Below, one piece after another: positions 1-64,000 of a stretch of 64,000 nucleotides of DNA. The translations under genes and the position numbers were made by a program. The DNA comes from Tritrichomonas musculus. Taxonomy: Eukaryota > Parabasalia > Tritrichomonadida > Tritrichomonadidae. Position 1 is the stretch's first letter, and each line of letters begins with the position of its first letter. The DNA lies in contig JAPFFF010000030.1 of the NCBI GenBank assembly GCA_039105265.1, positions 1,364,001-1,428,000 of the forward strand, in the 5' to 3' direction. The notes beneath the pieces were generated by a model. That model saw only the letters and a program-made list of their open reading frames with translations. It searched no databases and was not told the DNA's origin.

Positions 1-584
1 GTGTTTAGCGGTTTATTCGGTTGACCTAGCTTATCGATATGAAGAAACTCAAACATATCATTTAACTTCTTTTCATTTATTACTATTTTTGGGGTCGAAC
101 AATATTTATCATACAATTCTTTATATAAATCAAGTTGTTTAAGATATTCTTCAGCATTTGAATCACTAATGACTTTGATCGGAAGTTGAATCAATTCACG
201 TTGAGCAATAAATGTAGCATCATTGATTGTTCCGCTCTTAGATATATAAACGATTAAATGAAAGTCAGAGTTCTTTAATCTTGACATTTGAATGATATCT
301 CTTAAAACGACATGGCTCTTTCCTCTTCCTTGATTTCCGACAAGTATGTTCAATGAATTGTATTGTGCATAGATTCCTTTCGCGATCGGTCTGATTGATT
401 CATTCTTTATTTTTGATTCATTGCGTTGATATGCTTTATTCATTTCATCATCAATATTAAATGTCTTTTCATTAACAGTTGGCTTGAATGATTCATATTC
501 GAATGCAAAACTCATTCGGTCATCATCATAATCAGAGCTATCAGAGAATAAAATCTCATTATAATTAAAGTGCGTTGGTTTCAT
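1..584 (-). CDS. Maverick packaging ATPase (FtsK/HerA type), 3' part cut by window edge
   Basis: The frame is open from an ATG at 584 to the window edge (194 codons). It aligns along its whole length with the 285-residue ATPase of element 2. A Walker A motif (GNQGRGKS) follows the strand LNILV. The N-terminus carries an acidic Ser/Asp stretch, as in the other copy. By family, this motor would pump element DNA into a capsid. The Walker B region, expected just past LGQPNKPLNT, lies outside the window. Activity cannot be judged from the part seen. Confidence 0.88.
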   Translation of the reverse strand, partial: MKPTHFNYNEILFSDSSDYDDDRMSFAFEYESFKPTVNEKTFNIDDEMNKAYQRNESKIKNESIRPIAKGIYAQYNSLNILVGNQGRGKSHVVLRDIIQMSRLKNSDFHLIVYISKSGTINDATFIAQRELIQLPIKVISDSNAEEYLKQLDLYKELYDKYCSTPKIVINEKKLNDMFEFLHIDKLGQPNKPLN

Positions 585-620
585 GAAACGTGTCATTTCT
601 TTAGTTTTCGTTAAAGCTCT

Positions 621-752
621 TCATGAATACATTTTTGTTCTTATCTCTTCACTGAGTTCTGGTTCTTTGTCAGGCATCATTAAAGATACTTCAACAATCT
701 TCACTAAAAATAAACCTGTTAATAATGAAACAACTAATATTTCATATATCAT
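621..752 (-). CDS. Small Maverick membrane peptide (43 aa), conserved between elements
   Basis: A 43-codon frame with ATG at 752 and TGA at 621. The N-terminal half is a single hydrophobic helix (about residues 2-22) and the C-terminal half is charged, ending EPELSEEIRTKMYS. A 39-codon frame in the matching position of element 2 (48433-48552) has the same design and a closely similar ending, EPKLTEEMRARIYS. In both elements it lies between the ATPase and the ARILSSEND-motif protein. Conservation of sequence, length and place argues for a real gene. Function is unknown; a small virion or membrane protein is inference. Confidence 0.7.
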   Translation of the reverse strand: MIYEILVVSLLTGLFLVKIVEVSLMMPDKEPELSEEIRTKMYS

Positions 753-762
753 TTATTAGTTT

Positions 763-1338
763 TTAAATACATGTTTTTAATGAAATGTTGTGTCTAATGA
801 GTTCGGTATAAATGCTATTATATTTGTATTTCAAGTCATTTGATTCATTATTTTTGTACACCAATATCCTATCAATCAAAAGATATTTGGAACGAGAAAC
901 ACAACCATTACACGCACAATCATCATTGACAATCAATTCAACTTTATCAGCTTGTGTTAGTAATTTGATGAGCTCCATTAATGTATTTGAATGGCAAATT
1001 AATAAATCATTGACTTTTATTGGGTTTGTTTCATAGATTGACAACAATATCTCAAGGAATTTGTTTTTGGTTTCAAGTTCTGTTATATCAGCTCCTATAT
1101 CACTGATACCTCTTTCTAGGGAAACGTTGTTTGTTGGAAGCTGTGATTGATATACTCCATTCATCTGAGGTATAGTAAAATTTGTGGCTTGAGATGATTG
1201 TGGTAATGGTTGAACTGATGGATATTCAACTGGTTGTGGTTGCTTTGGTTTGATGTTTATATTAATACTGGTTGATTGTTCCTGCTTAACTGATGCATCG
1301 TTCTCGCTACTTAATATACGAGCTTTTGATAATGCCAT
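763..1338 (-). CDS. Maverick conserved protein with ARILSSEND N-terminal motif (191 aa)
   Basis: Residues 5-13 read KARILSSEND-like, followed by KQEQ and an INIKPKQ tract. The middle is Pro/Gln/Ser-rich and looks disordered. The C-terminal half is conserved with the 195-residue protein of element 2 at 48589: NKFLE-LL-IYE--P-KVN, CHSN-LMELIK-LT-ADKVEL and a Cys-containing segment (C-C-GC in this copy, GC in the other) before RILV. No enzyme motif is visible. In both elements it sits next to the ATPase and the small membrane peptide, suggesting a packaging or virion role by context only. Confidence 0.75.
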   Translation of the reverse strand: MALSKARILSSENDASVKQEQSTSININIKPKQPQPVEYPSVQPLPQSSQATNFTIPQMNGVYQSQLPTNNVSLERGISDIGADITELETKNKFLEILLSIYETNPIKVNDLLICHSNTLMELIKLLTQADKVELIVNDDCACNGCVSRSKYLLIDRILVYKNNESNDLKYKYNSIYTELIRHNISLKTCI

Positions 1339-1392
1339 GAATGTTTGAATAAAAATAAAACAACATTAATGATGAGCTATTCAATGATTCAT

Positions 1393-1638
1393 TTATAAAG
1401 TCATTTGTTCAGCTGATTTAATACGTTCATCAATGGTTCTTAATTGTATCTTAATTGATTCAATATCATTAAATAGCTGTTTATATATCGACAGTATGTG
1501 AATCATCTTATCAAAAGTTCCGTTTAATGCGTCATCTTCAGAATTCATACATTTATCAAATATCTTATCCTTTACCCTTCTAAACTGAGCGTGTAAAGAT
1601 GATGTATCGCAACTCAAACCATTAATGGCACTATTCAT
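1393..1638 (-). CDS. Small Maverick coiled-coil protein (81 aa)
   Basis: The 81-residue frame starts at an ATG at 1638. Residues about 15-76 show heptad-like spacing of Ile/Leu with Lys/Glu, consistent with a coiled coil, and it contains two cysteines (C10 and C30). A similar-sized predicted coiled-coil protein (77 aa) lies in the same position in element 2 at 49166-49399, though the sequences barely align. I treat them as positional counterparts. Function is not recognised. Confidence 0.55.
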   Translation of the reverse strand: MNSAINGLSCDTSSLHAQFRRVKDKIFDKCMNSEDDALNGTFDKMIHILSIYKQLFNDIESIKIQLRTIDERIKSAEQMTL

Positions 1639-1659
1639 TTAAACCAAAAATAAAACTTC

Positions 1660-1745
1660 AAAATGATTTTTGATGACTGATACCTAAAATATAAGTCATT
1701 TATTTGATTTCAATTGAAGGTTAAAATTACCCCTTTTAATAGCTC
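1660..1745 (+). repeat. Short dispersed repeat, copy 1
   Basis: A block containing GATGACTGATACCTAAAATA, then GATTTC-ATTGAAGGTTAAAA and TTACCCC, is shared almost base for base with 7560-7655. Part of it recurs inverted at 8757-8810. Copy 1 overlaps the 3' end of the minus-strand gene at 1736. Copy 2 lies just beyond the 3' ends of two converging genes. A shared 3' processing signal or a small dispersed element are both possible. Confidence 0.65.
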
Positions 1746-2143
1746 TTTTTATTATCATTGTCATCTTCATTGTCATGCGTCTTTTGCCTTTTGAATGTGA
1801 GAATCCTGTTAATCATGTATGATGTTATATTTATATTTAAATGCTTTTGAATCAATTGTTTTGCAAATGATGCTTGTTTATGTTGTGGTAGTTTCATTAT
1901 TTCTTTCATTCGTTCATCATCAAGGAACTGTATAACTAATTCACGGTCATGAGCGTTCAAGAACTTTGATGAATTGAATAAAGCTCGTTTTGGTTTATCA
2001 TCTTTTATTTGATTCTCTTCATCTGATGAATCATTATTGTCATTGTCAAATGAACCTTCATTATCATCTGATTTAGCAATTAATATTGTTAACAAATGAT
2101 GTATTTCTTCAACATGCTTCATTATCTCTCTTAATTCTGTCAT
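1736..2143 (-). CDS. Small Maverick protein with FN-SK...KLP-HKQ motif (135 aa)
   Basis: The N-terminal 30 residues form a leucine-rich helix, followed by an Asp/Asn/Ser-rich acidic linker (about residues 27-50). The C-terminal part is homologous to the 100-residue protein of element 2 at 61311: AxFNxSKxxN, a spaced E-MK/NK-EI-KLPxHKQxS, and NI-xYM-xx-I. In element 2 its neighbour is also the polymerase gene, in the same tail-to-head order on the minus strand; here the polymerase diverges from it. The helical C-terminus could be a small DNA-binding or protein-primer-like domain, but there is no direct evidence. Confidence 0.7.
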   Translation of the reverse strand: MTELREIMKHVEEIHHLLTILIAKSDDNEGSFDNDNNDSSDEENQIKDDKPKRALFNSSKFLNAHDRELVIQFLDDERMKEIMKLPQHKQASFAKQLIQKHLNINITSYMINRILTFKRQKTHDNEDDNDNKKSY

Positions 2144-2237
2144 TTCAATGAAATAAAAAAACTCTAATTATTTTTTTATTTTTTGATTTAACATTTTTTC
2201 AAATTTCAAATAATTTGATTTTTTAATTATATCATAA

Positions 2238-5200
2238 ATGAGTTCTCGTTATTACTATCAAAAAGATACCAAATCATTTGTTATTGAACAAATCAGGTAT
2301 ATCAATAATGAACTTCAATTAAAACCTCGCTTATCAACATCTAAACCTAGTGATTATGATGTTAAACACTTCAAATCAATCTTAGAAAACTATCTGAATT
2401 CATTCGGTTTTAGAGAACATGAAGGTGATAGAATCAATGATACAACAATATTAGCTTTCGTCAATAGAATGAAAAGAGAAGCAGAAGAACAAGAAGAAGA
2501 GGAGGAAGAGGAACAATTTGAAGAAGAAGAACAAAATGATGAACAACAACAAAAACAAAAACAAATCGAGAACAATATTAAAATAGCTCATGATGCACTC
2601 AACAAAACCCTTCAATTAATTAAATCTGAAAATATATTATTGAGACCATTACCGCCAAAGACAAACAAACTGCCACAACGATATGAAGACATTCGATTTA
2701 ACAATGAAAATGCTGAATTAATTGAATATCTCAAAAAGTTTGGCTATAAAGGTGTTCATTCAAAACATAATTCATATTTCATAATCAATGAACCTGAGAA
2801 CTTTGATGAAGCAGTAGAAGCTTGCAGTCATTTCATTGACCAATACCCAAACGATAGTGAAAAGGTTGAACGATTAGATGAAGACAGTAAAGAACCGATT
2901 AAAATATATTACAAAAACGGTGTATCATCAATTGAAAGCATTAATGAATATTTGACTGAAACTGTATTTAAACAAGAAGTGAAACCGTTCAAAATATATT
3001 TTCAATTGACAGGCATATTTGAGATTCCGCCAAAGAATGAAAGTGAAAGGTACACGTATAAGGCAAGTGAAATCAAATGGAAAAACTATAAATCATCAAT
3101 TCCGATAATAGTCAGAGAGAATAAAGATATTGACAAAGTTAAACTGTATGTTGAATCAAAAATACATGAATATGAAACCACTACTTCAAACATCAAATTA
3201 TGTATCGTTTGGTCAGTATCGTTTACAATCTCACGAGTTGTTAAGATAACAGGTAAGATTGATGATTTACCAAAAGAATTCATTAAAAATAAATATATCA
3301 TTATTGATAACGTTGATGATTGTTTGTGTTGGTATCGATTTCTTGCTTGTTGTTTGAATAAGCAACTTATTGAAACACGAACATTTAAAATCTCCAACAG
3401 AACCGCAGCAGCAAAGAAAATATTATGTGATGAACACGGAATAACTTATTCAACAAAACCTTCAAAAGCAGCAAATCAATTCATCAACACATTCAAAGGA
3501 ATCACGATTGAAGAAATGAAAGAATCAGCGAAGAAGCATAACATTAATGTCAACATATATGAATATGACAAAGAGAAAAATATTTATGATTTACAAGACC
3601 AATGGCATAACGTCGATGATGAAACAAAAACGTTTTCAGCTCTCTTGTATTCAAAGGATAAGATACTTCACATAATGTACATCATCAACGCTGAAGCATT
3701 AACAAATATTCATATATGCCCTCATTGTGGTTCATATATTCATAAAGGACATGAACATATGGATAGATTCAACAGACATGTAGATAAATGTGACGGAAGA
3801 TTCAAAAAGGATTTCATTCCTTCACGAGAAGCTTTACCATATTGTCCACACATTTTAAACAATCCTGTTTATTTGTATTGTCTTTCATATGAACTTGAAT
3901 GGAAGCCAACAAAGCATTATATCACTTATGATTTTGAAACAATGGAGCAAAAGATTGAAAAGAAAGTTAGTGATAAATCAGTTATCAATTCTCGATTGAT
4001 TCCTTTGAGTGTTTCATCATGTGTGAAACTTGATAAAGGTTTGATAACAAAGAACTTTGACATACGAACAAATGAATTCATTGCCAAATGGATTGACTGG
4101 TTATTTGTTGTTGGCTGTGATGTGTATGTTGATAAATTGAATCATTTGAAGAGCTTTATTAAAGATAAATCGGAAGAAGAACTCAATAAAATAGATACAT
4201 CATTGAAAACAATAACAGTATTCGGTTTTAATTCATCACGATTTGATTCAAACTTATTCAAAGAGCAATTGATTAAAAATCATTGGTCTATCGATAGCGG
4301 AATGATTGGAACAGCTACATCATTGAAACAATTTATATTGAAATCATCAAAGTATCCTATTCGATTACGATTCATTGACGCACAAGCATTTGTTGCTGGA
4401 GGAACACTCAAACAGTTTGGAATCGATTTTGGCGGTATCACTAACAGTTCGAAAGGTGTCTTTCCTTATGAAGCAATCAACAGTGATAATTATAATGAAG
4501 TGTTATCAAAGAATGAACCATTCAAATATGAAGACTTCTACAGTTATCTCAATCAAAAGAATCCATTAACAAAAGCTGATTATGAAGAGTATTTGATTGA
4601 TTCAAAGAGGTTTGCAACACGTTGGGATTATTTGTTATCATACAATGACAATGATGTTGAAATGATGATTAAACCGATTGATAATCTTATTCAAATGAAT
4701 GCTGAATATAAAGTTGATTTGATTAGCAATCTTTCATTGTCAAAGAACGCATCATGTATCAAATATGCTCTTGCTTACAAAGATTTTAATCCGAAGAACG
4801 ACTATGAAATCATCAACAAGATGAATACATTCAAACCAACAATGAAATGGTGGTTAAATAAATGTGATAATTATCGAAAGCAAGACATGAAACATAATTT
4901 TTGCTCACAAAAAGGCGATTCATCGCTTCAATCAAATCAAAATCAACGAGATATTTCAAAATGTGTTAGTGAAAAGGATTTTGAAGCTTTCATGAAATTG
5001 TATGAATCAAATGAAACAGGTAAATGTCATTTATGTGGTGAACACTTTACTTACAACAACAAACCAACTCTTGACCGAATAGATAACAACAAAGGACATC
5101 AGATTGATAACTGTTTACTTGCTTGTGCTGAATGTAATCGTTTGAGACAAAGAGATGATGATAAGATAACAAGAACCAAAATACAATTGAAGAAATTCTG

Positions 5201-6800
5201 CAAGCTCCATCACCTTCCGACACTCATAACTGATGAAAAAGAATACTACAATTTGAGAGAGAACATAACGGGAGGATTATCAAATGTACTTCATCGAGTG
5301 AACATCAGAGGTCAAACATTAATCAATAAACTCAAATATGATGCCGTTAATGACAGAATCATCAGCTATGACACTTCAAACACAGTCTCTCACGTTGCTG
5401 GTATTGATTTCAATTCATTGTATCCTTCATCATTCAGTTCAGTAAAACATTCATTTAATCCTTATCACGGAGGAATCATGTACATGCCTGGCTCATTTAT
5501 AAAACGATTTGATGTTTATGATGAAGATGGAAACAAGAATGAAAAGGTATTCAATGCTGCAATGAATATCATTCAATCAAAGAAACGATTTGATGCAAAC
5601 CCTGAGTTTATATTCAAAGCTGAAGTCAAATTAAGATGTCCGAAAAATAAAATCAATGATTTGATTAACTTTCCTCCTGTGTTTAGAAATATCAATATAA
5701 TGAATGATGAACAAACGATTGGAAGCTATATGTACAAATACATGAAAGACAATAAACTGAATTCAGCAGATAAAGAAACAAGAAAGCTGACAATGTTGCT
5801 TGATACATGCGGAACATTTATGACGTTCTCGAACTATTATTTATGGTTTTTAATCGACCACGGACTTATAGTTGATGACATTAAGAGCTTAAGTTTATAT
5901 GAAGCTCATGACGGTTTTAATCAATTTGTTTGCGAGTTTATGAAGAAGCGTCAAGATATATTGTCAGGAAAGACACACGGGAACGAAAAGTTTTACAAGA
6001 TTAGCATGAACGGATCTTACGGATATGACGGAATGAATTCAGAGAACTTCAATAAAGTCAGAATTGTTGATAAAAATAAAGCTTTTCAATTGATAGCATC
6101 CGATACTTATCGCAATGGATGTAAATTGTCAAATGATTGTTATTTGATACAATCACAACCTCATTCATTCAAATGTAATACATGTCTTCAGGAATCATTT
6201 TGGACATTAGACAATGCGAAATATTGGTATTTGACTTTCCTTTATGACTTTCTATACAAATGCATTGACATGAATAAGGTTCATTTCAACTCGGTCGATA
6301 CAGACAGCCTTTACATGTCTATCGCAGGAAATATGAATAAACCGATTGACCAGTTGTTTGATTACGTCATCAAAGACAAAACATTTTATGATAAACACAT
6401 TTATAGTTTTATGCCAAATCCTGCAATCAATGATGTATATGATGAGAAAAAGATTCTCGGTTGTTGTGTAGAAAAGTTCGGAGCAAATCAAGTTGCTTTA
6501 TGCGCTAAATGTTATACGATATGGAGTGATGACAAAACAATTTCATTAAAGCTCAAAGGTGTTTCATTGAAGAAGAACAACATCAAATCAAGTGATTATA
6601 AAGAAGTCATCGACGGACAGACAGTAATGAAAGGAAAGAATATAAACCTTCAAATGAATTCACAACTGATGAGTAAAATAACTGTTATCAAAAATGCTTT
6701 AACAGCGGCGCATTCAAAAATGTTAGTGTTATCGAATCAGTGTTGTTGTCCCTACATTTACGGAATGAATGCATCAAAGTATTTCATTGAAAACCATTAA
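2238..6800 (+). CDS. Protein-primed DNA polymerase family B with inserted HNH domain (Maverick)
   Basis: A 1520-residue protein. An acidic Glu/Gln-rich run occupies about residues 82-110. An OTU-like peptidase candidate spans about 355-480 (DDC at 360-362, His 478), followed by a CxxC...H...C finger near 494-518. Exonuclease motifs follow: Exo I YDFETME near 564, Exo II FGFNSSRFD near 660, Exo III YNDND near 801. Polymerase motifs are A (DFNSLYPSS near 1056), B (KISMNGSYGYDG near 1252) and C (DTDS near 1352). An HNH/zinc motif (CxxC, LDRIDNN, H, NC, CxxCN; about 930-967) lies between exonuclease and palm. All catalytic motifs look intact. Replication of the element by protein priming is the family role. 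Confidence 0.93.
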   Translation: MSSRYYYQKDTKSFVIEQIRYINNELQLKPRLSTSKPSDYDVKHFKSILENYLNSFGFREHEGDRINDTTILAFVNRMKREAEEQEEEEEEEQFEEEEQNDEQQQKQKQIENNIKIAHDALNKTLQLIKSENILLRPLPPKTNKLPQRYEDIRFNNENAELIEYLKKFGYKGVHSKHNSYFIINEPENFDEAVEACSHFIDQYPNDSEKVERLDEDSKEPIKIYYKNGVSSIESINEYLTETVFKQEVKPFKIYFQLTGIFEIPPKNESERYTYKASEIKWKNYKSSIPIIVRENKDIDKVKLYVESKIHEYETTTSNIKLCIVWSVSFTISRVVKITGKIDDLPKEFIKNKYIIIDNVDDCLCWYRFLACCLNKQLIETRTFKISNRTAAAKKILCDEHGITYSTKPSKAANQFINTFKGITIEEMKESAKKHNINVNIYEYDKEKNIYDLQDQWHNVDDETKTFSALLYSKDKILHIMYIINAEALTNIHICPHCGSYIHKGHEHMDRFNRHVDKCDGRFKKDFIPSREALPYCPHILNNPVYLYCLSYELEWKPTKHYITYDFETMEQKIEKKVSDKSVINSRLIPLSVSSCVKLDKGLITKNFDIRTNEFIAKWIDWLFVVGCDVYVDKLNHLKSFIKDKSEEELNKIDTSLKTITVFGFNSSRFDSNLFKEQLIKNHWSIDSGMIGTATSLKQFILKSSKYPIRLRFIDAQAFVAGGTLKQFGIDFGGITNSSKGVFPYEAINSDNYNEVLSKNEPFKYEDFYSYLNQKNPLTKADYEEYLIDSKRFATRWDYLLSYNDNDVEMMIKPIDNLIQMNAEYKVDLISNLSLSKNASCIKYALAYKDFNPKNDYEIINKMNTFKPTMKWWLNKCDNYRKQDMKHNFCSQKGDSSLQSNQNQRDISKCVSEKDFEAFMKLYESNETGKCHLCGEHFTYNNKPTLDRIDNNKGHQIDNCLLACAECNRLRQRDDDKITRTKIQLKKFCKLHHLPTLITDEKEYYNLRENITGGLSNVLHRVNIRGQTLINKLKYDAVNDRIISYDTSNTVSHVAGIDFNSLYPSSFSSVKHSFNPYHGGIMYMPGSFIKRFDVYDEDGNKNEKVFNAAMNIIQSKKRFDANPEFIFKAEVKLRCPKNKINDLINFPPVFRNINIMNDEQTIGSYMYKYMKDNKLNSADKETRKLTMLLDTCGTFMTFSNYYLWFLIDHGLIVDDIKSLSLYEAHDGFNQFVCEFMKKRQDILSGKTHGNEKFYKISMNGSYGYDGMNSENFNKVRIVDKNKAFQLIASDTYRNGCKLSNDCYLIQSQPHSFKCNTCLQESFWTLDNAKYWYLTFLYDFLYKCIDMNKVHFNSVDTDSLYMSIAGNMNKPIDQLFDYVIKDKTFYDKHIYSFMPNPAINDVYDEKKILGCCVEKFGANQVALCAKCYTIWSDDKTISLKLKGVSLKKNNIKSSDYKEVIDGQTVMKGKNINLQMNSQLMSKITVIKNALTAAHSKMLVLSNQCCCPYIYGMNASKYFIENH

Positions 6801-6853
6801 ACAATTAATTTGATGATTTTATTTTAAAAAATCATTTTTTATTTTTGTTATAA

Positions 6854-7495
6854 ATGAGTCAACCAACCGGGCAGACACAAATTGAAACTGAAAATGAAGC
6901 CGAATTTGAACCGTTGAAAGACTTTGAAAATGATTATGAAATTCAAACAACTTTCCCTTATAACATCAGAAAGAAGAAAACAGGACGAATATTAGCTGAA
7001 GGTGAATACAGACAAAATGTTTATCCGTGTGTAAGCCTAAATAACAAAATATATTATAAACATATTCTTGTAGCAAAGCAATTCATTGAAAATCCTGATA
7101 ATCTGCCACAAGTCGACCATATCAGTCATGATAGGAGTGATTATCATTTATCTAATCTTCGATGGGTTTCACCGACAGAAAATCAACAAAATAAATCATC
7201 ACATCTAAGTATAAAATATGAGTTTGTTGATGATATACCTGATGAAGCTATGATTATTGATTTCTATGAAACAAAGACAGAAAGAAGAGAGTTTGAAGAA
7301 AACAAGTATTATTATTACTTTGATGAATCAAATAATGAAGACAAGTTTTATGCAAAGATTACTGATAATATTTATAAAATTCTTCATATCAATACAAATA
7401 AATCAGGTAATGAATTTGTTTTACTTCGTGATGTTGAAAATAAACCAGTCGGTGTATATATCAATCGATTTAAACATCAACATGATTTGATTTAA
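6854..7495 (+). CDS. HNH endonuclease (NUMOD4/HNH_3-like), Maverick
   Basis: A 213-residue protein. An N-terminal strand-rich segment (YEIQTTFPYNIRKK) resembles NUMOD4. The HNH core follows: KHILVAKQFI, then VDHISHDRSDYHLSNLRWVS and NKSS. The first His, the DH pair, Asp and Asn residues are all in place. The C-terminal domain (IPDEA, RxEFEENKYYYY, INRFKHQH) is conserved in the element 2 copy at 49679 and is not part of the usual HNH family. The gene lies 53 bases after the polymerase stop. Homing-type cutting is the family activity; a role in element spread is inference. Confidence 0.85.
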   Translation: MSQPTGQTQIETENEAEFEPLKDFENDYEIQTTFPYNIRKKKTGRILAEGEYRQNVYPCVSLNNKIYYKHILVAKQFIENPDNLPQVDHISHDRSDYHLSNLRWVSPTENQQNKSSHLSIKYEFVDDIPDEAMIIDFYETKTERREFEENKYYYYFDESNNEDKFYAKITDNIYKILHINTNKSGNEFVLLRDVENKPVGVYINRFKHQHDLI

Positions 7496-7559
7496 ATGAT
7501 GCATAAATATGTTTTATTTTTGTTATCATTGGTTTCATTCGATTGAAACACTAAAAATA

Positions 7560-7655
7560 ATAATAATCATTGAATGATTTTGATGACTGATACCTAAAAT
7601 ATAGGTCATTATTTCGATTTCGATTGAAGGTTAAAATTACCCCGGTTGATATCCC
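7560..7655 (+). repeat. Short dispersed repeat, copy 2
   Basis: Near-identical to 1660-1745, including GATGACTGATACCTAAAATA and GATTGAAGGTTAAAATTACC. It lies between the converging HNH gene (ends 7495) and the 354-residue gene (ends 7665), where a bidirectional 3' end signal would be expected. Confidence 0.65.
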
Positions 7656-7664
7656 TTTTCATTT

Positions 7665-8729
7665 TCACTTTCTGTTAACATATTTGACGTTCTTTGACGA
7701 CGTTATATTGAATCTACCTGTTTTTTCAATCATTGATGCCAGTTCATCTTGCTTCACAAACAATCCGAATGATGTTTTATACTTCTTTTGGACGTCAGAT
7801 AGTGTGAATCGTTCCATGGTCGGGTAGTTCTTTGTCATAAATGAATCAATATTATATTTGTTCTCAGCTGGTTGTTCTTTGTATTCTTCATCAGCTTTTG
7901 TTTGTTCTTTCAAATCATCTCTCATATCTTGTAGCTCGCGAACACAATATTCATACTTTCGTTTAATGGCTTCACATTTTGAACATGTTTTGACTGATTT
8001 TGAATTACATTCAGCTATCTTTCCGTTCAATTGAATAATGTTATCAATGACGTCTTGAATCAATGACGGGTCGATTCGTAGCATCCATACCTCATATGTG
8101 TCTGGCGGTGTATAACAATCACATCTCATCATTTCCTTATCTTCTTCAGTCATAACATAACTCTCAGCATCATCGTTAATGCATATACATCTCATGATTG
8201 ATACACATTTTGATACAAATCTTTTATAAACCCCGTACTCAGTGCTTTTATATACGTCAGTAATGTTTTTATATATCTTATCGCACTTTTCATCTATTGT
8301 TGAATGATTGCAATGATAACCCATGAATTCAAAGTTACATTTTCTGATGAATTTCTTTATCTCAACAGTATCTGTACGTTCTTTCTTTATTTCTTCAAAG
8401 ACAGGAATCACTGGTTTTGATGAATGAAGGTCATTGATGGACGGTATGGCTTTGAATGCGTTAAATACATTATCCATCAAATCACTGTATCGCTGAATCT
8501 TCAAAACATACTTTGAACGATTACCTTCAATCAAATCAAATAGTCGTTCAATGGCTTCTTTTGCAGATTTCTCGATGATATTATTTCTGATTTGTTTATC
8601 ACTGAGGAACAAATTAAGAAGTCTGTTTGCTTGTTCAATCATTAGTTGATTTGGATTAAATGATTTGACTGATGAGGTCTCAACGATTGAAGAGCTTTCA
8701 TTGTTTTGATTTGTTTGACTGACGGTCAT
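7665..8729 (-). CDS. Uncharacterised Maverick protein, cysteine-containing (354 aa)
   Basis: Not recognised. The N-terminus is Ser/Asn-rich, followed by a long helical stretch (about residues 25-110). The middle has several cysteines (MGYHCNH, MRCICIND, MRCDCY, and a CSKC pair) that could bind zinc. A charged coiled-coil segment surrounds the CSKC pair. The last 45 residues (FTLSDVQKKYKTSFG ... KNVKYVNRK) look like a small winged-helix unit by pattern only. No counterpart is seen in element 2, so it may be accessory. Confidence 0.6.
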   Translation of the reverse strand: MTVSQTNQNNESSSIVETSSVKSFNPNQLMIEQANRLLNLFLSDKQIRNNIIEKSAKEAIERLFDLIEGNRSKYVLKIQRYSDLMDNVFNAFKAIPSINDLHSSKPVIPVFEEIKKERTDTVEIKKFIRKCNFEFMGYHCNHSTIDEKCDKIYKNITDVYKSTEYGVYKRFVSKCVSIMRCICINDDAESYVMTEEDKEMMRCDCYTPPDTYEVWMLRIDPSLIQDVIDNIIQLNGKIAECNSKSVKTCSKCEAIKRKYEYCVRELQDMRDDLKEQTKADEEYKEQPAENKYNIDSFMTKNYPTMERFTLSDVQKKYKTSFGLFVKQDELASMIEKTGRFNITSSKNVKYVNRK

Positions 8730-8756
8730 TTTATAAAAAATAAAAAATCAAAATGA

Positions 8757-8810
8757 AAAATAAAAAGGGATATAAAAAGAGCTATTTTTAACCTTCAATC
8801 GAAATCAAAA
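8757..8810 (-). repeat. Short dispersed repeat, copy 3 (inverted, partial)
   Basis: TTTTAACCTTCAATCGAAAT followed by CAAA is the reverse complement of the core of copies 1 and 2. The adjoining AAAAAGAGCTATT also matches the edge of copy 1. It lies between the start of the 354-residue gene and the end of the fibre gene, in opposite orientation to copies 1 and 2. Confidence 0.55.
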
Positions 8811-8851
8811 ATGAAGCCCTAAATGCCGTTCATGAATGAAAATCAATTGAT

Positions 8852-11083
8852 TTACTCTTTGAATACAGCTAATGTTCTTTCATCAATGATGCTTGTGATG
8901 ATTCCGACAGTCATGCGTTTTATTTTTGATGTTATTGCTGTCTCTCCTGAAAGAACTTTCAGCTTATTGTCTTCATTATCGATAAACACCTCATCCCCGA
9001 TTGAATAACATGATGAATCATTGACTTTGCAAATGTAATCGCCATGACTTGCGAATGTGATACATTTATTTTTGTCATCGATTCTCACACATATACCGAC
9101 ATATTCTTTCCATGTTCCTGATGTCTTTACACTACAAATACAATCAGTTGTATCATCAGCTGTTGATGGTTTCCATTCATCACCAACATGTTTGTAAACC
9201 TTACCTGTCATATACACAGGAGAACCTATAACGAAATCACTAACAGAGTTCATTGATGATTCAATCGGTGAGTAATGAGTGATTGTTGTGTTTGATTGTG
9301 CACCGTAAATAGCAGCCTTATATTTTGCTAAATAACCTCGGGACATGATGCATCTTGAATATATTTGTTTAGCATCTAATAATTCCTGAGTAGTTGTCCA
9401 AGAATATCCGCCTATTGGGAAATTATATGTCAGGGGTCTACCTGATGTTATATCAACAGTGTCTTCATAATAGAATGGGAATTTGAAATTATCGAAATAC
9501 ACAGTTCTTTGATGTAATACAAGAACAATGTTGTGAGGATTTCCAGTTGTATCATAGAACAATATTCTTATTTCCAAACATAGCGCATAATCACCTACTA
9601 TATATTCCAGTTTAATCACCTTATCTTCAAGTTTTAGATAATGAATTGATATTTCACCGCCCTCTGTAATCGGTCCGCAATCAATAGCACATTTTTTTAT
9701 TAGTTGTTCTTCTGTTATGACGTTTGACTTCAGAGCAAAGTTATCATTCACATATTTCACCGAAGTAATCATATTATCGCTCACAGGTCGGCTGCGGATT
9801 AATGTGATAGACGCATCATAAATATTGGTTAGTGTATCATCCTCAGCTCTCAATGAAACGATATGGGTATTATAATTAATATTTATTAATTCATTGCTTG
9901 TTGATTTGTAAATCATATTCAAACTTTTATATAAACTGTATTCGTATTCAACTTCTTCATATGATGCATCATCAGCATTTCGTTTGAATTTGACGATAAT
10001 ATTTTTGGTTGTGAATACTCTTCTTATATCATCATCAGGAACTACACAACCACTTTCATTCTGTGTACATTGAATTGTGATTTGTTCTGGATTTTCATCA
10101 ACAACATTTGCAGTTTTAATAAATGGTGATTCGATTTGTGCTTTAATGACGTTGATTAACCATTGAGTATTGCCACTTGAATTACACAACATAAATTCAC
10201 CACGGTCATACCATACAATAGATAATCCATTATCTAACATCATTCTATATCCTCTCATATATTTTTCATAAGGCTTGAATATCAAATCAAAATGCTGAAT
10301 ATTGTTAATGTAATCCTTGTTAGAACCCCAATTAACATCAAATATCACATGTATATCGGTTTCTGGTAAGTATGGTTTTACAAATATATAATCACGAACG
10401 GGATTCGGATATTCAATATTCAATTCAGTTCCGTATAATGCAGTATTCAATGCAGATTCATTAACCAAATCAGTTGGAATTGTTGGTATATCTGTTTTCA
10501 ATGCATATTTATCTAATTCATAAGCTAATTCATCTTCATCAACAAACTTCTCATCAGCTTGTGCACTAGTATAATACGGTGTCAAGTCAACTGGTTCTGG
10601 TATATCCGTCTTCAAAGCATAAGTGTTCGACACATATCTAGCTGAATAAGCGTTTCTGTCTGTTGGTTCGATAGTTTTGGTAATTGAACACGATAAAACT
10701 TCTGGTGTATCGCCAGTTCCTGGATTGATTAATTCATGGCTGTCATACAAAAACCAAATACTTGAATCACTTCCTTCGATACGCATTATCTGAGAGGGTT
10801 TATCGTCATCATCGTCATTGTACGAATAGTCTACATGAACATAATGACCCGTATAAAAACTGTTTGATGAAACAATATCCAACCCGTATTGCTCAATCAG
10901 TTCATGATATGTGTTGTAATCCAAATCAGGAATTGTATTATTGACGATTTCGAATTGAATTGTTGTTTGACCCTCAATAATTTCTGGGATTTCACTCTTC
11001 ATTGCATATTTTCCTTCTGCAACTGTTTTCGTTTCATACTTATCCAATTCATAAGCCAATTCATCCTCATCGACGAACTTCTC
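8852..11083 (-). CDS. Maverick fibre-like protein, 5' truncated
   Basis: The frame has no ATG at its upstream end. It contains FVDEDELAYELDKY twice (near 10530 and 11050) and repeated Y-A-L/M-K-T/S-D/E-IP units, like spacers in phage tail fibres. The C-terminal 145 residues, from THYSPIE to the stop, are highly similar to the end of the element 2 fibre (60890-61321), whereas the N-terminal parts differ. Family resemblance ends at EKFVDEDEL (about 11083), where the DNA changes to kinase-like sequence. The original start is therefore lost. Particle attachment is inference from architecture. Confidence 0.75.
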   Translation of the reverse strand, partial: EKFVDEDELAYELDKYETKTVAEGKYAMKSEIPEIIEGQTTIQFEIVNNTIPDLDYNTYHELIEQYGLDIVSSNSFYTGHYVHVDYSYNDDDDDKPSQIMRIEGSDSSIWFLYDSHELINPGTGDTPEVLSCSITKTIEPTDRNAYSARYVSNTYALKTDIPEPVDLTPYYTSAQADEKFVDEDELAYELDKYALKTDIPTIPTDLVNESALNTALYGTELNIEYPNPVRDYIFVKPYLPETDIHVIFDVNWGSNKDYINNIQHFDLIFKPYEKYMRGYRMMLDNGLSIVWYDRGEFMLCNSSGNTQWLINVIKAQIESPFIKTANVVDENPEQITIQCTQNESGCVVPDDDIRRVFTTKNIIVKFKRNADDASYEEVEYEYSLYKSLNMIYKSTSNELININYNTHIVSLRAEDDTLTNIYDASITLIRSRPVSDNMITSVKYVNDNFALKSNVITEEQLIKKCAIDCGPITEGGEISIHYLKLEDKVIKLEYIVGDYALCLEIRILFYDTTGNPHNIVLVLHQRTVYFDNFKFPFYYEDTVDITSGRPLTYNFPIGGYSWTTTQELLDAKQIYSRCIMSRGYLAKYKAAIYGAQSNTTITHYSPIESSMNSVSDFVIGSPVYMTGKVYKHVGDEWKPSTADDTTDCICSVKTSGTWKEYVGICVRIDDKNKCITFASHGDYICKVNDSSCYSIGDEVFIDNEDNKLKVLSGETAITSKIKRMTVGIITSIIDERTLAVFKE

Positions 11084-11422
11084 AAAGCCATACCAGCCAT
11101 ACCAGCCATCAATAACATCGAGCCACGCTTCCCAAAACCGTCCGATTCAATCTCATCGTTCAGCATCGAACTGATAAAGAAATGCATGTCGTTCGATCCT
11201 TCTAAACGTCCGTCTTTCGACGAAATTCTTGAAGAAATGTTTAGACACGCTTTCAAAATTGCTTCAGAGGTCGATAGCGGAATCGTTACATGCCGCTATC
11301 GTTACTTAAACCGTTATCGAGCTTATAAAAGAAGAATGCAGCTTAGCACTGTTACAAATCCAAGCCAAAATATTGGTAATCGGCGACCTATTAAGAAACC
11401 AATCATCAAGAAACCAATTTAA
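11084..11422 (+). pseudogene. Protein kinase 3' fragment
   Basis: From the Maverick junction, the plus strand encodes a typical kinase C-lobe end: SIELIKKCMSFDPSKRPSFD then EILEEM, including the conserved Arg-Pro-Ser of subdomain XI, followed by a basic tail ending at TAA 11420. Everything upstream of the C-lobe is missing and replaced by the Maverick fibre. A complete copy presumably existed before the rearrangement. Confidence 0.7.
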
Positions 11423-11936
11423 TTATTAAAATCTTTATAATAAGAGTACTTTTTGAACGAAGGCTTAAAAAAAAAAAAATTATAATAATATCATTATCTA
11501 CCTTTAAGAGTTTTTAATTTTTGCGCAAATATCGTTTAGGTTGAAAACAATCATTTGGGAGGTAAAAAATTCAAATTATTGTTTTCTATTAAATGTGATT
11601 GGGATTTTTAGTCTCATGCGTGCTGAAAGCCAGAGTTTAAAAAAGTGAGATTTTGATTAGAGTTTATAGAAAATTTATCTAGGTATCATTTTTTGAGTTT
11701 TGTAAAATACTCAAAAAGTTATAAAACAGATAATTAAACATAAATTGAAGTAGCTTTTTGAAGGCTACTCCTTCCAAAAAATTACTTCTTTTTTTTTTTT
11801 AAATATTTTGATAAGAGCAAATCACTTTTTGAATTAGTTCATTTTTTCTGAAAAAATACTTTAATTCAAAAAGTGGGAAATTAAAGAAATCTATTAAGCT
11901 TTTATATAAATAACATGGTATACAAATAAAACATAA
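11423..11936. other. Gene-free stretch with short ACTTTTTGA-type hairpins
   Basis: No reading frame is supported. Several imperfect hairpins are built on ACTTTTTGA/TCAAAAAGT. The clearest is CACTTTTTGAATTA near 11828 pairing with TAATTCAAAAAGTG near 11866. Others lie near 11450, 11690 and 11752. The related 22881-22915 hairpin suggests a dispersed motif. Confidence 0.5.
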
Positions 11937-13874
11937 TTACGCTTGGTCATCCAAAGAAATATACGTCCCTTCAAAGTCAGAGTAGCTTTCATAGTAACCG
12001 CTCTGGTTATTGGTTAAATAAGAGTACTCCTTGTATTCATGAGAACCGTCTTCAGTGTAGTAGCACTCGTACGTGTAGTAAGAGTAGGAGTACGAGACAT
12101 CCGATGAGGAAGAATCTTCAACGAGAAAAGTGTCAGAGAGCTCTTCATTGTGGCCGCGGAGCTGCTTCCGCTTGTTCCGCAGGTAGAGAAGCATGAGCGC
12201 CACTGCAACGATGATGAATACAAAGGAGATGCCGGCCGTAGCACCAATCTGTGCTGCTGATGCTTTTTGCTCTGTGCCCCTTCCTGAGACAACTGCCTTG
12301 TGGTAACCGTCACCAACGCCGTCTGGATACTTGGTCGCATTTGGCCTGAATGAGAAGGATGGCGTGAATGGTCCAGAAGGCGTGAATGAGGCAGTTGACG
12401 ACTGTGGCGGCAGTGGTACAAAGATCGACGAAGACCGATACAATGCTGACTGTGAGAACAACGATGAAGGTGAAAAAGTGATCGATGAGGTGAATTTATT
12501 TGAAGCAGAAACCGTCACAATAAAGAACAATTCAGAAGAAGGAGAAAAATGCTTAGATGAGGTGAATTTCAATGAAGATGAAAATGTGTCAGATCCAGTG
12601 AATTTCAATGATTGCGAAAAATACTTAGATGAAGTGAATTTTAAAGAAGGTGAAAAAGTGACAGATCCAGTGAATTTTTTTGAAGGCGAAAAAAACTTAG
12701 ATGAGGTGAATTTCAAAGAAGGTGAAAAAGTGCCAGATCCAGTAAATTTTTTTGAAGGCGAAAAAAACTTAGATGAGGTGAATTTCAATGAAGATGAAAA
12801 AGTGCCAGATCCAGTAAATTTCAATGATTGCGTAAAAGACTTAGATGAAGTGAATTTCAAAGAAAGCGAAAAAGTGCCAGATAAGGAGAAATCCTTTGAA
12901 GGCGAAAAAGCATCAGACAGAGAGAAAGCGTCACTTTTCCTCGGCAAGAGCACGCAGTTCTCTGTTCCTGTGAGCGAGATGCTGTATGTGGCCAAATTTG
13001 GATTCAATGCACAACCACCGCTTATTTTCACGTTTGAGTCAATTCCGGACGGAACCTTGTCGATCTGTGAGTTGGAGAACGTTAAGGAATGCGGCGTCTT
13101 TGTACCAGACGCGCACTGGAAGGATCCGTCGGGACATGTCAGCTTTCCGAAGCGGAAATTGTCTATAAAATTGATACCGAGAAATTTGAATATATATTTG
13201 GTCGAGCAGTTGTAAACGTTCCCGTATTGAAAAGTTCCGTTTCGTACAATTGTAGATTCGTAGAAATGAGTATTAAATACATCGTATCCCTGGCTGTTTA
13301 TGAAATTGACAAATGTCGTGCGATGGTATAAAATTCCGTGGGTACGATAACAGGCTCCGTTGGAATTAGTATCATAAAAATTATAATTATTGGATGAGTT
13401 TAAATTGTTGGTGTAAAAATTGGCATTCCCATAAATACCGAGTGCTGTTTTTCCTAAGTTGTTAGGCCCACAATTAACAATTGTTAGATAAGATAATTGA
13501 TTATTGTCATGTTCGACATTACATTCGATTTTTGCAAATTGGTAATTTCGAGTGGGAGCTTCACACAAAAAAGCGCAAGTATTTTGGATTTGAACTTCTT
13601 TACCTTTGATGTTTAATGCTCCCCCCTCATTAGATGTACTACAATCAGTGAATCCTAGAGTAAAAAAATTAACAGTTACCGATGTATCATGTATGTAAAT
13701 GCATCCGCCTAATTCTGATTTTAAGTTATGAAAACGCTGAAATATGGAATCTTGAATTAAAATTGTCCCGCTTGGATCTTTAGGTCGTAAATGCTCCACG
13801 TAATCTTCTCCATCATAATAAGTTATTGAAATAGAGTGGTAAAAAAAAGAAAAAATAAAGAGAGTCAAAGACAA
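11937..13874 (-). CDS. Ser/Phe-repeat type I membrane surface protein, no ATG at its 5' end
   Basis: About 645 residues. The start is hydrophobic and signal-peptide-like (LTLFIFSFFYHSISI). The ectodomain (to about residue 315) has Asn/Gly/Cys spacing suggestive of a beta-helix. A Ser/Phe/Lys repeat region follows (about 316-480), then a single membrane span (ISFVFIIVAVALMLLYL) after a Gly-Ala segment, a basic stop-transfer RNKRKQLR, and an acidic Ser/Tyr-rich cytosolic tail with Tyr-Ser repeats. The architecture matches large parabasalid adhesin-like families. The first codon of the open frame is TTG, with an in-frame TAA four codons before it and no ATG nearby, so the start is lost or lies in an unseen exon. 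Confidence 0.7.
   Translation of the reverse strand: MSLTLFIFSFFYHSISITYYDGEDYVEHLRPKDPSGTILIQDSIFQRFHNLKSELGGCIYIHDTSVTVNFFTLGFTDCSTSNEGGALNIKGKEVQIQNTCAFLCEAPTRNYQFAKIECNVEHDNNQLSYLTIVNCGPNNLGKTALGIYGNANFYTNNLNSSNNYNFYDTNSNGACYRTHGILYHRTTFVNFINSQGYDVFNTHFYESTIVRNGTFQYGNVYNCSTKYIFKFLGINFIDNFRFGKLTCPDGSFQCASGTKTPHSLTFSNSQIDKVPSGIDSNVKISGGCALNPNLATYSISLTGTENCVLLPRKSDAFSLSDAFSPSKDFSLSGTFSLSLKFTSSKSFTQSLKFTGSGTFSSSLKFTSSKFFSPSKKFTGSGTFSPSLKFTSSKFFSPSKKFTGSVTFSPSLKFTSSKYFSQSLKFTGSDTFSSSLKFTSSKHFSPSSELFFIVTVSASNKFTSSITFSPSSLFSQSALYRSSSIFVPLPPQSSTASFTPSGPFTPSFSFRPNATKYPDGVGDGYHKAVVSGRGTEQKASAAQIGATAGISFVFIIVAVALMLLYLRNKRKQLRGHNEELSDTFLVEDSSSSDVSYSYSYYTYECYYTEDGSHEYKEYSYLTNNQSGYYESYSDFEGTYISLDDQA
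12574..12861 (-). repeat. 72-bp tandem repeat in surface protein gene (4 units)
   Basis: Four consecutive 72-base units (24 codons each) with degenerate copies on both sides. On the minus strand each encodes alternating KFTSSK-F and KFTGS-TFS segments. A long frame on the opposite strand through the same repeats is a by-product of the repeat period. Confidence 0.8.
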
Positions 13875-14299
13875 TGTACAGAATTAAAAATGGTTATTTT
13901 TTTTTTCTGAATGATATAAAAACTAATATTATTTAAGCTTTTTTTGGATATAATTAAAATTATATTTATTTAAACAAAATAATTATGTTTAAAACATAAT
14001 AAATTTTAAAATAAATTTAATTTTAATAAATATATTCTTATATTTTTCATATATATGAAATTGAATATATTTTCAAAAAAAAAAAAATTCTCTGAAATTG
14101 TAAAAATCTTAATTTGAGAACATATTGGTAAATATTTAATATAATGATATTTACATCAGGAAAATGCTAAAGTTTTGATAATTATATTTAAATAGGAAAA
14201 TATGTTTTGATAAAATATTAACCTTATAAAAATTGAAAATATGTGAACTTTTTTTTTAATTAAAAAAGATTTAAAGCATATTTTCTTCATTTAAATAAT
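13875..14299. other. AT-rich gene-free stretch
   Basis: Only A/T homopolymers and short repeats of TTAAATATA type are seen. No frame, RNA gene or clear inverted repeat is supported. Confidence 0.5.
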
Positions 14300-14668
14300 T
14301 TAATGCAATTTCCATTGGCTCCAGTTTCCAGAACTAAATTGATGGACTCTTGTGAAAATTTGATCAGAAATTGCTGTGATAAGCTCTTGTTGAATATTAT
14401 TTGAATTAATACTTTTAACAACAAGTCGAAAACTGTTGTTTGTCATTTCGGAAGGTTTGTTAACAGCAGATGGACCATTATCCATATAATAAGTTCCAGT
14501 ATTTTTCACACTGTTTAGATCAGTACCTGGAAGTAATTGTTTCATTTCTTTAAAGTCAAGTGATTCAGAAGGATTATCAATTTGTTTCTTCAAATCAAGA
14601 ACTAATTGCAGCAATGAATTCAAACCTCTTTGTGCATCAAGCAATTGATTTGGTAGTTGATCACTCAT
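14300..14668 (-). CDS. Pyocin-knob (phage tail-fibre) domain protein (122 aa)
   Basis: The N-terminal 40 residues form a leucine-rich coiled coil. The rest follows the pyocin-knob pattern known from phage tail fibres: LPGTDLNSV, TGTYYMDN, a Pro-containing loop, FRLVV, IQQELI, IFTR and a terminal WSQWK. The start is the ATG at 14668, 13 bases downstream of a TCATTTT initiator-like element. No membrane segment or signal is seen. Base composition matches the surroundings. I know this domain from bacteriophages and R-type pyocins, so transfer from a phage or prophage is the best explanation; an exapted Maverick fibre is the alternative. Confidence 0.72.
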   Translation of the reverse strand: MSDQLPNQLLDAQRGLNSLLQLVLDLKKQIDNPSESLDFKEMKQLLPGTDLNSVKNTGTYYMDNGPSAVNKPSEMTNNSFRLVVKSINSNNIQQELITAISDQIFTRVHQFSSGNWSQWKLH

Positions 14669-14680
14669 CTTCGTATTTAT

Positions 14681-14687
14681 AAAATGA
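14681..14687 (-). promoter_or_regulatory. Initiator-like TCATTTT before the pyocin-knob gene
   Basis: TCATTTT on the minus strand fits the trichomonad Inr (TCA, pyrimidine, T/A), which also holds the transcription start and usually lies within about 20 bases of the ATG, as here. Confidence 0.4.
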
Positions 14688-14784
14688 TATGATATTTATA
14701 TCATATATGATATGATTATATATTCAATCAATTACAATTTTATTGTCACTTTATTCAATGATTTGAAAGAATTTTTGAATTAAT

Positions 14785-15016
14785 TACGATCATTCATCTT
14801 TGTGTTTATAAAAATTATTTTTCCGTTTTTTATAAGCCCATTTATTTAATTCCATTGAACTTAAATAAATGTAAATTTAGAATCAATTTTTTTTCCATTT
14901 TGAATTACGATCATTCATCTTTGTGTTTATAAAAATTATTTGAAAACGGGAAAAAAAAATTTCCGTTTTTAATAAGCCCATTTATTTAATTCCATTGAAC
15001 TTAAATAAATGGGCTT
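14785..15016 (-). repeat. Two extra copies of a leader-plus-ATG module
   Basis: The gene's start context TTTATAAATACGAAGATG recurs as TTTATAAACACAAAGATG at about 14796-14813 and again at about 14915-14932. Each is followed (minus sense) by ATG and a few codons resembling the gene start. The two extra copies share roughly 90 bases, including a block with AAGCCCATTTATTTAA. They look like tandem multiplication of promoter, leader and first codons. Confidence 0.65.
14974..15016. repeat. Perfect 16-bp hairpin
   Basis: AAGCCCATTTATTTAA (14974-14989) pairs perfectly with TTAAATAAATGGGCTT (15001-15016) around an 11-base loop. A degraded version lies in the neighbouring repeat copy near 14834-14870. 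A second small inverted repeat, AAAACGG/CCGTTTT, lies just upstream at 14943-14969. Confidence 0.8.
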
Positions 15017-15554
15017 AAACATAAATTTAAATGCCAGAATAAATATTTCAAAAGCATACTCAATTCAGCAATATTATTTCAAATAAATGCTCACTCTATT
15101 GATTTACATAATTTTCAAATATAAGTACATCATCTCACTTTTAATAAAATTATCTTGTATAAATAATATCTTAATAAATTAAGTATTTTGTTGGAATTAA
15201 AACATATAATATATTTTATTAACCTATATTATATATAAATATTTAAGAAATAATGATAGTAATAAAGTTTTGCTTGTAAAAATTATTTATCTTTAAATAT
15301 TCAAAAAAAAAAAAAAAAAAATTGAAAATTAGGTTGCCACGATAGGATAAATTAAATATTTATATTGAAATAAATAAAATATGTCTGTATGAAGGCAAAC
15401 GTTTGGTCCATTTTGGAATAACAATAGTATGAAATCTTCACTTTTTGATAGAGCCTGATTATAAAATCAAACTTTTTCAGATAAAGAATTATTTTTTTCT
15501 GAAGAAAAGCTATTATTTTCTGAGTAAAAGCTCTTATTTTCTGAGATGAAAATA

Positions 15555-15917
15555 AACTCTGTCCAAAAATGTTCGACTTAACGTATACATAAACCGCATT
15601 TTCCACTGAAAATTGACTAAAAAAACGATAAAGTGTCGGAAATTTCTTTTTTCTCTCAAAGTAATGTATTCAATTTTTCAGAAGTTTATTTTTATTATTA
15701 TCCTTTCAGTAAGCTATTTTTATATAAGGAACCTTGGTTTTTGAAAGAAATATCCACTCCCTTAAGAGGAATTACAACTTTTTTTGGGACATGGGCTACT
15801 CTCTAGAAAGAAGAGCTTTGAAAAAGCTTTCGAATTTCCATATAGGTGCATGAGAAAAAAAATGATAATTTGAATACTCTCTCAAAATTCAATTGTCGAA
15901 CATTTTTGGACAGAGTT
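15555..15917. mobile_element. Mariner-type MITE (363 bp) with TA target duplication
   Basis: Perfect 23-base terminal inverted repeats begin AACTCTGTCC and end GTTCGAC (15555-15577, 15895-15917). Both ends are flanked by TA (15553-15554, 15918-15919), the target duplication of Tc1/mariner transposons. The interior has no transposase frame, so movement would depend on an enzyme supplied from elsewhere. TIR identity suggests recent activity. Confidence 0.82.
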
Positions 15918-17605
15918 TATAAAATATATTCAATTTTTGGGAGTAATTGATAAGAGATAAAGTTATTATTTTAATGAAAAAAGCAAGGTTTCTCAACTTC
16001 TAACGAGAAATTCACCATCTTAAATCGATTATAAGAAAACAGAAACATAAAATTGACCTTCTCTCTATGTTAAATAACCGAAAGCAACTTTTGATTCAAA
16101 ATTATGCAAATCAAAATAAACAAATTCATGAATTCGATGTATAATTATTACTCAAAAACCACTATCACAAGCAGAATTAAAGTTCGAAAAGAACTCATCT
16201 ACAATAGACAGCTTAAATCATATGAAGTATTTATTAAGGCTATTCATTAGAAGTTGCTTCAAACTTTTTACGACTAAAAACTGTTGCATCAGTGAAAAAG
16301 TTAGCTGAACAAAGGAAAAGGTATCTTCAGCTGAATGGCTTTATTAAATAATATCAATTATAATAAAATTAATATTTTTTTTAATAATAAAATAATTAAT
16401 TATTTAACTTAATAATACTATTTTAATATTTATAATAATCTTTTAATTCTTATAATATTTTTACTAATGGATATGTATTTATAGTAATTAATTTTTTCAA
16501 AGGATTTGAACAAATATACTTTCAAAAAATAAGAGATTAATAAAATAAATATTTTGTAAAATCTTACCTGTATTTTTAGATAATATTTTGGAATATTATT
16601 AAATTTATTATAAAAATTATTATTACTTGCCATTTACTCATAATTTTCAATTTTGTAGGTTGTGGTACTTATTTTCAAATGGAAAAGATTTGAGAGCATA
16701 ACAAGTCGAAAAGTTTAAATATAGACTTTCCTCTCAATTTGAAAATCATCTTTTTAGTGAATGTTTTTGAACATATTATAATTAAGAAAATTGCAAATTA
16801 TCAAAGTTTATGTTTGATTCAATAACATACTTTTCAAATAACAAACAAGTAACACCACTTTTTGAACCCAGTTTAAAAAGAGTCTCGTATATTTAAAAAA
16901 AACTGCCATTAAAGCCAATTTTAGGTTGAAGGTGAGCTGACTTTAGAATTGAAGTTTATAGAAAATATTTCGTGGAAAAATAGATTAATATAAAAATTGG
17001 AATGAAAAGATTTATCAATTTTATGATCTATAATTCATTTTTAAATCAATAAATGTGCAATTGTTTTACTTGTTTGAAACAATTGCATCATTTATGGATT
17101 TAGTTTATTTCATATTGCAATAGAAAAGACAGACGATGAAATCGTTGTTTCATTTTTCTCTTTTGTAGGATTTATTATACTTCTTTCAACTTGGATGCAT
17201 ATATATTGAAAAGTCAACTAAGTTTTTCTCATCAAAAACAAAGTCTTTAATTAGAAATTAAATAATTTGCTAGTAATTTGTATATAAAAAAGATTAATCA
17301 TTGAGGCAGTATTTTCTTTGATAATTTCATTATTATGAATTAAAATTACAAAAATATGAAAGGAATATATTGATTTTAAATTAGAAAATTTCATATTAGA
17401 CAAATTTTAACTCATTATATAATATCTAAAATATGAAAGGATTAGAAAATATTTAAAATATAGAAAAAAAGTAAACATGCAATTGTTTAAATTTAATAAT
17501 AAGTTTCAACCTAAAAAACTTTAATATTTCAAATATTTATCGTTTGATAATTAATAACTATCAGAGGTTTCAAGAAAATAATAATAAAACTTTTTTTTTT
17601 TTTTT
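15918..17605. other. Gene-free AT-rich stretch
   Basis: No reading frame here has a protein-like composition. The stretch 16110-16350 has less A/T skew and could be a decayed coding relic, but I cannot assign it. A CACTTTTTGAA motif occurs near 16857. Confidence 0.4.
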
Positions 17606-18588
17606 AGAACGTAGGAAACTTTTCAAAAATGGAGTTATGACTCAAAAATAATAATATAAGCTTATTAGTGATAGTTATTAACAAATACGGGTTTTAAGCC
17701 AAATCGTGGCGTTGGGTTTTTCAAAAAGTTAGCATTTTCAAAAATGGCATAGCGGAAGGAATACAATGATCATACACAATTTTAATTAAAATATAATAAT
17801 CAACACATATAGTTAATTATATATCAACTAATAAATATTGTGTAACTTTGCATACTGTGGAAATAGTTATGAAATTAATTCATGAAAACCGTTATTTAAT
17901 TTATGCATTAGTATGTTACAAAAAAAGTGACAATTTTATGCATAAAAAAGTGCGTAACATATTCCAAAACAAATCATATGTTGAGTTGTATATTTATATA
18001 AATTTGCAAGATTATAACTATGTCATGTGTAGAAAAAGTGATGAAAGTTTTCACTAGTCGAAAAATGAGGGAAATGAGCCTTTTTTTTTTGCTATCGATT
18101 TTGCTGATAGCTAATCATATTCATATGGTGGACGGATTTTGAACTTTATATATAGAAAGTTATTGTAAAGATTACGTAGAATTTGTTTATGCACAAAAAA
18201 TCGGTGCTTAGGATGTACATACCGAGATATGTCGATTTACACTATTACCAGAAAATTTGGTGATTTCTTTGATAAATCGCATTGCACAGCACCAACAACA
18301 ACGATGCAATATATGAAAATTTAATAAATAGTATATTATTATATGTATATTATTATATTCAAATTTAAAAAAATTCCAACGCCACATTTTTTATAAAAAA
18401 GTCGTTTTAAGTTAAGGTACAAATTGAATGGAAGAAAGTCCAAATTCCTTTCAATTTTGGAAAATTATTTTGGTTATAATTCAGCTTCTAGGCAAAATTA
18501 AAAAATGAAATATAATAAAATAATCTTGTAATATATTGCTGTTTATTATTAATTAATTTCATAAAAATCTGAGAGTTTCCTACGTTCT
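17606..18588. repeat. Inverted-repeat unit, about 983 bp, possible non-autonomous element
   Basis: AGAACGTAGGAAACT (17606-17620) recurs inverted as AGTTTCCTACGTTCT (18574-18588). Inside it, GTGGCGTTGG near 17706 recurs inverted as CCAACGCCAC near 18377, so the arms are nested. Poly-T or TTTTA runs flank both ends and hide any target duplication. The interior has no convincing coding sequence. A decayed fold-back or terminal-inverted-repeat transposon is the simplest reading. Confidence 0.5.
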
Positions 18589-18862
18589 TTTATTTTATTT
18601 TATTTTATTTTTTTTTTTTTTTTTTTTAGATTTAATAAAAAAAAAATTTAATTTAAATATATCTTGCAACCTTGAAAATGACATGTGAGAACTTGATAGA
18701 ATTGACTTCGTATTCTTTTGAAAAGTATTCAAAAAATAATTATTTTTTCAGAACATTATAATTATTTTTTTTCAGAAATAGTTTCTATCAAATTCGAAAT
18801 TCAAAAAAATTGATTGTTAATTTTTGAATCATATCAAACTCTTTTTTGAATCATATCAAACT

Positions 18863-18868
18863 TCATTA
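18863..18868 (+). promoter_or_regulatory. Initiator-like TCATTA before the BTB/tubby-like gene
   Basis: TCATTA lies 27 bases before the first in-frame ATG (18890). A tandem duplication of TTTTTGAATCATATCAAACT spans about 18821-18862, immediately upstream. Confidence 0.35.
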
Positions 18869-18889
18869 TTTAAAAATAATTTAATAAGT

Positions 18890-20101
18890 ATGCAACATCA
18901 GCAAAATCAAAAATGTTTCCAAGATTCATTAATGACAAATGATGAGCATTCAATCTTTAATGAATCACAAATTATCCCTGTTATTTATGATGGTACAACC
19001 TTTTTTGTAGACATAATCAGTCTTAGTAATGCATCCTCCAGATTCAGAAAAATAATCCAGCCATATGTACTTGACCAGGAGCAGTTAAAGAGTCTACATC
19101 TTGAGATACATGGAAACCAATTTTCAAAAAGATGCATGAACAACTTTCTTCGTATTTGTCAGAACTTACCAACAGATGTACATGATTCAGAAGTGAAAGA
19201 AATATGTGAAATTGCTAAAATGTTCCAAGCATGTAATATTTACAAAACAGGAATATCATTTATTCAAAGCAAATTTGATCAAAACTTTTCAATTCCTGAT
19301 TACAAATATGATACTGATGAAACAACAATGTCTATTGTTGAAAATTTAAAACTGAATGATATTAAATTAGATGATGATTATTTAGGAAGTGAGTATTCTA
19401 ACAAATTATTAAATAAGCAGTATGATGGTCAATCTGTTAATCAAGCCACTTCCAAGCAAATTGAAAAAGAAAGTTGTAAAAATGATGTGAAAAAAGATCC
19501 AAAAAGAAAAAATTCAGTGATTTACATTGTTCGAGCCGAGAAAAACTTTTTGAAAGGAAGGACTTACAAATTTATTCATAATGACAGAATTCTTTACTCA
19601 GCAAAACAAAAATATCATGAAATCTTCATTTGTGATGGTGATTGCATAAACATCAGAAACCAGCAAAACCATGTAGCACACATCATTCAAAAAGAAGAAA
19701 ATCATTTCAACATAATAAAGATTGGTGACGTTGATTTCAACCTGTTTTATGTTGATTCAGATATTCCTGACCATTTGTCAATAGACGTGTCTTTCCCTGC
19801 AAATAGGCATGTCATTTCTTGGTTTCCAAAGCCTCCAAAATATAGCCTTGATGAACACAAATATGGTCTCAATTTCCAAGGAGAATATAAAAGAATTCCA
19901 ATAAGGTCAACAAAAAACCTTGTTTTGCAGAACAAAGCTGGACACAAGACTTTCATTGTTAGAGAAATGGCCAAAAATCTTTATGAGTTTGAATGTAATC
20001 ACAATGTTGATCCATTAATTGCATTCACAATTGGACTTTCTCATGTTGTTGGTCCATACACAGATCCTTGGTCAAATTTAAACGGTTCTTTTTTTGAATA
20101 A
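18890..20101 (+). CDS. BTB-like / tubby-like C-terminal domain protein
   Basis: About 403 residues from the first ATG (18890); the open frame reaches further up only without a Met. An N-terminal segment (VIYDGTTFFVDIISLSNAS ... EVKEICEIAKMF) looks like the BTB/POZ-like fold common in parabasalids. The middle is low-complexity and charged. The C-terminal half resembles a tubby/scramblase-type beta-barrel: FLKGRTYKFIHND at the start of the barrel, then RSTKNLVLQ, and near the end DPLIAFTIGLSHVVGPY, corresponding to the tubby FALD...PLS..AFAIAL pattern. Family role would be lipid-linked scaffolding; here that is inference. Confidence 0.6.
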   Translation: MQHQQNQKCFQDSLMTNDEHSIFNESQIIPVIYDGTTFFVDIISLSNASSRFRKIIQPYVLDQEQLKSLHLEIHGNQFSKRCMNNFLRICQNLPTDVHDSEVKEICEIAKMFQACNIYKTGISFIQSKFDQNFSIPDYKYDTDETTMSIVENLKLNDIKLDDDYLGSEYSNKLLNKQYDGQSVNQATSKQIEKESCKNDVKKDPKRKNSVIYIVRAEKNFLKGRTYKFIHNDRILYSAKQKYHEIFICDGDCINIRNQQNHVAHIIQKEENHFNIIKIGDVDFNLFYVDSDIPDHLSIDVSFPANRHVISWFPKPPKYSLDEHKYGLNFQGEYKRIPIRSTKNLVLQNKAGHKTFIVREMAKNLYEFECNHNVDPLIAFTIGLSHVVGPYTDPWSNLNGSFFE

Positions 20102-20285
20102 TTATTAAATTAACGAATTTAATAAAATAACGAATTTTATTTTGATAAAGAGTTAATAATAAAATATAAAACTAAAGAAACAAATATATCTTAATTGGAA
20201 AGTTTGTTTTGTAATTAAAAACAACTTAATTGAAGAGAGAAACAATAAAAACAGAATTTGTGAAAATTATTATGATTTCGTATCG
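20102..20285. other. Short gene-free spacer
   Basis: AT-rich, with AACGAATTTAATAAAATAAC-type short repeats after the stop codon. Nothing else is seen. Confidence 0.4.
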
Positions 20286-20443
20286 TTAAGAGTCGATAGG
20301 CGCATTATTATAGTTTGCAATTGCCAAAAACAATATAGATATTAATTGTTCAATTTGTGATTGACTAATGTCTACAGGTTCATCAGATATTTTATTGGTT
20401 TTGATGTAAAAAATTCATCTGGTTTATAAGAAGGAACAGGCAT
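20286..20443 (-). pseudogene. Small broken gene (about 52 aa, one base missing)
   Basis: On the minus strand an ATG at 20443 opens MPVPSYKPDEFFTSKP. After a one-base shift near 20393 the frame continues KISDEPVDISQSQIEQLISI and on to NNAPIDS with TAA at 20286. The span is 158 bases, one short of 53 codons. Both halves look protein-like. Either a micro-gene has a single-base deletion or there is an assembly error. Function unknown. Confidence 0.4.
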
Positions 20444-20656
20444 TCTGATTTTTATAAAGAGTTTTTGATTTTCTCTAAATTTTTAAAAATTTTTTACAAA
20501 TATTAAAAATTTTTGTTGATTAAGAGCAAATCATGAGATACCAATTTAATTGACAAATTGAAATTGAATAAGCATTAAATTATTGGCTTAAAGAATGAGG
20601 AAAAAAGAATTTGAACTTTTATATTAGAATATTTATTAATAACATTAATATTATAA

Positions 20657-21925
20657 TCACAAAGCATTTGAAAAAGAGAATCCATCAACCAAAATGATGA
20701 CTATTATTGATATTACTCCAATAACCAAAAATGAAATCGATATAAACGCATGAAGGTGATCACTTGTTCCATTTGCTTTTAAGTAAAATATTGGTGTAAA
20801 AATAAATAAGAGAAATGATGCCATTATATTACTAAATATAAAAAGTGTAGTCAAAAATTTTTCTGTCAAGTTTGCAAGTGAAAGGGCCAAAAGAGATATG
20901 ATTATTCCAGTAAATGTCCAAATTTCAGGAGGAAACGACAAAATATCACTTATTGAGCTTAAAATAACATATCTGCACGCATTTAAACGAAATGGAATTG
21001 TTAACAAAATAAAACCAAATGCGAGTATCCGACCAATTATCATCAGAATTTTTTCTGTTTCTGTATTTTCTGGATAGTAATCTAAGATAATTCCAGTGTT
21101 TTCGTCAAAGTAAGTAAGATAGGAAAAAAGACCAGCAATAAAATAATTGGCCATAATTATAATCATTGTTATTCGAAATATAAGCAACAAATTGCTCTGA
21201 GTTGAATCCTTAACATGTTTCATGCCAGGATATGTCAATGGATGAATATTAAAAGCAAAAATAGTTGTTGATAAGCATGTTGTTAAATGACCTTTAAATT
21301 GGTATAATTTGAAATTATGTTTGGGATCAAATCCTACCCTTTTTACTTCATATCCAAACATAACTATTAAATAAATTAAAAAAAGAAATAAAAAGCAATT
21401 TGAAACATAAGACATTGTCACCAATGAACTTACATGTGCCACACAACAAACAGGAATTAAAAATAAAACAAATACTGCAGATCCAACTAGCATTTTGTAG
21501 GTTTGGAGTTTTGGAGTAATTGAATCTGATTGATCTGTAGCAACAACCAAAATTTTTGAACAAATTGTAATAGCAGATGACTGAATCTCGCGCATATATG
21601 ATACCATACTTAATAGCATTGAGAATGACGTGAAAAATACTGGAACAATAATGGTTTTACTTGAAAATTCGCTTTTCCAAATCTCTTCAAAAGTACTTTC
21701 ATGGCATTTAGCTGCTGATAAAACAAGAAGTTTAAAGGAATAATAACTTAAAAAGCAAACAATGAATAAAACTAAAATGCTAACTATTAATCCTGATGTA
21801 AAAGCTGCTCCCATTTTCAATATTCCTACTCCAACTGCTGAGTTTACACAGCAAATAATCATGTCTTTAGAACTGAGTATTCCTTTTTGACGGAAAATTG
21901 GTTTTTCATTCGATTTCTGTTCCAT
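20657..21925 (-). CDS. AAAP-family amino-acid transporter
   Basis: A 422-residue membrane protein with about 11 hydrophobic spans. The N-terminus GILSSKDMIICCVNSAVGVG then ILKMG matches the AAAP (SLC32/36/38) start, where the first helix carries the substrate and ion-binding GxG. IHPLTYPGMKHV is the conserved segment around helix 6 of this family. The length is usual for the family. Plasma or lysosomal membrane amino-acid transport is the family role. The ATG at 21925 directly precedes a charged cytosolic N-terminus. No damage is seen. Confidence 0.85.
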   Translation of the reverse strand: MEQKSNEKPIFRQKGILSSKDMIICCVNSAVGVGILKMGAAFTSGLIVSILVLFIVCFLSYYSFKLLVLSAAKCHESTFEEIWKSEFSSKTIIVPVFFTSFSMLLSMVSYMREIQSSAITICSKILVVATDQSDSITPKLQTYKMLVGSAVFVLFLIPVCCVAHVSSLVTMSYVSNCFLFLFLIYLIVMFGYEVKRVGFDPKHNFKLYQFKGHLTTCLSTTIFAFNIHPLTYPGMKHVKDSTQSNLLLIFRITMIIIMANYFIAGLFSYLTYFDENTGIILDYYPENTETEKILMIIGRILAFGFILLTIPFRLNACRYVILSSISDILSFPPEIWTFTGIIISLLALSLANLTEKFLTTLFIFSNIMASFLLFIFTPIFYLKANGTSDHLHAFISISFLVIGVISIIVIILVDGFSFSNAL

Positions 21926-22266
21926 ATCAAATAGAGATCTATTTCGATTAAATTTTTATGAAAAGCTTTATTTCAAATATATTTTGCTTTTATTTATACA
22001 ATTATCGAATAAAGGCTAAAATATTTTTATTAAATTGATTTATAAAGTGTATAAAAAATAAAAATAAAAAATATAATGATTTTAATAAAATACCAATTAG
22101 TATAAAAAAAAATTAATCTGTCTTCATTTATTTTTTATGTATTTGTAAATTATTCAATATTTTGATTTTTCGGAATAATTGAATACTTTTTTTTTTTTAA
22201 ATAGTTGTTCAATTCTATCCAATTATATGATTGTGTATTGAATTCAAAATTTTAAAAAATTATCGA
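21926..22266. other. AT-rich spacer between diverging loci
   Basis: Poly-A/T and short repeats only. Promoters of the transporter and of the former ankyrin gene would lie here, but no distinct initiator is identified. Confidence 0.4.
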
Positions 22267-24596
22267 ATGAATATGGAAGATTATTTAGAGAAAATGCGAA
22301 ATATTTATTTCTTTCTTATTCAATATTTACAAAATGATTCTTTTAATGGTGAGTTCCAAGATATTATTAATATTTTTAACAAATATTTCATTCAAACGGA
22401 TAAGAATATTTTTAGAGAAATTCTCATCAATCACCATCTTTTTCCCACAAAATTCAAATGATCATTGTTCATTATCAAAAAGAAATTCGAAAATATTTTT
22501 CAAATTATGAAATATTCAATATTTTTAAGAGCAATAAGAAGATTCTTCTTATTTTAATTCAAGAAAAGTCATAATTCCAGATAATCATATATCACAAATT
22601 ATCACCAAAGGCAAATATCTAGAAAAACATTATCCACATTACTTTTTCCCTGAATTTCAAAATATCTTTAGCAATGAAATTCTTCAAGAGGTAAAATTCA
22701 ACGAAAACGATCATTTATTTGAATTTAAAAGAGAAACCGCCGAAAATGACGGTTATATTTGCAGTTTGATACGAAATGATTCGGATGAAGAATTCATTAC
22801 TTATACGGACAAAATAAATCTTCCTCTCTCGACAGCAACAGTCAAGCCATCAATTTTTGAGACAAATTACGAATTTATACGACCTACTTTTTGAGCGAAG
22901 CTCAAAAAGTAGGTCCGAATAAACTCGAATTCCTTTCAAATAACATTTTTTTGCTGGTCATTTTTATTCAAAAAGTGGTTTCATTGAAAGAAATTGTTTT
23001 TTATTGAAAAAAGTGGCAGCATTAATTGAATACTCTGCATTTTATGGGTCATTGCAGATCATCAAATACATGTTTCATAAGGGTGTCAAACTGCCACAAT
23101 CATTATGGATCTATGCAATTCATAGTGATAATGCCGAGCTCAGTGATGGGTAATGATAATTGTATATTTTAACCAGAAAACGATTCATATTTTGAATGCT
23201 ACAAAGAATCATTGAAATGCCTTCATATAAATATAGCAAATTACATCAAAAGCAATTACTTAACTGACTTTTCAAATGAAATATTGGTCATTCAAATCTT
23301 GTTGTCATCAAGGAGCAAGTAACCAATTTCATTTCAAAGAGGAAAGAAAAGAAAAGACATCATTACAAATTGCAGTTGAGAAAAGATTTTTTGATATATT
23401 TGACTTGTTTTTATCCAGAAAAGAAATAAATATCAACGAAAAACAAATCATTCAATCAAAAGAATATACTAAAAGTGCGAAAGATAACATTTTCACATTA
23501 AATAAACAAGAAACATTAAATGAAAAAACAGCAATACATATTGCGATAGAAAAGAATGATAATGAAATTGTTGAAATGTTATTGAAATATCCAGAAATCG
23601 ATTTGAAGATGATAAGGAGTGAATTGATCAATTCAAATTTAATACAGTCTAAATATCAAATAAAAGACCAATATTACACCAGGAAGTTCTCTCAAAATTG
23701 TATAAAATTTAATATTTATAACAAAAATTATTCGAATTCATCAAATGAAGAAGAGTTGAGCAATGAAAAAGTTAAATTAGAAATAATCAAAAATCTAATA
23801 AAACAAGAACAAATGATTAATTTTGAAGATCATTTTTTATTCGATGAAAGAGAATTGAATCATGCAAGAACATCTTTATTCATCGCAAATAAAAACAAGA
23901 ATCAATTCATTATTCAATTATTGTTAACAAATAAGAATATTGATGTTAATCATTCATCGAATATTGAAACAAATATAATCACAAAAACTCACAATCAAAA
24001 CTCACAAAAACAAAAATTTTCAAAACAACAAAAACTTGCAAAAAATGAAGAGAAAACAGTTTTGCATGCAGCTATTGATGATGATAATATAGAATTTGTC
24101 CAGTATTTATTGTCACATCCCAAAATTGATGTAAATAAAAACTCATTGATAACAATAAAAGAAGAAATTGAAAGATTTCCAATTTCTATTGAAATTTCTG
24201 ATTCGAAACAAAAAGAAAATTTCATAGATAAAAGAAATTGTATTTCACCTTTGTGTTTGGCTGTTATTAATGATAATATTGAAATAATTAAACTTCTTTA
24301 TTGAATGAGAAATTAAATTTGAATAGAAAATCTTCAATTCAATTTAAAAAAGAGAAAATATTATTTGATTCTTTAGAAAAAGCAAAAGAATTTGATTTTA
24401 ACATGGAATTACAACAAAAGAAAGATGATGCTGAAATAATTCATAATTTATCTTTTTAATGGTATTTCAAATTATTCATTTTTTTGAATGAAATTTAATT
24501 TAAATCTTTTTATTTAAACGCACTTCAGATTGCTAAAATTGAAGAAAAAAGTGAAATCATTAATCTTTTATTAATTAACTCTCTTAAATGATTTGA
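22267..24596 (+). pseudogene. Ankyrin-repeat protein pseudogene (parabasalid DUF3447 type)
   Basis: Pieces of one large gene lie in order but in several frames. The N-terminal module (MNMEDYLEKMRNIYFFLIQY) stops at 22461. It continues as GYICSLIRNDSDEEFITY and FETNYEFI up to about 22890. ALIEYSAFYGSLQI, LWIYAIHSDNAEL and YFECYKESLKCLHINIANYI follow near 23010-23260. Several ankyrin repeats lie in one open frame (23276-24304: TSLQIAVEKRFFDIFDLFL, TAIHIAIEKNDNEIVEMLL, TVLHAAIDDDNIEFVQYLL). A last repeat (ALQIAKIEEKSEIINLLLI) lies near 24523. Multiple frameshifts, stops and an inserted hairpin make it non-functional. Confidence 0.8.
22881..22915. repeat. Perfect hairpin inserted in the ankyrin pseudogene
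   Basis: GACCTACTTTTTGAGC (22881-22896) and GCTCAAAAAGTAGGTC (22900-22915) pair perfectly around a GAA loop. It interrupts the ankyrin reading frame between the conserved NYEFI and ALIEY segments, so it is part of an insertion of roughly 115 bases. It carries the ACTTTTTGA core that recurs in several spacers of the window. Confidence 0.85.
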
Positions 24597-25060
24597 ATTC
24601 TCGTTTTTAATGGAGATTTCTTGTAAAAAAATTATTTGGGAGACAAAACTATGTTTTTGAACTAGGTATTAAGATGAATATAATGGAAATATTAGGAGTG
24701 AGATAACCAAAACGTTCTTTGGTGTTCGTATCTCAACAATTTTCTTCTAATTCTGGTATTATTCTTGATAAAATTGATTTGTGAATAAGTGGATTGGTAA
24801 ATAAATCTGTTTCAATTGTTTATGGTTTAGAATCTTCTGAGAACGGAATTGAATTTTGTTTCTCTAAATTTCATTTATTTTTAAAGGAAAAATGGTATTT
24901 TTTCATCATATAGTTACGTTATAAATGACCGTTAAGTCACTTAAGATGAATTTCTTTTAATAAATGTAACCACAAAATTTTCATTAAAATTTTTAAACTT
25001 TTTGAAATAAAAAAGATAAACTGTTTTCTCTCAATTTTGAAAAAAATAAAATATAATTGA
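24597..25060. other. Spacer with decayed coding-like sequence
   Basis: The part around 24725-24900 reads through as QQFSSNSGIILDKIDL, a stop, then ISGLVNKSVSIVYGLES and ENGIEFCFSKFHLFLKEKW in one frame, like a relic I cannot name. A match to it lies at about 36178-36310 in the second duplicate. Confidence 0.35.
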
Positions 25061-27199
25061 ATGAAGGTTTGTGGATATAACAAATATTCCAATCTTGCAG
25101 AAAAATCAAACAAACAAAGTTCAGATGGAACTCCAATCATCTGCCCTCCATGCGACTCCCATCTCAACATTTCTTCACTTTTATCAATTTCAGCATGCGC
25201 TAATCACACGATATGGATCACTAACGAAGGACAAGGCTATGCAGTTGGTGACAATGAAGATGGGCGAATCCTTGGAACACATAATAAAGAAGTTATCAAA
25301 GAATCCCAACGACTTGAACTGAAAGACAAGGAAGGTCGTCCTTGCCAACTTATTTCAGCTGTTTGTGGCGCTTATTACACTCTGTACCTTTTTTCTAGTT
25401 CCAGTTCAAAGAACAACCAGCTTGCATATGTTCATTCAGAACACAAAAGTGGCACTCCAGTTTTTGTGAACATAAATGGTCATAATCCTATTCATCTTTT
25501 TGGTGGTGGTCACACAGCAGCAGCAGTCGACACAGAAGGATCAATATTTTATATAACAAGAGGAGACATGAAGGCAGGAAGAGAGAATATTGAAAAGTCA
25601 GTCCTTCCACAGAGTGAGAAGCCAGTCAGCATCGCCTGCTGCAGGTCATTCGTCATTGCATCTGGCTCGAGTGGTCGAGTCTTCTGTGCAAATGTTCCAT
25701 ATTTAAGAGAGGCAGGTGGGAAATTGACATTTGAAATAGTGAAAGAACTTGAAGGAAAAGAAATCATCGAAGTGTCAGGCATATTTGAGCACTGTCTGGC
25801 AGTTTGTAAAGATGGGCGAGTCTTTGTCCGCGGATCAGATTTATTTGGCTGTCTGGGACTGGGAGGACGATCATCAGACAGCGAATTCACAGAAATTTCA
25901 GGACTGAAACACAAAATCATTTCAGCCTCAGCTGGCGTTACTCATTCACTTTTCATCACATCAGAAGGGAAGGTCCTCGCGTGTGGAGGTAACGATTGTG
26001 GCCAGCTCCTCACCACTGAACCATGTTCCGATATTTCCACACCAGCTGCGACAACGATCAGAGGCGGTGCTTCATTCTGCATTGCAGGAAATTGTATTTC
26101 ATTTGTTTTTGTTGGAACAGAACCGCCAGCAAACACGCCAAACAGACGAATCAAAGAAAAAGTGACAGATGCGACAAAAGATGAAATTTTTCTACTGAAG
26201 GAAGAGATTGCAGCTCTCAAAGAAGAGAACACAAAACAAAAGGAAAAAAATTGCAAACTTGAAGAAGAGAATGCGAGACTTCGTGATCAAGTTTCATCGA
26301 CTTCGCCACCTGCAGCACCGACAGTTGGTCTGAAGCTTCTTGATGCGAGCACGATTGAGAGTCTTGATCGTTGCGAGGAGGTTGGTTCGGGCGGTTTTTG
26401 CCGCGTGTACAAAGTCTACAAGAGGGAAGCTTACGCGCTGAAGGAGATGAACGCGAGCGAGCCAGCCCAGCGAAACTTCGGCCATTTTGTTGGCGAGTGC
26501 GAACTGCTGTGCGCGCTGGACCACCCGAACATTGAGAAGACGCATGGCATCTTCATGGGCGACGCTGATCGCCGTCCGTGCATGCTGCTGGAGTTTTGCG
26601 CAGGAAACCTCGAGACAGCCGTGAAGAAGAAAACTCTGGGGAGCGTTGAATCAGGCTTCTGTCTGTACCAGGTTGCGGAGGGCATGAAGTACGTCCACAG
26701 CCGAGGAATCATCCACCGCGACCTGAAGCCTTCGAACATCCTCTTTGGAAGCGACGGGATGATCAAGATCGGCGACTTCGGCATCGCTCGTCTGATGACG
26801 ACGGGGGAGCAGTCATCGATGACGCGCGGCGTTGGCACGCAGAAGTTCATGGCGCCAGAAATCATCAACGAGGAAGAATTTTACGACGAGAAAGTTGATG
26901 TTTACTCGTTTGGCGTTCTGTGCTTCTTCGTGCTGAACGGCGGCGACATCTCGAGGATCAAGATTGGCGACATCTTCAAAGGCAAAAAGGTCGAAGTGCC
27001 AGAAAGTTTCTCTCCGTTTGCGAAGCGACTGGTCAGCGACTGCCTGAGCACTGAAGCGAAAGACCGTCCGAGCTTCAGTGAGATCGTTTCTCGCATGGAA
27101 GAGAACGAGTACAGGATGCTTCCTCTTGAACCGTCGCAAGTGTCAGAAATCAAGAACAAAGCCAAGCAGCACAAGGCAAAGATCCCACCATACAAGTGA
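25061..27199 (+). CDS. RCC1-repeat protein kinase, copy 1 (712 aa)
   Basis: Residues about 1-360 form RCC1-type beta-propeller blades ([20 protein letters not shown] then [41 protein letters not shown]). A coiled coil of Lys/Glu/Leu heptads lies at about 362-410. A Ser/Thr kinase domain fills about 435-700: GSGGFCRV loop, YALKEMN lysine, [26 protein letters not shown] and DRPSFSEI. All catalytic residues are present. The kinase half is much richer in G/C than the propeller half. A sensor-linked signalling kinase is inference. Copy 2 lies at 36405. Confidence 0.9.
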
Positions 27200-27599
27200 T
27201 GCCACTCTTAATTGACTCTTTTTATTCTTTTCATTTACTCTGAAGTGATTAATAAGTAAACATTATCTTTTTTATTTTTTATTTCTTTTCTTTTTTAAAT
27301 ATTTACTATAACAGTTTATAACGCATCATGCAAGTGATGACTCATCATAAAATGAAGAAATTTTGTTTTTGAAAGATTTTGAAAGAGTTTTTAATGATTG
27401 AAAAAAAAGTATATTTCATATCACTTTTTTAAAAAATGTCAAAGAACAGGTGATTTAATAAATTTTATATAAATGAAGGAAAAACTTAGTATAATTTTGT
27501 CTATAATCGAATATTAACAAAAACAAGCATTACGATATGTTTACGTGCTCATCAATGCTTCCGGTGATGAAAAATTGAAAAGAGTGTATCTAATGAAAT
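27200..27599. other. Gene-free spacer
   Basis: AT-rich 3' flank of the kinase gene. TAATAAGTAAAC-like sequence near 27248 could hold the polyadenylation signal. Nothing else is supported. Confidence 0.4.
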
Positions 27600-27806
27600 A
27601 TGAAGTGTTTTGATCTGCAAAAGTGTTCAATGAGTTATTTATGCCATGTACTATATCAATATTATAAAAAAATGAAAACGAACGAAGTAAGTCAATTTTT
27701 GAGAAGAGCTCTTCTCAAAATATTTAGTTCAATAAATTCTTTTGATATTAATAAAATATATAATATAAAGAAATCTGATCAATATTTTTCTGTTTTTGAT
27801 TCATGA
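27600..27806 (+). pseudogene. Gene relic shared by both segmental duplicates
   Basis: The end of this frame (SFDINKIYNIKKSDQYFSVF then DS) matches 38655-38720 in the other duplicate (SLDFDKLYTIKKADHYFHVF then ES). The upstream part is Cys/Tyr-rich and open for 68 codons. It is probably the end of a longer lost gene; family unknown. Confidence 0.4.
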
Positions 27807-28102
27807 ATTTAATTTGGTGTGGATAAAATTTATTTCTGATTATATAAAAATGACTTTTTGTGTAAAAAAAAAAGTTGTCATTTTCACTTCATTTTATTAT
27901 CAAATAATGAAGAGTGTTATATATATTAAAAGCCAAATATATAGAGTATACACGCATTATATATTATCTTATTATATCAAATTGTGTTCATTGCAGTGTA
28001 GAGTATGTTTTAATGGTCATTTAGGCTCCTAATGAGAGAAAAAGTTTATTAAAATTCAGTTCATTATTAATGAAATAATAAAAAGTAGTACTCATACAAA
28101 AA

Positions 28103-29172
28103 TTGAATATTACATCTTGCCAAAAATGTAAAGAACGTTTTGAGCACATTCCAGGTGATGTGGTATACAATGCAAATTATCTGCCTGGTGAAAACATTCG
28201 TCAAGAAACTTTGCAAATATCTCAAAGAAAACAGACAAGCTTTATTATGCAAAACAAATTTTCTTTGCAAAATGAAGCAGACATCAATTCAATGACGGAC
28301 TTACATGTTCTGAACAATGTCTTGTTGAAAATGGATTGTTTGTCGTTTCTGTGAAATGCATCCAGATGTTGGATGTGAAAATGATGACATTTGTCATCGT
28401 GTTTGTTGGCCAAACAAAATGTTCAAAATTGATGAAAGCAATTTCAACACATGCTTGTAATCGTGGTCATCATTGTCATGATCTAAATGATGAGAAGAAA
28501 TATTTCGATTGTCAATTATGTAATAAAAATTTGTCTGTTTGCGTGATTTGTAAAGAAACGTGTAAAAAAGTGGCATCTGCTGTAATGAAATACCGTCATC
28601 TTGCACACAAGCATTGTCTTAAAGATTTATACAATTTGATTCATAAATATGAGAAAGATTCACTCAAAAAATGGACAGATATAAGTAATGAAATTGACTC
28701 TTCAACATTTCTTCAATTCCAAATTGAAGATACTTCTAAAGAGATGAAACATGTCAATAACTAAAACGATAAAATGTATTACAAAAAACCTGGAAAACAT
28801 GCAAAAGATTTCGTTTTGTTTTATCTTTGTAAAAATTGTCAAATTCCATATTTTGCAGGTCATACAGATGAAATCATTGATAAAGAACATTTAAGCTTGA
28901 AATGTAAAAAGTTCTAAAAAGCACCTGAAGATTCTGATATCATAAAAGCAGTCAATCTTAACAGTAAAATTCAAAATAAAATATTGAAAAAATTGGGGAT
29001 TATTCTCTCTACAAAAAGTGTTCACTCGGGAATAAGAAAAATGCACCACACAACTTCTAATGTATCAGCAAAAAGTATCATGAAAGACTAGGAATTGAAA
29101 AATGGCGATAAAGGAATGTTCTGTGCTGGAATCTTCTTTGCTTCAAGTAAGGATATCGATGATTTAAAATGA
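28103..29172 (+). pseudogene. Zinc-finger / ADP-ribosyltransferase-like pseudogene
   Basis: Cysteine-rich pieces lie in several frames: SCQKCKERFEHIPGDVVYNA; LTCSEQCLVENG; CRFCEMHPDVGCENDDICHR with VCWPN; CNRGHHCH with CQLCNKNLSVCVICKETC. A later frame reads YLCKNCQIPYFAGH, then, through in-frame stops TAA (about 28915) and TAG (about 29089), a tail HHTTSNVSAKSIMKD with GDKGMFCAGIFFASS. The tail fits the PARP/ART pattern (HGTS...A..I...G.F..GIYFA). It looks like a zinc-binding module fused to an ART-like domain, broken by at least two frameshifts and two stops and truncated at the end. Confidence 0.55.
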
Positions 29173-29371
29173 TCCACAATTAGTCATTTTTTATTTTATA
29201 TGTAAAAAATTAAATGCTTACTTAATTCAAATACGATTGTTCTTATAAATATATTATCACTACCACGGAATGATGAGGAAGTGATGCTAACTTCGTCGTT
29301 GATTTTTGTAAATAATTATAATATTGCATTTTTCTTTTTAAAAAAGAATTAAATAACGAGTTATGCATGAA

Positions 29372-29427
29372 GGGTGATTAGCTCAGTGGTAGAGCGCCAC
29401 TTTAGCATAGTGGAGGCCAGGGGTTCA
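29372..29427 (+). pseudogene. tRNA-Ala(AGC) fragment, 3' truncated
   Basis: GGGTGATTAGCTCAGTGGTA is a normal acceptor/D-arm start with an A box. The anticodon stem CCACT/AGTGG encloses the loop TTAGCAT (anticodon AGC). The match to a tRNA ends inside the T loop (GGGGTTCA): the 3' T stem, acceptor strand and most of the B box are replaced by unrelated sequence. It cannot fold as a tRNA, so it is a 5' fragment left at a breakpoint, 39 bases before the next frame. Confidence 0.8.
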
Positions 29428-29465
29428 GAAAAATCGACAGAATATTACCAATTCTATCACAGCTA

Positions 29466-30509
29466 ATGGGTAATGATAATTGTCATGCGTTTATTCCACA
29501 TAGAGATTTAAAATGGGACGAAATTGATCATGAATTTGATGAATTAAAAAGCATTTTAGTAAAGTCAAAACCAAAATGTTGCATGAACTTTTCGCCATCA
29601 GAACCGCTCCATTCTATGAATGTAGAAGGCACTATTCTGCCACATGGTATTTGCAGTAATGGCAAGTTTCTTTTTACACTAACTAAAGAAAAAACATTGA
29701 GTATTTTCCTGGTTTATAAAGGAATGATTAACAGATTAATTATTAAGTTTAAATTGCCTAATGAATGGGCAATAAATGAAAATACAATCATTTTCTGTTC
29801 ACAGAAATGGTTCTTTCTGAAAGATAAAAATATTACTTATCAAGTTCCAATCAGCCAATTGACATGTGACGATAAAATTTGCTTTAAAGTCGCTGATCGA
29901 TTAGAGCTTCAAAAAGTTGTAAAAGCATGCAGCGACGGAGCAACTTATTCTTTAATGAACATGAATGGATCATTAATGATATTTGATGCTGATAGTGATA
30001 AAATAATCGTTAATATTGAGAATAGTCTTCTATTAAGATTGTTTGGCAGATTACCTGATGAAGTACCTCTTGTCACAAACGGAATGTTCATTGGTCTTCT
30101 TTTTGAAGAAAAAATTGTAATGGTCACAACTTATCTACAAAATGATATAGACACATATGTCAAAGATGATTGTTTTCCTAAAGATTACAATAAAAAAGTT
30201 ACGGCAGCAACAATTGACACTTTATCAAGTGTCTATTTCTCTGTTACACATGATGGAATCAATAGCAAAATATGTTCACATCCTTATATAGGAGCACCTG
30301 ATTCATATTTATTTGGACTTAAATTTACAAATAATTTAAACAATGATTCTTTTGAATCTTGTCTATTGAAATATTTGATTCCTTGTGCTTTTTCACCTTC
30401 AATTCCTGATAATTTAATCACTAATTCTAATCCATTTGAAACTGACTTGAAAAGCATTGCTAAATGGATACAAATAATGAAGCAAACGTACAACTTATTA
30501 AAGCATTAA
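29466..30509 (+). CDS. Large uncharacterised protein, part 1 of 3 (frame-split)
   Basis: A 347-residue frame from ATG 29466. The composition is ordinary globular protein with beta-strand-like repeats (ICSNGKFLFTL, ACSDGATYSLMNMNG, FFSVTHDG-like motifs) that suggest propeller blades. It overlaps the next frame by 46 bases, and the two read as one protein if a shift happens in 30464-30509. The start immediately follows a truncated tRNA, so the true N-terminus may be lost. Not recognised. Probably a pseudogene or a gene with sequencing indels. Confidence 0.55.
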   Translation: MGNDNCHAFIPHRDLKWDEIDHEFDELKSILVKSKPKCCMNFSPSEPLHSMNVEGTILPHGICSNGKFLFTLTKEKTLSIFLVYKGMINRLIIKFKLPNEWAINENTIIFCSQKWFFLKDKNITYQVPISQLTCDDKICFKVADRLELQKVVKACSDGATYSLMNMNGSLMIFDADSDKIIVNIENSLLLRLFGRLPDEVPLVTNGMFIGLLFEEKIVMVTTYLQNDIDTYVKDDCFPKDYNKKVTAATIDTLSSVYFSVTHDGINSKICSHPYIGAPDSYLFGLKFTNNLNNDSFESCLLKYLIPCAFSPSIPDNLITNSNPFETDLKSIAKWIQIMKQTYNLLKH

Positions 30510-32515
30510 TTTTACTTATTGATATCAACTTCAGAAAATATGAATCTAAAGAAGTTGCCCGTTTATTGTTGCCATCATTGGAAAAGTTATTGCATTGTAG
30601 TGAATACAAAAGATTGGTATCAGCACTTTTGATTAATAATTTTGATTTGTTCTTCGATGAAATTGGACTTATTGAATTCGGGCATTTATTTTCGATATTT
30701 TACCATCCACCCAAAGAAAATGGCGATATTTTCAATGAATGGGCATTGAACAAAATATCGCATTCATCTTTGCTATCGAAAATAATTATGAACGAAGAAT
30801 TTGCCATGTCATTATTTACACATAAATGGCAAAGCATATCAAGAAATCAAGATCCATATTCATGGTTTGTTGATGTGTTATTAATTGCACAACAAAACTC
30901 ATTTGAAGAAGCTGTTGAAATAGTTGAAAAAGATCCTTTGAACCTTAATAAATCCACATTGATTTCCACTCTTTGTTCTTATGCTCAATTTTTAATGTGT
31001 CAGTTTGTTAAAGTACTTGAAAAAGTTATCGAAGAAAACCCAAATATACAAAATAGAAAGTTAGATTATGATTCATTGTTGTACACTTTAATATCTAACT
31101 TTTTCGCCTGTGCTGCACCGATTACTGGATGTGTTCAATTTGCAAACGTGATAACTAATGATGATGCTAGGAAAATCATAAGATTACTCAATGATGAATT
31201 TGAATCTGATGACAAACTTCAGCTCTTCATTGGCTATTTCGATATGGTTTTCACTACATCAATTTCAAGCCTCATTCGTGGTGGAACTACTTATCCATGC
31301 GAAGACGAATACAAATGGCTTATTCATGGCAACTTCAACAATGGAAATAGAGATTTGACTCCACCAGAGCTCAGCCAAGCAAGATTCTTCCTTTCATCTC
31401 TTGATAATGAAGTGATCACAAATGGATCTGACCATTTGGAATATTTATATAAAAATGTTTCAAATTTCAAGCTTAGAAATGAAGACACTTCAATTGATTC
31501 CTTCTTAATTGCTGCATTCACGCATCAAACGAACACATATCACTTGCTTACATCCATACAAGAGAACAACAATAATGAAAACAACAATAACAATGATGAC
31601 AATAATAATAACAATGATAATACTAATAGTGATGTTGCTAAAGTTAATGTTAAAAAGAAGTCTAAAGTACCAAAAGAATTGAACGATATTTGCATGTGGG
31701 TGAGAAATATGAGACGTAAGTTTATCAGCGCAAGAAGGCTTGATAATAACAATATTAATAATGAGAATTCCAGTGGTACTTCAACGTACCAAAAGCAAAG
31801 TGATAGATTTTTAGCCAATCTTGGAATTTTGATAGTGTTGGATCCAGTTCTCACAGATTATTTAGATTTAGCTCCTTCAGAACGCACGCGATACTCCACA
31901 CTTTTAGAGAAATTTATACAGAACAACGATCCGTATCAATTCCATAAAATATTAAAAGCAATTCCAACACGAAATGAAAATGTTCTGAATGGATTTGATC
32001 AATTAAATTCACTCTTTCAAACTATACAAAGCCAGACATTTCATCGAATTATCATTGATGGCATTTCAAGGGTTGATTCTTTTGAAAGACTCGGATATCT
32101 TTTATCACATGCTGAACTTGATGAACGTGCTTTGACAACATTAACAATCTTTAACTTGTCTTGTATTTCATTATTACAAGATTTCCATCAAATTACAATT
32201 CTTGAAATTCTTTACACAGTTCTTCAAGCTTGTAAGAATTTCAACGATAAAGCTATAGAATGCATGAATGAATTATCAAAATACATAAAGCCTAAAAACA
32301 TTCTTTCTGATCCATTTTTCTTCACTGTTGCAGGCATCTCAGCATCAACATCAGCAATACCTGAACTATTAAGCGTTTTCCCGCCAATTGCAAAAGCATG
32401 CATCGTACAACTTATCTTTTCTAAAAAGGATGTACCAATGTTGACTGTTGCTGATTTATTTAGTTACATATTTGATTTAGATTCAATGAAGCATTCATTT
32501 GATGACTGTTGCTAA
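30464..32515 (+). CDS. Large uncharacterised protein, part 2 of 3 (frame-split)
   Basis: A 683-residue frame of alpha-helical, repeat-like character. Its ATG (30464) directly follows an in-frame TAA, so it is not an obvious natural start. An Asn/Asp low-complexity run lies near residues 365-390, typical of Tritrichomonas proteins. It ends 17 bases into the third frame. Helical-repeat scaffolds of very large ubiquitin ligases look like this, but no diagnostic motif is seen and no function is claimed. Confidence 0.55.
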   Translation: MDTNNEANVQLIKALILLIDINFRKYESKEVARLLLPSLEKLLHCSEYKRLVSALLINNFDLFFDEIGLIEFGHLFSIFYHPPKENGDIFNEWALNKISHSSLLSKIIMNEEFAMSLFTHKWQSISRNQDPYSWFVDVLLIAQQNSFEEAVEIVEKDPLNLNKSTLISTLCSYAQFLMCQFVKVLEKVIEENPNIQNRKLDYDSLLYTLISNFFACAAPITGCVQFANVITNDDARKIIRLLNDEFESDDKLQLFIGYFDMVFTTSISSLIRGGTTYPCEDEYKWLIHGNFNNGNRDLTPPELSQARFFLSSLDNEVITNGSDHLEYLYKNVSNFKLRNEDTSIDSFLIAAFTHQTNTYHLLTSIQENNNNENNNNNDDNNNNNDNTNSDVAKVNVKKKSKVPKELNDICMWVRNMRRKFISARRLDNNNINNENSSGTSTYQKQSDRFLANLGILIVLDPVLTDYLDLAPSERTRYSTLLEKFIQNNDPYQFHKILKAIPTRNENVLNGFDQLNSLFQTIQSQTFHRIIIDGISRVDSFERLGYLLSHAELDERALTTLTIFNLSCISLLQDFHQITILEILYTVLQACKNFNDKAIECMNELSKYIKPKNILSDPFFFTVAGISASTSAIPELLSVFPPIAKACIVQLIFSKKDVPMLTVADLFSYIFDLDSMKHSFDDCC

Positions 32516-35500
32516 TCTTTTGGATAAAAGAAATTTAGTCTTTTCAACATTGCCTGAAATAATCTACGGATTAAGAGAAATACTTAATTCAGGAAATAGT
32601 TTATCAATTTCATTTTCAAAATTGTTGGAAAATGTAAAAGTTGATTCAAGTGAAGGTGAAAAAATGCTCTTGTTTGCAATAACTGCAGGTGATATATCTG
32701 ATTACTCATCATTTTATGCAATCAGAAATCGTCATGGAAAATGGTTGAAATACTCAAATGAAGGAGAAGAAGAATATTGTCTTCAAATTCCTATAGCACC
32801 GTTAAGTAAGCGTACATCATTTAATATCAAAGAAATAACAGATCCAGTTCAAGATGTAGAATTGGACTTAGACAAAAGTTTACCATTTGAAACCATTTTG
32901 TCTTTTTGGGATACATGCATGAAAGATCAAGGCTCACTTTTATGCCGTCTTTATTTAGAGACATTAATAAGATACATAGTTAAAATGAATAAGAGAATAC
33001 CAGAAGAAAACTTTAGGTCATTTGCAAAATCAGCAAAACCATACATTGATTTCCACATCCTTTCATCGAATCAAACAAAGATATACAAAAGATTCAATAG
33101 TTCATTTAATTTGTTGCCTGAACACGAGCATGGTTTTGGAGTCATAAAACAAGAAGAATGGATTCATTTGTTCGCTTATAATGTAATGAAGCTTGGCGAT
33201 TTTTCAATTAATGCAATTATGCTTGATGATGGATTCATTGTTATTCATAAGCAAGAGCCAATTGTCATTCAAGTTCCATCTGGTTCATTCAATACAAGTG
33301 AAGATCCTTTGACTATTGAAAACGGAATTATACAAATAACAATCGATGGTGAACAATCGATAATTTTCGTTAATGATGCTGCGTTTGTTGCTGAACAAAA
33401 CGCATATATTGAGTTCATTGTAAGTTCACTTGATAAAATTCTTTTTGATATGGATTATCGCAATTTCACTATTTCACAAATTCGTTTTGATAGTGATGAT
33501 AATCTTAACGTTGAATACTCAAATAGCATCTTCAATAGTGAAAGTCAAATGGACAACTTTGTTGATGATTTTGAATCGATCAATCCTGTTGAATTTCAAT
33601 TAGTGAATGCTCAAGAAAATGAAAGAACAGGAAAGAACATTTGTTATAATAAAATAATTAGTGATCATTGCTTTAATGAGAAGCTTCCGTTTTTTGGATC
33701 CACATCAATGAATTTAATTCTGACTAGAAAGAATAAATTCAATATCTGCAACCAACTCAAAAGTGTGATTCTTGCACAAGAAGCGATTAATGATATACAA
33801 TCACTTGATTGGCCGACAAGTTTTTCACTTATTAAATCATCAATTGTTACTGTTGTTGGGCTAAATAAAACCAAATTGAAGAGTGGACTGTTTCCTTTCA
33901 ATTTAGAAAAAGGATTCTTTTTGAGTTGTTCATTGAATTTCATTCAAAGCAGTAATGTGCAAATATTTTTCAATGCAATACAAGCACTCATTAAATCAGA
34001 AACATTCATGAATAACCTTGGGAAAAGCATTGTAATTATGGCACAAGATCGTATTTATCATAGTTTGATTCATAAAAAAGATATGGTGTTCATTATGCCA
34101 AATGAAATTGAAACATACAAAAAAGACAATGAAAAGGATTATGTAATTGATTTCAAAGATGGATCGAAAGGAATAATTAAAATTGATGATTCAGGTTCTT
34201 GGTTAATTGATACCCCAATTGTCCTTCTTTTGCTTCTCTGGATCTTTATTGATAATTGTAAAACATCAGCTCAACGTGTCTGTGCAAAACTTGCAATCGT
34301 TGATTGCATGCTGATTCAATCACCAATGATAAGCAAATATATGCCTGAGTTTCTGACCTACATTCAAGATAAACTGGCATTTCTTCCTGATGATTTCAAT
34401 CCTGTTTACATACATCATCTTTCAACATTGGCACTCAAAAATCAAAACAATCCTCAGATTGTCAACTTTTACATGAGTGAAAGGAATTGCTTTAATTTCA
34501 TGAAAATTAATCAGATGTTTGAATCCAAAACTCTTGAATTTGATAAAGTTCCAATTATTGATTTTGATTCATCGAACCATGTTCTTACTCCAACAAAATT
34601 GAATGAAATCATTCAACTAATGAGGAATTATAAATCTGTGAATGATTTCCCTGTTTGGTATTTCATTCCAATTTGGAAGACAATTTCATCAACTCAATAT
34701 GAAAGATACATTCCTAATGATGATGATGATGTATGCACAATCAATCCAACTTTTGCATGTGTTAATAATAATCTTGATGTTCCTTTATTGTGCACATTTT
34801 CAATAACAGTCACAAAACGCAAAAATAACAATAATGAAGAACATGAAGGAGAAGAAGAAGAAAATGATGATGATGATGAAAATTATAATTGTGAACTTAA
34901 GGTTAACAATCATGGTAAACATGAAGATGGAGAAACGATTAAATTGGAAAGATTACAAAAAGTTTACTTTGGATATTATGTAATTAATCCAAAAGAACGA
35001 AAACAGTTTAATTGGACTTGTGGAAGGAAAGTCAACGTTAAACTTCAAATGTACAAAGTTATACAAAACAAGCAACTCATGCATGATACTCTTATGCATG
35101 ATATTAAATCATTCGCAGTTGATTGGAATGATTCGAGTACAGAAGATTTGTTGCTTGAAATCACGAGCATCAATTTCAAGATCAAGAATTTCATCTTTAT
35201 ATTACTAGAAACATTGAACATGACAGATTTGATTCATAAATTTGGAATTCGTGTTGTTCAATGCAAAGTCTTTTGTCTCTTCCTGTTTAACTTATATCTT
35301 TCCAAATTCTCAGAGAGTTCGATTGATAATTTTACACAAGAAGATGACGAAATTAGACGTTTAGGAAGAGAACATTCAAGATATTTTGCATATCAAAACA
35401 GAGTTGGGCAGTTCTCAATAAAAGCATCTAAAGTATATCAAAGATTGGCCATTCTTGAATTGGTGATTTTCTCAGGATCAATGTCATCAATAACATTGAA

Positions 35501-35585
35501 TTCCTATTCTGCAATGAATTTCATGAATGGTAAATCAGATGATTATTGCGATAGCATGATTTATCAACTCTTTGATATCAAATAA
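32499..35585 (+). CDS. Large uncharacterised protein, part 3 of 3 (frame-split)
   Basis: About 1027 residues from ATG 32502; the open frame begins after a TGA at 32487. Helical and beta segments alternate. An acidic EEE/DDDD run lies near residues 784-796. No HECT, kinase or other catalytic signature is visible at the C-terminus (ends MIYQLFDIK). Together the three frames make a protein of about 2040 residues broken by two shifts. Codon use and composition are uniform across the parts, supporting one gene. Confidence 0.55.
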   Translation: MMTVANLLDKRNLVFSTLPEIIYGLREILNSGNSLSISFSKLLENVKVDSSEGEKMLLFAITAGDISDYSSFYAIRNRHGKWLKYSNEGEEEYCLQIPIAPLSKRTSFNIKEITDPVQDVELDLDKSLPFETILSFWDTCMKDQGSLLCRLYLETLIRYIVKMNKRIPEENFRSFAKSAKPYIDFHILSSNQTKIYKRFNSSFNLLPEHEHGFGVIKQEEWIHLFAYNVMKLGDFSINAIMLDDGFIVIHKQEPIVIQVPSGSFNTSEDPLTIENGIIQITIDGEQSIIFVNDAAFVAEQNAYIEFIVSSLDKILFDMDYRNFTISQIRFDSDDNLNVEYSNSIFNSESQMDNFVDDFESINPVEFQLVNAQENERTGKNICYNKIISDHCFNEKLPFFGSTSMNLILTRKNKFNICNQLKSVILAQEAINDIQSLDWPTSFSLIKSSIVTVVGLNKTKLKSGLFPFNLEKGFFLSCSLNFIQSSNVQIFFNAIQALIKSETFMNNLGKSIVIMAQDRIYHSLIHKKDMVFIMPNEIETYKKDNEKDYVIDFKDGSKGIIKIDDSGSWLIDTPIVLLLLLWIFIDNCKTSAQRVCAKLAIVDCMLIQSPMISKYMPEFLTYIQDKLAFLPDDFNPVYIHHLSTLALKNQNNPQIVNFYMSERNCFNFMKINQMFESKTLEFDKVPIIDFDSSNHVLTPTKLNEIIQLMRNYKSVNDFPVWYFIPIWKTISSTQYERYIPNDDDDVCTINPTFACVNNNLDVPLLCTFSITVTKRKNNNNEEHEGEEEENDDDDENYNCELKVNNHGKHEDGETIKLERLQKVYFGYYVINPKERKQFNWTCGRKVNVKLQMYKVIQNKQLMHDTLMHDIKSFAVDWNDSSTEDLLLEITSINFKIKNFIFILLETLNMTDLIHKFGIRVVQCKVFCLFLFNLYLSKFSESSIDNFTQEDDEIRRLGREHSRYFAYQNRVGQFSIKASKVYQRLAILELVIFSGSMSSITLNSYSAMNFMNGKSDDYCDSMIYQLFDIK

Positions 35586-35919
35586 AATTAGTTTTAATAA
35601 AAATTCATCTACTTATTTGTTTAATTTATTTTGTTATATAATGTATATATTAACATTCTGAATCATGTTTTTGAAAAAAAGATGACTTTGAAAAGCACCA
35701 ATATTAATTGCTGAAAAATATGCTTGTTATTCTGATATCGATTATCAGGTTTGGCACTTTTTATAACTCAGATAATTGATATTAAAATGTTATTGATTGG
35801 AAATTTTAATTTTGATATGTTAAAACAGAATTACAATATTGATAGTCGATTTTTTATTCATTATTCATTATTGATATCAGAAAAATTGATCAATTATTGA
35901 TATCGAAAATCTTTTTATT
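35586..35919. other. Gene-free spacer
   Basis: AT-rich, with repeated GATATCGATTATC/TTGATATC-type words near 35735-35900. No gene is supported. Confidence 0.4.
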
Positions 35920-38890
35920 TAAACGCATTTCAGATTGATAAAATTGAAGGGAAAAGTGAAATAATTAATATTTTATTAATAATCTCTCTTATATGATTTG
36001 AATTATCCTTTTTAATGGAGATTTCTTGTAAAAAAATTATTTGGGAGACAAAACTATGCTTTTGCCATAAATATTAAGATGAATTAATATATAAGTTTTC
36101 ATCCAATTTAATGAAATTAAAATTTGATGATATAATGAAAATATTACGAGTGAGATAATTGAAACGTTCCTTGATTTTCGTATCTCAACAATTTTCTTCT
36201 AATTCTGGTACGGTTCATGGTAAAATTAAATTGAGAATAGGTGGATCAATAAAATGAATCTGTTTCAAGTGTTTATGATTTAGAATCTTCAGAGAACGAA
36301 ATTGAACTCAATGAATAAATGTAACCACAAAATTTTCAAACTTTTTGAAATAAAAAAGATAAACTGATTTCTCTCAATTTTGTAAAAACTTAAAACATAA
36401 TTGAATGAAGGTTTGTGGATATAACAAATATTCCAATCTTGCAGAAGAATCAAACAAACAAACTTCAGGTGGAGCTCCAATCATCTGCCCTCCATGCGAC
36501 TCCCATCTCAACATTTCTTCACTTTTATCAATTTCAGCATGCGACGATCACACGATATGGATCACTAACGAAGGGCAAGGCTATGCAGTTGGTAACAATG
36601 AAGATGGGCGAATCCTTGGAACACATAAGAAAGAAGTTATCAAAGAATCCCAACGACTTGAACTGAAAGACAAGGAAGGTCGTCCTTGCCAACTTATTTC
36701 AGCTGTTTGTGGCGCTTATTACACTCTGTACCTTTTTTCTAGTTCCAGTTCAAAGAACAACCAGCTTGCATATGTTCATAAAGATCACGAAAGCGGCACT
36801 CCAGTTTTTGTGAACATAAATGGTCACAATCCTATTCATCTTTTTGGTGGCGGTTACACAGCAGCAGCAGTCGACACAGAAGGATCAATATTTTATATAA
36901 CAAGAGGAGACATGAAGGCAGGAAGAGAGAATATTGAAAAGTCAGTCCTTCCACAGAGTGAGAAGCCAGTCAGCATCGCCTGCTGCAGGTCATTCGTCAT
37001 TGCATCTGGCTCGAGTGGTCGAGTCTTCTGTGCAAATGTTCCATATTTAAGAGAGGCAGGTGGGAAATTGACATTTGAAATAGTGAAAGAACTTGAAGGA
37101 AAAGAAATCATCGAAGTGTCAGGCATATTTGAGCACTGTCTGGCAGTTTGTAAAGATGGGCGAGTCTTTGTCCGCGGATCAGATTTATTTGGCCGTCTGG
37201 GACTGGGAGGACGATCATCAGACAGCGAATTCACAGAAATTTCAGGACTGAAACACAAAATCATTTCAGCCTCAGCTGGCGGTGGTCATTCGCTTTTCAT
37301 GACATCAGAAGGGAAGGTCCTCGCGTGTGGACGTAACTATTATGGCCATCTCCTCACCACTGAACCAGGTTCCGATATTTCCACACCAGCTGAGACAACG
37401 ATCAGAGGCGGTGCTTCATTCTGCATTGCAGGAAGTGGTATTTCATTTGTTTTTGTTGGAACAGAACCGCCAGCAAACGCGCCAAACAGACGAATCAAAG
37501 AAAAAGTGACAGATGCGGCAAATGATGAAATTTTGAGACTGAAAGAAGAGAATGCATCACTCAAAGAAGAGAACACAAAATTGAGAGAAGAGAATGCGAT
37601 GCTTCGTCGTCAGCAGTCGGGCAGCAGTTCGAGTAACAAAAACGGTTTTTCCATTCTTGACAGGAGTACGATTGAGAGTCTAAAAGTGACACGCGAACTT
37701 GGATTTGGAGGGATGGGAAAAGTGTCAGAAGTTGTGAAGGAGGTGAAGTACGCGCTGAAGGAGATGAATGTGAGAGACGCGAGTGTTTCGCAGCAGCGTC
37801 GATTCATCGGCGAGTACGAGAAGCTGAGCATGCTCGAGCACCCGAACATCGTCCGCGCGTTTGGGATGTGCCTGAGCGACGCGGAGCACCCGCCGTCGAT
37901 CCTTCTCGAGCTTTGCGCTTGCGACCTTGCTTCTCTTCTGAGGAGCGGGAAGCAGGAGGAAGCTTCGATTGCGTTTATGGCGTACGAGATTGCGGAAGCG
38001 ATGCGCTACGTCCACAAGCGCGGCCTGATCCACCGCGACCTGAAGCCATCGAACATCCTGATCGGAAGCGACGGCGGGATCCGCGTGAGCGACTTCGGAA
38101 TTGCGACTCTTCAGTCGACGGACGATCAAAGCACGACATCAGTCGGCGGGACACAAAAGTTCATGGCGCCAGAATTTTTGAGGGAAGAAAAATACGACGA
38201 GAAAGTTGACGTTTACTCGTTCGGCGTTCTGCTTTTCTTCATTGTGAGCGGCGGCGAGATGCCGCGAATCAGCATCATCGACATCGGGAACGGGAAGAAG
38301 GCCCGAATTCCAAGCAGCTTCACCGACGTCTCGCGCAGAATCATCGACGCGTGCTGGAACTTTGATCCCAAGAAACGTCCGAGCTTTGAATCTATTTTGA
38401 AGGAACTCGATAAGAACGACTACAAAGTTGTTGATCTTTCAGATTCGGAAGTTCATGAAGTCCGTAACTCAGTCAGCGAACACAAAAAGAAACTTCCAAA
38501 GTATTGAATTGATTTTTAATTAACTTTACTAATAAACTTTTTTATTTTTTACTTTGTTTTTTTATGTTTTTTTAGACTTTTTTTTGTTTTTAAAACAAAC
38601 TTTTTGAATGATTTGATTGAACAGAGTTAGTCAAAAAAAATGAACTCAATCAAATCACTTGATTTTGATAAATTATATACTATAAAGAAAGCTGATCATT
38701 ATTTTCATGTTTTTGAGTCATGAAATTCATCAGAAGACGATAAAAATGCATTGAAAAAAGTTAAAAAAGACTTTTTGAGATAAAAAAATGATTGTAAAGT
38801 TCACTTCATTTTTTTCAAAAAACAATAAAAAGTGAGCTGCACATTAAAAGTCAAATATATGGAGTACATACGCATTATTTAATGATTGAT
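35920..38890 (+). repeat. Segmental duplication, copy 2
   Basis: Repeats the order of 24505-27995: an ankyrin-repeat relic at about 35930-36000, the GGAGATTTCTTG block, the RCC1-kinase gene, and the KKADHYFHVF relic near 38700. The region between is shorter than in copy 1. Confidence 0.8.
36405..38507 (+). CDS. RCC1-repeat protein kinase, copy 2 (700 aa)
   Basis: Same plan as the gene at 25061. The RCC1 propeller (about 1-360) is about 93% identical by eye to copy 1, with roughly 320 bases (36865-37190) identical at DNA level. The coiled coil (about 362-402) is followed by a distinct kinase domain (about 428-690): GFGGMGKV loop, [33 protein letters not shown] and KRPSFESI. Catalytic residues are intact. 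The kinase half is clearly divergent from copy 1. Propeller differences are mostly amino-acid changing. Both genes start in the same ATTGAATGAAGGTTTG context. Confidence 0.9.
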   Translation: MKVCGYNKYSNLAEESNKQTSGGAPIICPPCDSHLNISSLLSISACDDHTIWITNEGQGYAVGNNEDGRILGTHKKEVIKESQRLELKDKEGRPCQLISAVCGAYYTLYLFSSSSSKNNQLAYVHKDHESGTPVFVNINGHNPIHLFGGGYTAAAVDTEGSIFYITRGDMKAGRENIEKSVLPQSEKPVSIACCRSFVIASGSSGRVFCANVPYLREAGGKLTFEIVKELEGKEIIEVSGIFEHCLAVCKDGRVFVRGSDLFGRLGLGGRSSDSEFTEISGLKHKIISASAGGGHSLFMTSEGKVLACGRNYYGHLLTTEPGSDISTPAETTIRGGASFCIAGSGISFVFVGTEPPANAPNRRIKEKVTDAANDEILRLKEENASLKEENTKLREENAMLRRQQSGSSSSNKNGFSILDRSTIESLKVTRELGFGGMGKVSEVVKEVKYALKEMNVRDASVSQQRRFIGEYEKLSMLEHPNIVRAFGMCLSDAEHPPSILLELCACDLASLLRSGKQEEASIAFMAYEIAEAMRYVHKRGLIHRDLKPSNILIGSDGGIRVSDFGIATLQSTDDQSTTSVGGTQKFMAPEFLREEKYDEKVDVYSFGVLLFFIVSGGEMPRISIIDIGNGKKARIPSSFTDVSRRIIDACWNFDPKKRPSFESILKELDKNDYKVVDLSDSEVHEVRNSVSEHKKKLPKY

Positions 38891-39322
38891 GACATTAAAA
38901 TGCTTTCATCAAAATTTACGACGCCTTTTAGGGCCGATATTTGCTTTCAGTGAAATGAAATTTGAATTGATTGTATTTCATGAACAACGCCATATCAAAG
39001 TGTGAAAAAGTGTTCAATGAATCCCAAAAGTCTCATACTTTATATACTATTAAAATCTCATTTCGAACAGAGTATCTCAATTTTTCTGAGATTCATTCAA
39101 TTTATAAATGAAATAAAATCACTTATTATTTCTGCATTTATTTATTAGATAATATTTTTATATTATAATATGTAATATTTCCTAAAAGATAAATGAATAT
39201 ATTTAATCATTGTGTTCGAATTTCAATTATAAATTCTTAGATTTGTTTACGATTTAAATGTTAATTTTACTATTATGAAAAAAGATGAAGATTACTGAAT
39301 CTAATCAAGATTATTATCTCGG
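38508..39322. other. Spacer with duplication remnants
   Basis: Contains the relic matching 27735-27806 (at about 38655-38720) and the TTAAAAGTCAAATATATGGA block matching about 27925-27947. The rest (38890-39322) is AT-rich without support for a gene. Confidence 0.45.
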
Positions 39323-40011
39323 ATGATGATAGAAAGCTACATAATTGGAGCATCTCACCGTATTAATCATCAATATAATTTCAATCTTAATGTTGGTTCA
39401 CTTATATCATATTCAATAAGATTGGATCACAGTGTTTATATCACAAAAGATCATCAAGCGCATGCTTTATGCAGCAATCAATATAGTAAAATGATTAGAA
39501 CTCTCCAAAGAATCAGAATTTGCTAATAACATCTATTTTGTTGGCGAGTGCGAACTGCTGTGCGCGCTGGACCACCCGAACATTGAGAAGACGCATGGCA
39601 TCTTCATGGGCGACGCTGATCGCCGTCCGTGCATGCTGCTGGAGTTTTGCGCGGGAAACCTCGAGACGGCCGTGCAGAAGAAAGCTCTGGGGAGCGTTGA
39701 ATCAGGTTTCTGTCTGTACCAGGTTGCGGAGGGCATGAAGTACGTCCACAGCCGAGGAATCATCCACCGCGACCTGAAGCCTTCGAACATCCTCTTTGGA
39801 AGGGACGGGATGATCAAGATCGGCGACTTCGGCATCGCTCGTCTGATGACGACCGAGGAGTAGATGACTATTGTTTCAGGAAAGCAGAAATCATCAAAGA
39901 GAAAGAATTCTACAACAAAAAAGTTGATGTTTACTCTTTTGGTGCTTTTTATTTCTTCGTTCTGAACAACACAGGCATCTGGAAGAACAAGATAGGCGAC
40001 ATCTTCAAATG
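39323..40011 (+). pseudogene. Chimeric RCC1-kinase pseudogene
   Basis: 39323-39526 encodes one RCC1 blade (VGSLISYSIRLDHSVYITKD). After about a dozen bases, 39539-39860 is nearly identical (a handful of differences) to the kinase domain of copy 1 at 26489-26810, from VGECELL to GIARLM. A TAG follows at 39861. The kinase remnant [19 protein letters not shown] then continues in another frame, much more diverged, to TGA near 40009. Most propeller blades, the ATP-binding loop and the activation segment are missing. The sharp change in similarity at 39860 suggests gene conversion with copy 1. Confidence 0.8.
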
Positions 40012-40239
40012 AAAAAAAATAATGTAATACAAGAATATTGCAGTATAAAAAATATTTTCCGAGATATTTGTATTTTTTCTTTTAAAAAGAAGAATTTTAA
40101 AATCTATGTTTTTATAAAATGGAGAGCAAAGTTGGAGCAATTATATACATATATATATATAAAAGTGATTAATATAGCACTAAAAATCTTTCATATTACA
40201 TATATCATGAAAAAAAAAAAAAAATATTGCAAATTAACT

Positions 40240-41844
40240 TTACTTATAAGGAGATTCATCAGATTCAGAAGTCTGATTAATTTCATCTCCACATTCTCTC
40301 CTAGATCTGGCACTTTTTCTCTTACACGATGTGATGATCTTTTTAATTCCAATTTCGATTCCCTTCAACAGCCACATAGCAACGATCATTGCCAGCGAGA
40401 TCACGAGCGACATCCAGCCCTGTACGACGCACAGGAAGATGCAGATTGCTGTGAGCGGGATGCAGACAACAGTAACCCCAATCCAGCCTCCAGGAATGAC
40501 GAATTTATCGCTCAAGTCGAAGTCATCGTCGTCTGCATGTTCATTGTCTTCGAGGCTCTGGTTTTCTGCTATTGAAACCTGTTGGGAAGCGTTTACAGAG
40601 GAAAGTTCCACTGATTCTATTCGAGCTCTTAAAATTGCCTGTTCTCGCTTCATTCTTTTGACCATTGAAGGGAATCTTAAAGCAATGAAGGCTGCAATCT
40701 GTATCATTTGTTGGAGAACTGTCAGAAGGCCACTCCATTCGACTAATAATGAGAAGTCGAAGAAAGAGAAAGGAATGGTTAAAACGGACATTAATACTAA
40801 GGCAACAATAGGAAGTGGTTCATGTTTCATGTTGTTGTCTAAACGGCCCAAATAACGTGATAATGGATATGCATCCAATAAGGCACCGGCATAAGTCTCC
40901 CGTCCTGTACATGAAATCGCAATGTTGAGTAATGAAAGAGCTGAAAAAACACCTGCTATGCTAATCCAATAAGCTAGCCAGCCATTTTCGCAATGAGGTA
41001 ATTTTTTGGATATATCTGAGAAGGCTGCGCTTTCCCATTCTGATAGATCAGGCTCAACTGAAAGTCCTGAAATGGTAGGGAGTAGATAAACTAGAAGTAC
41101 GATAATAATTGTAATTGATAAGGCAATTGGAAAAGTTCGTTTGGGGTTTTTGGTCTCTTCAGATAAGGCAGCAACTGTATCAAATCCACTATATTGCCAT
41201 ATAAGTGTCGAAACCAGTAGAGACCAATCTACAGGACCATATATAGAATGCTTATCTGCAAAAACTTTGGCTACGGTCATTTGTGATGCACCAAAACAAA
41301 AAAATAGGAAAAATGGAACAATAATAATAACAGCTAATATAAAAGAAACAGAACCAACAGTTTCTAATCCTGCTATATTGATTATCAGGACGAGAGCGTT
41401 AGCTAGTAAAACCACTATCGTTCGGTATAATAATTTATTCATTTGAGGAATCAAGCTTGCCAAATAATCGCATGCCATGACAGGATATATGGCATTATCA
41501 AATATTGCGCATAAGCTTCGTACATAAGTGTTTGTAATGCCCATAAATCTCCCTAAAATTAAGCCCCATTCAGTACATCCTCCGCATGATGGCAATCGAG
41601 ATGCTTGTTCGCTAGATATTAAGGCTAATGGAATACTAAAAACAATAGGTACGAGTACAGTAAAAACAAATGTCCATTTTGCTCCCCCTGCTGCAATTGC
41701 TTCACCTTGTGCAAATGGGCCAGCGCATACGTAAAAAAATGCAATGCAAACAAGATGAAGAATTGAAACTGCTTTGTGCATTTCTTGTGGTGCGCTTTCA
41801 TCGTCATGGGGGTTTTCGATGGATAATGTTTCGCTGTTTGACAT
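40240..41844 (-). CDS. APC-superfamily amino-acid permease
   Basis: A 534-residue protein with 12 predicted spans. Helix 1 has the unwound GPFAQGEAI (APC consensus GPGG/A-like). IWQYSGFDTVAALSEETKNP is the hallmark helix 6 and loop of the family. ALSLLNIAISCTGRETYAGA lies around helix 8. The C-terminal segment is acidic before a last hydrophobic pair, and a Lys/Arg/Ser-rich cytosolic tail ends the protein. The pattern resembles plant-type polyamine/amino-acid uptake permeases (PUT/LAT-like). The ATG at 41844 begins a polar N-terminus. Intact and probably expressed. Confidence 0.85.
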   Translation of the reverse strand: MSNSETLSIENPHDDESAPQEMHKAVSILHLVCIAFFYVCAGPFAQGEAIAAGGAKWTFVFTVLVPIVFSIPLALISSEQASRLPSCGGCTEWGLILGRFMGITNTYVRSLCAIFDNAIYPVMACDYLASLIPQMNKLLYRTIVVLLANALVLIINIAGLETVGSVSFILAVIIIVPFFLFFCFGASQMTVAKVFADKHSIYGPVDWSLLVSTLIWQYSGFDTVAALSEETKNPKRTFPIALSITIIIVLLVYLLPTISGLSVEPDLSEWESAAFSDISKKLPHCENGWLAYWISIAGVFSALSLLNIAISCTGRETYAGALLDAYPLSRYLGRLDNNMKHEPLPIVALVLMSVLTIPFSFFDFSLLVEWSGLLTVLQQMIQIAAFIALRFPSMVKRMKREQAILRARIESVELSSVNASQQVSIAENQSLEDNEHADDDDFDLSDKFVIPGGWIGVTVVCIPLTAICIFLCVVQGWMSLVISLAMIVAMWLLKGIEIGIKKIITSCKRKSARSRRECGDEINQTSESDESPYK

Positions 41845-42618
41845 AAAAACTCGGAACCTGCAAAAGACAAAAAAAAAAATTGATAATCCAATAAGTATTC
41901 AAAATTTCTATTATTATTGAAAATTATATTTTACATTTTTTAAAAAAAATATACTTTTCATCATTATTTATAAAAATATTAAAAATGAAAAATATCAAAT
42001 TAAATGTTTTATTTTTTTACAGAATCATTCTTAATAAATAAAAAGAGAGTGTTTTTTTTTTACTCTATTATTACTATTAATTTATACATCAATGAAAATT
42101 GAATATATTCAATTTTTAAATACTTCATTCAATTTTCGAATTTATTAAAAATATTCAATTTTTAATATATAGAAAATTTTTATTAAAGTTAACAAATTAA
42201 AAACTTTTTTATCTTGTATTTGTTAAAATTTTTATTTTTTTTTTTTTTGTATTTTATTTAGTAATAGATAATAAAAACATATTTTAGCAATATATTCTGA
42301 ATTATAAAATTTTATGAAAAATCTCTTTTGAAAAAACTGAAATATCTAAAAAATCTTTTTCTTAAAAGTTATAATATTGTATATTATTTATATAATTCTG
42401 AATTATTTCAAATTTTGCTGGAAATTTAATAAGATACCAATGGATTTTAACAAAAAAAAAAGTATTAAAAAATAGCTATTTTCTAGAGGAGGGTCAACTA
42501 ATTGAATGGCCAATTTTTTCTCATTGTTTGCATTTTTTTGCGTTTTGTAATTAATAAATTCAAAATTTTATTTTATTTATAAATAATATAATAATAATTA
42601 TATATAAATATTACTTTT
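41845..42618. other. AT-rich spacer
   Basis: Poly-A/T tracts and simple TTCAATTTTT-type repeats. No RNA gene or frame is supported. Confidence 0.45.
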
Positions 42619-42870
42619 ATGATTGGATTAAAGACAATCGATGAAAATTGGAGATTCTCAATATAAATAATTCAAGATAGGTCAAATGGTGATTTAAAAG
42701 TATTTGCTAATATGATAAGAATAAACCAGCCGGGATTCAATATTTTTACAAAATGGCTGAGATGTAATCAGTTTTTTGAAACGATTACTGATGCTATTAA
42801 ATCAAATATTGTCCCAAATTCAACACACCAAATCATTCGAAAACAATATATTAGATATATATGCGTATAA
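42619..42870 (+). pseudogene. Short gene relic with one internal stop
   Basis: Starting at an ATG (42619), a single frame of 84 codons contains one TAA (42664) and otherwise looks protein-like: MIGLKTIDENWRFSI, stop, then DRSNGDLKVFANMIRINQPG and FNIFTKWLRCNQFFETITD. Trp, Cys and charged residues are unusual for random AT-rich DNA. A small former gene or the end of a larger one is likely; not recognised. Confidence 0.4.
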
Positions 42871-43202
42871 TAAATCTATTTATTCGACTAAATTTCATAT
42901 TCCAACTACCAATTTTATTATTAAAAAATAAAAAAAAGTAAACATATAAAAAATGATATAGACAGCAACATAGACAGTATAGATCAACATAAATCAAATA
43001 AATTTTGTAAAGGAAACATGTAAAAAATGATATCTGTTAAATTCGGATCCTAATAGCATGCATAGCAACCAAATTACCTAAAACTTTGTATATTTTTTAG
43101 TTCATTGATTAACTAATTAGCATAGATCATATCAGTCCTTTAAAGATTGTTAATATAAAAATCAAGTAAAAAAGAATTAATTTTAGCATTTATTATAACA
43201 AT
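42871..43202. other. AT-rich spacer
   Basis: A short near-repeat, ACATATAAAAAATGATAT near 42940 and ACATGTAAAAAATGATAT near 43016, is the only structure seen. Confidence 0.4.
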
Positions 43203-44432
43203 TTAGATAAAGTATGGATGATTCATGATTTCATTATAATTTGGTCTGAATTTTGGGTTATCAGAACAGCAGATTTTGGCGAGATCTAGAAGTATTTCAT
43301 TATCGCATAGGTAAGTTTGGGAAATAAGTTTGTCAATGGTGATTCCAAAAGCAAAGATGTCAGCTTTAAAACGATCGCAATTTTTCTTCCTGAGTAAAAC
43401 TTCAGGTGCGATGTAATCTTCACTCCCACCTATTGCTTTCCGAATAAGCGGAGTTTGTGCGAATCCGAAATCAGCAAGCTTCAAATTTATATTAGCATCA
43501 AGTAAAAAATTTTCAAGTTTAATGTCATTATGAGAAATTTCAATTGAATGTAGATAGGACATAATATTTGTTATTTGTTTTATAAATTGATGAATTAAGG
43601 CTTCGTCAATTTCGTCATGTTGTGTAATATAGTCAAGCAAATCACCATTTGGGCAATATTCCGTCATAATAATGTAAACATCTTCAAGCTCTATGAAATC
43701 ATGGAACTGAACGATATTTGGATGATTAATGTCCTTGATTAAAAGCTCACTTGGAAGATTTGAGATTGCATCCTGATCATTTTTTGAGATAATTTTTCCT
43801 GCATAAATATGAGGTTGCAACTCGGTCTCTTTGTTTATTTCTTTGAAAAGTGCAACAGCAGAAAATGAACCGCAATTGAGTTGTCGAACAAACAGGTAAT
43901 TTTTGATTAGACATGGTATTTTAATCTCGATGCCTTTGAATGTTTTTACAGTGGTATAAGAAGTTATGCCATTTTTTAAGCCTTCTACAAGTAAGAAGTC
44001 TGTTGAATGGCCATTAAAATTGTGAACAGTCCCTTGTGGAGGACAATAGTTCAAATTATTGACAAATGCAGGATCTTGATCGGATGACAAGCTTGGTTGA
44101 TCAGCATAGTCAGATTGGGCATCTTGCGAATCTAGGTATTGTGTTGGAATAGGGATATCTGTTTCAAGAGCTTCATCGTCGTCATCACTTTTAAATAAAT
44201 ATAGGCCTTTGACTCTATCAAGCTGAACTTTGATTTCTGTTTCAGAATAATGTGAAATGAATTCTTGGATCTTCCTAATATTAGGCCCATATCTTTGATA
44301 TAAGATAAATAGTAGGTCATTCTCTTCTTTTGACCATTTGGGGCATACTGCTTTCTTGGTTCGTTTCCTAGGATGTCCAGATGTTCTGGTAAATTGGAGT
44401 CTCGAATCGTTGGACGATTGGTTGTATGACAT
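43203..44432 (-). CDS. Myb/SANT-like domain fused to a protein kinase (409 aa)
   Basis: Start is the ATG at 44432. After a basic RKRTKK segment (possible nuclear signal), a SANT/Myb-like unit spans about residues 27-78 (PKWSKEENDLLFILYQRYGP ... VQLDRVKGLYLF). The kinase domain fills about 165-409: CGSFSAV loop, YAGKIISK lysine, ISHNDIKLENFLLD, ADFGFAQ, YIAPEVL, FRPNYNEIMNHPYF. The catalytic loop is HND rather than HRD (non-RD), but the Asp, Lys and Asn are kept. A DNA-bound or chromatin-linked kinase is inference. The combination is unusual. Confidence 0.8.
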   Translation of the reverse strand: MSYNQSSNDSRLQFTRTSGHPRKRTKKAVCPKWSKEENDLLFILYQRYGPNIRKIQEFISHYSETEIKVQLDRVKGLYLFKSDDDDEALETDIPIPTQYLDSQDAQSDYADQPSLSSDQDPAFVNNLNYCPPQGTVHNFNGHSTDFLLVEGLKNGITSYTTVKTFKGIEIKIPCLIKNYLFVRQLNCGSFSAVALFKEINKETELQPHIYAGKIISKNDQDAISNLPSELLIKDINHPNIVQFHDFIELEDVYIIMTEYCPNGDLLDYITQHDEIDEALIHQFIKQITNIMSYLHSIEISHNDIKLENFLLDANINLKLADFGFAQTPLIRKAIGGSEDYIAPEVLLRKKNCDRFKADIFAFGITIDKLISQTYLCDNEILLDLAKICCSDNPKFRPNYNEIMNHPYFI

Positions 44433-44450
44433 TAAAAATATGTCATTTTT

Positions 44451-44483
44451 CAACCGTCAACCGTCAACGGTATTTTTTAACCG
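44451..44483. promoter_or_regulatory. Cluster of Myb-core sites upstream of the Myb-kinase gene
   Basis: CAACCGTCAACCGTCAACGG followed by TAACCG holds four Myb-type cores (CNGTTR on the opposite strand) within about 33 bases, immediately upstream of the Myb-like kinase start. Autoregulation is possible but untested. Confidence 0.4.
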
Positions 44484-44714
44484 AAAACGTATTTTTTTGT
44501 TGATTATTAAATACTTTAATGTGGTGGAAACCTAAGCTAAAATAATTTTGAAAGATATTGTCAAATAAAAATAATGTTAAAGTTAGAAAAGATAAGCACA
44601 AATGTATGCTATATATATGTTCTACTTTTAGATTGAATTTTGAATAACAAATTTGAATTAGTAGTGCTAGACTGTGCTAGAGATACTACATATTTTTTCA
44701 CCCCTAGCGCAAGT

Positions 44715-44975
44715 TTAACAGCTTCTGGAAGTTCCCCAAGAGATCTTTGGTGATGATGATGATCCATTGAAAGAACAACCAGTTACTAAGTTTGTCGAAG
44801 GTAAAGAAGAAGTGATATCATTTCCTGAAGCACGAGACCTTACATATATTCGATTGTAAAAATTTGATGAGATTTCTGAACGATTATTCCTTATAGAGTG
44901 TGAAATTAGACGATGAAACAACGATTTAGCATCTTACTGATGGAGAGCAAGTTGTTATCGATACCAAACTAAACT
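44715..44975 (+). pseudogene. Decayed gene fragment
   Basis: Plus-strand frame: QEIFGDDDDPLKEQPVTKFV, EGKEEVISFPEARDLTYIRL, stop, KFDEISERLFLIECEIRR, stop, then in other frames DGEQVVIDTKLNCLPKTRP. Composition is protein-like despite the stops. Family not recognised. Confidence 0.4.
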
Positions 44976-44980
44976 GCCTT

Positions 44981-45077
44981 CCAAAAACCAGACCACATAT
45001 TTTTTTTTGAAAGCAATTCAAAATATTATTTTTTATTTTGATAAGATTATTTTATTTTTGAATGGTCTGGTATTTGG
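44981..45077. repeat. 97-bp inverted-repeat element
   Basis: CCAAAAACCAGACCA (44981-44995) pairs with TGGTCTGGTATTTGG (45063-45077) with one mismatch, around an A/T-rich middle. A small hairpin or MITE-like unit. Confidence 0.55.
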
Positions 45078-45194
45078 ACCTTTTGAAAAATCGAATATAT
45101 ATTTAAAAATTTTAAGCAATTTTTTTTAAAATATTCAATCATGATTGAGAAGATAATAATAAAATTAATTCAAAAATAAAATTGTGTTTAAGAA

Positions 45195-45475
45195 TTAATA
45201 AGGATTAATTGTTTCATCATCGGCTGTATTTTCTTCTTCTTCGCCTTCTTCCTCTTCTTCATCCTCGTCTTCTAATTCAGCATCTTCGTCAATTTCATCT
45301 TCAAATTCTTCGTTAAAGGCATTGTTATATTCAATAATATCCATAAGTTCGAATGGCATTGCAATTTCTAAAGCTTTATTTTTGACTATGGTATGTCAAT
45401 TCTTTTTGCTACTTGCATCCATCGATGTGAGTAGTAATGGTCTGTGCGACGTGACCACCTATTAACTACTGGAAT
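45195..45475 (-). pseudogene. Gene remnant with acidic tail at the Maverick edge
   Basis: On the minus strand a frame enters from the repeat at 45475 (AGQGIPVVNRWSRRTDHYYS then HRWMQVAKRIDIP), breaks with a stop and frame change near 45395, and continues ALEIAMPFELMDIIEYNNAF into a Glu/Asp run ending DDETINPY and TAA at 45195. The basic Trp/Arg/His-rich part is transposase-like in feel but not assignable. Its frame reads a short way into the Maverick repeat. Confidence 0.4.
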
Positions 45476-45622
45476 ACCTTGCCCAGCATACCTTGCAAGC
45501 CAACAAGCTCAGGTATAAAAAATCAGGTATGTTTACTTGTTATTGTTTTTAGTCGTGTTTTCATTACCAACCTATACTTTTGAATAATTTTCTGGAACCC
45601 TTTATCAACTCATTATGTTTTA
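45475..45622 (+). repeat. 148-bp direct repeat, copy 1 (5' flank of first cassette)
   Basis: Begins TACCTTGCCCAGCATACCTT and ends near CTCATTATGTTTT. It is about 93% identical by eye to 46427-46574. It lies 63 bases upstream of the first gene of the element. Confidence 0.85.
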
Positions 45623-45664
45623 ATACGCTAGATAGATTTGCAAAATTAATTTTATTTTTATTTT

Positions 45665-45671
45665 TCATTTT
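45665..45671 (+). promoter_or_regulatory. Initiator-like TCATTTT
   Basis: TCATTTT fits the trichomonad initiator and lies 14 bases before the ATG at 45686. Confidence 0.4.
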
Positions 45672-45685
45672 ATACAGTACTAAAC

Positions 45686-46378
45686 ATGACCACACAAACT
45701 ACTATTAGCACCATTATTTCTTCAAATCAACAAATAGATGGTAATTACACAAATGAACAAATTAATGAATATTTTCAAGAGCACAATTGTACTATACTAC
45801 GATTTCCTAAGAACGGCTATTCAGAAAATACTTTAACATTCTATCGTAATGACGACCCTAGTAGAATAATGTACACAACACTAGGAAGATTTGTAAGAAA
45901 TCCAAATAAATTATACCCAAAAGATTATGGTTATATGCGCAAAAATAACATAATACTAACAGAGACAAAAGAACAAAGATTAGAAAAACAAAGACAAGCA
46001 TATGAAAACGAATTGCAAGAATCTATGAAACAAGAAGATTGTATACTGACTTCCAAATATGAAGGTTCTGGTAAACATGTACATTATACATATAACAATT
46101 TTGATTACAGAGTAACACCAGCGAATTGGAAAGCAGGAGCAAGACCACATAAAGCAAAATGCATAAGATATACTCACGAACATATAGCACAGTTGTTTGC
46201 ACAAGAAGGCTGTAAACTATTATCACAATACCAGAATCAAAAATCAAAACTTACTTATGAATATAAAGGACGAACCTTCCAAGTTGTTTATAATGATTGG
46301 AAATTCTATCATAGTCGTCCACATTTAGGACAAGTTCATACTTACTTCACAGAGGAACTTGATAGAGAATTTAATTAA
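45686..46378 (+). CDS. Three-repeat DNA-binding-like accessory protein (230 aa)
   Basis: Three diverged repeats of about 55 residues: (i) HNCTILRFPKNG ... LTFYRNDDP; (ii) EDCILTSKYEGSGKHVHYTY ... YRVTPANWKAGARPHK; (iii) EGCKLLSQYQNQKSKLTYEY ... FQVVYNDWKFYHSRPH. The pattern (G/D-C-x-L-L-S-x-Y, L-T-Y-E-Y, W-x-x-G-x-R-P) resembles the DUF723-type repeats beside phage HNH and restriction nucleases, without their zinc cysteines. A basic Gln/Lys/Arg linker joins units i and ii. Nucleic-acid binding is inference. Flanked by repeats shared with the next gene. Confidence 0.6.
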   Translation: MTTQTTISTIISSNQQIDGNYTNEQINEYFQEHNCTILRFPKNGYSENTLTFYRNDDPSRIMYTTLGRFVRNPNKLYPKDYGYMRKNNIILTETKEQRLEKQRQAYENELQESMKQEDCILTSKYEGSGKHVHYTYNNFDYRVTPANWKAGARPHKAKCIRYTHEHIAQLFAQEGCKLLSQYQNQKSKLTYEYKGRTFQVVYNDWKFYHSRPHLGQVHTYFTEELDREFN

Positions 46379-46404
46379 AAAAGCAATTATTATTTTTGTA
46401 TTAT
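46370..46404 (+). repeat. Shared 3' flank, copy 1
   Basis: TTTAATTAAAAAAGCAATTA then TTATTTTTGTATT spans the stop codon of the 230-residue gene. It recurs with one change at 47049-47083 over the stop of the next gene, though in a different reading frame. Confidence 0.75.
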
Positions 46405-46426
46405 GACCATCTAATAATTTTACTCG

Positions 46427-46574
46427 TACCTTGCCCAGCATACCTTGCAAGCCAACAAGCTCAGGTATAAAAAATCAGGTATGTGTACTTGTTATTGTTT
46501 TTACCCGTGTTTCCATTACTAACCTATACATTTGAATAATTTTCTGGAACCCTTTATCAACTCATTATGTTTTG
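46427..46574 (+). repeat. 148-bp direct repeat, copy 2 (5' flank of second cassette)
   Basis: Same block as 45475-45622, at exactly 952 bases distance, about 80 bases upstream of the 132-residue gene. Confidence 0.85.
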
Positions 46575-46654
46575 ATAGGATAACTAAGTTTTTACAATTT
46601 TTCAAAAATTATATTTTTTAAAAATTTTTTTATTTTTTATTTCCACTACATATA

Positions 46655-47053
46655 ATGGAAGCCTTTGCTAATTATGCTGCTAAACAACTCCGTACATATA
46701 AAACACCTATGTACGACCTTTTTGCTGACATTTGTGATAAAGTCATTGATGGTGACCGTGATGCTATTGATGTTGTTGAACCCTTTATTATAGACGCACA
46801 AATGGATATATTCAGAGAGCAGAATCACTTATACATATCTTTTCATGATGAAAATGCTGCTTTTCGTGAGTATGGAGAAATATTTGATTACTATATTGAT
46901 GAGCTTACTGGTGATTACGATGATTATGGTATGCCATATCACTTTCCAAAGAAGTTTTACGATGAGGTATACGAATTCTTCCAATACACTGATGAGGGCA
47001 AGAAATGCATGAATGAATTCAATCCAAACACTGATAAGGTACAGGAAATTTAA
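46655..47053 (+). CDS. Acidic accessory protein (132 aa), unknown
   Basis: Rich in Asp/Glu/Tyr/Phe, with an estimated strong negative charge. The N-terminus (YAAKQLRTYKTPMYDLFADI) is helical; the C-terminus has EYGEIFDYYIDELTGDYDDY. No known motif. Small acidic proteins of mobile elements are sometimes DNA mimics or inhibitors, but nothing here proves that. It shares both flanks with the unrelated 230-residue gene upstream. Confidence 0.6.
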   Translation: MEAFANYAAKQLRTYKTPMYDLFADICDKVIDGDRDAIDVVEPFIIDAQMDIFREQNHLYISFHDENAAFREYGEIFDYYIDELTGDYDDYGMPYHFPKKFYDEVYEFFQYTDEGKKCMNEFNPNTDKVQEI

Positions 47054-47083
47054 TTAAAAAAGCGATTATTATTTTTGTATTTA
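47049..47083 (+). repeat. Shared 3' flank, copy 2
   Basis: Matches 46370-46404 with a single-base difference in its core. The TAA of the 132-residue gene lies in it. Confidence 0.75.
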
Positions 47084-47107
47084 TTTTTTATTCACATTTC
47101 ACAAAAC

Positions 47108-47557
47108 ATGAAAGCACCAAAGGTCTATGATTATATAAACACCCTCATATCTGTATTACCGGAGCCAGAAAAGTATCGTAATTGTGATTTCTCAATATTA
47201 TGTGAAAAGTTTCCTCTAATGATGAATACAAACAGTTTTCGTGCAAAAGTATTGTACATAAGTCTTAAGAACACTATTAGTGAAACTATGACGATTTATC
47301 CTGATAAGATCACAGAAATAGGATTAGAGAACATAACAATTACCACAAACTTACGAAGAAGGCTTTCGATGAAGACACAAGAATTCTTCATAAATGGTAA
47401 TACAGAACCACAAGAATACAAAGGAAATGATTATTATAATTACAGTTTAGAGAGAACAAGTATGTCTACAAGAAACAAAATTAAAGAACTAAGACAAAAA
47501 TATAATGTACCTGAACCAGAATTATTTGTAGGAAAGCATCAAGATTTAATTATATAA
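47108..47557 (+). CDS. Uncharacterised Maverick protein (149 aa)
   Basis: Starts at ATG 47108; upstream codons in the same frame lack a Met. TCACATTTCAC just before the start resembles an initiator. A mixed helix/strand protein, ending NKIKELRQKYNVPEPELFVG and KHQDLII. It overlaps the convergent ATPase gene by 8 bases. No family recognised. Confidence 0.6.
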   Translation: MKAPKVYDYINTLISVLPEPEKYRNCDFSILCEKFPLMMNTNSFRAKVLYISLKNTISETMTIYPDKITEIGLENITITTNLRRRLSMKTQEFFINGNTEPQEYKGNDYYNYSLERTSMSTRNKIKELRQKYNVPEPELFVGKHQDLII

Positions 47558-48407
47558 AGCTAATATTACTTGTACGAACATTGATCATAATAAAGTCATG
47601 ATTCCTCATCTTCATGTAATAATGCCATAATTCTTCAAATTCAACTGGCATTGGAACTTGTTGATAAATATATTGCATCTTTTGGCGAGAGAACCCAGAG
47701 AAGATGAAGAAAGTTGTTGCATTATTTTTGTAGTCAGTTGGTATTGACTTGAAGAATTGTACATTTATGTAAACTATTGAATGTTTATGACGAAGTTGTG
47801 TAATGTAGTTGGTAAAATATGATGATTTCAATAACTTACTCCTAACAAAGTCTTCGCAAAGAATGATAGTGTTCAATGGCTGATTTGGTTTACCGAGTTT
47901 GTTAATACGCAGGAACTCAAACATTTGTTGAAGTTTGTCATTATCTATTGTTATTCGTGGAGCTGTACTATACCGATCATACAATTCTTTCCACAAATCA
48001 AGTTCTTTCAAATATTTTTCAGCATTAGCATCAGAAACAACATGAATAGGTAATTGAATCAATTCTTGCTGTGCTTCAAAAGTAGAGTCATTAATACTAC
48101 CATTCTTGCTGATATAAACTATTAAATGAAAGCTGTTTTCTTTAGGTAAACGAGATATTTGAATGATGTCACGTAGCATTACATGTGTCTTTCCTTTACC
48201 TTGAGGACCAACCAGAATATTGAGAGAATTATACCATGAATAGATATCAACAGCAATTGGCCGTATTGATTCAGACATTATTTTTCCTTCATTACGTTTA
48301 TATGCAGCAGACATAGCAGCATCAATATTAAAAGGCTGTGGCATCATTATTACATCATCTTCATAATCACTAGAATCAGAATGATAATAGAATTGTGTTG
48401 GTTTCAT
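47550..48407 (-). CDS. Maverick packaging ATPase (FtsK/HerA type, 285 aa)
   Basis: Walker A is GPQGKGKT (residues 67-74), after LNILV. The Walker B strand is NTIILCEDF (about 179-187), with Glu/Asp for catalysis. IVYISKNGSINDSTF between them is conserved with the element 1 copy. The N-terminus is acidic and Ser-rich. Its C-terminal half, missing from element 1 by window truncation, contains LRHKHSIVYINVQFFKSIPT, matching the sensor segment of A32-like viral ATPases. The length is usual for Maverick ATPases. DNA packaging is the family role. Confidence 0.9.
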   Translation of the reverse strand: MKPTQFYYHSDSSDYEDDVIMMPQPFNIDAAMSAAYKRNEGKIMSESIRPIAVDIYSWYNSLNILVGPQGKGKTHVMLRDIIQISRLPKENSFHLIVYISKNGSINDSTFEAQQELIQLPIHVVSDANAEKYLKELDLWKELYDRYSTAPRITIDNDKLQQMFEFLRINKLGKPNQPLNTIILCEDFVRSKLLKSSYFTNYITQLRHKHSIVYINVQFFKSIPTDYKNNATTFFIFSGFSRQKMQYIYQQVPMPVEFEELWHYYMKMRNHDFIMINVRTSNISFI

Positions 48408-48432
48408 TTCATTCTCATCAGAATTGTATTAC

Positions 48433-48552
48433 TTATGAGTATATTCTTGCTCTCATTTCTTCAGTGAGCTTTGGTTCATATTCATAAGTAAATCCAATAA
48501 TTATTACACTTAGTTCAACAACAATAACACCTAATAGTAACTCAATTATCAT
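48433..48552 (-). CDS. Small Maverick membrane peptide (39 aa)
   Basis: ATG 48552, TAA 48433. One membrane span (IIELLLGVIVVELSVIIIGF) is followed by the charged tail EPKLTEEMRARIYS. Counterpart of 621-752 in element 1, at the same place beside the ATPase. Confidence 0.7.
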   Translation of the reverse strand: MIIELLLGVIVVELSVIIIGFTYEYEPKLTEEMRARIYS

Positions 48553-48588
48553 TTTAGTGCAGTGAAAACAAAAATATAGATCTGCTTT

Positions 48589-49146
48589 TTAGATACACAT
48601 TTTAGTTGAAATTCCGTATCTTACTAACTGACTATAAATATCATTAAAACATATTTTTAAATCTAATGCTTTATCATCTTTGGTAACTAATATTCGTTGT
48701 ATTTTCATGTACTTTGTATTTGATAAGCAGCCTGTACAACCTTCTTCTTCATCTATGACCAGCTCGACTTTGTCAGCTCTTGTTAAGATTTTTATTAGTT
48801 CCATCAGTGAATTACTATGACAAACAAGATAGTTGTTAACTTTAAGGGGATTAAGTTCATAAATGTTTAACAATGTTTCAAGGAATTTGTTTTTGATTTC
48901 CATGTTCTCAAGTTCGTTTGTAAGAAGACTTATTTGTGGTTGTAATGGAGATTGAACACTCTCCCCAACTGGAGTAAAATTTATGTTTCTTTCTTGAGGT
49001 TGTACACTTGCGTAAGTCTGTAAAGGAGGAACATTAGGGTACTGTGGTGGTTTTATTTTTATATTCACATTAGTGTTTTGTTCTTGTTTACAACTACTAT
49101 CGTTTTCACTTGATAAGATTCTTGCTCTATGCAATACGTTTGACAT
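48589..49146 (-). CDS. Maverick conserved protein with ARILSSEND motif
   Basis: I chose the ATG at 49146 (MSNVLHRARILSSEND) because it aligns with the start of the element 1 protein. An in-frame ATG at 49176 would add ten residues and overlap the next gene. The middle is Pro/Gln-rich; the C-terminal part holds NKFLETLLNIYE, CHSNSLMELIKILTRADKVE and a GC pair. No enzymatic motif. The position next to the ATPase and membrane peptide is kept in both elements. Confidence 0.75.
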   Translation of the reverse strand: MSNVLHRARILSSENDSSCKQEQNTNVNIKIKPPQYPNVPPLQTYASVQPQERNINFTPVGESVQSPLQPQISLLTNELENMEIKNKFLETLLNIYELNPLKVNNYLVCHSNSLMELIKILTRADKVELVIDEEEGCTGCLSNTKYMKIQRILVTKDDKALDLKICFNDIYSQLVRYGISTKMCI

Positions 49147-49165
49147 TTCAATGTGATTAAAACAT

Positions 49166-49399
49166 CTATTGTTCATTATTGGTTAGTTCTCTTAGTTCAG
49201 TTTCAAGTTTGGCTACTTTTTCTTTCAATGAATTGATGTCTTCTATAAGGCTTTCTCTAATGGCTAATCCATTTGAACCCAACATTCCTGTTTTTACATT
49301 ATTAAGATGCTGCTTGGTTTCATATACTCTTTCTTTCAATGATCGCTTTATTTGCTTCAAAGTAGGAATCTCCTTCTTATATTCGTTCAAATCTGTCAT
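49166..49399 (-). CDS. Small Maverick coiled-coil protein (77 aa)
   Basis: Lys/Glu/Leu heptads run over most of the length (about residues 10-72: LKERVYETKQHL ... SLKEKVAKLETELRELTN). Positional counterpart of 1393-1638. Its ATG is only 15 bases from the ATG of the diverging gene at 49415. Confidence 0.6.
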   Translation of the reverse strand: MTDLNEYKKEIPTLKQIKRSLKERVYETKQHLNNVKTGMLGSNGLAIRESLIEDINSLKEKVAKLETELRELTNNEQ

Positions 49400-49414
49400 T
49401 TACTTACTATTAAA
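49400..49414. promoter_or_regulatory. 15-bp divergent spacer
   Basis: TTACTTACTATTAAA separates two start codons facing away from each other, so promoters of each gene must lie within the other's coding sequence or in these few bases. Confidence 0.5.
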
Positions 49415-49648
49415 ATGAGTAATTATGAACAAAGGAGAACCTTACATGATGACAAACATCAAAATCATTTTGACAAACAGAGACTCAAACAACAAAAAGA
49501 AAGGACAAGAATTAATTCACAGCCAACGGTTAAGAAGTATGAGGAGAAAGGTAATATTAATCATGAACCACCAGCAAAAACAACAAAGCCACTGAATTAT
49601 CATTTGCTTACACTAAACCATTCAACAATTTCGATGAACAATTTCTAA
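49415..49648 (+). CDS. Small basic Maverick protein (77 aa)
   Basis: ATG at 49415. Very rich in Lys/Arg/Gln/His in the first half (RRTLHDDKHQNHFDKQRLKQ), with a polar C-terminus ending HSTISMNNF. Likely disordered; nucleic-acid binding is possible. No counterpart found in element 1. Confidence 0.55.
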   Translation: MSNYEQRRTLHDDKHQNHFDKQRLKQQKERTRINSQPTVKKYEEKGNINHEPPAKTTKPLNYHLLTLNHSTISMNNF

Positions 49649-49678
49649 TTTTTTATTTAATATTTACACAAAATACAA

Positions 49679-50281
49679 ATGACAGAAATATCAGAATTTG
49701 TTACACTTGTCAATCATGAGGACTATGAAATATTGACAACATATCCACATACCATTAGAAGGAAAGACAATCATCATGTATGTAGTGAAACATTAAGAAA
49801 AAGTGATGGTTATTTAATAGTTACTCTTAATAGAAAAACATTTCTAAAGCACCGGTTAGTTGCTTCACAATTCATTGATAATCCAAACAACTTATCTTTT
49901 GTTGATCATATCAATCATGATAGAACTGATAATAGAATAGAGAACATTAGGTGGGTATCAAATTCTACTAACAATTTCAATAAATCATCTAATAAAGGAA
50001 TCCAATACGAATTTGTTGATGATATACCAGATGAAGCAATAAAGGTATTGTTTTATAACACTCGTACAGAGCGTCATGAATTTGAAGAAAACAAATATTA
50101 TTACTATCATAATGAGAATGATGAAGAGGTATTTTATAGCAAAATGACTGATACACTTTATAGAATTATGCATATCAATACTACTAAGAAGAATACGCGA
50201 TTCATCGCAATGAGAGACAGTAATAATAAACAAGTTAGTGTATGCATCAATCGTTTCAAGCACCAGCATTCTCTTGACTAA
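49679..50281 (+). CDS. HNH endonuclease (NUMOD4/HNH_3-like), Maverick copy 2
   Basis: A 200-residue homologue of 6854-7495. YEILTTYPHTIRRK, then KHRLVASQFI, the core VDHINHDRTDNRIENIRWVS and NKSSN. The C-terminal extension (VDDIPDEAI, RTERHEFEENKYYYYH, INRFKHQHSLD) is even better conserved than the HNH core. It lies 30 bases after the small basic gene, far from the polymerase, unlike in element 1. Catalytic His and Asn are intact. Confidence 0.85.
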   Translation: MTEISEFVTLVNHEDYEILTTYPHTIRRKDNHHVCSETLRKSDGYLIVTLNRKTFLKHRLVASQFIDNPNNLSFVDHINHDRTDNRIENIRWVSNSTNNFNKSSNKGIQYEFVDDIPDEAIKVLFYNTRTERHEFEENKYYYYHNENDEEVFYSKMTDTLYRIMHINTTKKNTRFIAMRDSNNKQVSVCINRFKHQHSLD

Positions 50282-50290
50282 AAAACCTCA

Positions 50291-50671
50291 TTAATATTTT
50301 TGTAGTTCATTAATTACTTTAACAACAGCATTTACAGCATTCTTTATTTCCTCTATCTTTGCTTTCATACTTGCAATATCAGCTTTGACAGACTCGATAG
50401 CGATTTCCCATAAAGGTTGTTCATCGTCTTTCTGAACAGTTACTTTCTTCAAACACACTTCACCACCTTTAATTTTACCGTCAACTTTGTTACAATTTTT
50501 CTTAGTGATTCTATAGACACTTCCATCAGGTACTTCAATCTTGTAAAGCTTATTCAAGAGTTGTGTAGTTTGTTTCTCCATTTCTTCTTTGTGATCACGA
50601 TAGTAAGCATCGAACTCAATAATAGATTTAAAAGATTTTGTTTCTTCTTGTACTTCATTAATTACTTTCAT
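50291..50671 (-). CDS. Uncharacterised Maverick protein with coiled-coil end (126 aa)
   Basis: A central strand segment (IEVPDGSVYRITKKNCNKVD) is flanked by helical ends; the C-terminal 40 residues (ESVKADIASMKAKIEEIKNA) form a coiled coil. It begins 36 bases after the small amphipathic gene, in the same orientation, and ends 9 bases from the HNH gene. A minor virion protein is a guess from context. Confidence 0.6.
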   Translation of the reverse strand: MKVINEVQEETKSFKSIIEFDAYYRDHKEEMEKQTTQLLNKLYKIEVPDGSVYRITKKNCNKVDGKIKGGEVCLKKVTVQKDDEQPLWEIAIESVKADIASMKAKIEEIKNAVNAVVKVINELQKY

Positions 50672-50707
50672 TGCCTTTTAATCCTCACCAAAAATAGTTA
50701 TAAGCCT

Positions 50708-50929
50708 TTATTTTACTTCATCTATGATTGACTTACCGATATTAAGCCCTTTGTCAATGGTATTTACAAATCCATTCACTCCTGGTATATACTCTAAAGC
50801 GGGCTTAACTTTGTCAAAAATCTCCTTTACTTTAGGAAGAGCTTTTATAGCCTTTACTGCTAAACCTTTTATTTTTCCACCAACACTCTTCACTGCATTT
50901 TTCAGTTTCTTCCAAATTCCTGCTGCCAT
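50708..50929 (-). CDS. Amphipathic lysine-rich small protein next to capsid gene (73 aa)
   Basis: MAAGIWKKLKNAVKSVGGKI continues as an amphipathic, strongly basic helix to about residue 36, followed by a Pro-Gly hinge (EYIPGVNGF) and a second amphipathic helix (IDKGLNIGKSIIDEV). Gly/Ala/Ile/Lys composition is typical of membrane-active peptides and of small internal virion proteins. ATG at 50929, 43 bases from the divergent capsid gene start. Family unknown; a membrane-disrupting or DNA-condensing virion role is inference. Confidence 0.6.
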   Translation of the reverse strand: MAAGIWKKLKNAVKSVGGKIKGLAVKAIKALPKVKEIFDKVKPALEYIPGVNGFVNTIDKGLNIGKSIIDEVK

Positions 50930-50972
50930 GTGTTTTCTTCTTCAGTAAATAATTTGTTTTATTAACTGTTAA

Positions 50973-52979
50973 ATGTTATATCGCAACGAAAGAGCACATA
51001 ATTACAAAATAGAAGCAGGTAATGTACTTGATACTTTCAATCAGATGAGATCAATGATAAATAAAAATGATGGTACACGCTCATTCTCATTCAGAACTGT
51101 TGACTGTCATGACCAACCAGCCCCATTTCATCAAGGCCAATATAGTCAAATTTCTCTTACACACCCTGATCATTTCATTAGTGATGTTGATAAAGGATTC
51201 CTTACCTTCCATGTCAAACTTGATTTACAGCTCAATACTGACCTCAGCAAACTCCAACAGATTGATGATCCAAACAATTTCTATAAGCTCTTTGTTGGAC
51301 TCAAATCTTCTAACCAATTGTTTGATAGATTGGAAATTCTTCATAATAATGTCAATGTTGGATATCAACAAAATGAATGCGTACGAGAAGGTTTCCTCTA
51401 TTCTGCTGTGAAACCAGAAACAGAAAAGAAGCGAAGAAGATTTGTTCACAGTCTCTGGGAAAATGTAGCTTCATACTCACAAACAGTAGCGGGAACATAT
51501 GTCAATCTCAACAATTTCAAAGAAAATGGTAAAACTTCTGTTGATTTCGATCTTAATGTTCCTTTTGATGATCTTCTTGCACTGCAGGCATTTGATCTCT
51601 TCCCTAATGGAATCATTGGTGATCTCTCTATAAGATTCCAAGTAACTCCAGCAGGTTTGGTTTGGGCAGCTATAGATCCTTACACTGTTGCAGAGACAAA
51701 AGCTTTCCTCGAAGATAATGAAAGTGTGAGCACAGAGGAACTTGATAAACTTAAACAAATTACGGTTCACGGGCATCTCAAACATCAATTTACACAAATT
51801 GGAAATGAAGCAGTGATTCCTGGTCCTGGCAAAGAACCTGTTCCTGATCCTTCACCTTCTCCTGATCCTGATCCTACCCCTACTCCTGTCAAGTATAAGA
51901 TTCAATATAGAATAGGAGAGCAATGGGATAATGATGATGGAAGTACTGGTTACACTGATATTCTTACAGATTTGGAATTCTATTTCAGCTATACTACAGA
52001 GGAATTTGCTGAGTTTGGTCTTCAACCTTCTGCTAGTGATGAAGAAATTTGTGTTCACAATCCTGCTGTAACACTACCACCATTAAATCATGCTGACAAA
52101 AATGGACGTTATTACGCATGGCAAATTGTAAAGACCCCTGTTGTTAGTGCTCATCAAACATTACAAGCTTTGCACGAAGCTAAAGCTCAAGTACTGAAAG
52201 AAACTTATTCCTCACAGCCTGCTACCCTCACTGTAAACAGAATGACAATTACGTTATGCAAGTCCAATATGCAAGGTTTTGGAGTTTGTGAAGCTACAAG
52301 GCACGGTATAGAAGAAATACTGTCAAAGGGTGTTATAATTCCATCACAGAAAGTAGATTATCATTCATTTCCAATAGCACCAGCAGCAAACGGTATCAAG
52401 TCTACTCTCAATATTCCTCTTATAAATGTTACTACACTTTCTATCATGTTTCCTAAACATCATAATGATCTTACAGTTTTTGAGAATCCTGTTTATTCAA
52501 ATTGCTATCTAAATATTGGTGGTAAGAATTTTCCTGATGAAAATGTTTCTACAATTGGAGCAAGGTTCTTTGAAAATCAACTTACTGCAGGAGACCTTGA
52601 TGCGATTACTCTTCAATGCACAAAGGAGTTCGAAGACAGTATGACAATGCCTAAGAATGATGCTAATGGTGTTCGCTACAATAATACTCTTAGTGATGCC
52701 AGTAGTTTTGTCTTCAATATTCAAGCTGAAAGATCTTCTGCAGGTTATTGCTTCGACGGAATTGACGGAGGTTTTGGCAACGTACAGATTCAAGTACAAG
52801 GACAACCCATCTATTCTGGTGCAAATGACACTTACTATAATGTTATCGAACCTTCAGGGAACGTAGTCCATCCATGTCCAACACAATTATGGATTACAAG
52901 AGATTCTTACTTCTTAATGAATCTCGATGGACTTGTTTATGTTGATGATCAAAGTCCTGAAGGTAGTCAAGTAGAGTAA
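50973..52979 (+). CDS. Major capsid protein (double jelly-roll), Maverick, with inserted domain
   Basis: A 668-residue protein. The N-terminal jelly roll is suggested by SFSFRTVDCHDQPAPF, FLTFHVKLDLQLN and a DRLEILHNNVNVGY strand, with a second beta-rich half ending WITRDSYFLMNLDGLVYVDD. The pattern fits Polinton-type capsid proteins. At about residues 285-312 a Pro/Asp/Ser/Thr linker (PDPSPSPDPDPTPTP) leads into an extra beta-rich segment (about 313-440) that looks like an insertion between the two jelly rolls. No damage seen. Confidence 0.75.
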   Translation: MLYRNERAHNYKIEAGNVLDTFNQMRSMINKNDGTRSFSFRTVDCHDQPAPFHQGQYSQISLTHPDHFISDVDKGFLTFHVKLDLQLNTDLSKLQQIDDPNNFYKLFVGLKSSNQLFDRLEILHNNVNVGYQQNECVREGFLYSAVKPETEKKRRRFVHSLWENVASYSQTVAGTYVNLNNFKENGKTSVDFDLNVPFDDLLALQAFDLFPNGIIGDLSIRFQVTPAGLVWAAIDPYTVAETKAFLEDNESVSTEELDKLKQITVHGHLKHQFTQIGNEAVIPGPGKEPVPDPSPSPDPDPTPTPVKYKIQYRIGEQWDNDDGSTGYTDILTDLEFYFSYTTEEFAEFGLQPSASDEEICVHNPAVTLPPLNHADKNGRYYAWQIVKTPVVSAHQTLQALHEAKAQVLKETYSSQPATLTVNRMTITLCKSNMQGFGVCEATRHGIEEILSKGVIIPSQKVDYHSFPIAPAANGIKSTLNIPLINVTTLSIMFPKHHNDLTVFENPVYSNCYLNIGGKNFPDENVSTIGARFFENQLTAGDLDAITLQCTKEFEDSMTMPKNDANGVRYNNTLSDASSFVFNIQAERSSAGYCFDGIDGGFGNVQIQVQGQPIYSGANDTYYNVIEPSGNVVHPCPTQLWITRDSYFLMNLDGLVYVDDQSPEGSQVE

Positions 52980-53038
52980 GTAATCTTCTTTCTTTTTTTG
53001 TTTCCGTCAACCTAATTTAACTATTGCTTTCATCATAA

Positions 53039-54151
53039 ATGCTTGCTTACCCATTTAGTAGTAAGTACAAGTTTTTTGAATTCAAGAACGTTCCTAGGGA
53101 GCCTTATGTACCAGACTATAAACTAAAAGCTTGTAAACAATATATGAAGCCAAATTTCAGTAACGAACCTGGTTGTTGGGAAGCTGATCTAATGTTTGTG
53201 AAGAACACTATCTATCTTGTTTTGATAAACGTTAATACTAGATTCTTAATAGTTGAGCCAATAGAGAGTAAAGAAACAAGAGTATTATCAATAAAGATAA
53301 CAGATATTATAGTTAATTATGATGTTGATATCTTTACTATTAAATGTGATGGTGAAAAAGGATTGCAAGCAGTACAAAATGATATAATTGTACTTCGTAC
53401 CAACGATGATGGAATTGTATTTGTTCCAGCAATTCACAATATTGTTCGCGAAAGTGGAATGAGGGGTAAAGAAAAAATATTAAATGAAATAATTAATAAA
53501 CATAACACCAATGTACTAAAAACAATATTGTTGGAATACAATGATGAGATTGATGTAAATACTATTAAATCATGGTCAGTATACAGAATCAAATTTGTAG
53601 TAAACTCTTCTCCATATGCACTAGCCCATAAAACAGTTGATTCAGTTATAAGAACTTTACGTAATGCTTTTGGTACAAACGACACAAAAATAGCAAACAA
53701 TAATTATATGCAACAGATGGTCAATTATTACAATAATACTCCGCATAATTCACTACGAGTAAGAAACTATAATTATGAAAGTGATAGTAAATATATTTAT
53801 TATACTCCTGCTCAAATGCAAAACGATATTGACCTTGAATGGAAATATATAAGAATGATGAGAAGCAAATTACAAAGTATACACAAAAAACAACAACATA
53901 AAGGTCTATTAACATACAAGAAAGGAAATATAATTCTTGTTCATGTTGATTATGGTAAGACTAAAAAGAAATTTGATAAACGACGAAGAGTGTTTAATGA
54001 GATAGCTGAATTCTTAGCGTACTCTAATGGTAATGTTATATGTAAACTTCAAAATGGGAATCTGATACAAGTACCTATTGCGTACACAAAGAAAATTGCA
54101 AATAGCTATGATGAACTAAATAAAGATTATAAACTGTACTTTGGTATGTAA
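53039..54151 (+). CDS. Retrovirus-type (rve) integrase, Maverick
   Basis: A 370-residue protein. The core begins CWEADLMF (Asp 50), then LVLINVNTRFLIVEPI, IKCDGEKGLQ (Asp 104) and AHKTVDSVIRTLRNAFG, where Asp 201 takes the position usually held by the catalytic Glu. The Asp104-Asp201 spacing is far longer than the usual ~35, with about 60 extra residues at 115-180. A C-terminal barrel-like domain (GNIILVHVD ... FAYSNGNVICKL-like) follows. No N-terminal HHCC finger is seen. Integration of element DNA is the family role. Confidence 0.8.
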   Translation: MLAYPFSSKYKFFEFKNVPREPYVPDYKLKACKQYMKPNFSNEPGCWEADLMFVKNTIYLVLINVNTRFLIVEPIESKETRVLSIKITDIIVNYDVDIFTIKCDGEKGLQAVQNDIIVLRTNDDGIVFVPAIHNIVRESGMRGKEKILNEIINKHNTNVLKTILLEYNDEIDVNTIKSWSVYRIKFVVNSSPYALAHKTVDSVIRTLRNAFGTNDTKIANNNYMQQMVNYYNNTPHNSLRVRNYNYESDSKYIYYTPAQMQNDIDLEWKYIRMMRSKLQSIHKKQQHKGLLTYKKGNIILVHVDYGKTKKKFDKRRRVFNEIAEFLAYSNGNVICKLQNGNLIQVPIAYTKKIANSYDELNKDYKLYFGM

Positions 54152-54154
54152 TAA

Positions 54155-54484
54155 ATGACTAAACTATACTTCCATACGCAAGATAAAGAATTTCAGCTTC
54201 CTCTAGAATTTGTGAGCAGTAGGAACAAAAGATATATTGTCGTTCAGTATGTAGGTGCAATAGTGAAAGATACGCTTGTTGGCGATTTGATGGTGCACAG
54301 TGATATCGTTCAGCAATATGGTTACTGCGATCAATTTATAATGCTAGCCAATAGAAGACAAACCAAATATAGAAAGTATTTGTTTCTTGGACATGAACGA
54401 AACTATAAAATCTGGTTCACTGACCTTTACGGAAATGTTATTGAACCTTCTGCATTCATACTTAGTTGTCTTCTTATTTATTAA
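54155..54484 (+). CDS. Uncharacterised Maverick protein (109 aa)
   Basis: Begins 3 bases after the integrase stop (TAATAAATG). Beta-rich: FQLPLEFVSSRNKRYIVVQY, YGYCDQFIML, NYKIWFTDLYGNVIEP. Compact and globular. By place and fold it could be a minor capsid or virion protein, but no known motif is present. Confidence 0.6.
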   Translation: MTKLYFHTQDKEFQLPLEFVSSRNKRYIVVQYVGAIVKDTLVGDLMVHSDIVQQYGYCDQFIMLANRRQTKYRKYLFLGHERNYKIWFTDLYGNVIEPSAFILSCLLIY

Positions 54485-54487
54485 TAA

Positions 54488-55885
54488 ATGACTGTCAGAC
54501 CTGGAAAAGAAATTGTATGCGATGATGTTAACTATTCAACTCTTGCTGTAAGCACCAAAGGATATGTAATATATGCCTTTCCAATGAAATATGAATTGCC
54601 AAAAATGTGTTTGAGCAAAGGACAAGCTGTAATAGATAGCTATCCGTGCTATTATATCAAACTTGAAAAAGACTATTTTCCAACTATAATACTTGTCATA
54701 CGTTTTATTTGTGGAAGAGAGGTTGTTGTTCTAATGAAGGATAGAGATATAGATTATAGTAAAGCAAGAATATTATATGCTTTTGATCTTGAAGCCTTCA
54801 AACCAAAGTTCGCAGAAATAAAAGTTGTAAGCAAATTAACAGAATCAAGTGAGTTCATATATCCTTTCAAACTTGATCCTGATTGTGACGATGATATTAA
54901 AGAAAAGTATGTAAGCCAACTTTCACAAAAAGTTGATCAAATTCACCCAGAAATCAAACCAGAAAATTATTCTCAACGACACTGGTATAATTTTTGCTGT
55001 TACCAGGATAATAGAGCCCGTACACAAGAACCTCCTACCTTTCCTTGTTTATCTCCTCAAGAAAGAGCAGAACTTAAAGAAAAACGAAGATTAGAGAAAG
55101 AAGAACAAGAAAAACAAATGAAAAAGGCTGAACAAAGGAAAAAGAAAAAAGAAGCTGAATATCATAAAAAGAGACAAGAAGAAATAAGAAGAATCAATGA
55201 AGCACCGAAGCTTGATATTCAAACAGGAAAAATAATATATAACAAACCTTTTGATCTTGTTGGAGAAGGTAGGTACAAAGCTATAATATATAAGAGGCAG
55301 AATGCTAATGTGAATACAAATTTACATGACTTTCCAACAGAAAAAACAGAACTTGATATTGATCCTAATGAATCATTAATATTTGACAATCATCCTTATC
55401 AACAGAGGCCAGCATTAAAGTATCAAGCACGTTCAACTCAAGAAGTACCAAAACCTCCGAAACCACCAGTACCGAAGAAGACAGCCACGCTCCGGCCGAG
55501 CCTTCGCGAAGCTGGGGCAAAGAGAAAAGAAATTATACCAAAATCTACAAAGCTTGTCAGAGATAGAATAAGACGAGCACATAATGAAAAGCGCTATGAT
55601 TATTCCAGTGATAGTGATAGTGATAGTGAGCCTATGGAAATTCAATATGGATATCTTGTTATGAATGATGAACCACCTCCACCAAAACAACAACCACCTC
55701 CACCAAAACAACAACCACCTCCACCAAAACCCCAACAACAACAAATTTTCCCACCGAGGCCGCCAGCAATGAGAATTGTAAAAGATGATGAACCTAAAAG
55801 AAGACAAACCAGGCACGAGGTCAACTCCAAAAATAAAAAAGTTCTATCTCCATCAGGACTTGACGATTCTATTATAAATATTTAA
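54488..55885 (+). CDS. Uncharacterised Maverick protein with coiled coil and Pro-rich tail (465 aa)
   Basis: Begins 3 bases after the previous stop, with the same TAATAAATG junction. N-terminal about 150 residues are globular beta-rich. A Lys/Glu coiled coil spans about 200-240. The C-terminal half is basic and disordered with PPPKQQ repeats near 395-420 and a Ser/Asp run (SSDSDSDSEP). The last 4 bases overlap the convergent 867-residue gene. Some Maverick minor capsid proteins have such tails; identity unknown. Confidence 0.6.
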   Translation: MTVRPGKEIVCDDVNYSTLAVSTKGYVIYAFPMKYELPKMCLSKGQAVIDSYPCYYIKLEKDYFPTIILVIRFICGREVVVLMKDRDIDYSKARILYAFDLEAFKPKFAEIKVVSKLTESSEFIYPFKLDPDCDDDIKEKYVSQLSQKVDQIHPEIKPENYSQRHWYNFCCYQDNRARTQEPPTFPCLSPQERAELKEKRRLEKEEQEKQMKKAEQRKKKKEAEYHKKRQEEIRRINEAPKLDIQTGKIIYNKPFDLVGEGRYKAIIYKRQNANVNTNLHDFPTEKTELDIDPNESLIFDNHPYQQRPALKYQARSTQEVPKPPKPPVPKKTATLRPSLREAGAKRKEIIPKSTKLVRDRIRRAHNEKRYDYSSDSDSDSEPMEIQYGYLVMNDEPPPPKQQPPPPKQQPPPPKPQQQQIFPPRPPAMRIVKDDEPKRRQTRHEVNSKNKKVLSPSGLDDSIINI

Positions 55886-58485
55886 GCTTCATCCTCATCA
55901 TCTTCATCACTTGTAAGTGCATCTACGGTTTTGATATCATAGCGATAAACATCATTCTTACGGTCTATTTGTTGTTGCTTGTATTGTTCTTTATAAGCTG
56001 CATATTTACTACCACTACCATAAAGTTTATCCACAATAGCTGTCAAACGTTTTGTATAGTAAGCTTTGTTCTCTTTAAGTTCTTTTGGTGTTGCAGACAG
56101 AACTTGTTCTTGTATAAGTTCTTGTATAGCTTCTTGTCCAGGCTTCTCTCCTAACATGAGTATTTCTGCGAAAACTAATAGGAACAATCTTTCTATAAGT
56201 TTAATGAAAGAAATATGAACTTTATTATCACTCTTGTCAAAGCTCTCTACTTTAATTTCACCCGTCTTGATATCTATGATAGGATCTATGTAATCTGTTC
56301 CTATTTTTACAACTTTTGGTCCTGCTCTTTCGTTATAAGCTGCTTTGTGATCTCGTTTGTAGTTTGCCCAAGCAGGGTATGTTAGAAGTTTACCTCCGAA
56401 ATCTTTTGTTTCTATCTCTCTCTTGACACTAAGATCAACAACAATAATATACATAGCATTTGAAACTCCTAAATAGTTAAGAAGTCTTATTACAGATTTG
56501 TATTCTGGATACGCTACTTCCCAAAAGAACTTCCAAAGATAAGAGAAAATAGATGCCCAATACGAACTAGGAGACAATCTTTTGCTTATTCTTGGCTTTC
56601 CTAAGCCCAATTTTGTATAATGATCTGTATACTTTTGCATTTCTTCTGTTTCTTTAAGTTTATATTCACCTTTGGCCCAATCAACACTGTCAATAGACTT
56701 TTGAAATTGTGCTGCTAGCCAAACATTAAATGGAGTTTCTTTTCTAGCTTCACGTGATTTGTATTTTGATTTCCATACTTTCTTATACGGACTAGCACGA
56801 ACAATCTTATAGCCATTAACGATTCTTGGTACTCCACGTTTATCCACAAGAACAATATCATCAACTAGGTCTCCGTTCAAATCTGTAATGGCAACACCGT
56901 TAGGATCTTTTGCGTTTGGTGGAAGAAGCCTGTAGCGAGGTTGTCCAGAATCGTCAACATGATTATAAGCATATTCTTGTGCTAAATCTCGTGTGGCTGC
57001 ATTCGGTATGTACTTGATACGGAAATTACCGTTGATGATGATGTCTAATAATTGTTGATTGTAAAAGGAAATGTCTCCTTCACCTGACAATTTGGCTATT
57101 TTGAAAGACTTTTTAAGTTTATCAGGTATATCTTTAGCATCTCTATTTTTTCTTTTACCAATAGTTCTTGTAGGTTTCTTAAACAAATCTTCTGTAAAGT
57201 CCTTGTCGGGCATATAAGTGTTTTCATGATTAAGTTCACCATATGGTTTGAATCTTTTAACAGCACTATCAGCAAAAGTTACTTCTTGGTCTTCTAATGT
57301 TCTTCTTTCTTTACGTGGAGCTCTGTACGTTGCTAAAGATGTATTAAGATCATTAACTTCATCATCTTCAATTTCTCCATCACTATTAACAGTAACTTCT
57401 TCTCTTGACATTGTTTTATGATCGAATAAATATTCATTTTCATTGTCATCGCTATTCATATTGTAAAGAATTTCTCGATCTCCATTCTCAGAAATATACT
57501 TTAATAATTGTTTCAGTTGCTTTTTGTTTTTGGGTTCTGTAGTTTCATCAAAAATGTTTGTCTCACGAATAGCATTATGCAACTGTAGAACAAGCTTTCT
57601 TACTCTGGTATCAGAATCGTCTTTTGGCGAGCAAGCACGATTGTAATAATTATACAGATTTTCTTCTGTGAAATCGTCATTCAACAAACCAAATTTACGA
57701 AGCTGTGCAGCATCTACAGCAGAAGAACTTTTATATATTTGTAACAACCTTTCTTTTTCTTCTTTGTTCATGTTTGGTGTACATGGTGAATCAGCAATCT
57801 TACTCATTGTTTCTATATTGGTTTGCCTTCTTTGATTTTCGAATTTCATCAAAGCCTCAACATCTGATATAATTTTGTCAGAGTTTCTATTATAAGAATC
57901 AATGTTCTTCGTCAAAGATTCTACAAGAGACCTAATTTGCTTTGTATCTTTTTTGTTGAAGATAGGGTATTTTTCAGGGTCATCAGCAATTCTGTAGTAT
58001 AAAAGAAGTGAATCTGATACATCTTTTTTTAGTTCAATTATCTCAGTAAGTATGTTCAAATCATCATTATATCTGTTTCTATAATAATGTTGATCTGCTT
58101 CCGGTTCCTCCTCTTCTTCTAAATAGCTTTCTGGCTTTGGTGGAGATACTAGTAAAGGAATAGTTACAGTTTGTTTCTTAATCTTATCATCTAGTTTATT
58201 AAAGTCTTTTGTACCATCAATCAACATATTTGTTAATTTTTCTTTTTGTTTTGGTGTACTTTGTTTGGCTATCATAAAGGAATTTTTCAGTTCTTCAAGT
58301 CTATTGATTATATCACTTCGATATTTTTTTGGGTTATCAAGACATTCAATGATATTCCAAATAATGTCTTGGTCAATATTTGCTTGTTCATACATATATA
58401 GCAACATTCTACGGTAATTCATATCTTTTATTTGTTCTCTTATCATTTTTTTGATTTCTGTTCTGTCAGCTCGCTTAGTAAACAT
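55882..58485 (-). CDS. Large Maverick structural-type protein (867 aa), uncharacterised
   Basis: The N-terminal 450 residues are helical and highly charged. A conserved-looking central part contains VAITDLNGDLVDDIVLVDKR and GVPRIVNGYKI, an FG-GAP/dockerin-like Asp-rich turn, followed by a globular stretch with hydrophobic helices (YWASIFSYLWKFFWEVAY, IERLFLLVFAEILML). It ends with the acidic SDEDDEDEA. Its start faces the fibre gene start 14 bases away. A scaffold, portal or vertex role is speculation. Confidence 0.65.
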   Translation of the reverse strand: MFTKRADRTEIKKMIREQIKDMNYRRMLLYMYEQANIDQDIIWNIIECLDNPKKYRSDIINRLEELKNSFMIAKQSTPKQKEKLTNMLIDGTKDFNKLDDKIKKQTVTIPLLVSPPKPESYLEEEEEPEADQHYYRNRYNDDLNILTEIIELKKDVSDSLLLYYRIADDPEKYPIFNKKDTKQIRSLVESLTKNIDSYNRNSDKIISDVEALMKFENQRRQTNIETMSKIADSPCTPNMNKEEKERLLQIYKSSSAVDAAQLRKFGLLNDDFTEENLYNYYNRACSPKDDSDTRVRKLVLQLHNAIRETNIFDETTEPKNKKQLKQLLKYISENGDREILYNMNSDDNENEYLFDHKTMSREEVTVNSDGEIEDDEVNDLNTSLATYRAPRKERRTLEDQEVTFADSAVKRFKPYGELNHENTYMPDKDFTEDLFKKPTRTIGKRKNRDAKDIPDKLKKSFKIAKLSGEGDISFYNQQLLDIIINGNFRIKYIPNAATRDLAQEYAYNHVDDSGQPRYRLLPPNAKDPNGVAITDLNGDLVDDIVLVDKRGVPRIVNGYKIVRASPYKKVWKSKYKSREARKETPFNVWLAAQFQKSIDSVDWAKGEYKLKETEEMQKYTDHYTKLGLGKPRISKRLSPSSYWASIFSYLWKFFWEVAYPEYKSVIRLLNYLGVSNAMYIIVVDLSVKREIETKDFGGKLLTYPAWANYKRDHKAAYNERAGPKVVKIGTDYIDPIIDIKTGEIKVESFDKSDNKVHISFIKLIERLFLLVFAEILMLGEKPGQEAIQELIQEQVLSATPKELKENKAYYTKRLTAIVDKLYGSGSKYAAYKEQYKQQQIDRKNDVYRYDIKTVDALTSDEDDEDEA

Positions 58486-58499
58486 TTATTATATTATAA
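58486..58499. promoter_or_regulatory. 14-bp divergent spacer between two start codons
   Basis: TTATTATATTATAA lies between ATG (minus, 58485) and ATG (plus, 58500). The region CATTTATTATATTATAAATG is nearly its own reverse complement. It is the only non-coding DNA between the two large genes. Confidence 0.5.
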
Positions 58500-60263
58500 A
58501 TGTTCACAATAGAGCAAGCAGGTAGCATCAAGAAAGTGAATACTATAGACGAACTTATCATTGATTATATAAGAAAGTATTCATGTCAAGGTGGTTTGCA
58601 AGGAGTGAATACTGAAGAAATCAAAAAAATGCTGGAGCCGTATGCACTTTTGACAGACTTATTTGAATTTCTTAAGACTGAAGAATTTAATAAAGAAATA
58701 ATGAAATATGTATCAAATGAGGAACTTGAGAATGAATATCGTAAGAAAAATGATCTTACTTATGAAAATACAACACTCTTAACTACGACTGCAGCAGATG
58801 AAAGATATAACAGAAAAGATGATATTCCTACTGTAGTAAATTCACAGCAGTATGATGAAAGTTCTACCACTAATGATGTTGCTGTACCTACTGTAAAATT
58901 AGTAGAAGAACTAACAAAATATAATTTGTTTAAGTATGATGCAGAAAAGAATGAAATTGTGATGACAAACACAGATAATAATAAATATGTGTCTTTAGAA
59001 TCACATTATGGTAGACCTGCTTTGAAGATTATAAATTATGATTCTTCTTATAATGAAGCTAGTTTTGGAGCTACACCCTGTGGTTTTTTAATAAGTGATA
59101 TAAATGATAATATTATTCTTCATTACGATAAAGATGACAAACAAACTTTATTAGCAAATCCCTGTAATCTTGAGGATCAGAAACCTTTTCTTACAGAAGT
59201 CACTGTAAATGACCTATATAACAGGAAAGATTGTACTCTAGCTATAAAGGCTGTGTTTGAAGACGGGAGTTCTACCTCATTCACTATTACACATAATGTA
59301 AGCACAAATGACAAAGAAGTATATGTAAAAATAGAAGATACATCTGACTATGTAGCAAATTATGTTGCTTATGAGAGTGATAAAGTTGGCTATATCAAGT
59401 GTAATGTAGATAATGAAACTACAATCTTGTTTGTAAAAGCTGTAACAGAAAATGTTTTTACTTATGGAGATTATACTTATGATGTTAGTAATGGTAGAAT
59501 CACTACTCTAGAAACAGTAGCGAAGTTAACAAAGTTTGTTCCAAGTATAGTATACAATGATAAGGTTACTAAGTTTTGTAAAATTCAGCTTAACGCTAAT
59601 TGTCCTTCAAGTATCTCTGTTGCTACTGATTTCAATGGTAGAGATATAACTTCTTTGTATTCATTCGGAAATTGTTCTAAAACTGTAATTCATATAGATT
59701 TCACTAACTTTGATATTTCTAATGTTACAATTTGCTCAGATTTTGCTAATAAATGTAATAACCTAGAGACTATAAAATTTGATAAGAGATATAGTAATAA
59801 TTTATGTAAGTATTTCGATTGGATGTTTATAGAATGCCGTAAACTAAAGGAAGTTGATTTATCTATGTTCTATTCGAGGAATGTGGAAAATATTGGAAGT
59901 ATATTTATGGCTTGTATAGTTTTAGAAGTTATAGATATTTCAAACTTAATCATAACAGCCATGTCTCAGTCTTGTACCGGTATGTTTTCGGATTGCCGTA
60001 ACCTAAAAATATTGTATATACATGAAAGTATGCAGGATCTTATTTCTTACGTTTTTGAATACAAAGGTAACGTAAAATTAGTGAAATCAACTTATAAAGG
60101 TAGAGAATGTTATATTGCAGAAAATCATCTTGAAGAAGTACGTAATAATGATTGTGCTCTGAAAACTGATATTCCTACTGTAGTAAATTCACAACAATAT
60201 GACGAAAGTTCTACCACAAATGATGTTGCTGTGCCTACTGTAAAATTAGTAGAGAAGAACTAA
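58500..60263 (+). CDS. Maverick fibre-like protein, first part, frameshifted at 60252
   Basis: The frame starts at 58500. It contains two copies of a module beginning DDIPTVVNSQQYDESSTTND (near 58818) and its partner (near 60170). Between them, about residues 342-513, lies a DUF285/BspA-like leucine-rich segment (FANKCNNLETIKF; FIECRKLKEVDLSMF; MFSDCRNLKILYI). Compared with the first module, the second copy has two extra bases (GA at about 60252-60253), which give a TAA at 60261. The protein would be about 940 residues if intact. Receptor binding is inference. Confidence 0.75.
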   Translation: MFTIEQAGSIKKVNTIDELIIDYIRKYSCQGGLQGVNTEEIKKMLEPYALLTDLFEFLKTEEFNKEIMKYVSNEELENEYRKKNDLTYENTTLLTTTAADERYNRKDDIPTVVNSQQYDESSTTNDVAVPTVKLVEELTKYNLFKYDAEKNEIVMTNTDNNKYVSLESHYGRPALKIINYDSSYNEASFGATPCGFLISDINDNIILHYDKDDKQTLLANPCNLEDQKPFLTEVTVNDLYNRKDCTLAIKAVFEDGSSTSFTITHNVSTNDKEVYVKIEDTSDYVANYVAYESDKVGYIKCNVDNETTILFVKAVTENVFTYGDYTYDVSNGRITTLETVAKLTKFVPSIVYNDKVTKFCKIQLNANCPSSISVATDFNGRDITSLYSFGNCSKTVIHIDFTNFDISNVTICSDFANKCNNLETIKFDKRYSNNLCKYFDWMFIECRKLKEVDLSMFYSRNVENIGSIFMACIVLEVIDISNLIITAMSQSCTGMFSDCRNLKILYIHESMQDLISYVFEYKGNVKLVKSTYKGRECYIAENHLEEVRNNDCALKTDIPTVVNSQQYDESSTTNDVAVPTVKLVEKN

Positions 60264-61321
60264 CAAAAGATAATTTGTTTGCGTATGATGAAGTAAATAA
60301 TTCTATAGTAATGGCGAACACCGATAATAGTAAACATGTGTCTTTAGAATCAAATTATGGAGATCCTGCTTTGAAGATTATAAATTATGGTTCTTCTTAT
60401 AATGAAGTTAATTTTGGTCTCACACATAGCACTTTTATAATTTCTGATGATTCTAATAAAGATTTCTTTAGATATGATAAATATGATAAGAAAACTTATC
60501 TTCAAAATCCATGTAATATTAATTTCGAACCTCTACTTACAGAAGCTGCTGCAAATGAAAAATATGTAAAAACTACTGGGAATTCTACTATAGAAGGTAC
60601 AATAAATATACACCCACAGTATAATACTGTTATTAATGCTTGTTATGAAAATAATAAGGGTAAATATATAGTTTTTGGTGAAACTGAGGAGAAAAAAGCA
60701 GAATTCTCATACAGATATAATACAGAAGGAAGTTGTGGCCAGTTTAATATAAATGTTGATAATGGACAACTTTTAAATGTTACTAGAAAAAGTTTTCAAG
60801 AAACACATACTAGACTATATAGTAATTTAAATATTAGTGGTAATTTATCTGTATCAGGAACAATAACAGGAACAATAGCAAACAGCAATACTATTACTCA
60901 CTACGCTCCTATAGAAACTTCTGTAAATTCTATTTCTGACTTCATAGTTGGTGCTCCTGTGTATCTTACTGGAAATGTGTACAAGAGAAAGAATGATACT
61001 TGGGAGGAATCTACTGCAGAGGACACCACAGATTGTATTTGCTCAGTGAAAACACAAGGAACATGGAAAGAGTATATAGGAATTTGCACAAAAATAGATA
61101 CCAAGAATAATTCAGTAACATTCGCTTCCCATGGCGATTACCTTGTGCGTGTCACAGATTCATCATGTTATTGTACAGGTGACGAAGTTTTTATAGATGA
61201 TGACAATAAACTAAAGATTCTTGCTGGTGCTACTGCAGTAACTGCAAAAATAAGAAGGATGACAGTAGGAATTATTACTAGTATCATAAACACAAATATG
61301 CTTGCAGTTTTTAAGGCATAA
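60254..61321 (+). CDS. Maverick fibre-like protein, second part (frameshift continuation)
   Basis: Continues the fibre in another frame, without an ATG at its start: EELTKDNLFAYDEV ... LESNYGDPALKIINYGSSY repeats the first module. Beta-rich repeats follow (NLNISGNLSVSGTITGTI, typical of tail-fibre stems). The C-terminal 145 residues match the end of the element 1 fibre (THYAPIETSVNSISDF, TTDCICSVK, ITFASHGDY-like, RRMTVGIITSII, LAVFKA). Confidence 0.75.
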   Translation, partial: EELTKDNLFAYDEVNNSIVMANTDNSKHVSLESNYGDPALKIINYGSSYNEVNFGLTHSTFIISDDSNKDFFRYDKYDKKTYLQNPCNINFEPLLTEAAANEKYVKTTGNSTIEGTINIHPQYNTVINACYENNKGKYIVFGETEEKKAEFSYRYNTEGSCGQFNINVDNGQLLNVTRKSFQETHTRLYSNLNISGNLSVSGTITGTIANSNTITHYAPIETSVNSISDFIVGAPVYLTGNVYKRKNDTWEESTAEDTTDCICSVKTQGTWKEYIGICTKIDTKNNSVTFASHGDYLVRVTDSSCYCTGDEVFIDDDNKLKILAGATAVTAKIRRMTVGIITSIINTNMLAVFKA

Positions 61322-61613
61322 TTTTGTTAATTAGTTTGTCAGTCATATAAATTGAAAGATTGATGTTATATTTTTCTTTGAGTTCTCGTCTGACATATGA
61401 GATTTGTTTGTGCTTTGGTAGCTTTGTTATTTCATTTTTGTTATCTTCATTTTGTATATACTCCATAACTTGTTTTCTTTGTTCATCATTCATATTTTTG
61501 CTTTTGTTGAATGGAGCTGTTCTCTGTTTAGTTATTTTTGGTTTGTCTAATAAGCGATTTAATAACTGCTTGATTTCTAATAACTCTTTTATTATTTCTT
61601 GTTCGTTTGACAT
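61311..61613 (-). CDS. Small Maverick protein with KLPKHKQ motif (100 aa)
   Basis: Homologue of 1736-2143, without its acidic linker. N-terminal helix (IIKELLEIKQLLNRLL), then APFNKSKNMNDEQRKQVMEY, EITKLPKHKQISYVRRELKE and NINLSIYMTDKLI. Its 3' end overlaps the convergent fibre gene by 11 bases; it lies 52 bases after the polymerase start side on the minus strand. Confidence 0.7.
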   Translation of the reverse strand: MSNEQEIIKELLEIKQLLNRLLDKPKITKQRTAPFNKSKNMNDEQRKQVMEYIQNEDNKNEITKLPKHKQISYVRRELKEKYNINLSIYMTDKLINKIMP

Positions 61614-61665
61614 TACTGTTTAAAATAAAAATAAAAAACAAAAAACAAAAATAAGAATGAATTTT

Positions 61666-63972
61666 TTAATAAGAATAATCTTTTGCAGTGAGTCCAGTAA
61701 TGAAAGGTAAACAAGCTTGATTCTCTAGTACAATCATTTTTGTGTGTGAACCAGTTAAAGCATTTTTGTTAACAGTAACCTTTGACATAATATTGTTCTT
61801 CATTTGTAAGTTAATGTTCTTACCAACTTTAATAGTTTTTTCCATCAAAACTTCTTTATAATCATTACGTACAATATTGTTCTTCTTCAATGATACTCCT
61901 TTTAATTTCATAGCTTTTACTGTTTCATCATTATTCCATATTGTGTAGCATTTTGGTGCAAGTGCTATCATATGGTCTCCTACTTTCTCTATTGCACACC
62001 CCAAAAGTTTCTTTTCATCAGCAATATCATGAAGTTGTGGATTGGGAAAGAACTTATAAACATGCTTGCACCAAAATGATTCATCTTTGATAATATTGTT
62101 GAACAACTGTGATGGGGTTTCATCTTTGTTACCTGAAATGGCAAAGTAAGCAGAATCGGTGTCTCCTTCTATAAAATGAAGTCTATTCATATCCAAGCAC
62201 CTATTCATAAAATCATAGTAGAAGGTACAGTACCAGAATTTAGCATTATCTAATGTCCAAAATGATTCTTGTAAGCAGGTAGTGCAATGATAAGTTTTTG
62301 GTTGTTGTTGAATAATAAAGAGATCATCATTTAATTGAGCACCATTCACGTACGTTTGAGAAATAATATACTGATAAGCTTTGTTAGTATCACATATTTT
62401 TACTTTACAAAACTTCTCAGTGTTCATTCCATCGTAACCATACGAACCATTCATACTAATCTTGTAAAACTTTTCATTACCATTTGACTTCCCAGCAATA
62501 ATATCTTGTCGTTTCTTCATGAATGTAGTAACAAATTCACGAAATCCTGTATGAGCTTCATAAATTGAGACACTCTTTACATCCTCTAGCACTAAGCCAT
62601 GATCAAGTAAGAACCATAAATAGTAATTGCTAAATGTCATATATTCTCCATAAGTGTCAAGTAACATAGTAAGTTTGCGTTCTTCTTTGTCTAATGAGGC
62701 TAGTTTATGCTCTTGAAGATAAGAGTACATATAACTTCCTATTACTGATTCCTCATTTTTGATGTTGATGTTTCTGAAGACTGGAGGAAAATTAATGAAG
62801 TAATTGATCTTGCTTGCTGGACATACTAACTTTACTTTTGCTATGAATAAGTGTTTTGGATTTGGTTGGAATCTTGTTTTGCTAGTTATAATGTCTATTG
62901 CCTTTTGTTTTGATTGGTTGTCTTTAACATCTATTCTGCGTACGAAACTACCTGGCATGTACATAATTCCACCATGATATTTATTGAAATCATGTTTTGT
63001 AGAAGAAAACGATGAAGGGTACAAACTATTAAAATCAACTCCAACAACATGTGTCATTATATTTGGAGTGTCGTACGAAAGAACTTTATTATTGATTGCA
63101 TCGTACCTAAACTTATTAATATGTGTTTCACCTTTAATATTATATCTGTGCTGTACGTTTGATAGTCCTCCTGTTATGTTATTTCGTAAACTATAGTATT
63201 CTTGTTCATCGTTAATGAGAGTAGGTAAATGATTTAGTTTACAAAACTTCTTCAACTGAATTCTTAATGAGGTTATTTTTGGGTCATCACGTTTACGGAG
63301 CTTATTACATTCTACACAAGCGAGTTTGCAATTGCTCAATTCATGTCCAATATCGTTATCAATTCTATCAAGCGTTGGTTTGTTTACGTTTGTAAAATGT
63401 TCCTTACATAAATGGCAACAACCATTATTGTACATTTTCATAAATTCATCAAAATCAGAAACTGATATACATTTGTCAAGATTTCGCATGTTATTACTAT
63501 GGGTTTGATTATATTTTTGATCTTGCTTGTAATAACAGTCACATTTATATTTCCACCATTTGATTGTTGGTTTGAAGGAATTTTCTTTGTTAATTATGTC
63601 GTATTCAGTGGTCGGATCAAAATCTTTATAAGCAAGAGCGTACTTGATACATGCTGAACACTTTGATAATGATAAGTTTGATATCATGTCTACATTATAT
63701 TCAGCGTTCATAGCAATAAGATTGTCAATTGGCTTAATCATCATTTCTACATCATTATCATTATAAGCTAGTAAGTAATCCCATCTATTTTTGTAGTTCT
63801 TGCAATCATTTACATATTCTGCATAATCTTCCTTAGATAATGGGTTTCGTTGGTTCAAATAACTATAGAAGTCATCATAAGCAAATGGTTCTGTTACAGA
63901 TAAAACTTCATTGTAATTATCACTATTGATAGCCTCATACGGAAAGACTCCCTTGTTACTGTTGGTTTCACC
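61666..63972 (-). CDS. Protein-primed DNA polymerase B, Maverick copy 2 (5' part absent)
   Basis: Similar to the element 1 polymerase from TNSxKGVFPYEAINSDNYNE onward. Exo III YNDND, an embedded HNH motif (CHLCKEHF ... LDRIDNDIGHELSNC ... CVECN), motif A DFNSLYPSS, motif B KISMNGSYGYDG and motif C GDTDSAYFA are all present. Upstream of about 63972 the match stops and an in-frame TGA lies at 63973-63975, so Exo I, Exo II and the N-terminus are missing here. No ATG marks a new start. A break, or poor sequence at the window end, are the options. Confidence 0.85.
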   Translation of the reverse strand, partial: GETNSNKGVFPYEAINSDNYNEVLSVTEPFAYDDFYSYLNQRNPLSKEDYAEYVNDCKNYKNRWDYLLAYNDNDVEMMIKPIDNLIAMNAEYNVDMISNLSLSKCSACIKYALAYKDFDPTTEYDIINKENSFKPTIKWWKYKCDCYYKQDQKYNQTHSNNMRNLDKCISVSDFDEFMKMYNNGCCHLCKEHFTNVNKPTLDRIDNDIGHELSNCKLACVECNKLRKRDDPKITSLRIQLKKFCKLNHLPTLINDEQEYYSLRNNITGGLSNVQHRYNIKGETHINKFRYDAINNKVLSYDTPNIMTHVVGVDFNSLYPSSFSSTKHDFNKYHGGIMYMPGSFVRRIDVKDNQSKQKAIDIITSKTRFQPNPKHLFIAKVKLVCPASKINYFINFPPVFRNINIKNEESVIGSYMYSYLQEHKLASLDKEERKLTMLLDTYGEYMTFSNYYLWFLLDHGLVLEDVKSVSIYEAHTGFREFVTTFMKKRQDIIAGKSNGNEKFYKISMNGSYGYDGMNTEKFCKVKICDTNKAYQYIISQTYVNGAQLNDDLFIIQQQPKTYHCTTCLQESFWTLDNAKFWYCTFYYDFMNRCLDMNRLHFIEGDTDSAYFAISGNKDETPSQLFNNIIKDESFWCKHVYKFFPNPQLHDIADEKKLLGCAIEKVGDHMIALAPKCYTIWNNDETVKAMKLKGVSLKKNNIVRNDYKEVLMEKTIKVGKNINLQMKNNIMSKVTVNKNALTGSHTKMIVLENQACLPFITGLTAKDYSY

Positions 63973-64000
63973 TCAGTAGTGATAGTGTATCAATAATCGG

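Follow-up and report, generated by a model that had tools for sequence, protein, structure and literature searches.

What process would place two neighbouring, seemingly unrelated genes between copies of the same upstream and downstream sequences? The question is raised by the window, a 64,000 nt stretch (G000:C30:1364001-1428000) of the Tritrichomonas musculus assembly, which comprises 193 Mb in 746 contigs. The original prediction described a 148-bp block recurring 952 bases apart, upstream of both genes, and an AT tract over both stop codons, and read the arrangement as modular exchange of cargo at the edge of a Maverick. The block proved to be part of a 173 nt repeat at this same spacing (45475-45647 and 46427-46599), the copies of which are 91% identical over 173 nt and 95% over the first 151 nt; chance can be excluded as the cause of the recurrence, because the block has at least 40 scored matches, from 94 candidates, in its own genome. 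The two copies of the 35 nt tract (46368-46402 and 47047-47081) have one mismatch, and cover the stop codons (46376-46378 and 47051-47053) at differing offsets, hence in different reading frames. The features of the locus are:

45424-45429, no strand: left copy of the target-site duplication, GATGTG, 6 bp, repeated beside the right end at G000:C30:1456676
45430-47082, plus strand: left terminal inverted repeat (TIR) arm with two cassettes, A then B, 1653 nt identical to the right arm (L051)
45430-45474, plus strand: element terminus, variant T (AGTAGTAATGGTCTGTGCGACG...), matching the 19 nt terminus pattern and lying at the outer limit of homology
45475-45647, plus strand: subterminal block, copy 1, including the 148-bp block, recurring at 46427-46599
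45648-45685, plus strand: T-rich spacer before the ATG of A, with an Inr-like TCATTTT read directly from the sequence
45686-46378, plus strand: cassette gene A, 230 aa, basic, with three predicted modules
46368-46402, plus strand: 35 nt tract, copy 1, with the stop codon of A and TAAA, recurring at 47047-47081
46403-46426, plus strand: opening of the second cassette, a terminus of variant T2 without nt 1-21 (100% match to T2 nt 22-45)
46427-46599, plus strand: subterminal block, copy 2, the recurrence of 45475-45647
46655-47053, plus strand: cassette gene B, 132 aa, acidic, predicted to be mostly helical, with 79 close full-length copies in the genome
47047-47081, plus strand: 35 nt tract, copy 2, holding the stop codon of B
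47108-47557, plus strand: first core gene, 149 aa, just inside the left TIR
47550-48407, minus strand: putative packaging ATPase
49679-50281, plus strand: HNH endonuclease gene
50973-52979, plus strand: putative major capsid protein
61666-63744, minus strand: putative family-B DNA polymerase

Homology among copies has a sharp outer limit at 45430, or no more than 5 nt outside this position, where the sequence starts AGTAGTAATGGTCTG. Mavericks, or Polintons, have TIR ends that start 5'-AG and are flanked by target-site duplications of 5-6 bp. The element that runs from 45430 to C30:1456676, spanning 47 kb, has AGTAGT termini, identical 1653 nt TIR arms and a 6 bp target duplication, and such duplications are exact in 17 of 17 fetched element pairs; it is Maverick-like, as had been proposed. 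The inner limit of the TIR lies 1 nt beyond the second 35 nt tract. The suggestion that the genes sit at an element edge was right as to their terminal position, with the qualification that this edge is the TIR itself, so that a cassette is usually present at both ends. Among the ATPase-, HNH-, capsid- and polymerase-like ORFs, only the HNH gene has a family match over cut-off (Pfam HNH_3, E 1.4e-8). The putative ATPase has a Walker A motif, GPQGKGKT, read directly, and no family match over cut-off; the ORF at 50973-52979, which from its style of sequence we take to be the capsid protein, is 69% identical to an ORF in the element end L041 and had no PDB or NCBIfam match over cut-off; and the polymerase ORF contains SLYPS and DTDS, presumably family-B motifs, and had no Pfam match over cut-off. 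Genome searches with PF03175 (1753 candidates, 91 scored) and for rve integrases (at least 150 of 797 candidates scored) gave, among the matches listed, none inside the window element. Since the lengths of adjacent end pairs are 20.3-23.0 kb in 15 of 25 cases, the 47 kb span suggests that the window element probably holds a nested insertion.

A terminus pattern of 19 nt with two free positions, AGTAGTAATGGNCTGTNCG, was used to survey the ends of related elements throughout the genome. It has 85 matches (45 forward and 40 reverse), against none for the reversed pattern. The first gene inside these termini is B in 65 cases, A in six, A followed by B as in the window in six, and neither in eight, counts that overstate independence, as many of the B ends are array copies. 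Hence the tally of genes behind the block, which the original prediction had called for, reveals no fixed gene pair, and its view that the flanks are kept while the cargo differs is borne out by ends that carry A only, B only, both or neither. The 25 adjacent plus/minus pairs comprise 16 B/B, two AB/AB, two A/B, one B/A, one AB/A, two none/B and one B/none; within the 17 elements checked by their target duplications, four have different genes at the two ends and one (L040/L041) has a gene at one end only. In the 40 of the 85 ends that were fetched, at 4 kb, A and B are each found both with and without the left-type core, represented by the 149 aa gene, behind them. The AB end on C419 and the right end of the window element have one flank in common, an A end on C352 shares its flank with an A end on C17, and in the A end L050 (C29) the A gene is truncated to 151 aa. 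Of the 79 close B copies, 36 have the same score and identity as one another, and four adjacent pairs are exactly 20,910 bp long, two of them approximately 30 kb apart on C74. These copies, on contigs C74, C85, C99, C101, C191 and others, look like a host-unit array containing a Maverick.

Genes related to A (at least 150 scored among 313 candidates, with identities as low as 28% and some matches covering short stretches) and to B (100 matches among 102 candidates) are dispersed across the genome, and some of them form plus/minus pairs about 21 kb apart; one A-family gene (44%) lies just before the window, at C30:1362240-1362863. At ten such places that were read, the first gene of appreciable size behind an apparent AGTAGT terminus is A-type in L063, L064, L065, L067, L068 and L069 and B-type in L070; L066, L071 and L072 had no clear terminus within the stretch read. 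A more general terminus pattern occurs 156 times and its reverse not at all; 13 ends were read, chosen among the matches listed. Six of them (L073, L074, L076, L077, L081 and L082) are free of cassettes, the terminus and a 73-74% similar block being followed directly by the 149 aa core gene (82%). L079 and L080, the two ends of one element, both carry a gene D (ORFs of 144 and 239 aa), L083 carries a gene C, which has six matches in the genome, and the other four (L075, L078, L084 and L085) have neither A, B nor the core gene.

These other Maverick types contain unlike cargo, or none, within flanks that are 87-99% identical. L063, with A, and L075, with neither A nor B, are 97.7% identical over 396 bp on the outer, 5' side of the cargo and 99.4% over 525 bp on its inner, 3' side, whilst L083, with C, and L070, with B', are 86.7% identical over 240 bp on the 5' side and 96.6% over 553 bp on the 3' side. 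On C7, B' and C occupy opposite ends of one stretch, in flanks 98.6% (222 nt) and 98.1% (54 nt) identical, the exact termini of this stretch not being found by the terminus pattern. Two elements with C have at their other ends a further ORF, E (read in L088, to which L089 is 99.7% alike); these ends match L083 with 95-96% identity in the outer 239 nt and 97% in a 33 nt tract. In L055, a full second terminus, belonging to another Maverick type, lies about 45 nt inside the tract and about 745 nt from the terminus of the B element; the last 222 nt of the A-type gene of this inserted Maverick are 91% identical to the A gene of the window and the stretch before them 77%, hinting at recombination within the gene.

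The proteins themselves appear unrelated, as had been predicted. Alignment of the two family alignments by hhalign gave a probability of 0.2%, the best BLASTP E value between A and B was 0.33, and the predicted folds are unlike: the proposed comparison of structures set three similar modules in A against a mostly helical B, which do not have the appearance of diverged paralogues. In a large protein set, the only relatives of either were entries named as T. musculus or without a name.

In the model of A (mean pLDDT 84, pTM 0.46), a helix-strand-hairpin-helix unit occurs three times, the division into modules being our judgement. Foldseek comparison with viral protein models gave 60 matches at E <= 0.001 (best E 4.7e-9, probability 1.00, low global TM); the best 50 of the 60 include 15 homing, restriction or HNH nucleases or treble-clef or zinc-ribbon proteins, four DUF2726 or CapR proteins, eight uncharacterised proteins and 23 without a name. 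No PDB chain matched the structure at E <= 0.001, and no nuclease family in Pfam, NCBIfam or PHROGs matched A over cut-off, libraries which also miss the modules themselves. In its predicted fold A therefore resembles the DNA-binding arrays of homing and restriction endonucleases from phages and giant viruses, but it differs from those enzymes in having no recognised nuclease domain and no sequence match over the family cut-off. On this model, DNA binding by an array with no recognised nuclease is the most likely role of A, its targets perhaps being element ends or rival elements, to judge from the fold match. Comparisons of coding sequence indicate that A is under purifying selection, with dN/dS of 0.11-0.12 against L063 of the 92% group (six comparisons), 0.39-0.56 against the distant A' of L055, and a pooled pN/pS of 0.34 over nine distinct sequences.

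Selection on B is indicated less clearly. Although 78 of the 79 close copies have no internal stop codon, the other having one, and the pooled pN/pS is 0.30 over 24 distinct sequences, the case is weaker than that for A because only 24 changes (eight synonymous and 16 nonsynonymous) fall in two-state codons. The best of the five models of B has a mean pLDDT of 81 and the other four of 46-62; the protein is predicted to be mostly helical, has a net charge of -18, and gave no relatives in a structural search. As E matches B' at E 1e-5 and C matches E weakly (E 0.004), B, B', E and perhaps C would appear to form one fast-diverging acidic family, with A separate. At a guess, B might be a small acidic antagonist or a DNA mimic.

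Where the cargo changes, in the comparisons read, it does so between the T-rich upstream sequence and the stop-codon tract, the outer side of the exchanges lying from about 90 nt before the start codon to 10 nt after it. We read the 5' block as subterminal DNA and the 3' tract across the stop codons as a 3'-end signal. According to passages of PMC4693282, the Inr of Trichomonas promoters is TCA+1Py(T/A), and polyadenylation is putatively signalled by TAAA; given the Inr-like TCATTTT in the spacer before A and the TAAA in the tract, each cassette may be viewed as a single ORF inserted between start and end signals that are kept. These boundaries do not of themselves prove a dedicated seam, as selection for whole ORFs would give the same ones.

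Upstream flanks were compared for 43 cassettes, those of 39 of the 40 fetched ends and of the window together with three inner units, and are mosaics of a terminus (T or T2), a block (A-type, B-type or mixed), a spacer (A- or B-type) and then the gene. All four combinations of terminus variant and spacer type occur, indicating recombination or conversion; none of the 43 cassettes combines T2 with gene A, and B-type block bases accompany T only in L038 and L039. The breakpoints vary among copies, lying at the terminus, within the block or in the spacer, which indicates homologous recombination and not exchange at a fixed site. This part of the original prediction, which had likened the exchange to that of integrons, is not supported as regards the mechanism.

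The outer parts of the two ends of an element match closely. Over the outermost 196 nt, 16 of the 17 elements (L040/L041 not being used) have seven mismatches in total, compared with a mean of 154 when ends were paired at random, and none of 20,000 shuffles gave a value as low as seven. In three elements with A at one end and B at the other, the outer 196 nt have one, zero and zero mismatches, with an A-type terminus and block at both ends, even though the genes differ; these three are too few for a pairing test of their own, their one mismatch being the lowest of six pairings and reached by two of them. Hence the ends of elements are homogenised. For B/B elements, the whole-TIR difference has a median of 0% within elements (n=7) and 4% between them (n=318), using 26 of the 30 B ends. 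The match runs from the terminus to 1 nt past the tract in nine of 12 pairs with like cargo, stopping at the end of the tract in L038/L039 and inside it in L052/L053 and L054/L055, whilst in the three A/B pairs the match is confined to the terminus plus the block or spacer and resumes only in the tract. The most economical interpretation is that one arm serves as the template for the outer end of the other, up to the point where homology is lost, probably during replication. The AB ends share one junction, consisting of the A tract followed by T2 from its nucleotide 22 (T2 nt 22-45 being found at 100% inside L025, L026, L042 and L051), so the stacking of cassettes probably happened once and then spread.

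These observations fit best, with a probability that we put at about 0.75, the view that the TIRs constitute an exchangeable cargo bay, in which cassettes are replaced by homologous recombination and the ends are then homogenised. Each end would run from the terminus through the subterminal block and a T-rich promoter to one ORF, or sometimes two or none, then to the stop and 3'-end tract and the core. Homologous recombination would move a cassette, acting on its outer side in the block and T-rich spacer and on its inner side in the short tract, a process of which the mosaics are the observed trace. After an exchange, the outermost DNA of one end would be copied onto the other as far as homology runs, resulting in matched termini and, usually, cargo doubled at both ends. 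A linear genome with a protein-primed polymerase is expected to undergo such copying through annealing of its end repeats, and we infer that protein-primed replication through annealed end repeats is the copying step, the identity of the ends being what is observed. In the window, the A cassette would have been joined outside a B end that lacked its first 21 nt, by a mechanism which we infer from the observed junction, and selection would maintain the proteins, to judge from dN/dS for A and, more weakly, for B. The modular exchange of cargo originally proposed is upheld by the mosaic flanks, by the existence of single, double and empty ends, and by elements of mixed cargo with exact target duplications.

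The most serious competitor, which we regard as possible although clearly less probable, is that cassettes are exchanged and ends matched by gene conversion between copies integrated in the host genome, rather than during replication of free element DNA. Conversion would have many related copies to draw upon (at least 150 scored of 313 candidates for A; 91 scored of 1753 for the polymerase), and would leave target duplications intact, as they are in all 17 elements; however, the two ends of one element, 17-95 kb apart, are far more alike than those of different elements, and conversion among scattered copies should show no preference for ends of the same element, unless it depends on distance. 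That a double-cassette end is a nested insertion, with one Maverick end beside another, is very improbable: such insertions do exist, as in L055, but in the AB ends the inner unit is missing the first 21 nt of the terminus and follows the tract with no gap, and two elements have it at either end.

Slightly less credible still is the capture of cassettes at a fixed recombination site. Integrons gain and lose gene cassettes, which are single ORFs, in this manner, and here too it is whole units, each a single ORF with its own 3' tract, that vary from copy to copy; yet the likeness is functional only, as the flanks are long homologous stretches, the breakpoints differ among copies and no fixed site is involved. 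The inverted repeats listed in 44500-48500 are AT-rich and 71-90% complementary, and none of them is common to both cassette boundaries. The 91-95% similarity of the flanks would also be expected if one gene had been duplicated in tandem with its flanks and then diverged, but we give this almost no weight: A and B resemble each other neither in sequence nor in predicted fold, each is found alone in other elements, their homologues occur in separate Maverick types, and the inner unit starts with the other terminus variant. The simple form of such a duplication is ruled out by the single-cassette copies and the unlike proteins.

The cargo bay has partial counterparts in other systems. Mavericks are estimated to constitute about one third of the Trichomonas vaginalis genome (PMC10120064), and passages of that study describe elements which likewise have TIRs, capsid-, ATPase- and polymerase-like ORFs and high copy number; these passages contain no swapped TIR protein genes, and its main text does not use the terms recombination, cargo or accessory. 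The endogenous mavirus-like elements (EMALEs) of Cafeteria, which are endogenous virophages, have TIRs of 0.2-2.3 kb, and those of truncated elements 'must have regenerated'; the passages concerned (PMC8547959) deal with replacement of modules and core genes, whereas here single ORFs are exchanged within the TIR and the outer ends are homogenised. In mosaic bacteriophages (PMC2327257, PMC3945230 and others), cargo is swapped between kept flanks by homologous or homeologous recombination, as here, with the differences that the exchange in our case takes place in inverted repeats with matched outer ends, and in eukaryotic hosts. A literature search, judged by titles and the starts of abstracts, gave no paper describing TIR gene cassettes in trichomonad Mavericks, and none was found on adenovirus end repair; the replication model rests on what is expected of protein-primed linear genomes and on the EMALE passage. 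Recombination of Maverick-like viruses is known, and what appears to be new is the exchangeable single-gene cassette in the TIR.

In our judgement, little is known of the roles of Maverick accessory genes and of gene exchange between these elements. The filled, empty, single and double sites in similar flanks, together with the elements that have unlike cargo at their ends, provide a natural experiment. They make it testable whether Maverick ends are copied onto each other in replication, as expected of a protein-primed linear-DNA virus, and whether TIR genes serve the elements as weapons or as tools. B-type proteins diverge fast inside flanks that have changed little. It is an unlikely and speculative idea that the TIR is a two-copy bay for weapons used between elements, with A binding the subterminal DNA of rival elements or its own and B-type proteins acting as counter-factors or DNA mimics; if it were true, the matching of ends would give a winning cassette two doses and fast spread.

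Further repeats were observed elsewhere in the window. Within 1-8729, positions 1-264 are 70% similar to 47869-48132, 4440-4898 is an inverted repeat (74%) of 63508-63966, and an HNH gene lies at 6854-7495; this region is a probable remnant of another Maverick. Inside the window element, two adjacent ORFs of 587 and 336 aa at 58500-61321 have repeats in common that are 92% (over 92 nt) and 75% (over 268 nt) identical, so other genes of this element may also duplicate. Genes for a protein kinase with RCC1 repeats are duplicated about 11 kb apart, with a third, partial copy (25035-27199, 36379-38507 and 39535-40017), and a tandem array with a 36-base period occupies 12466-12909.
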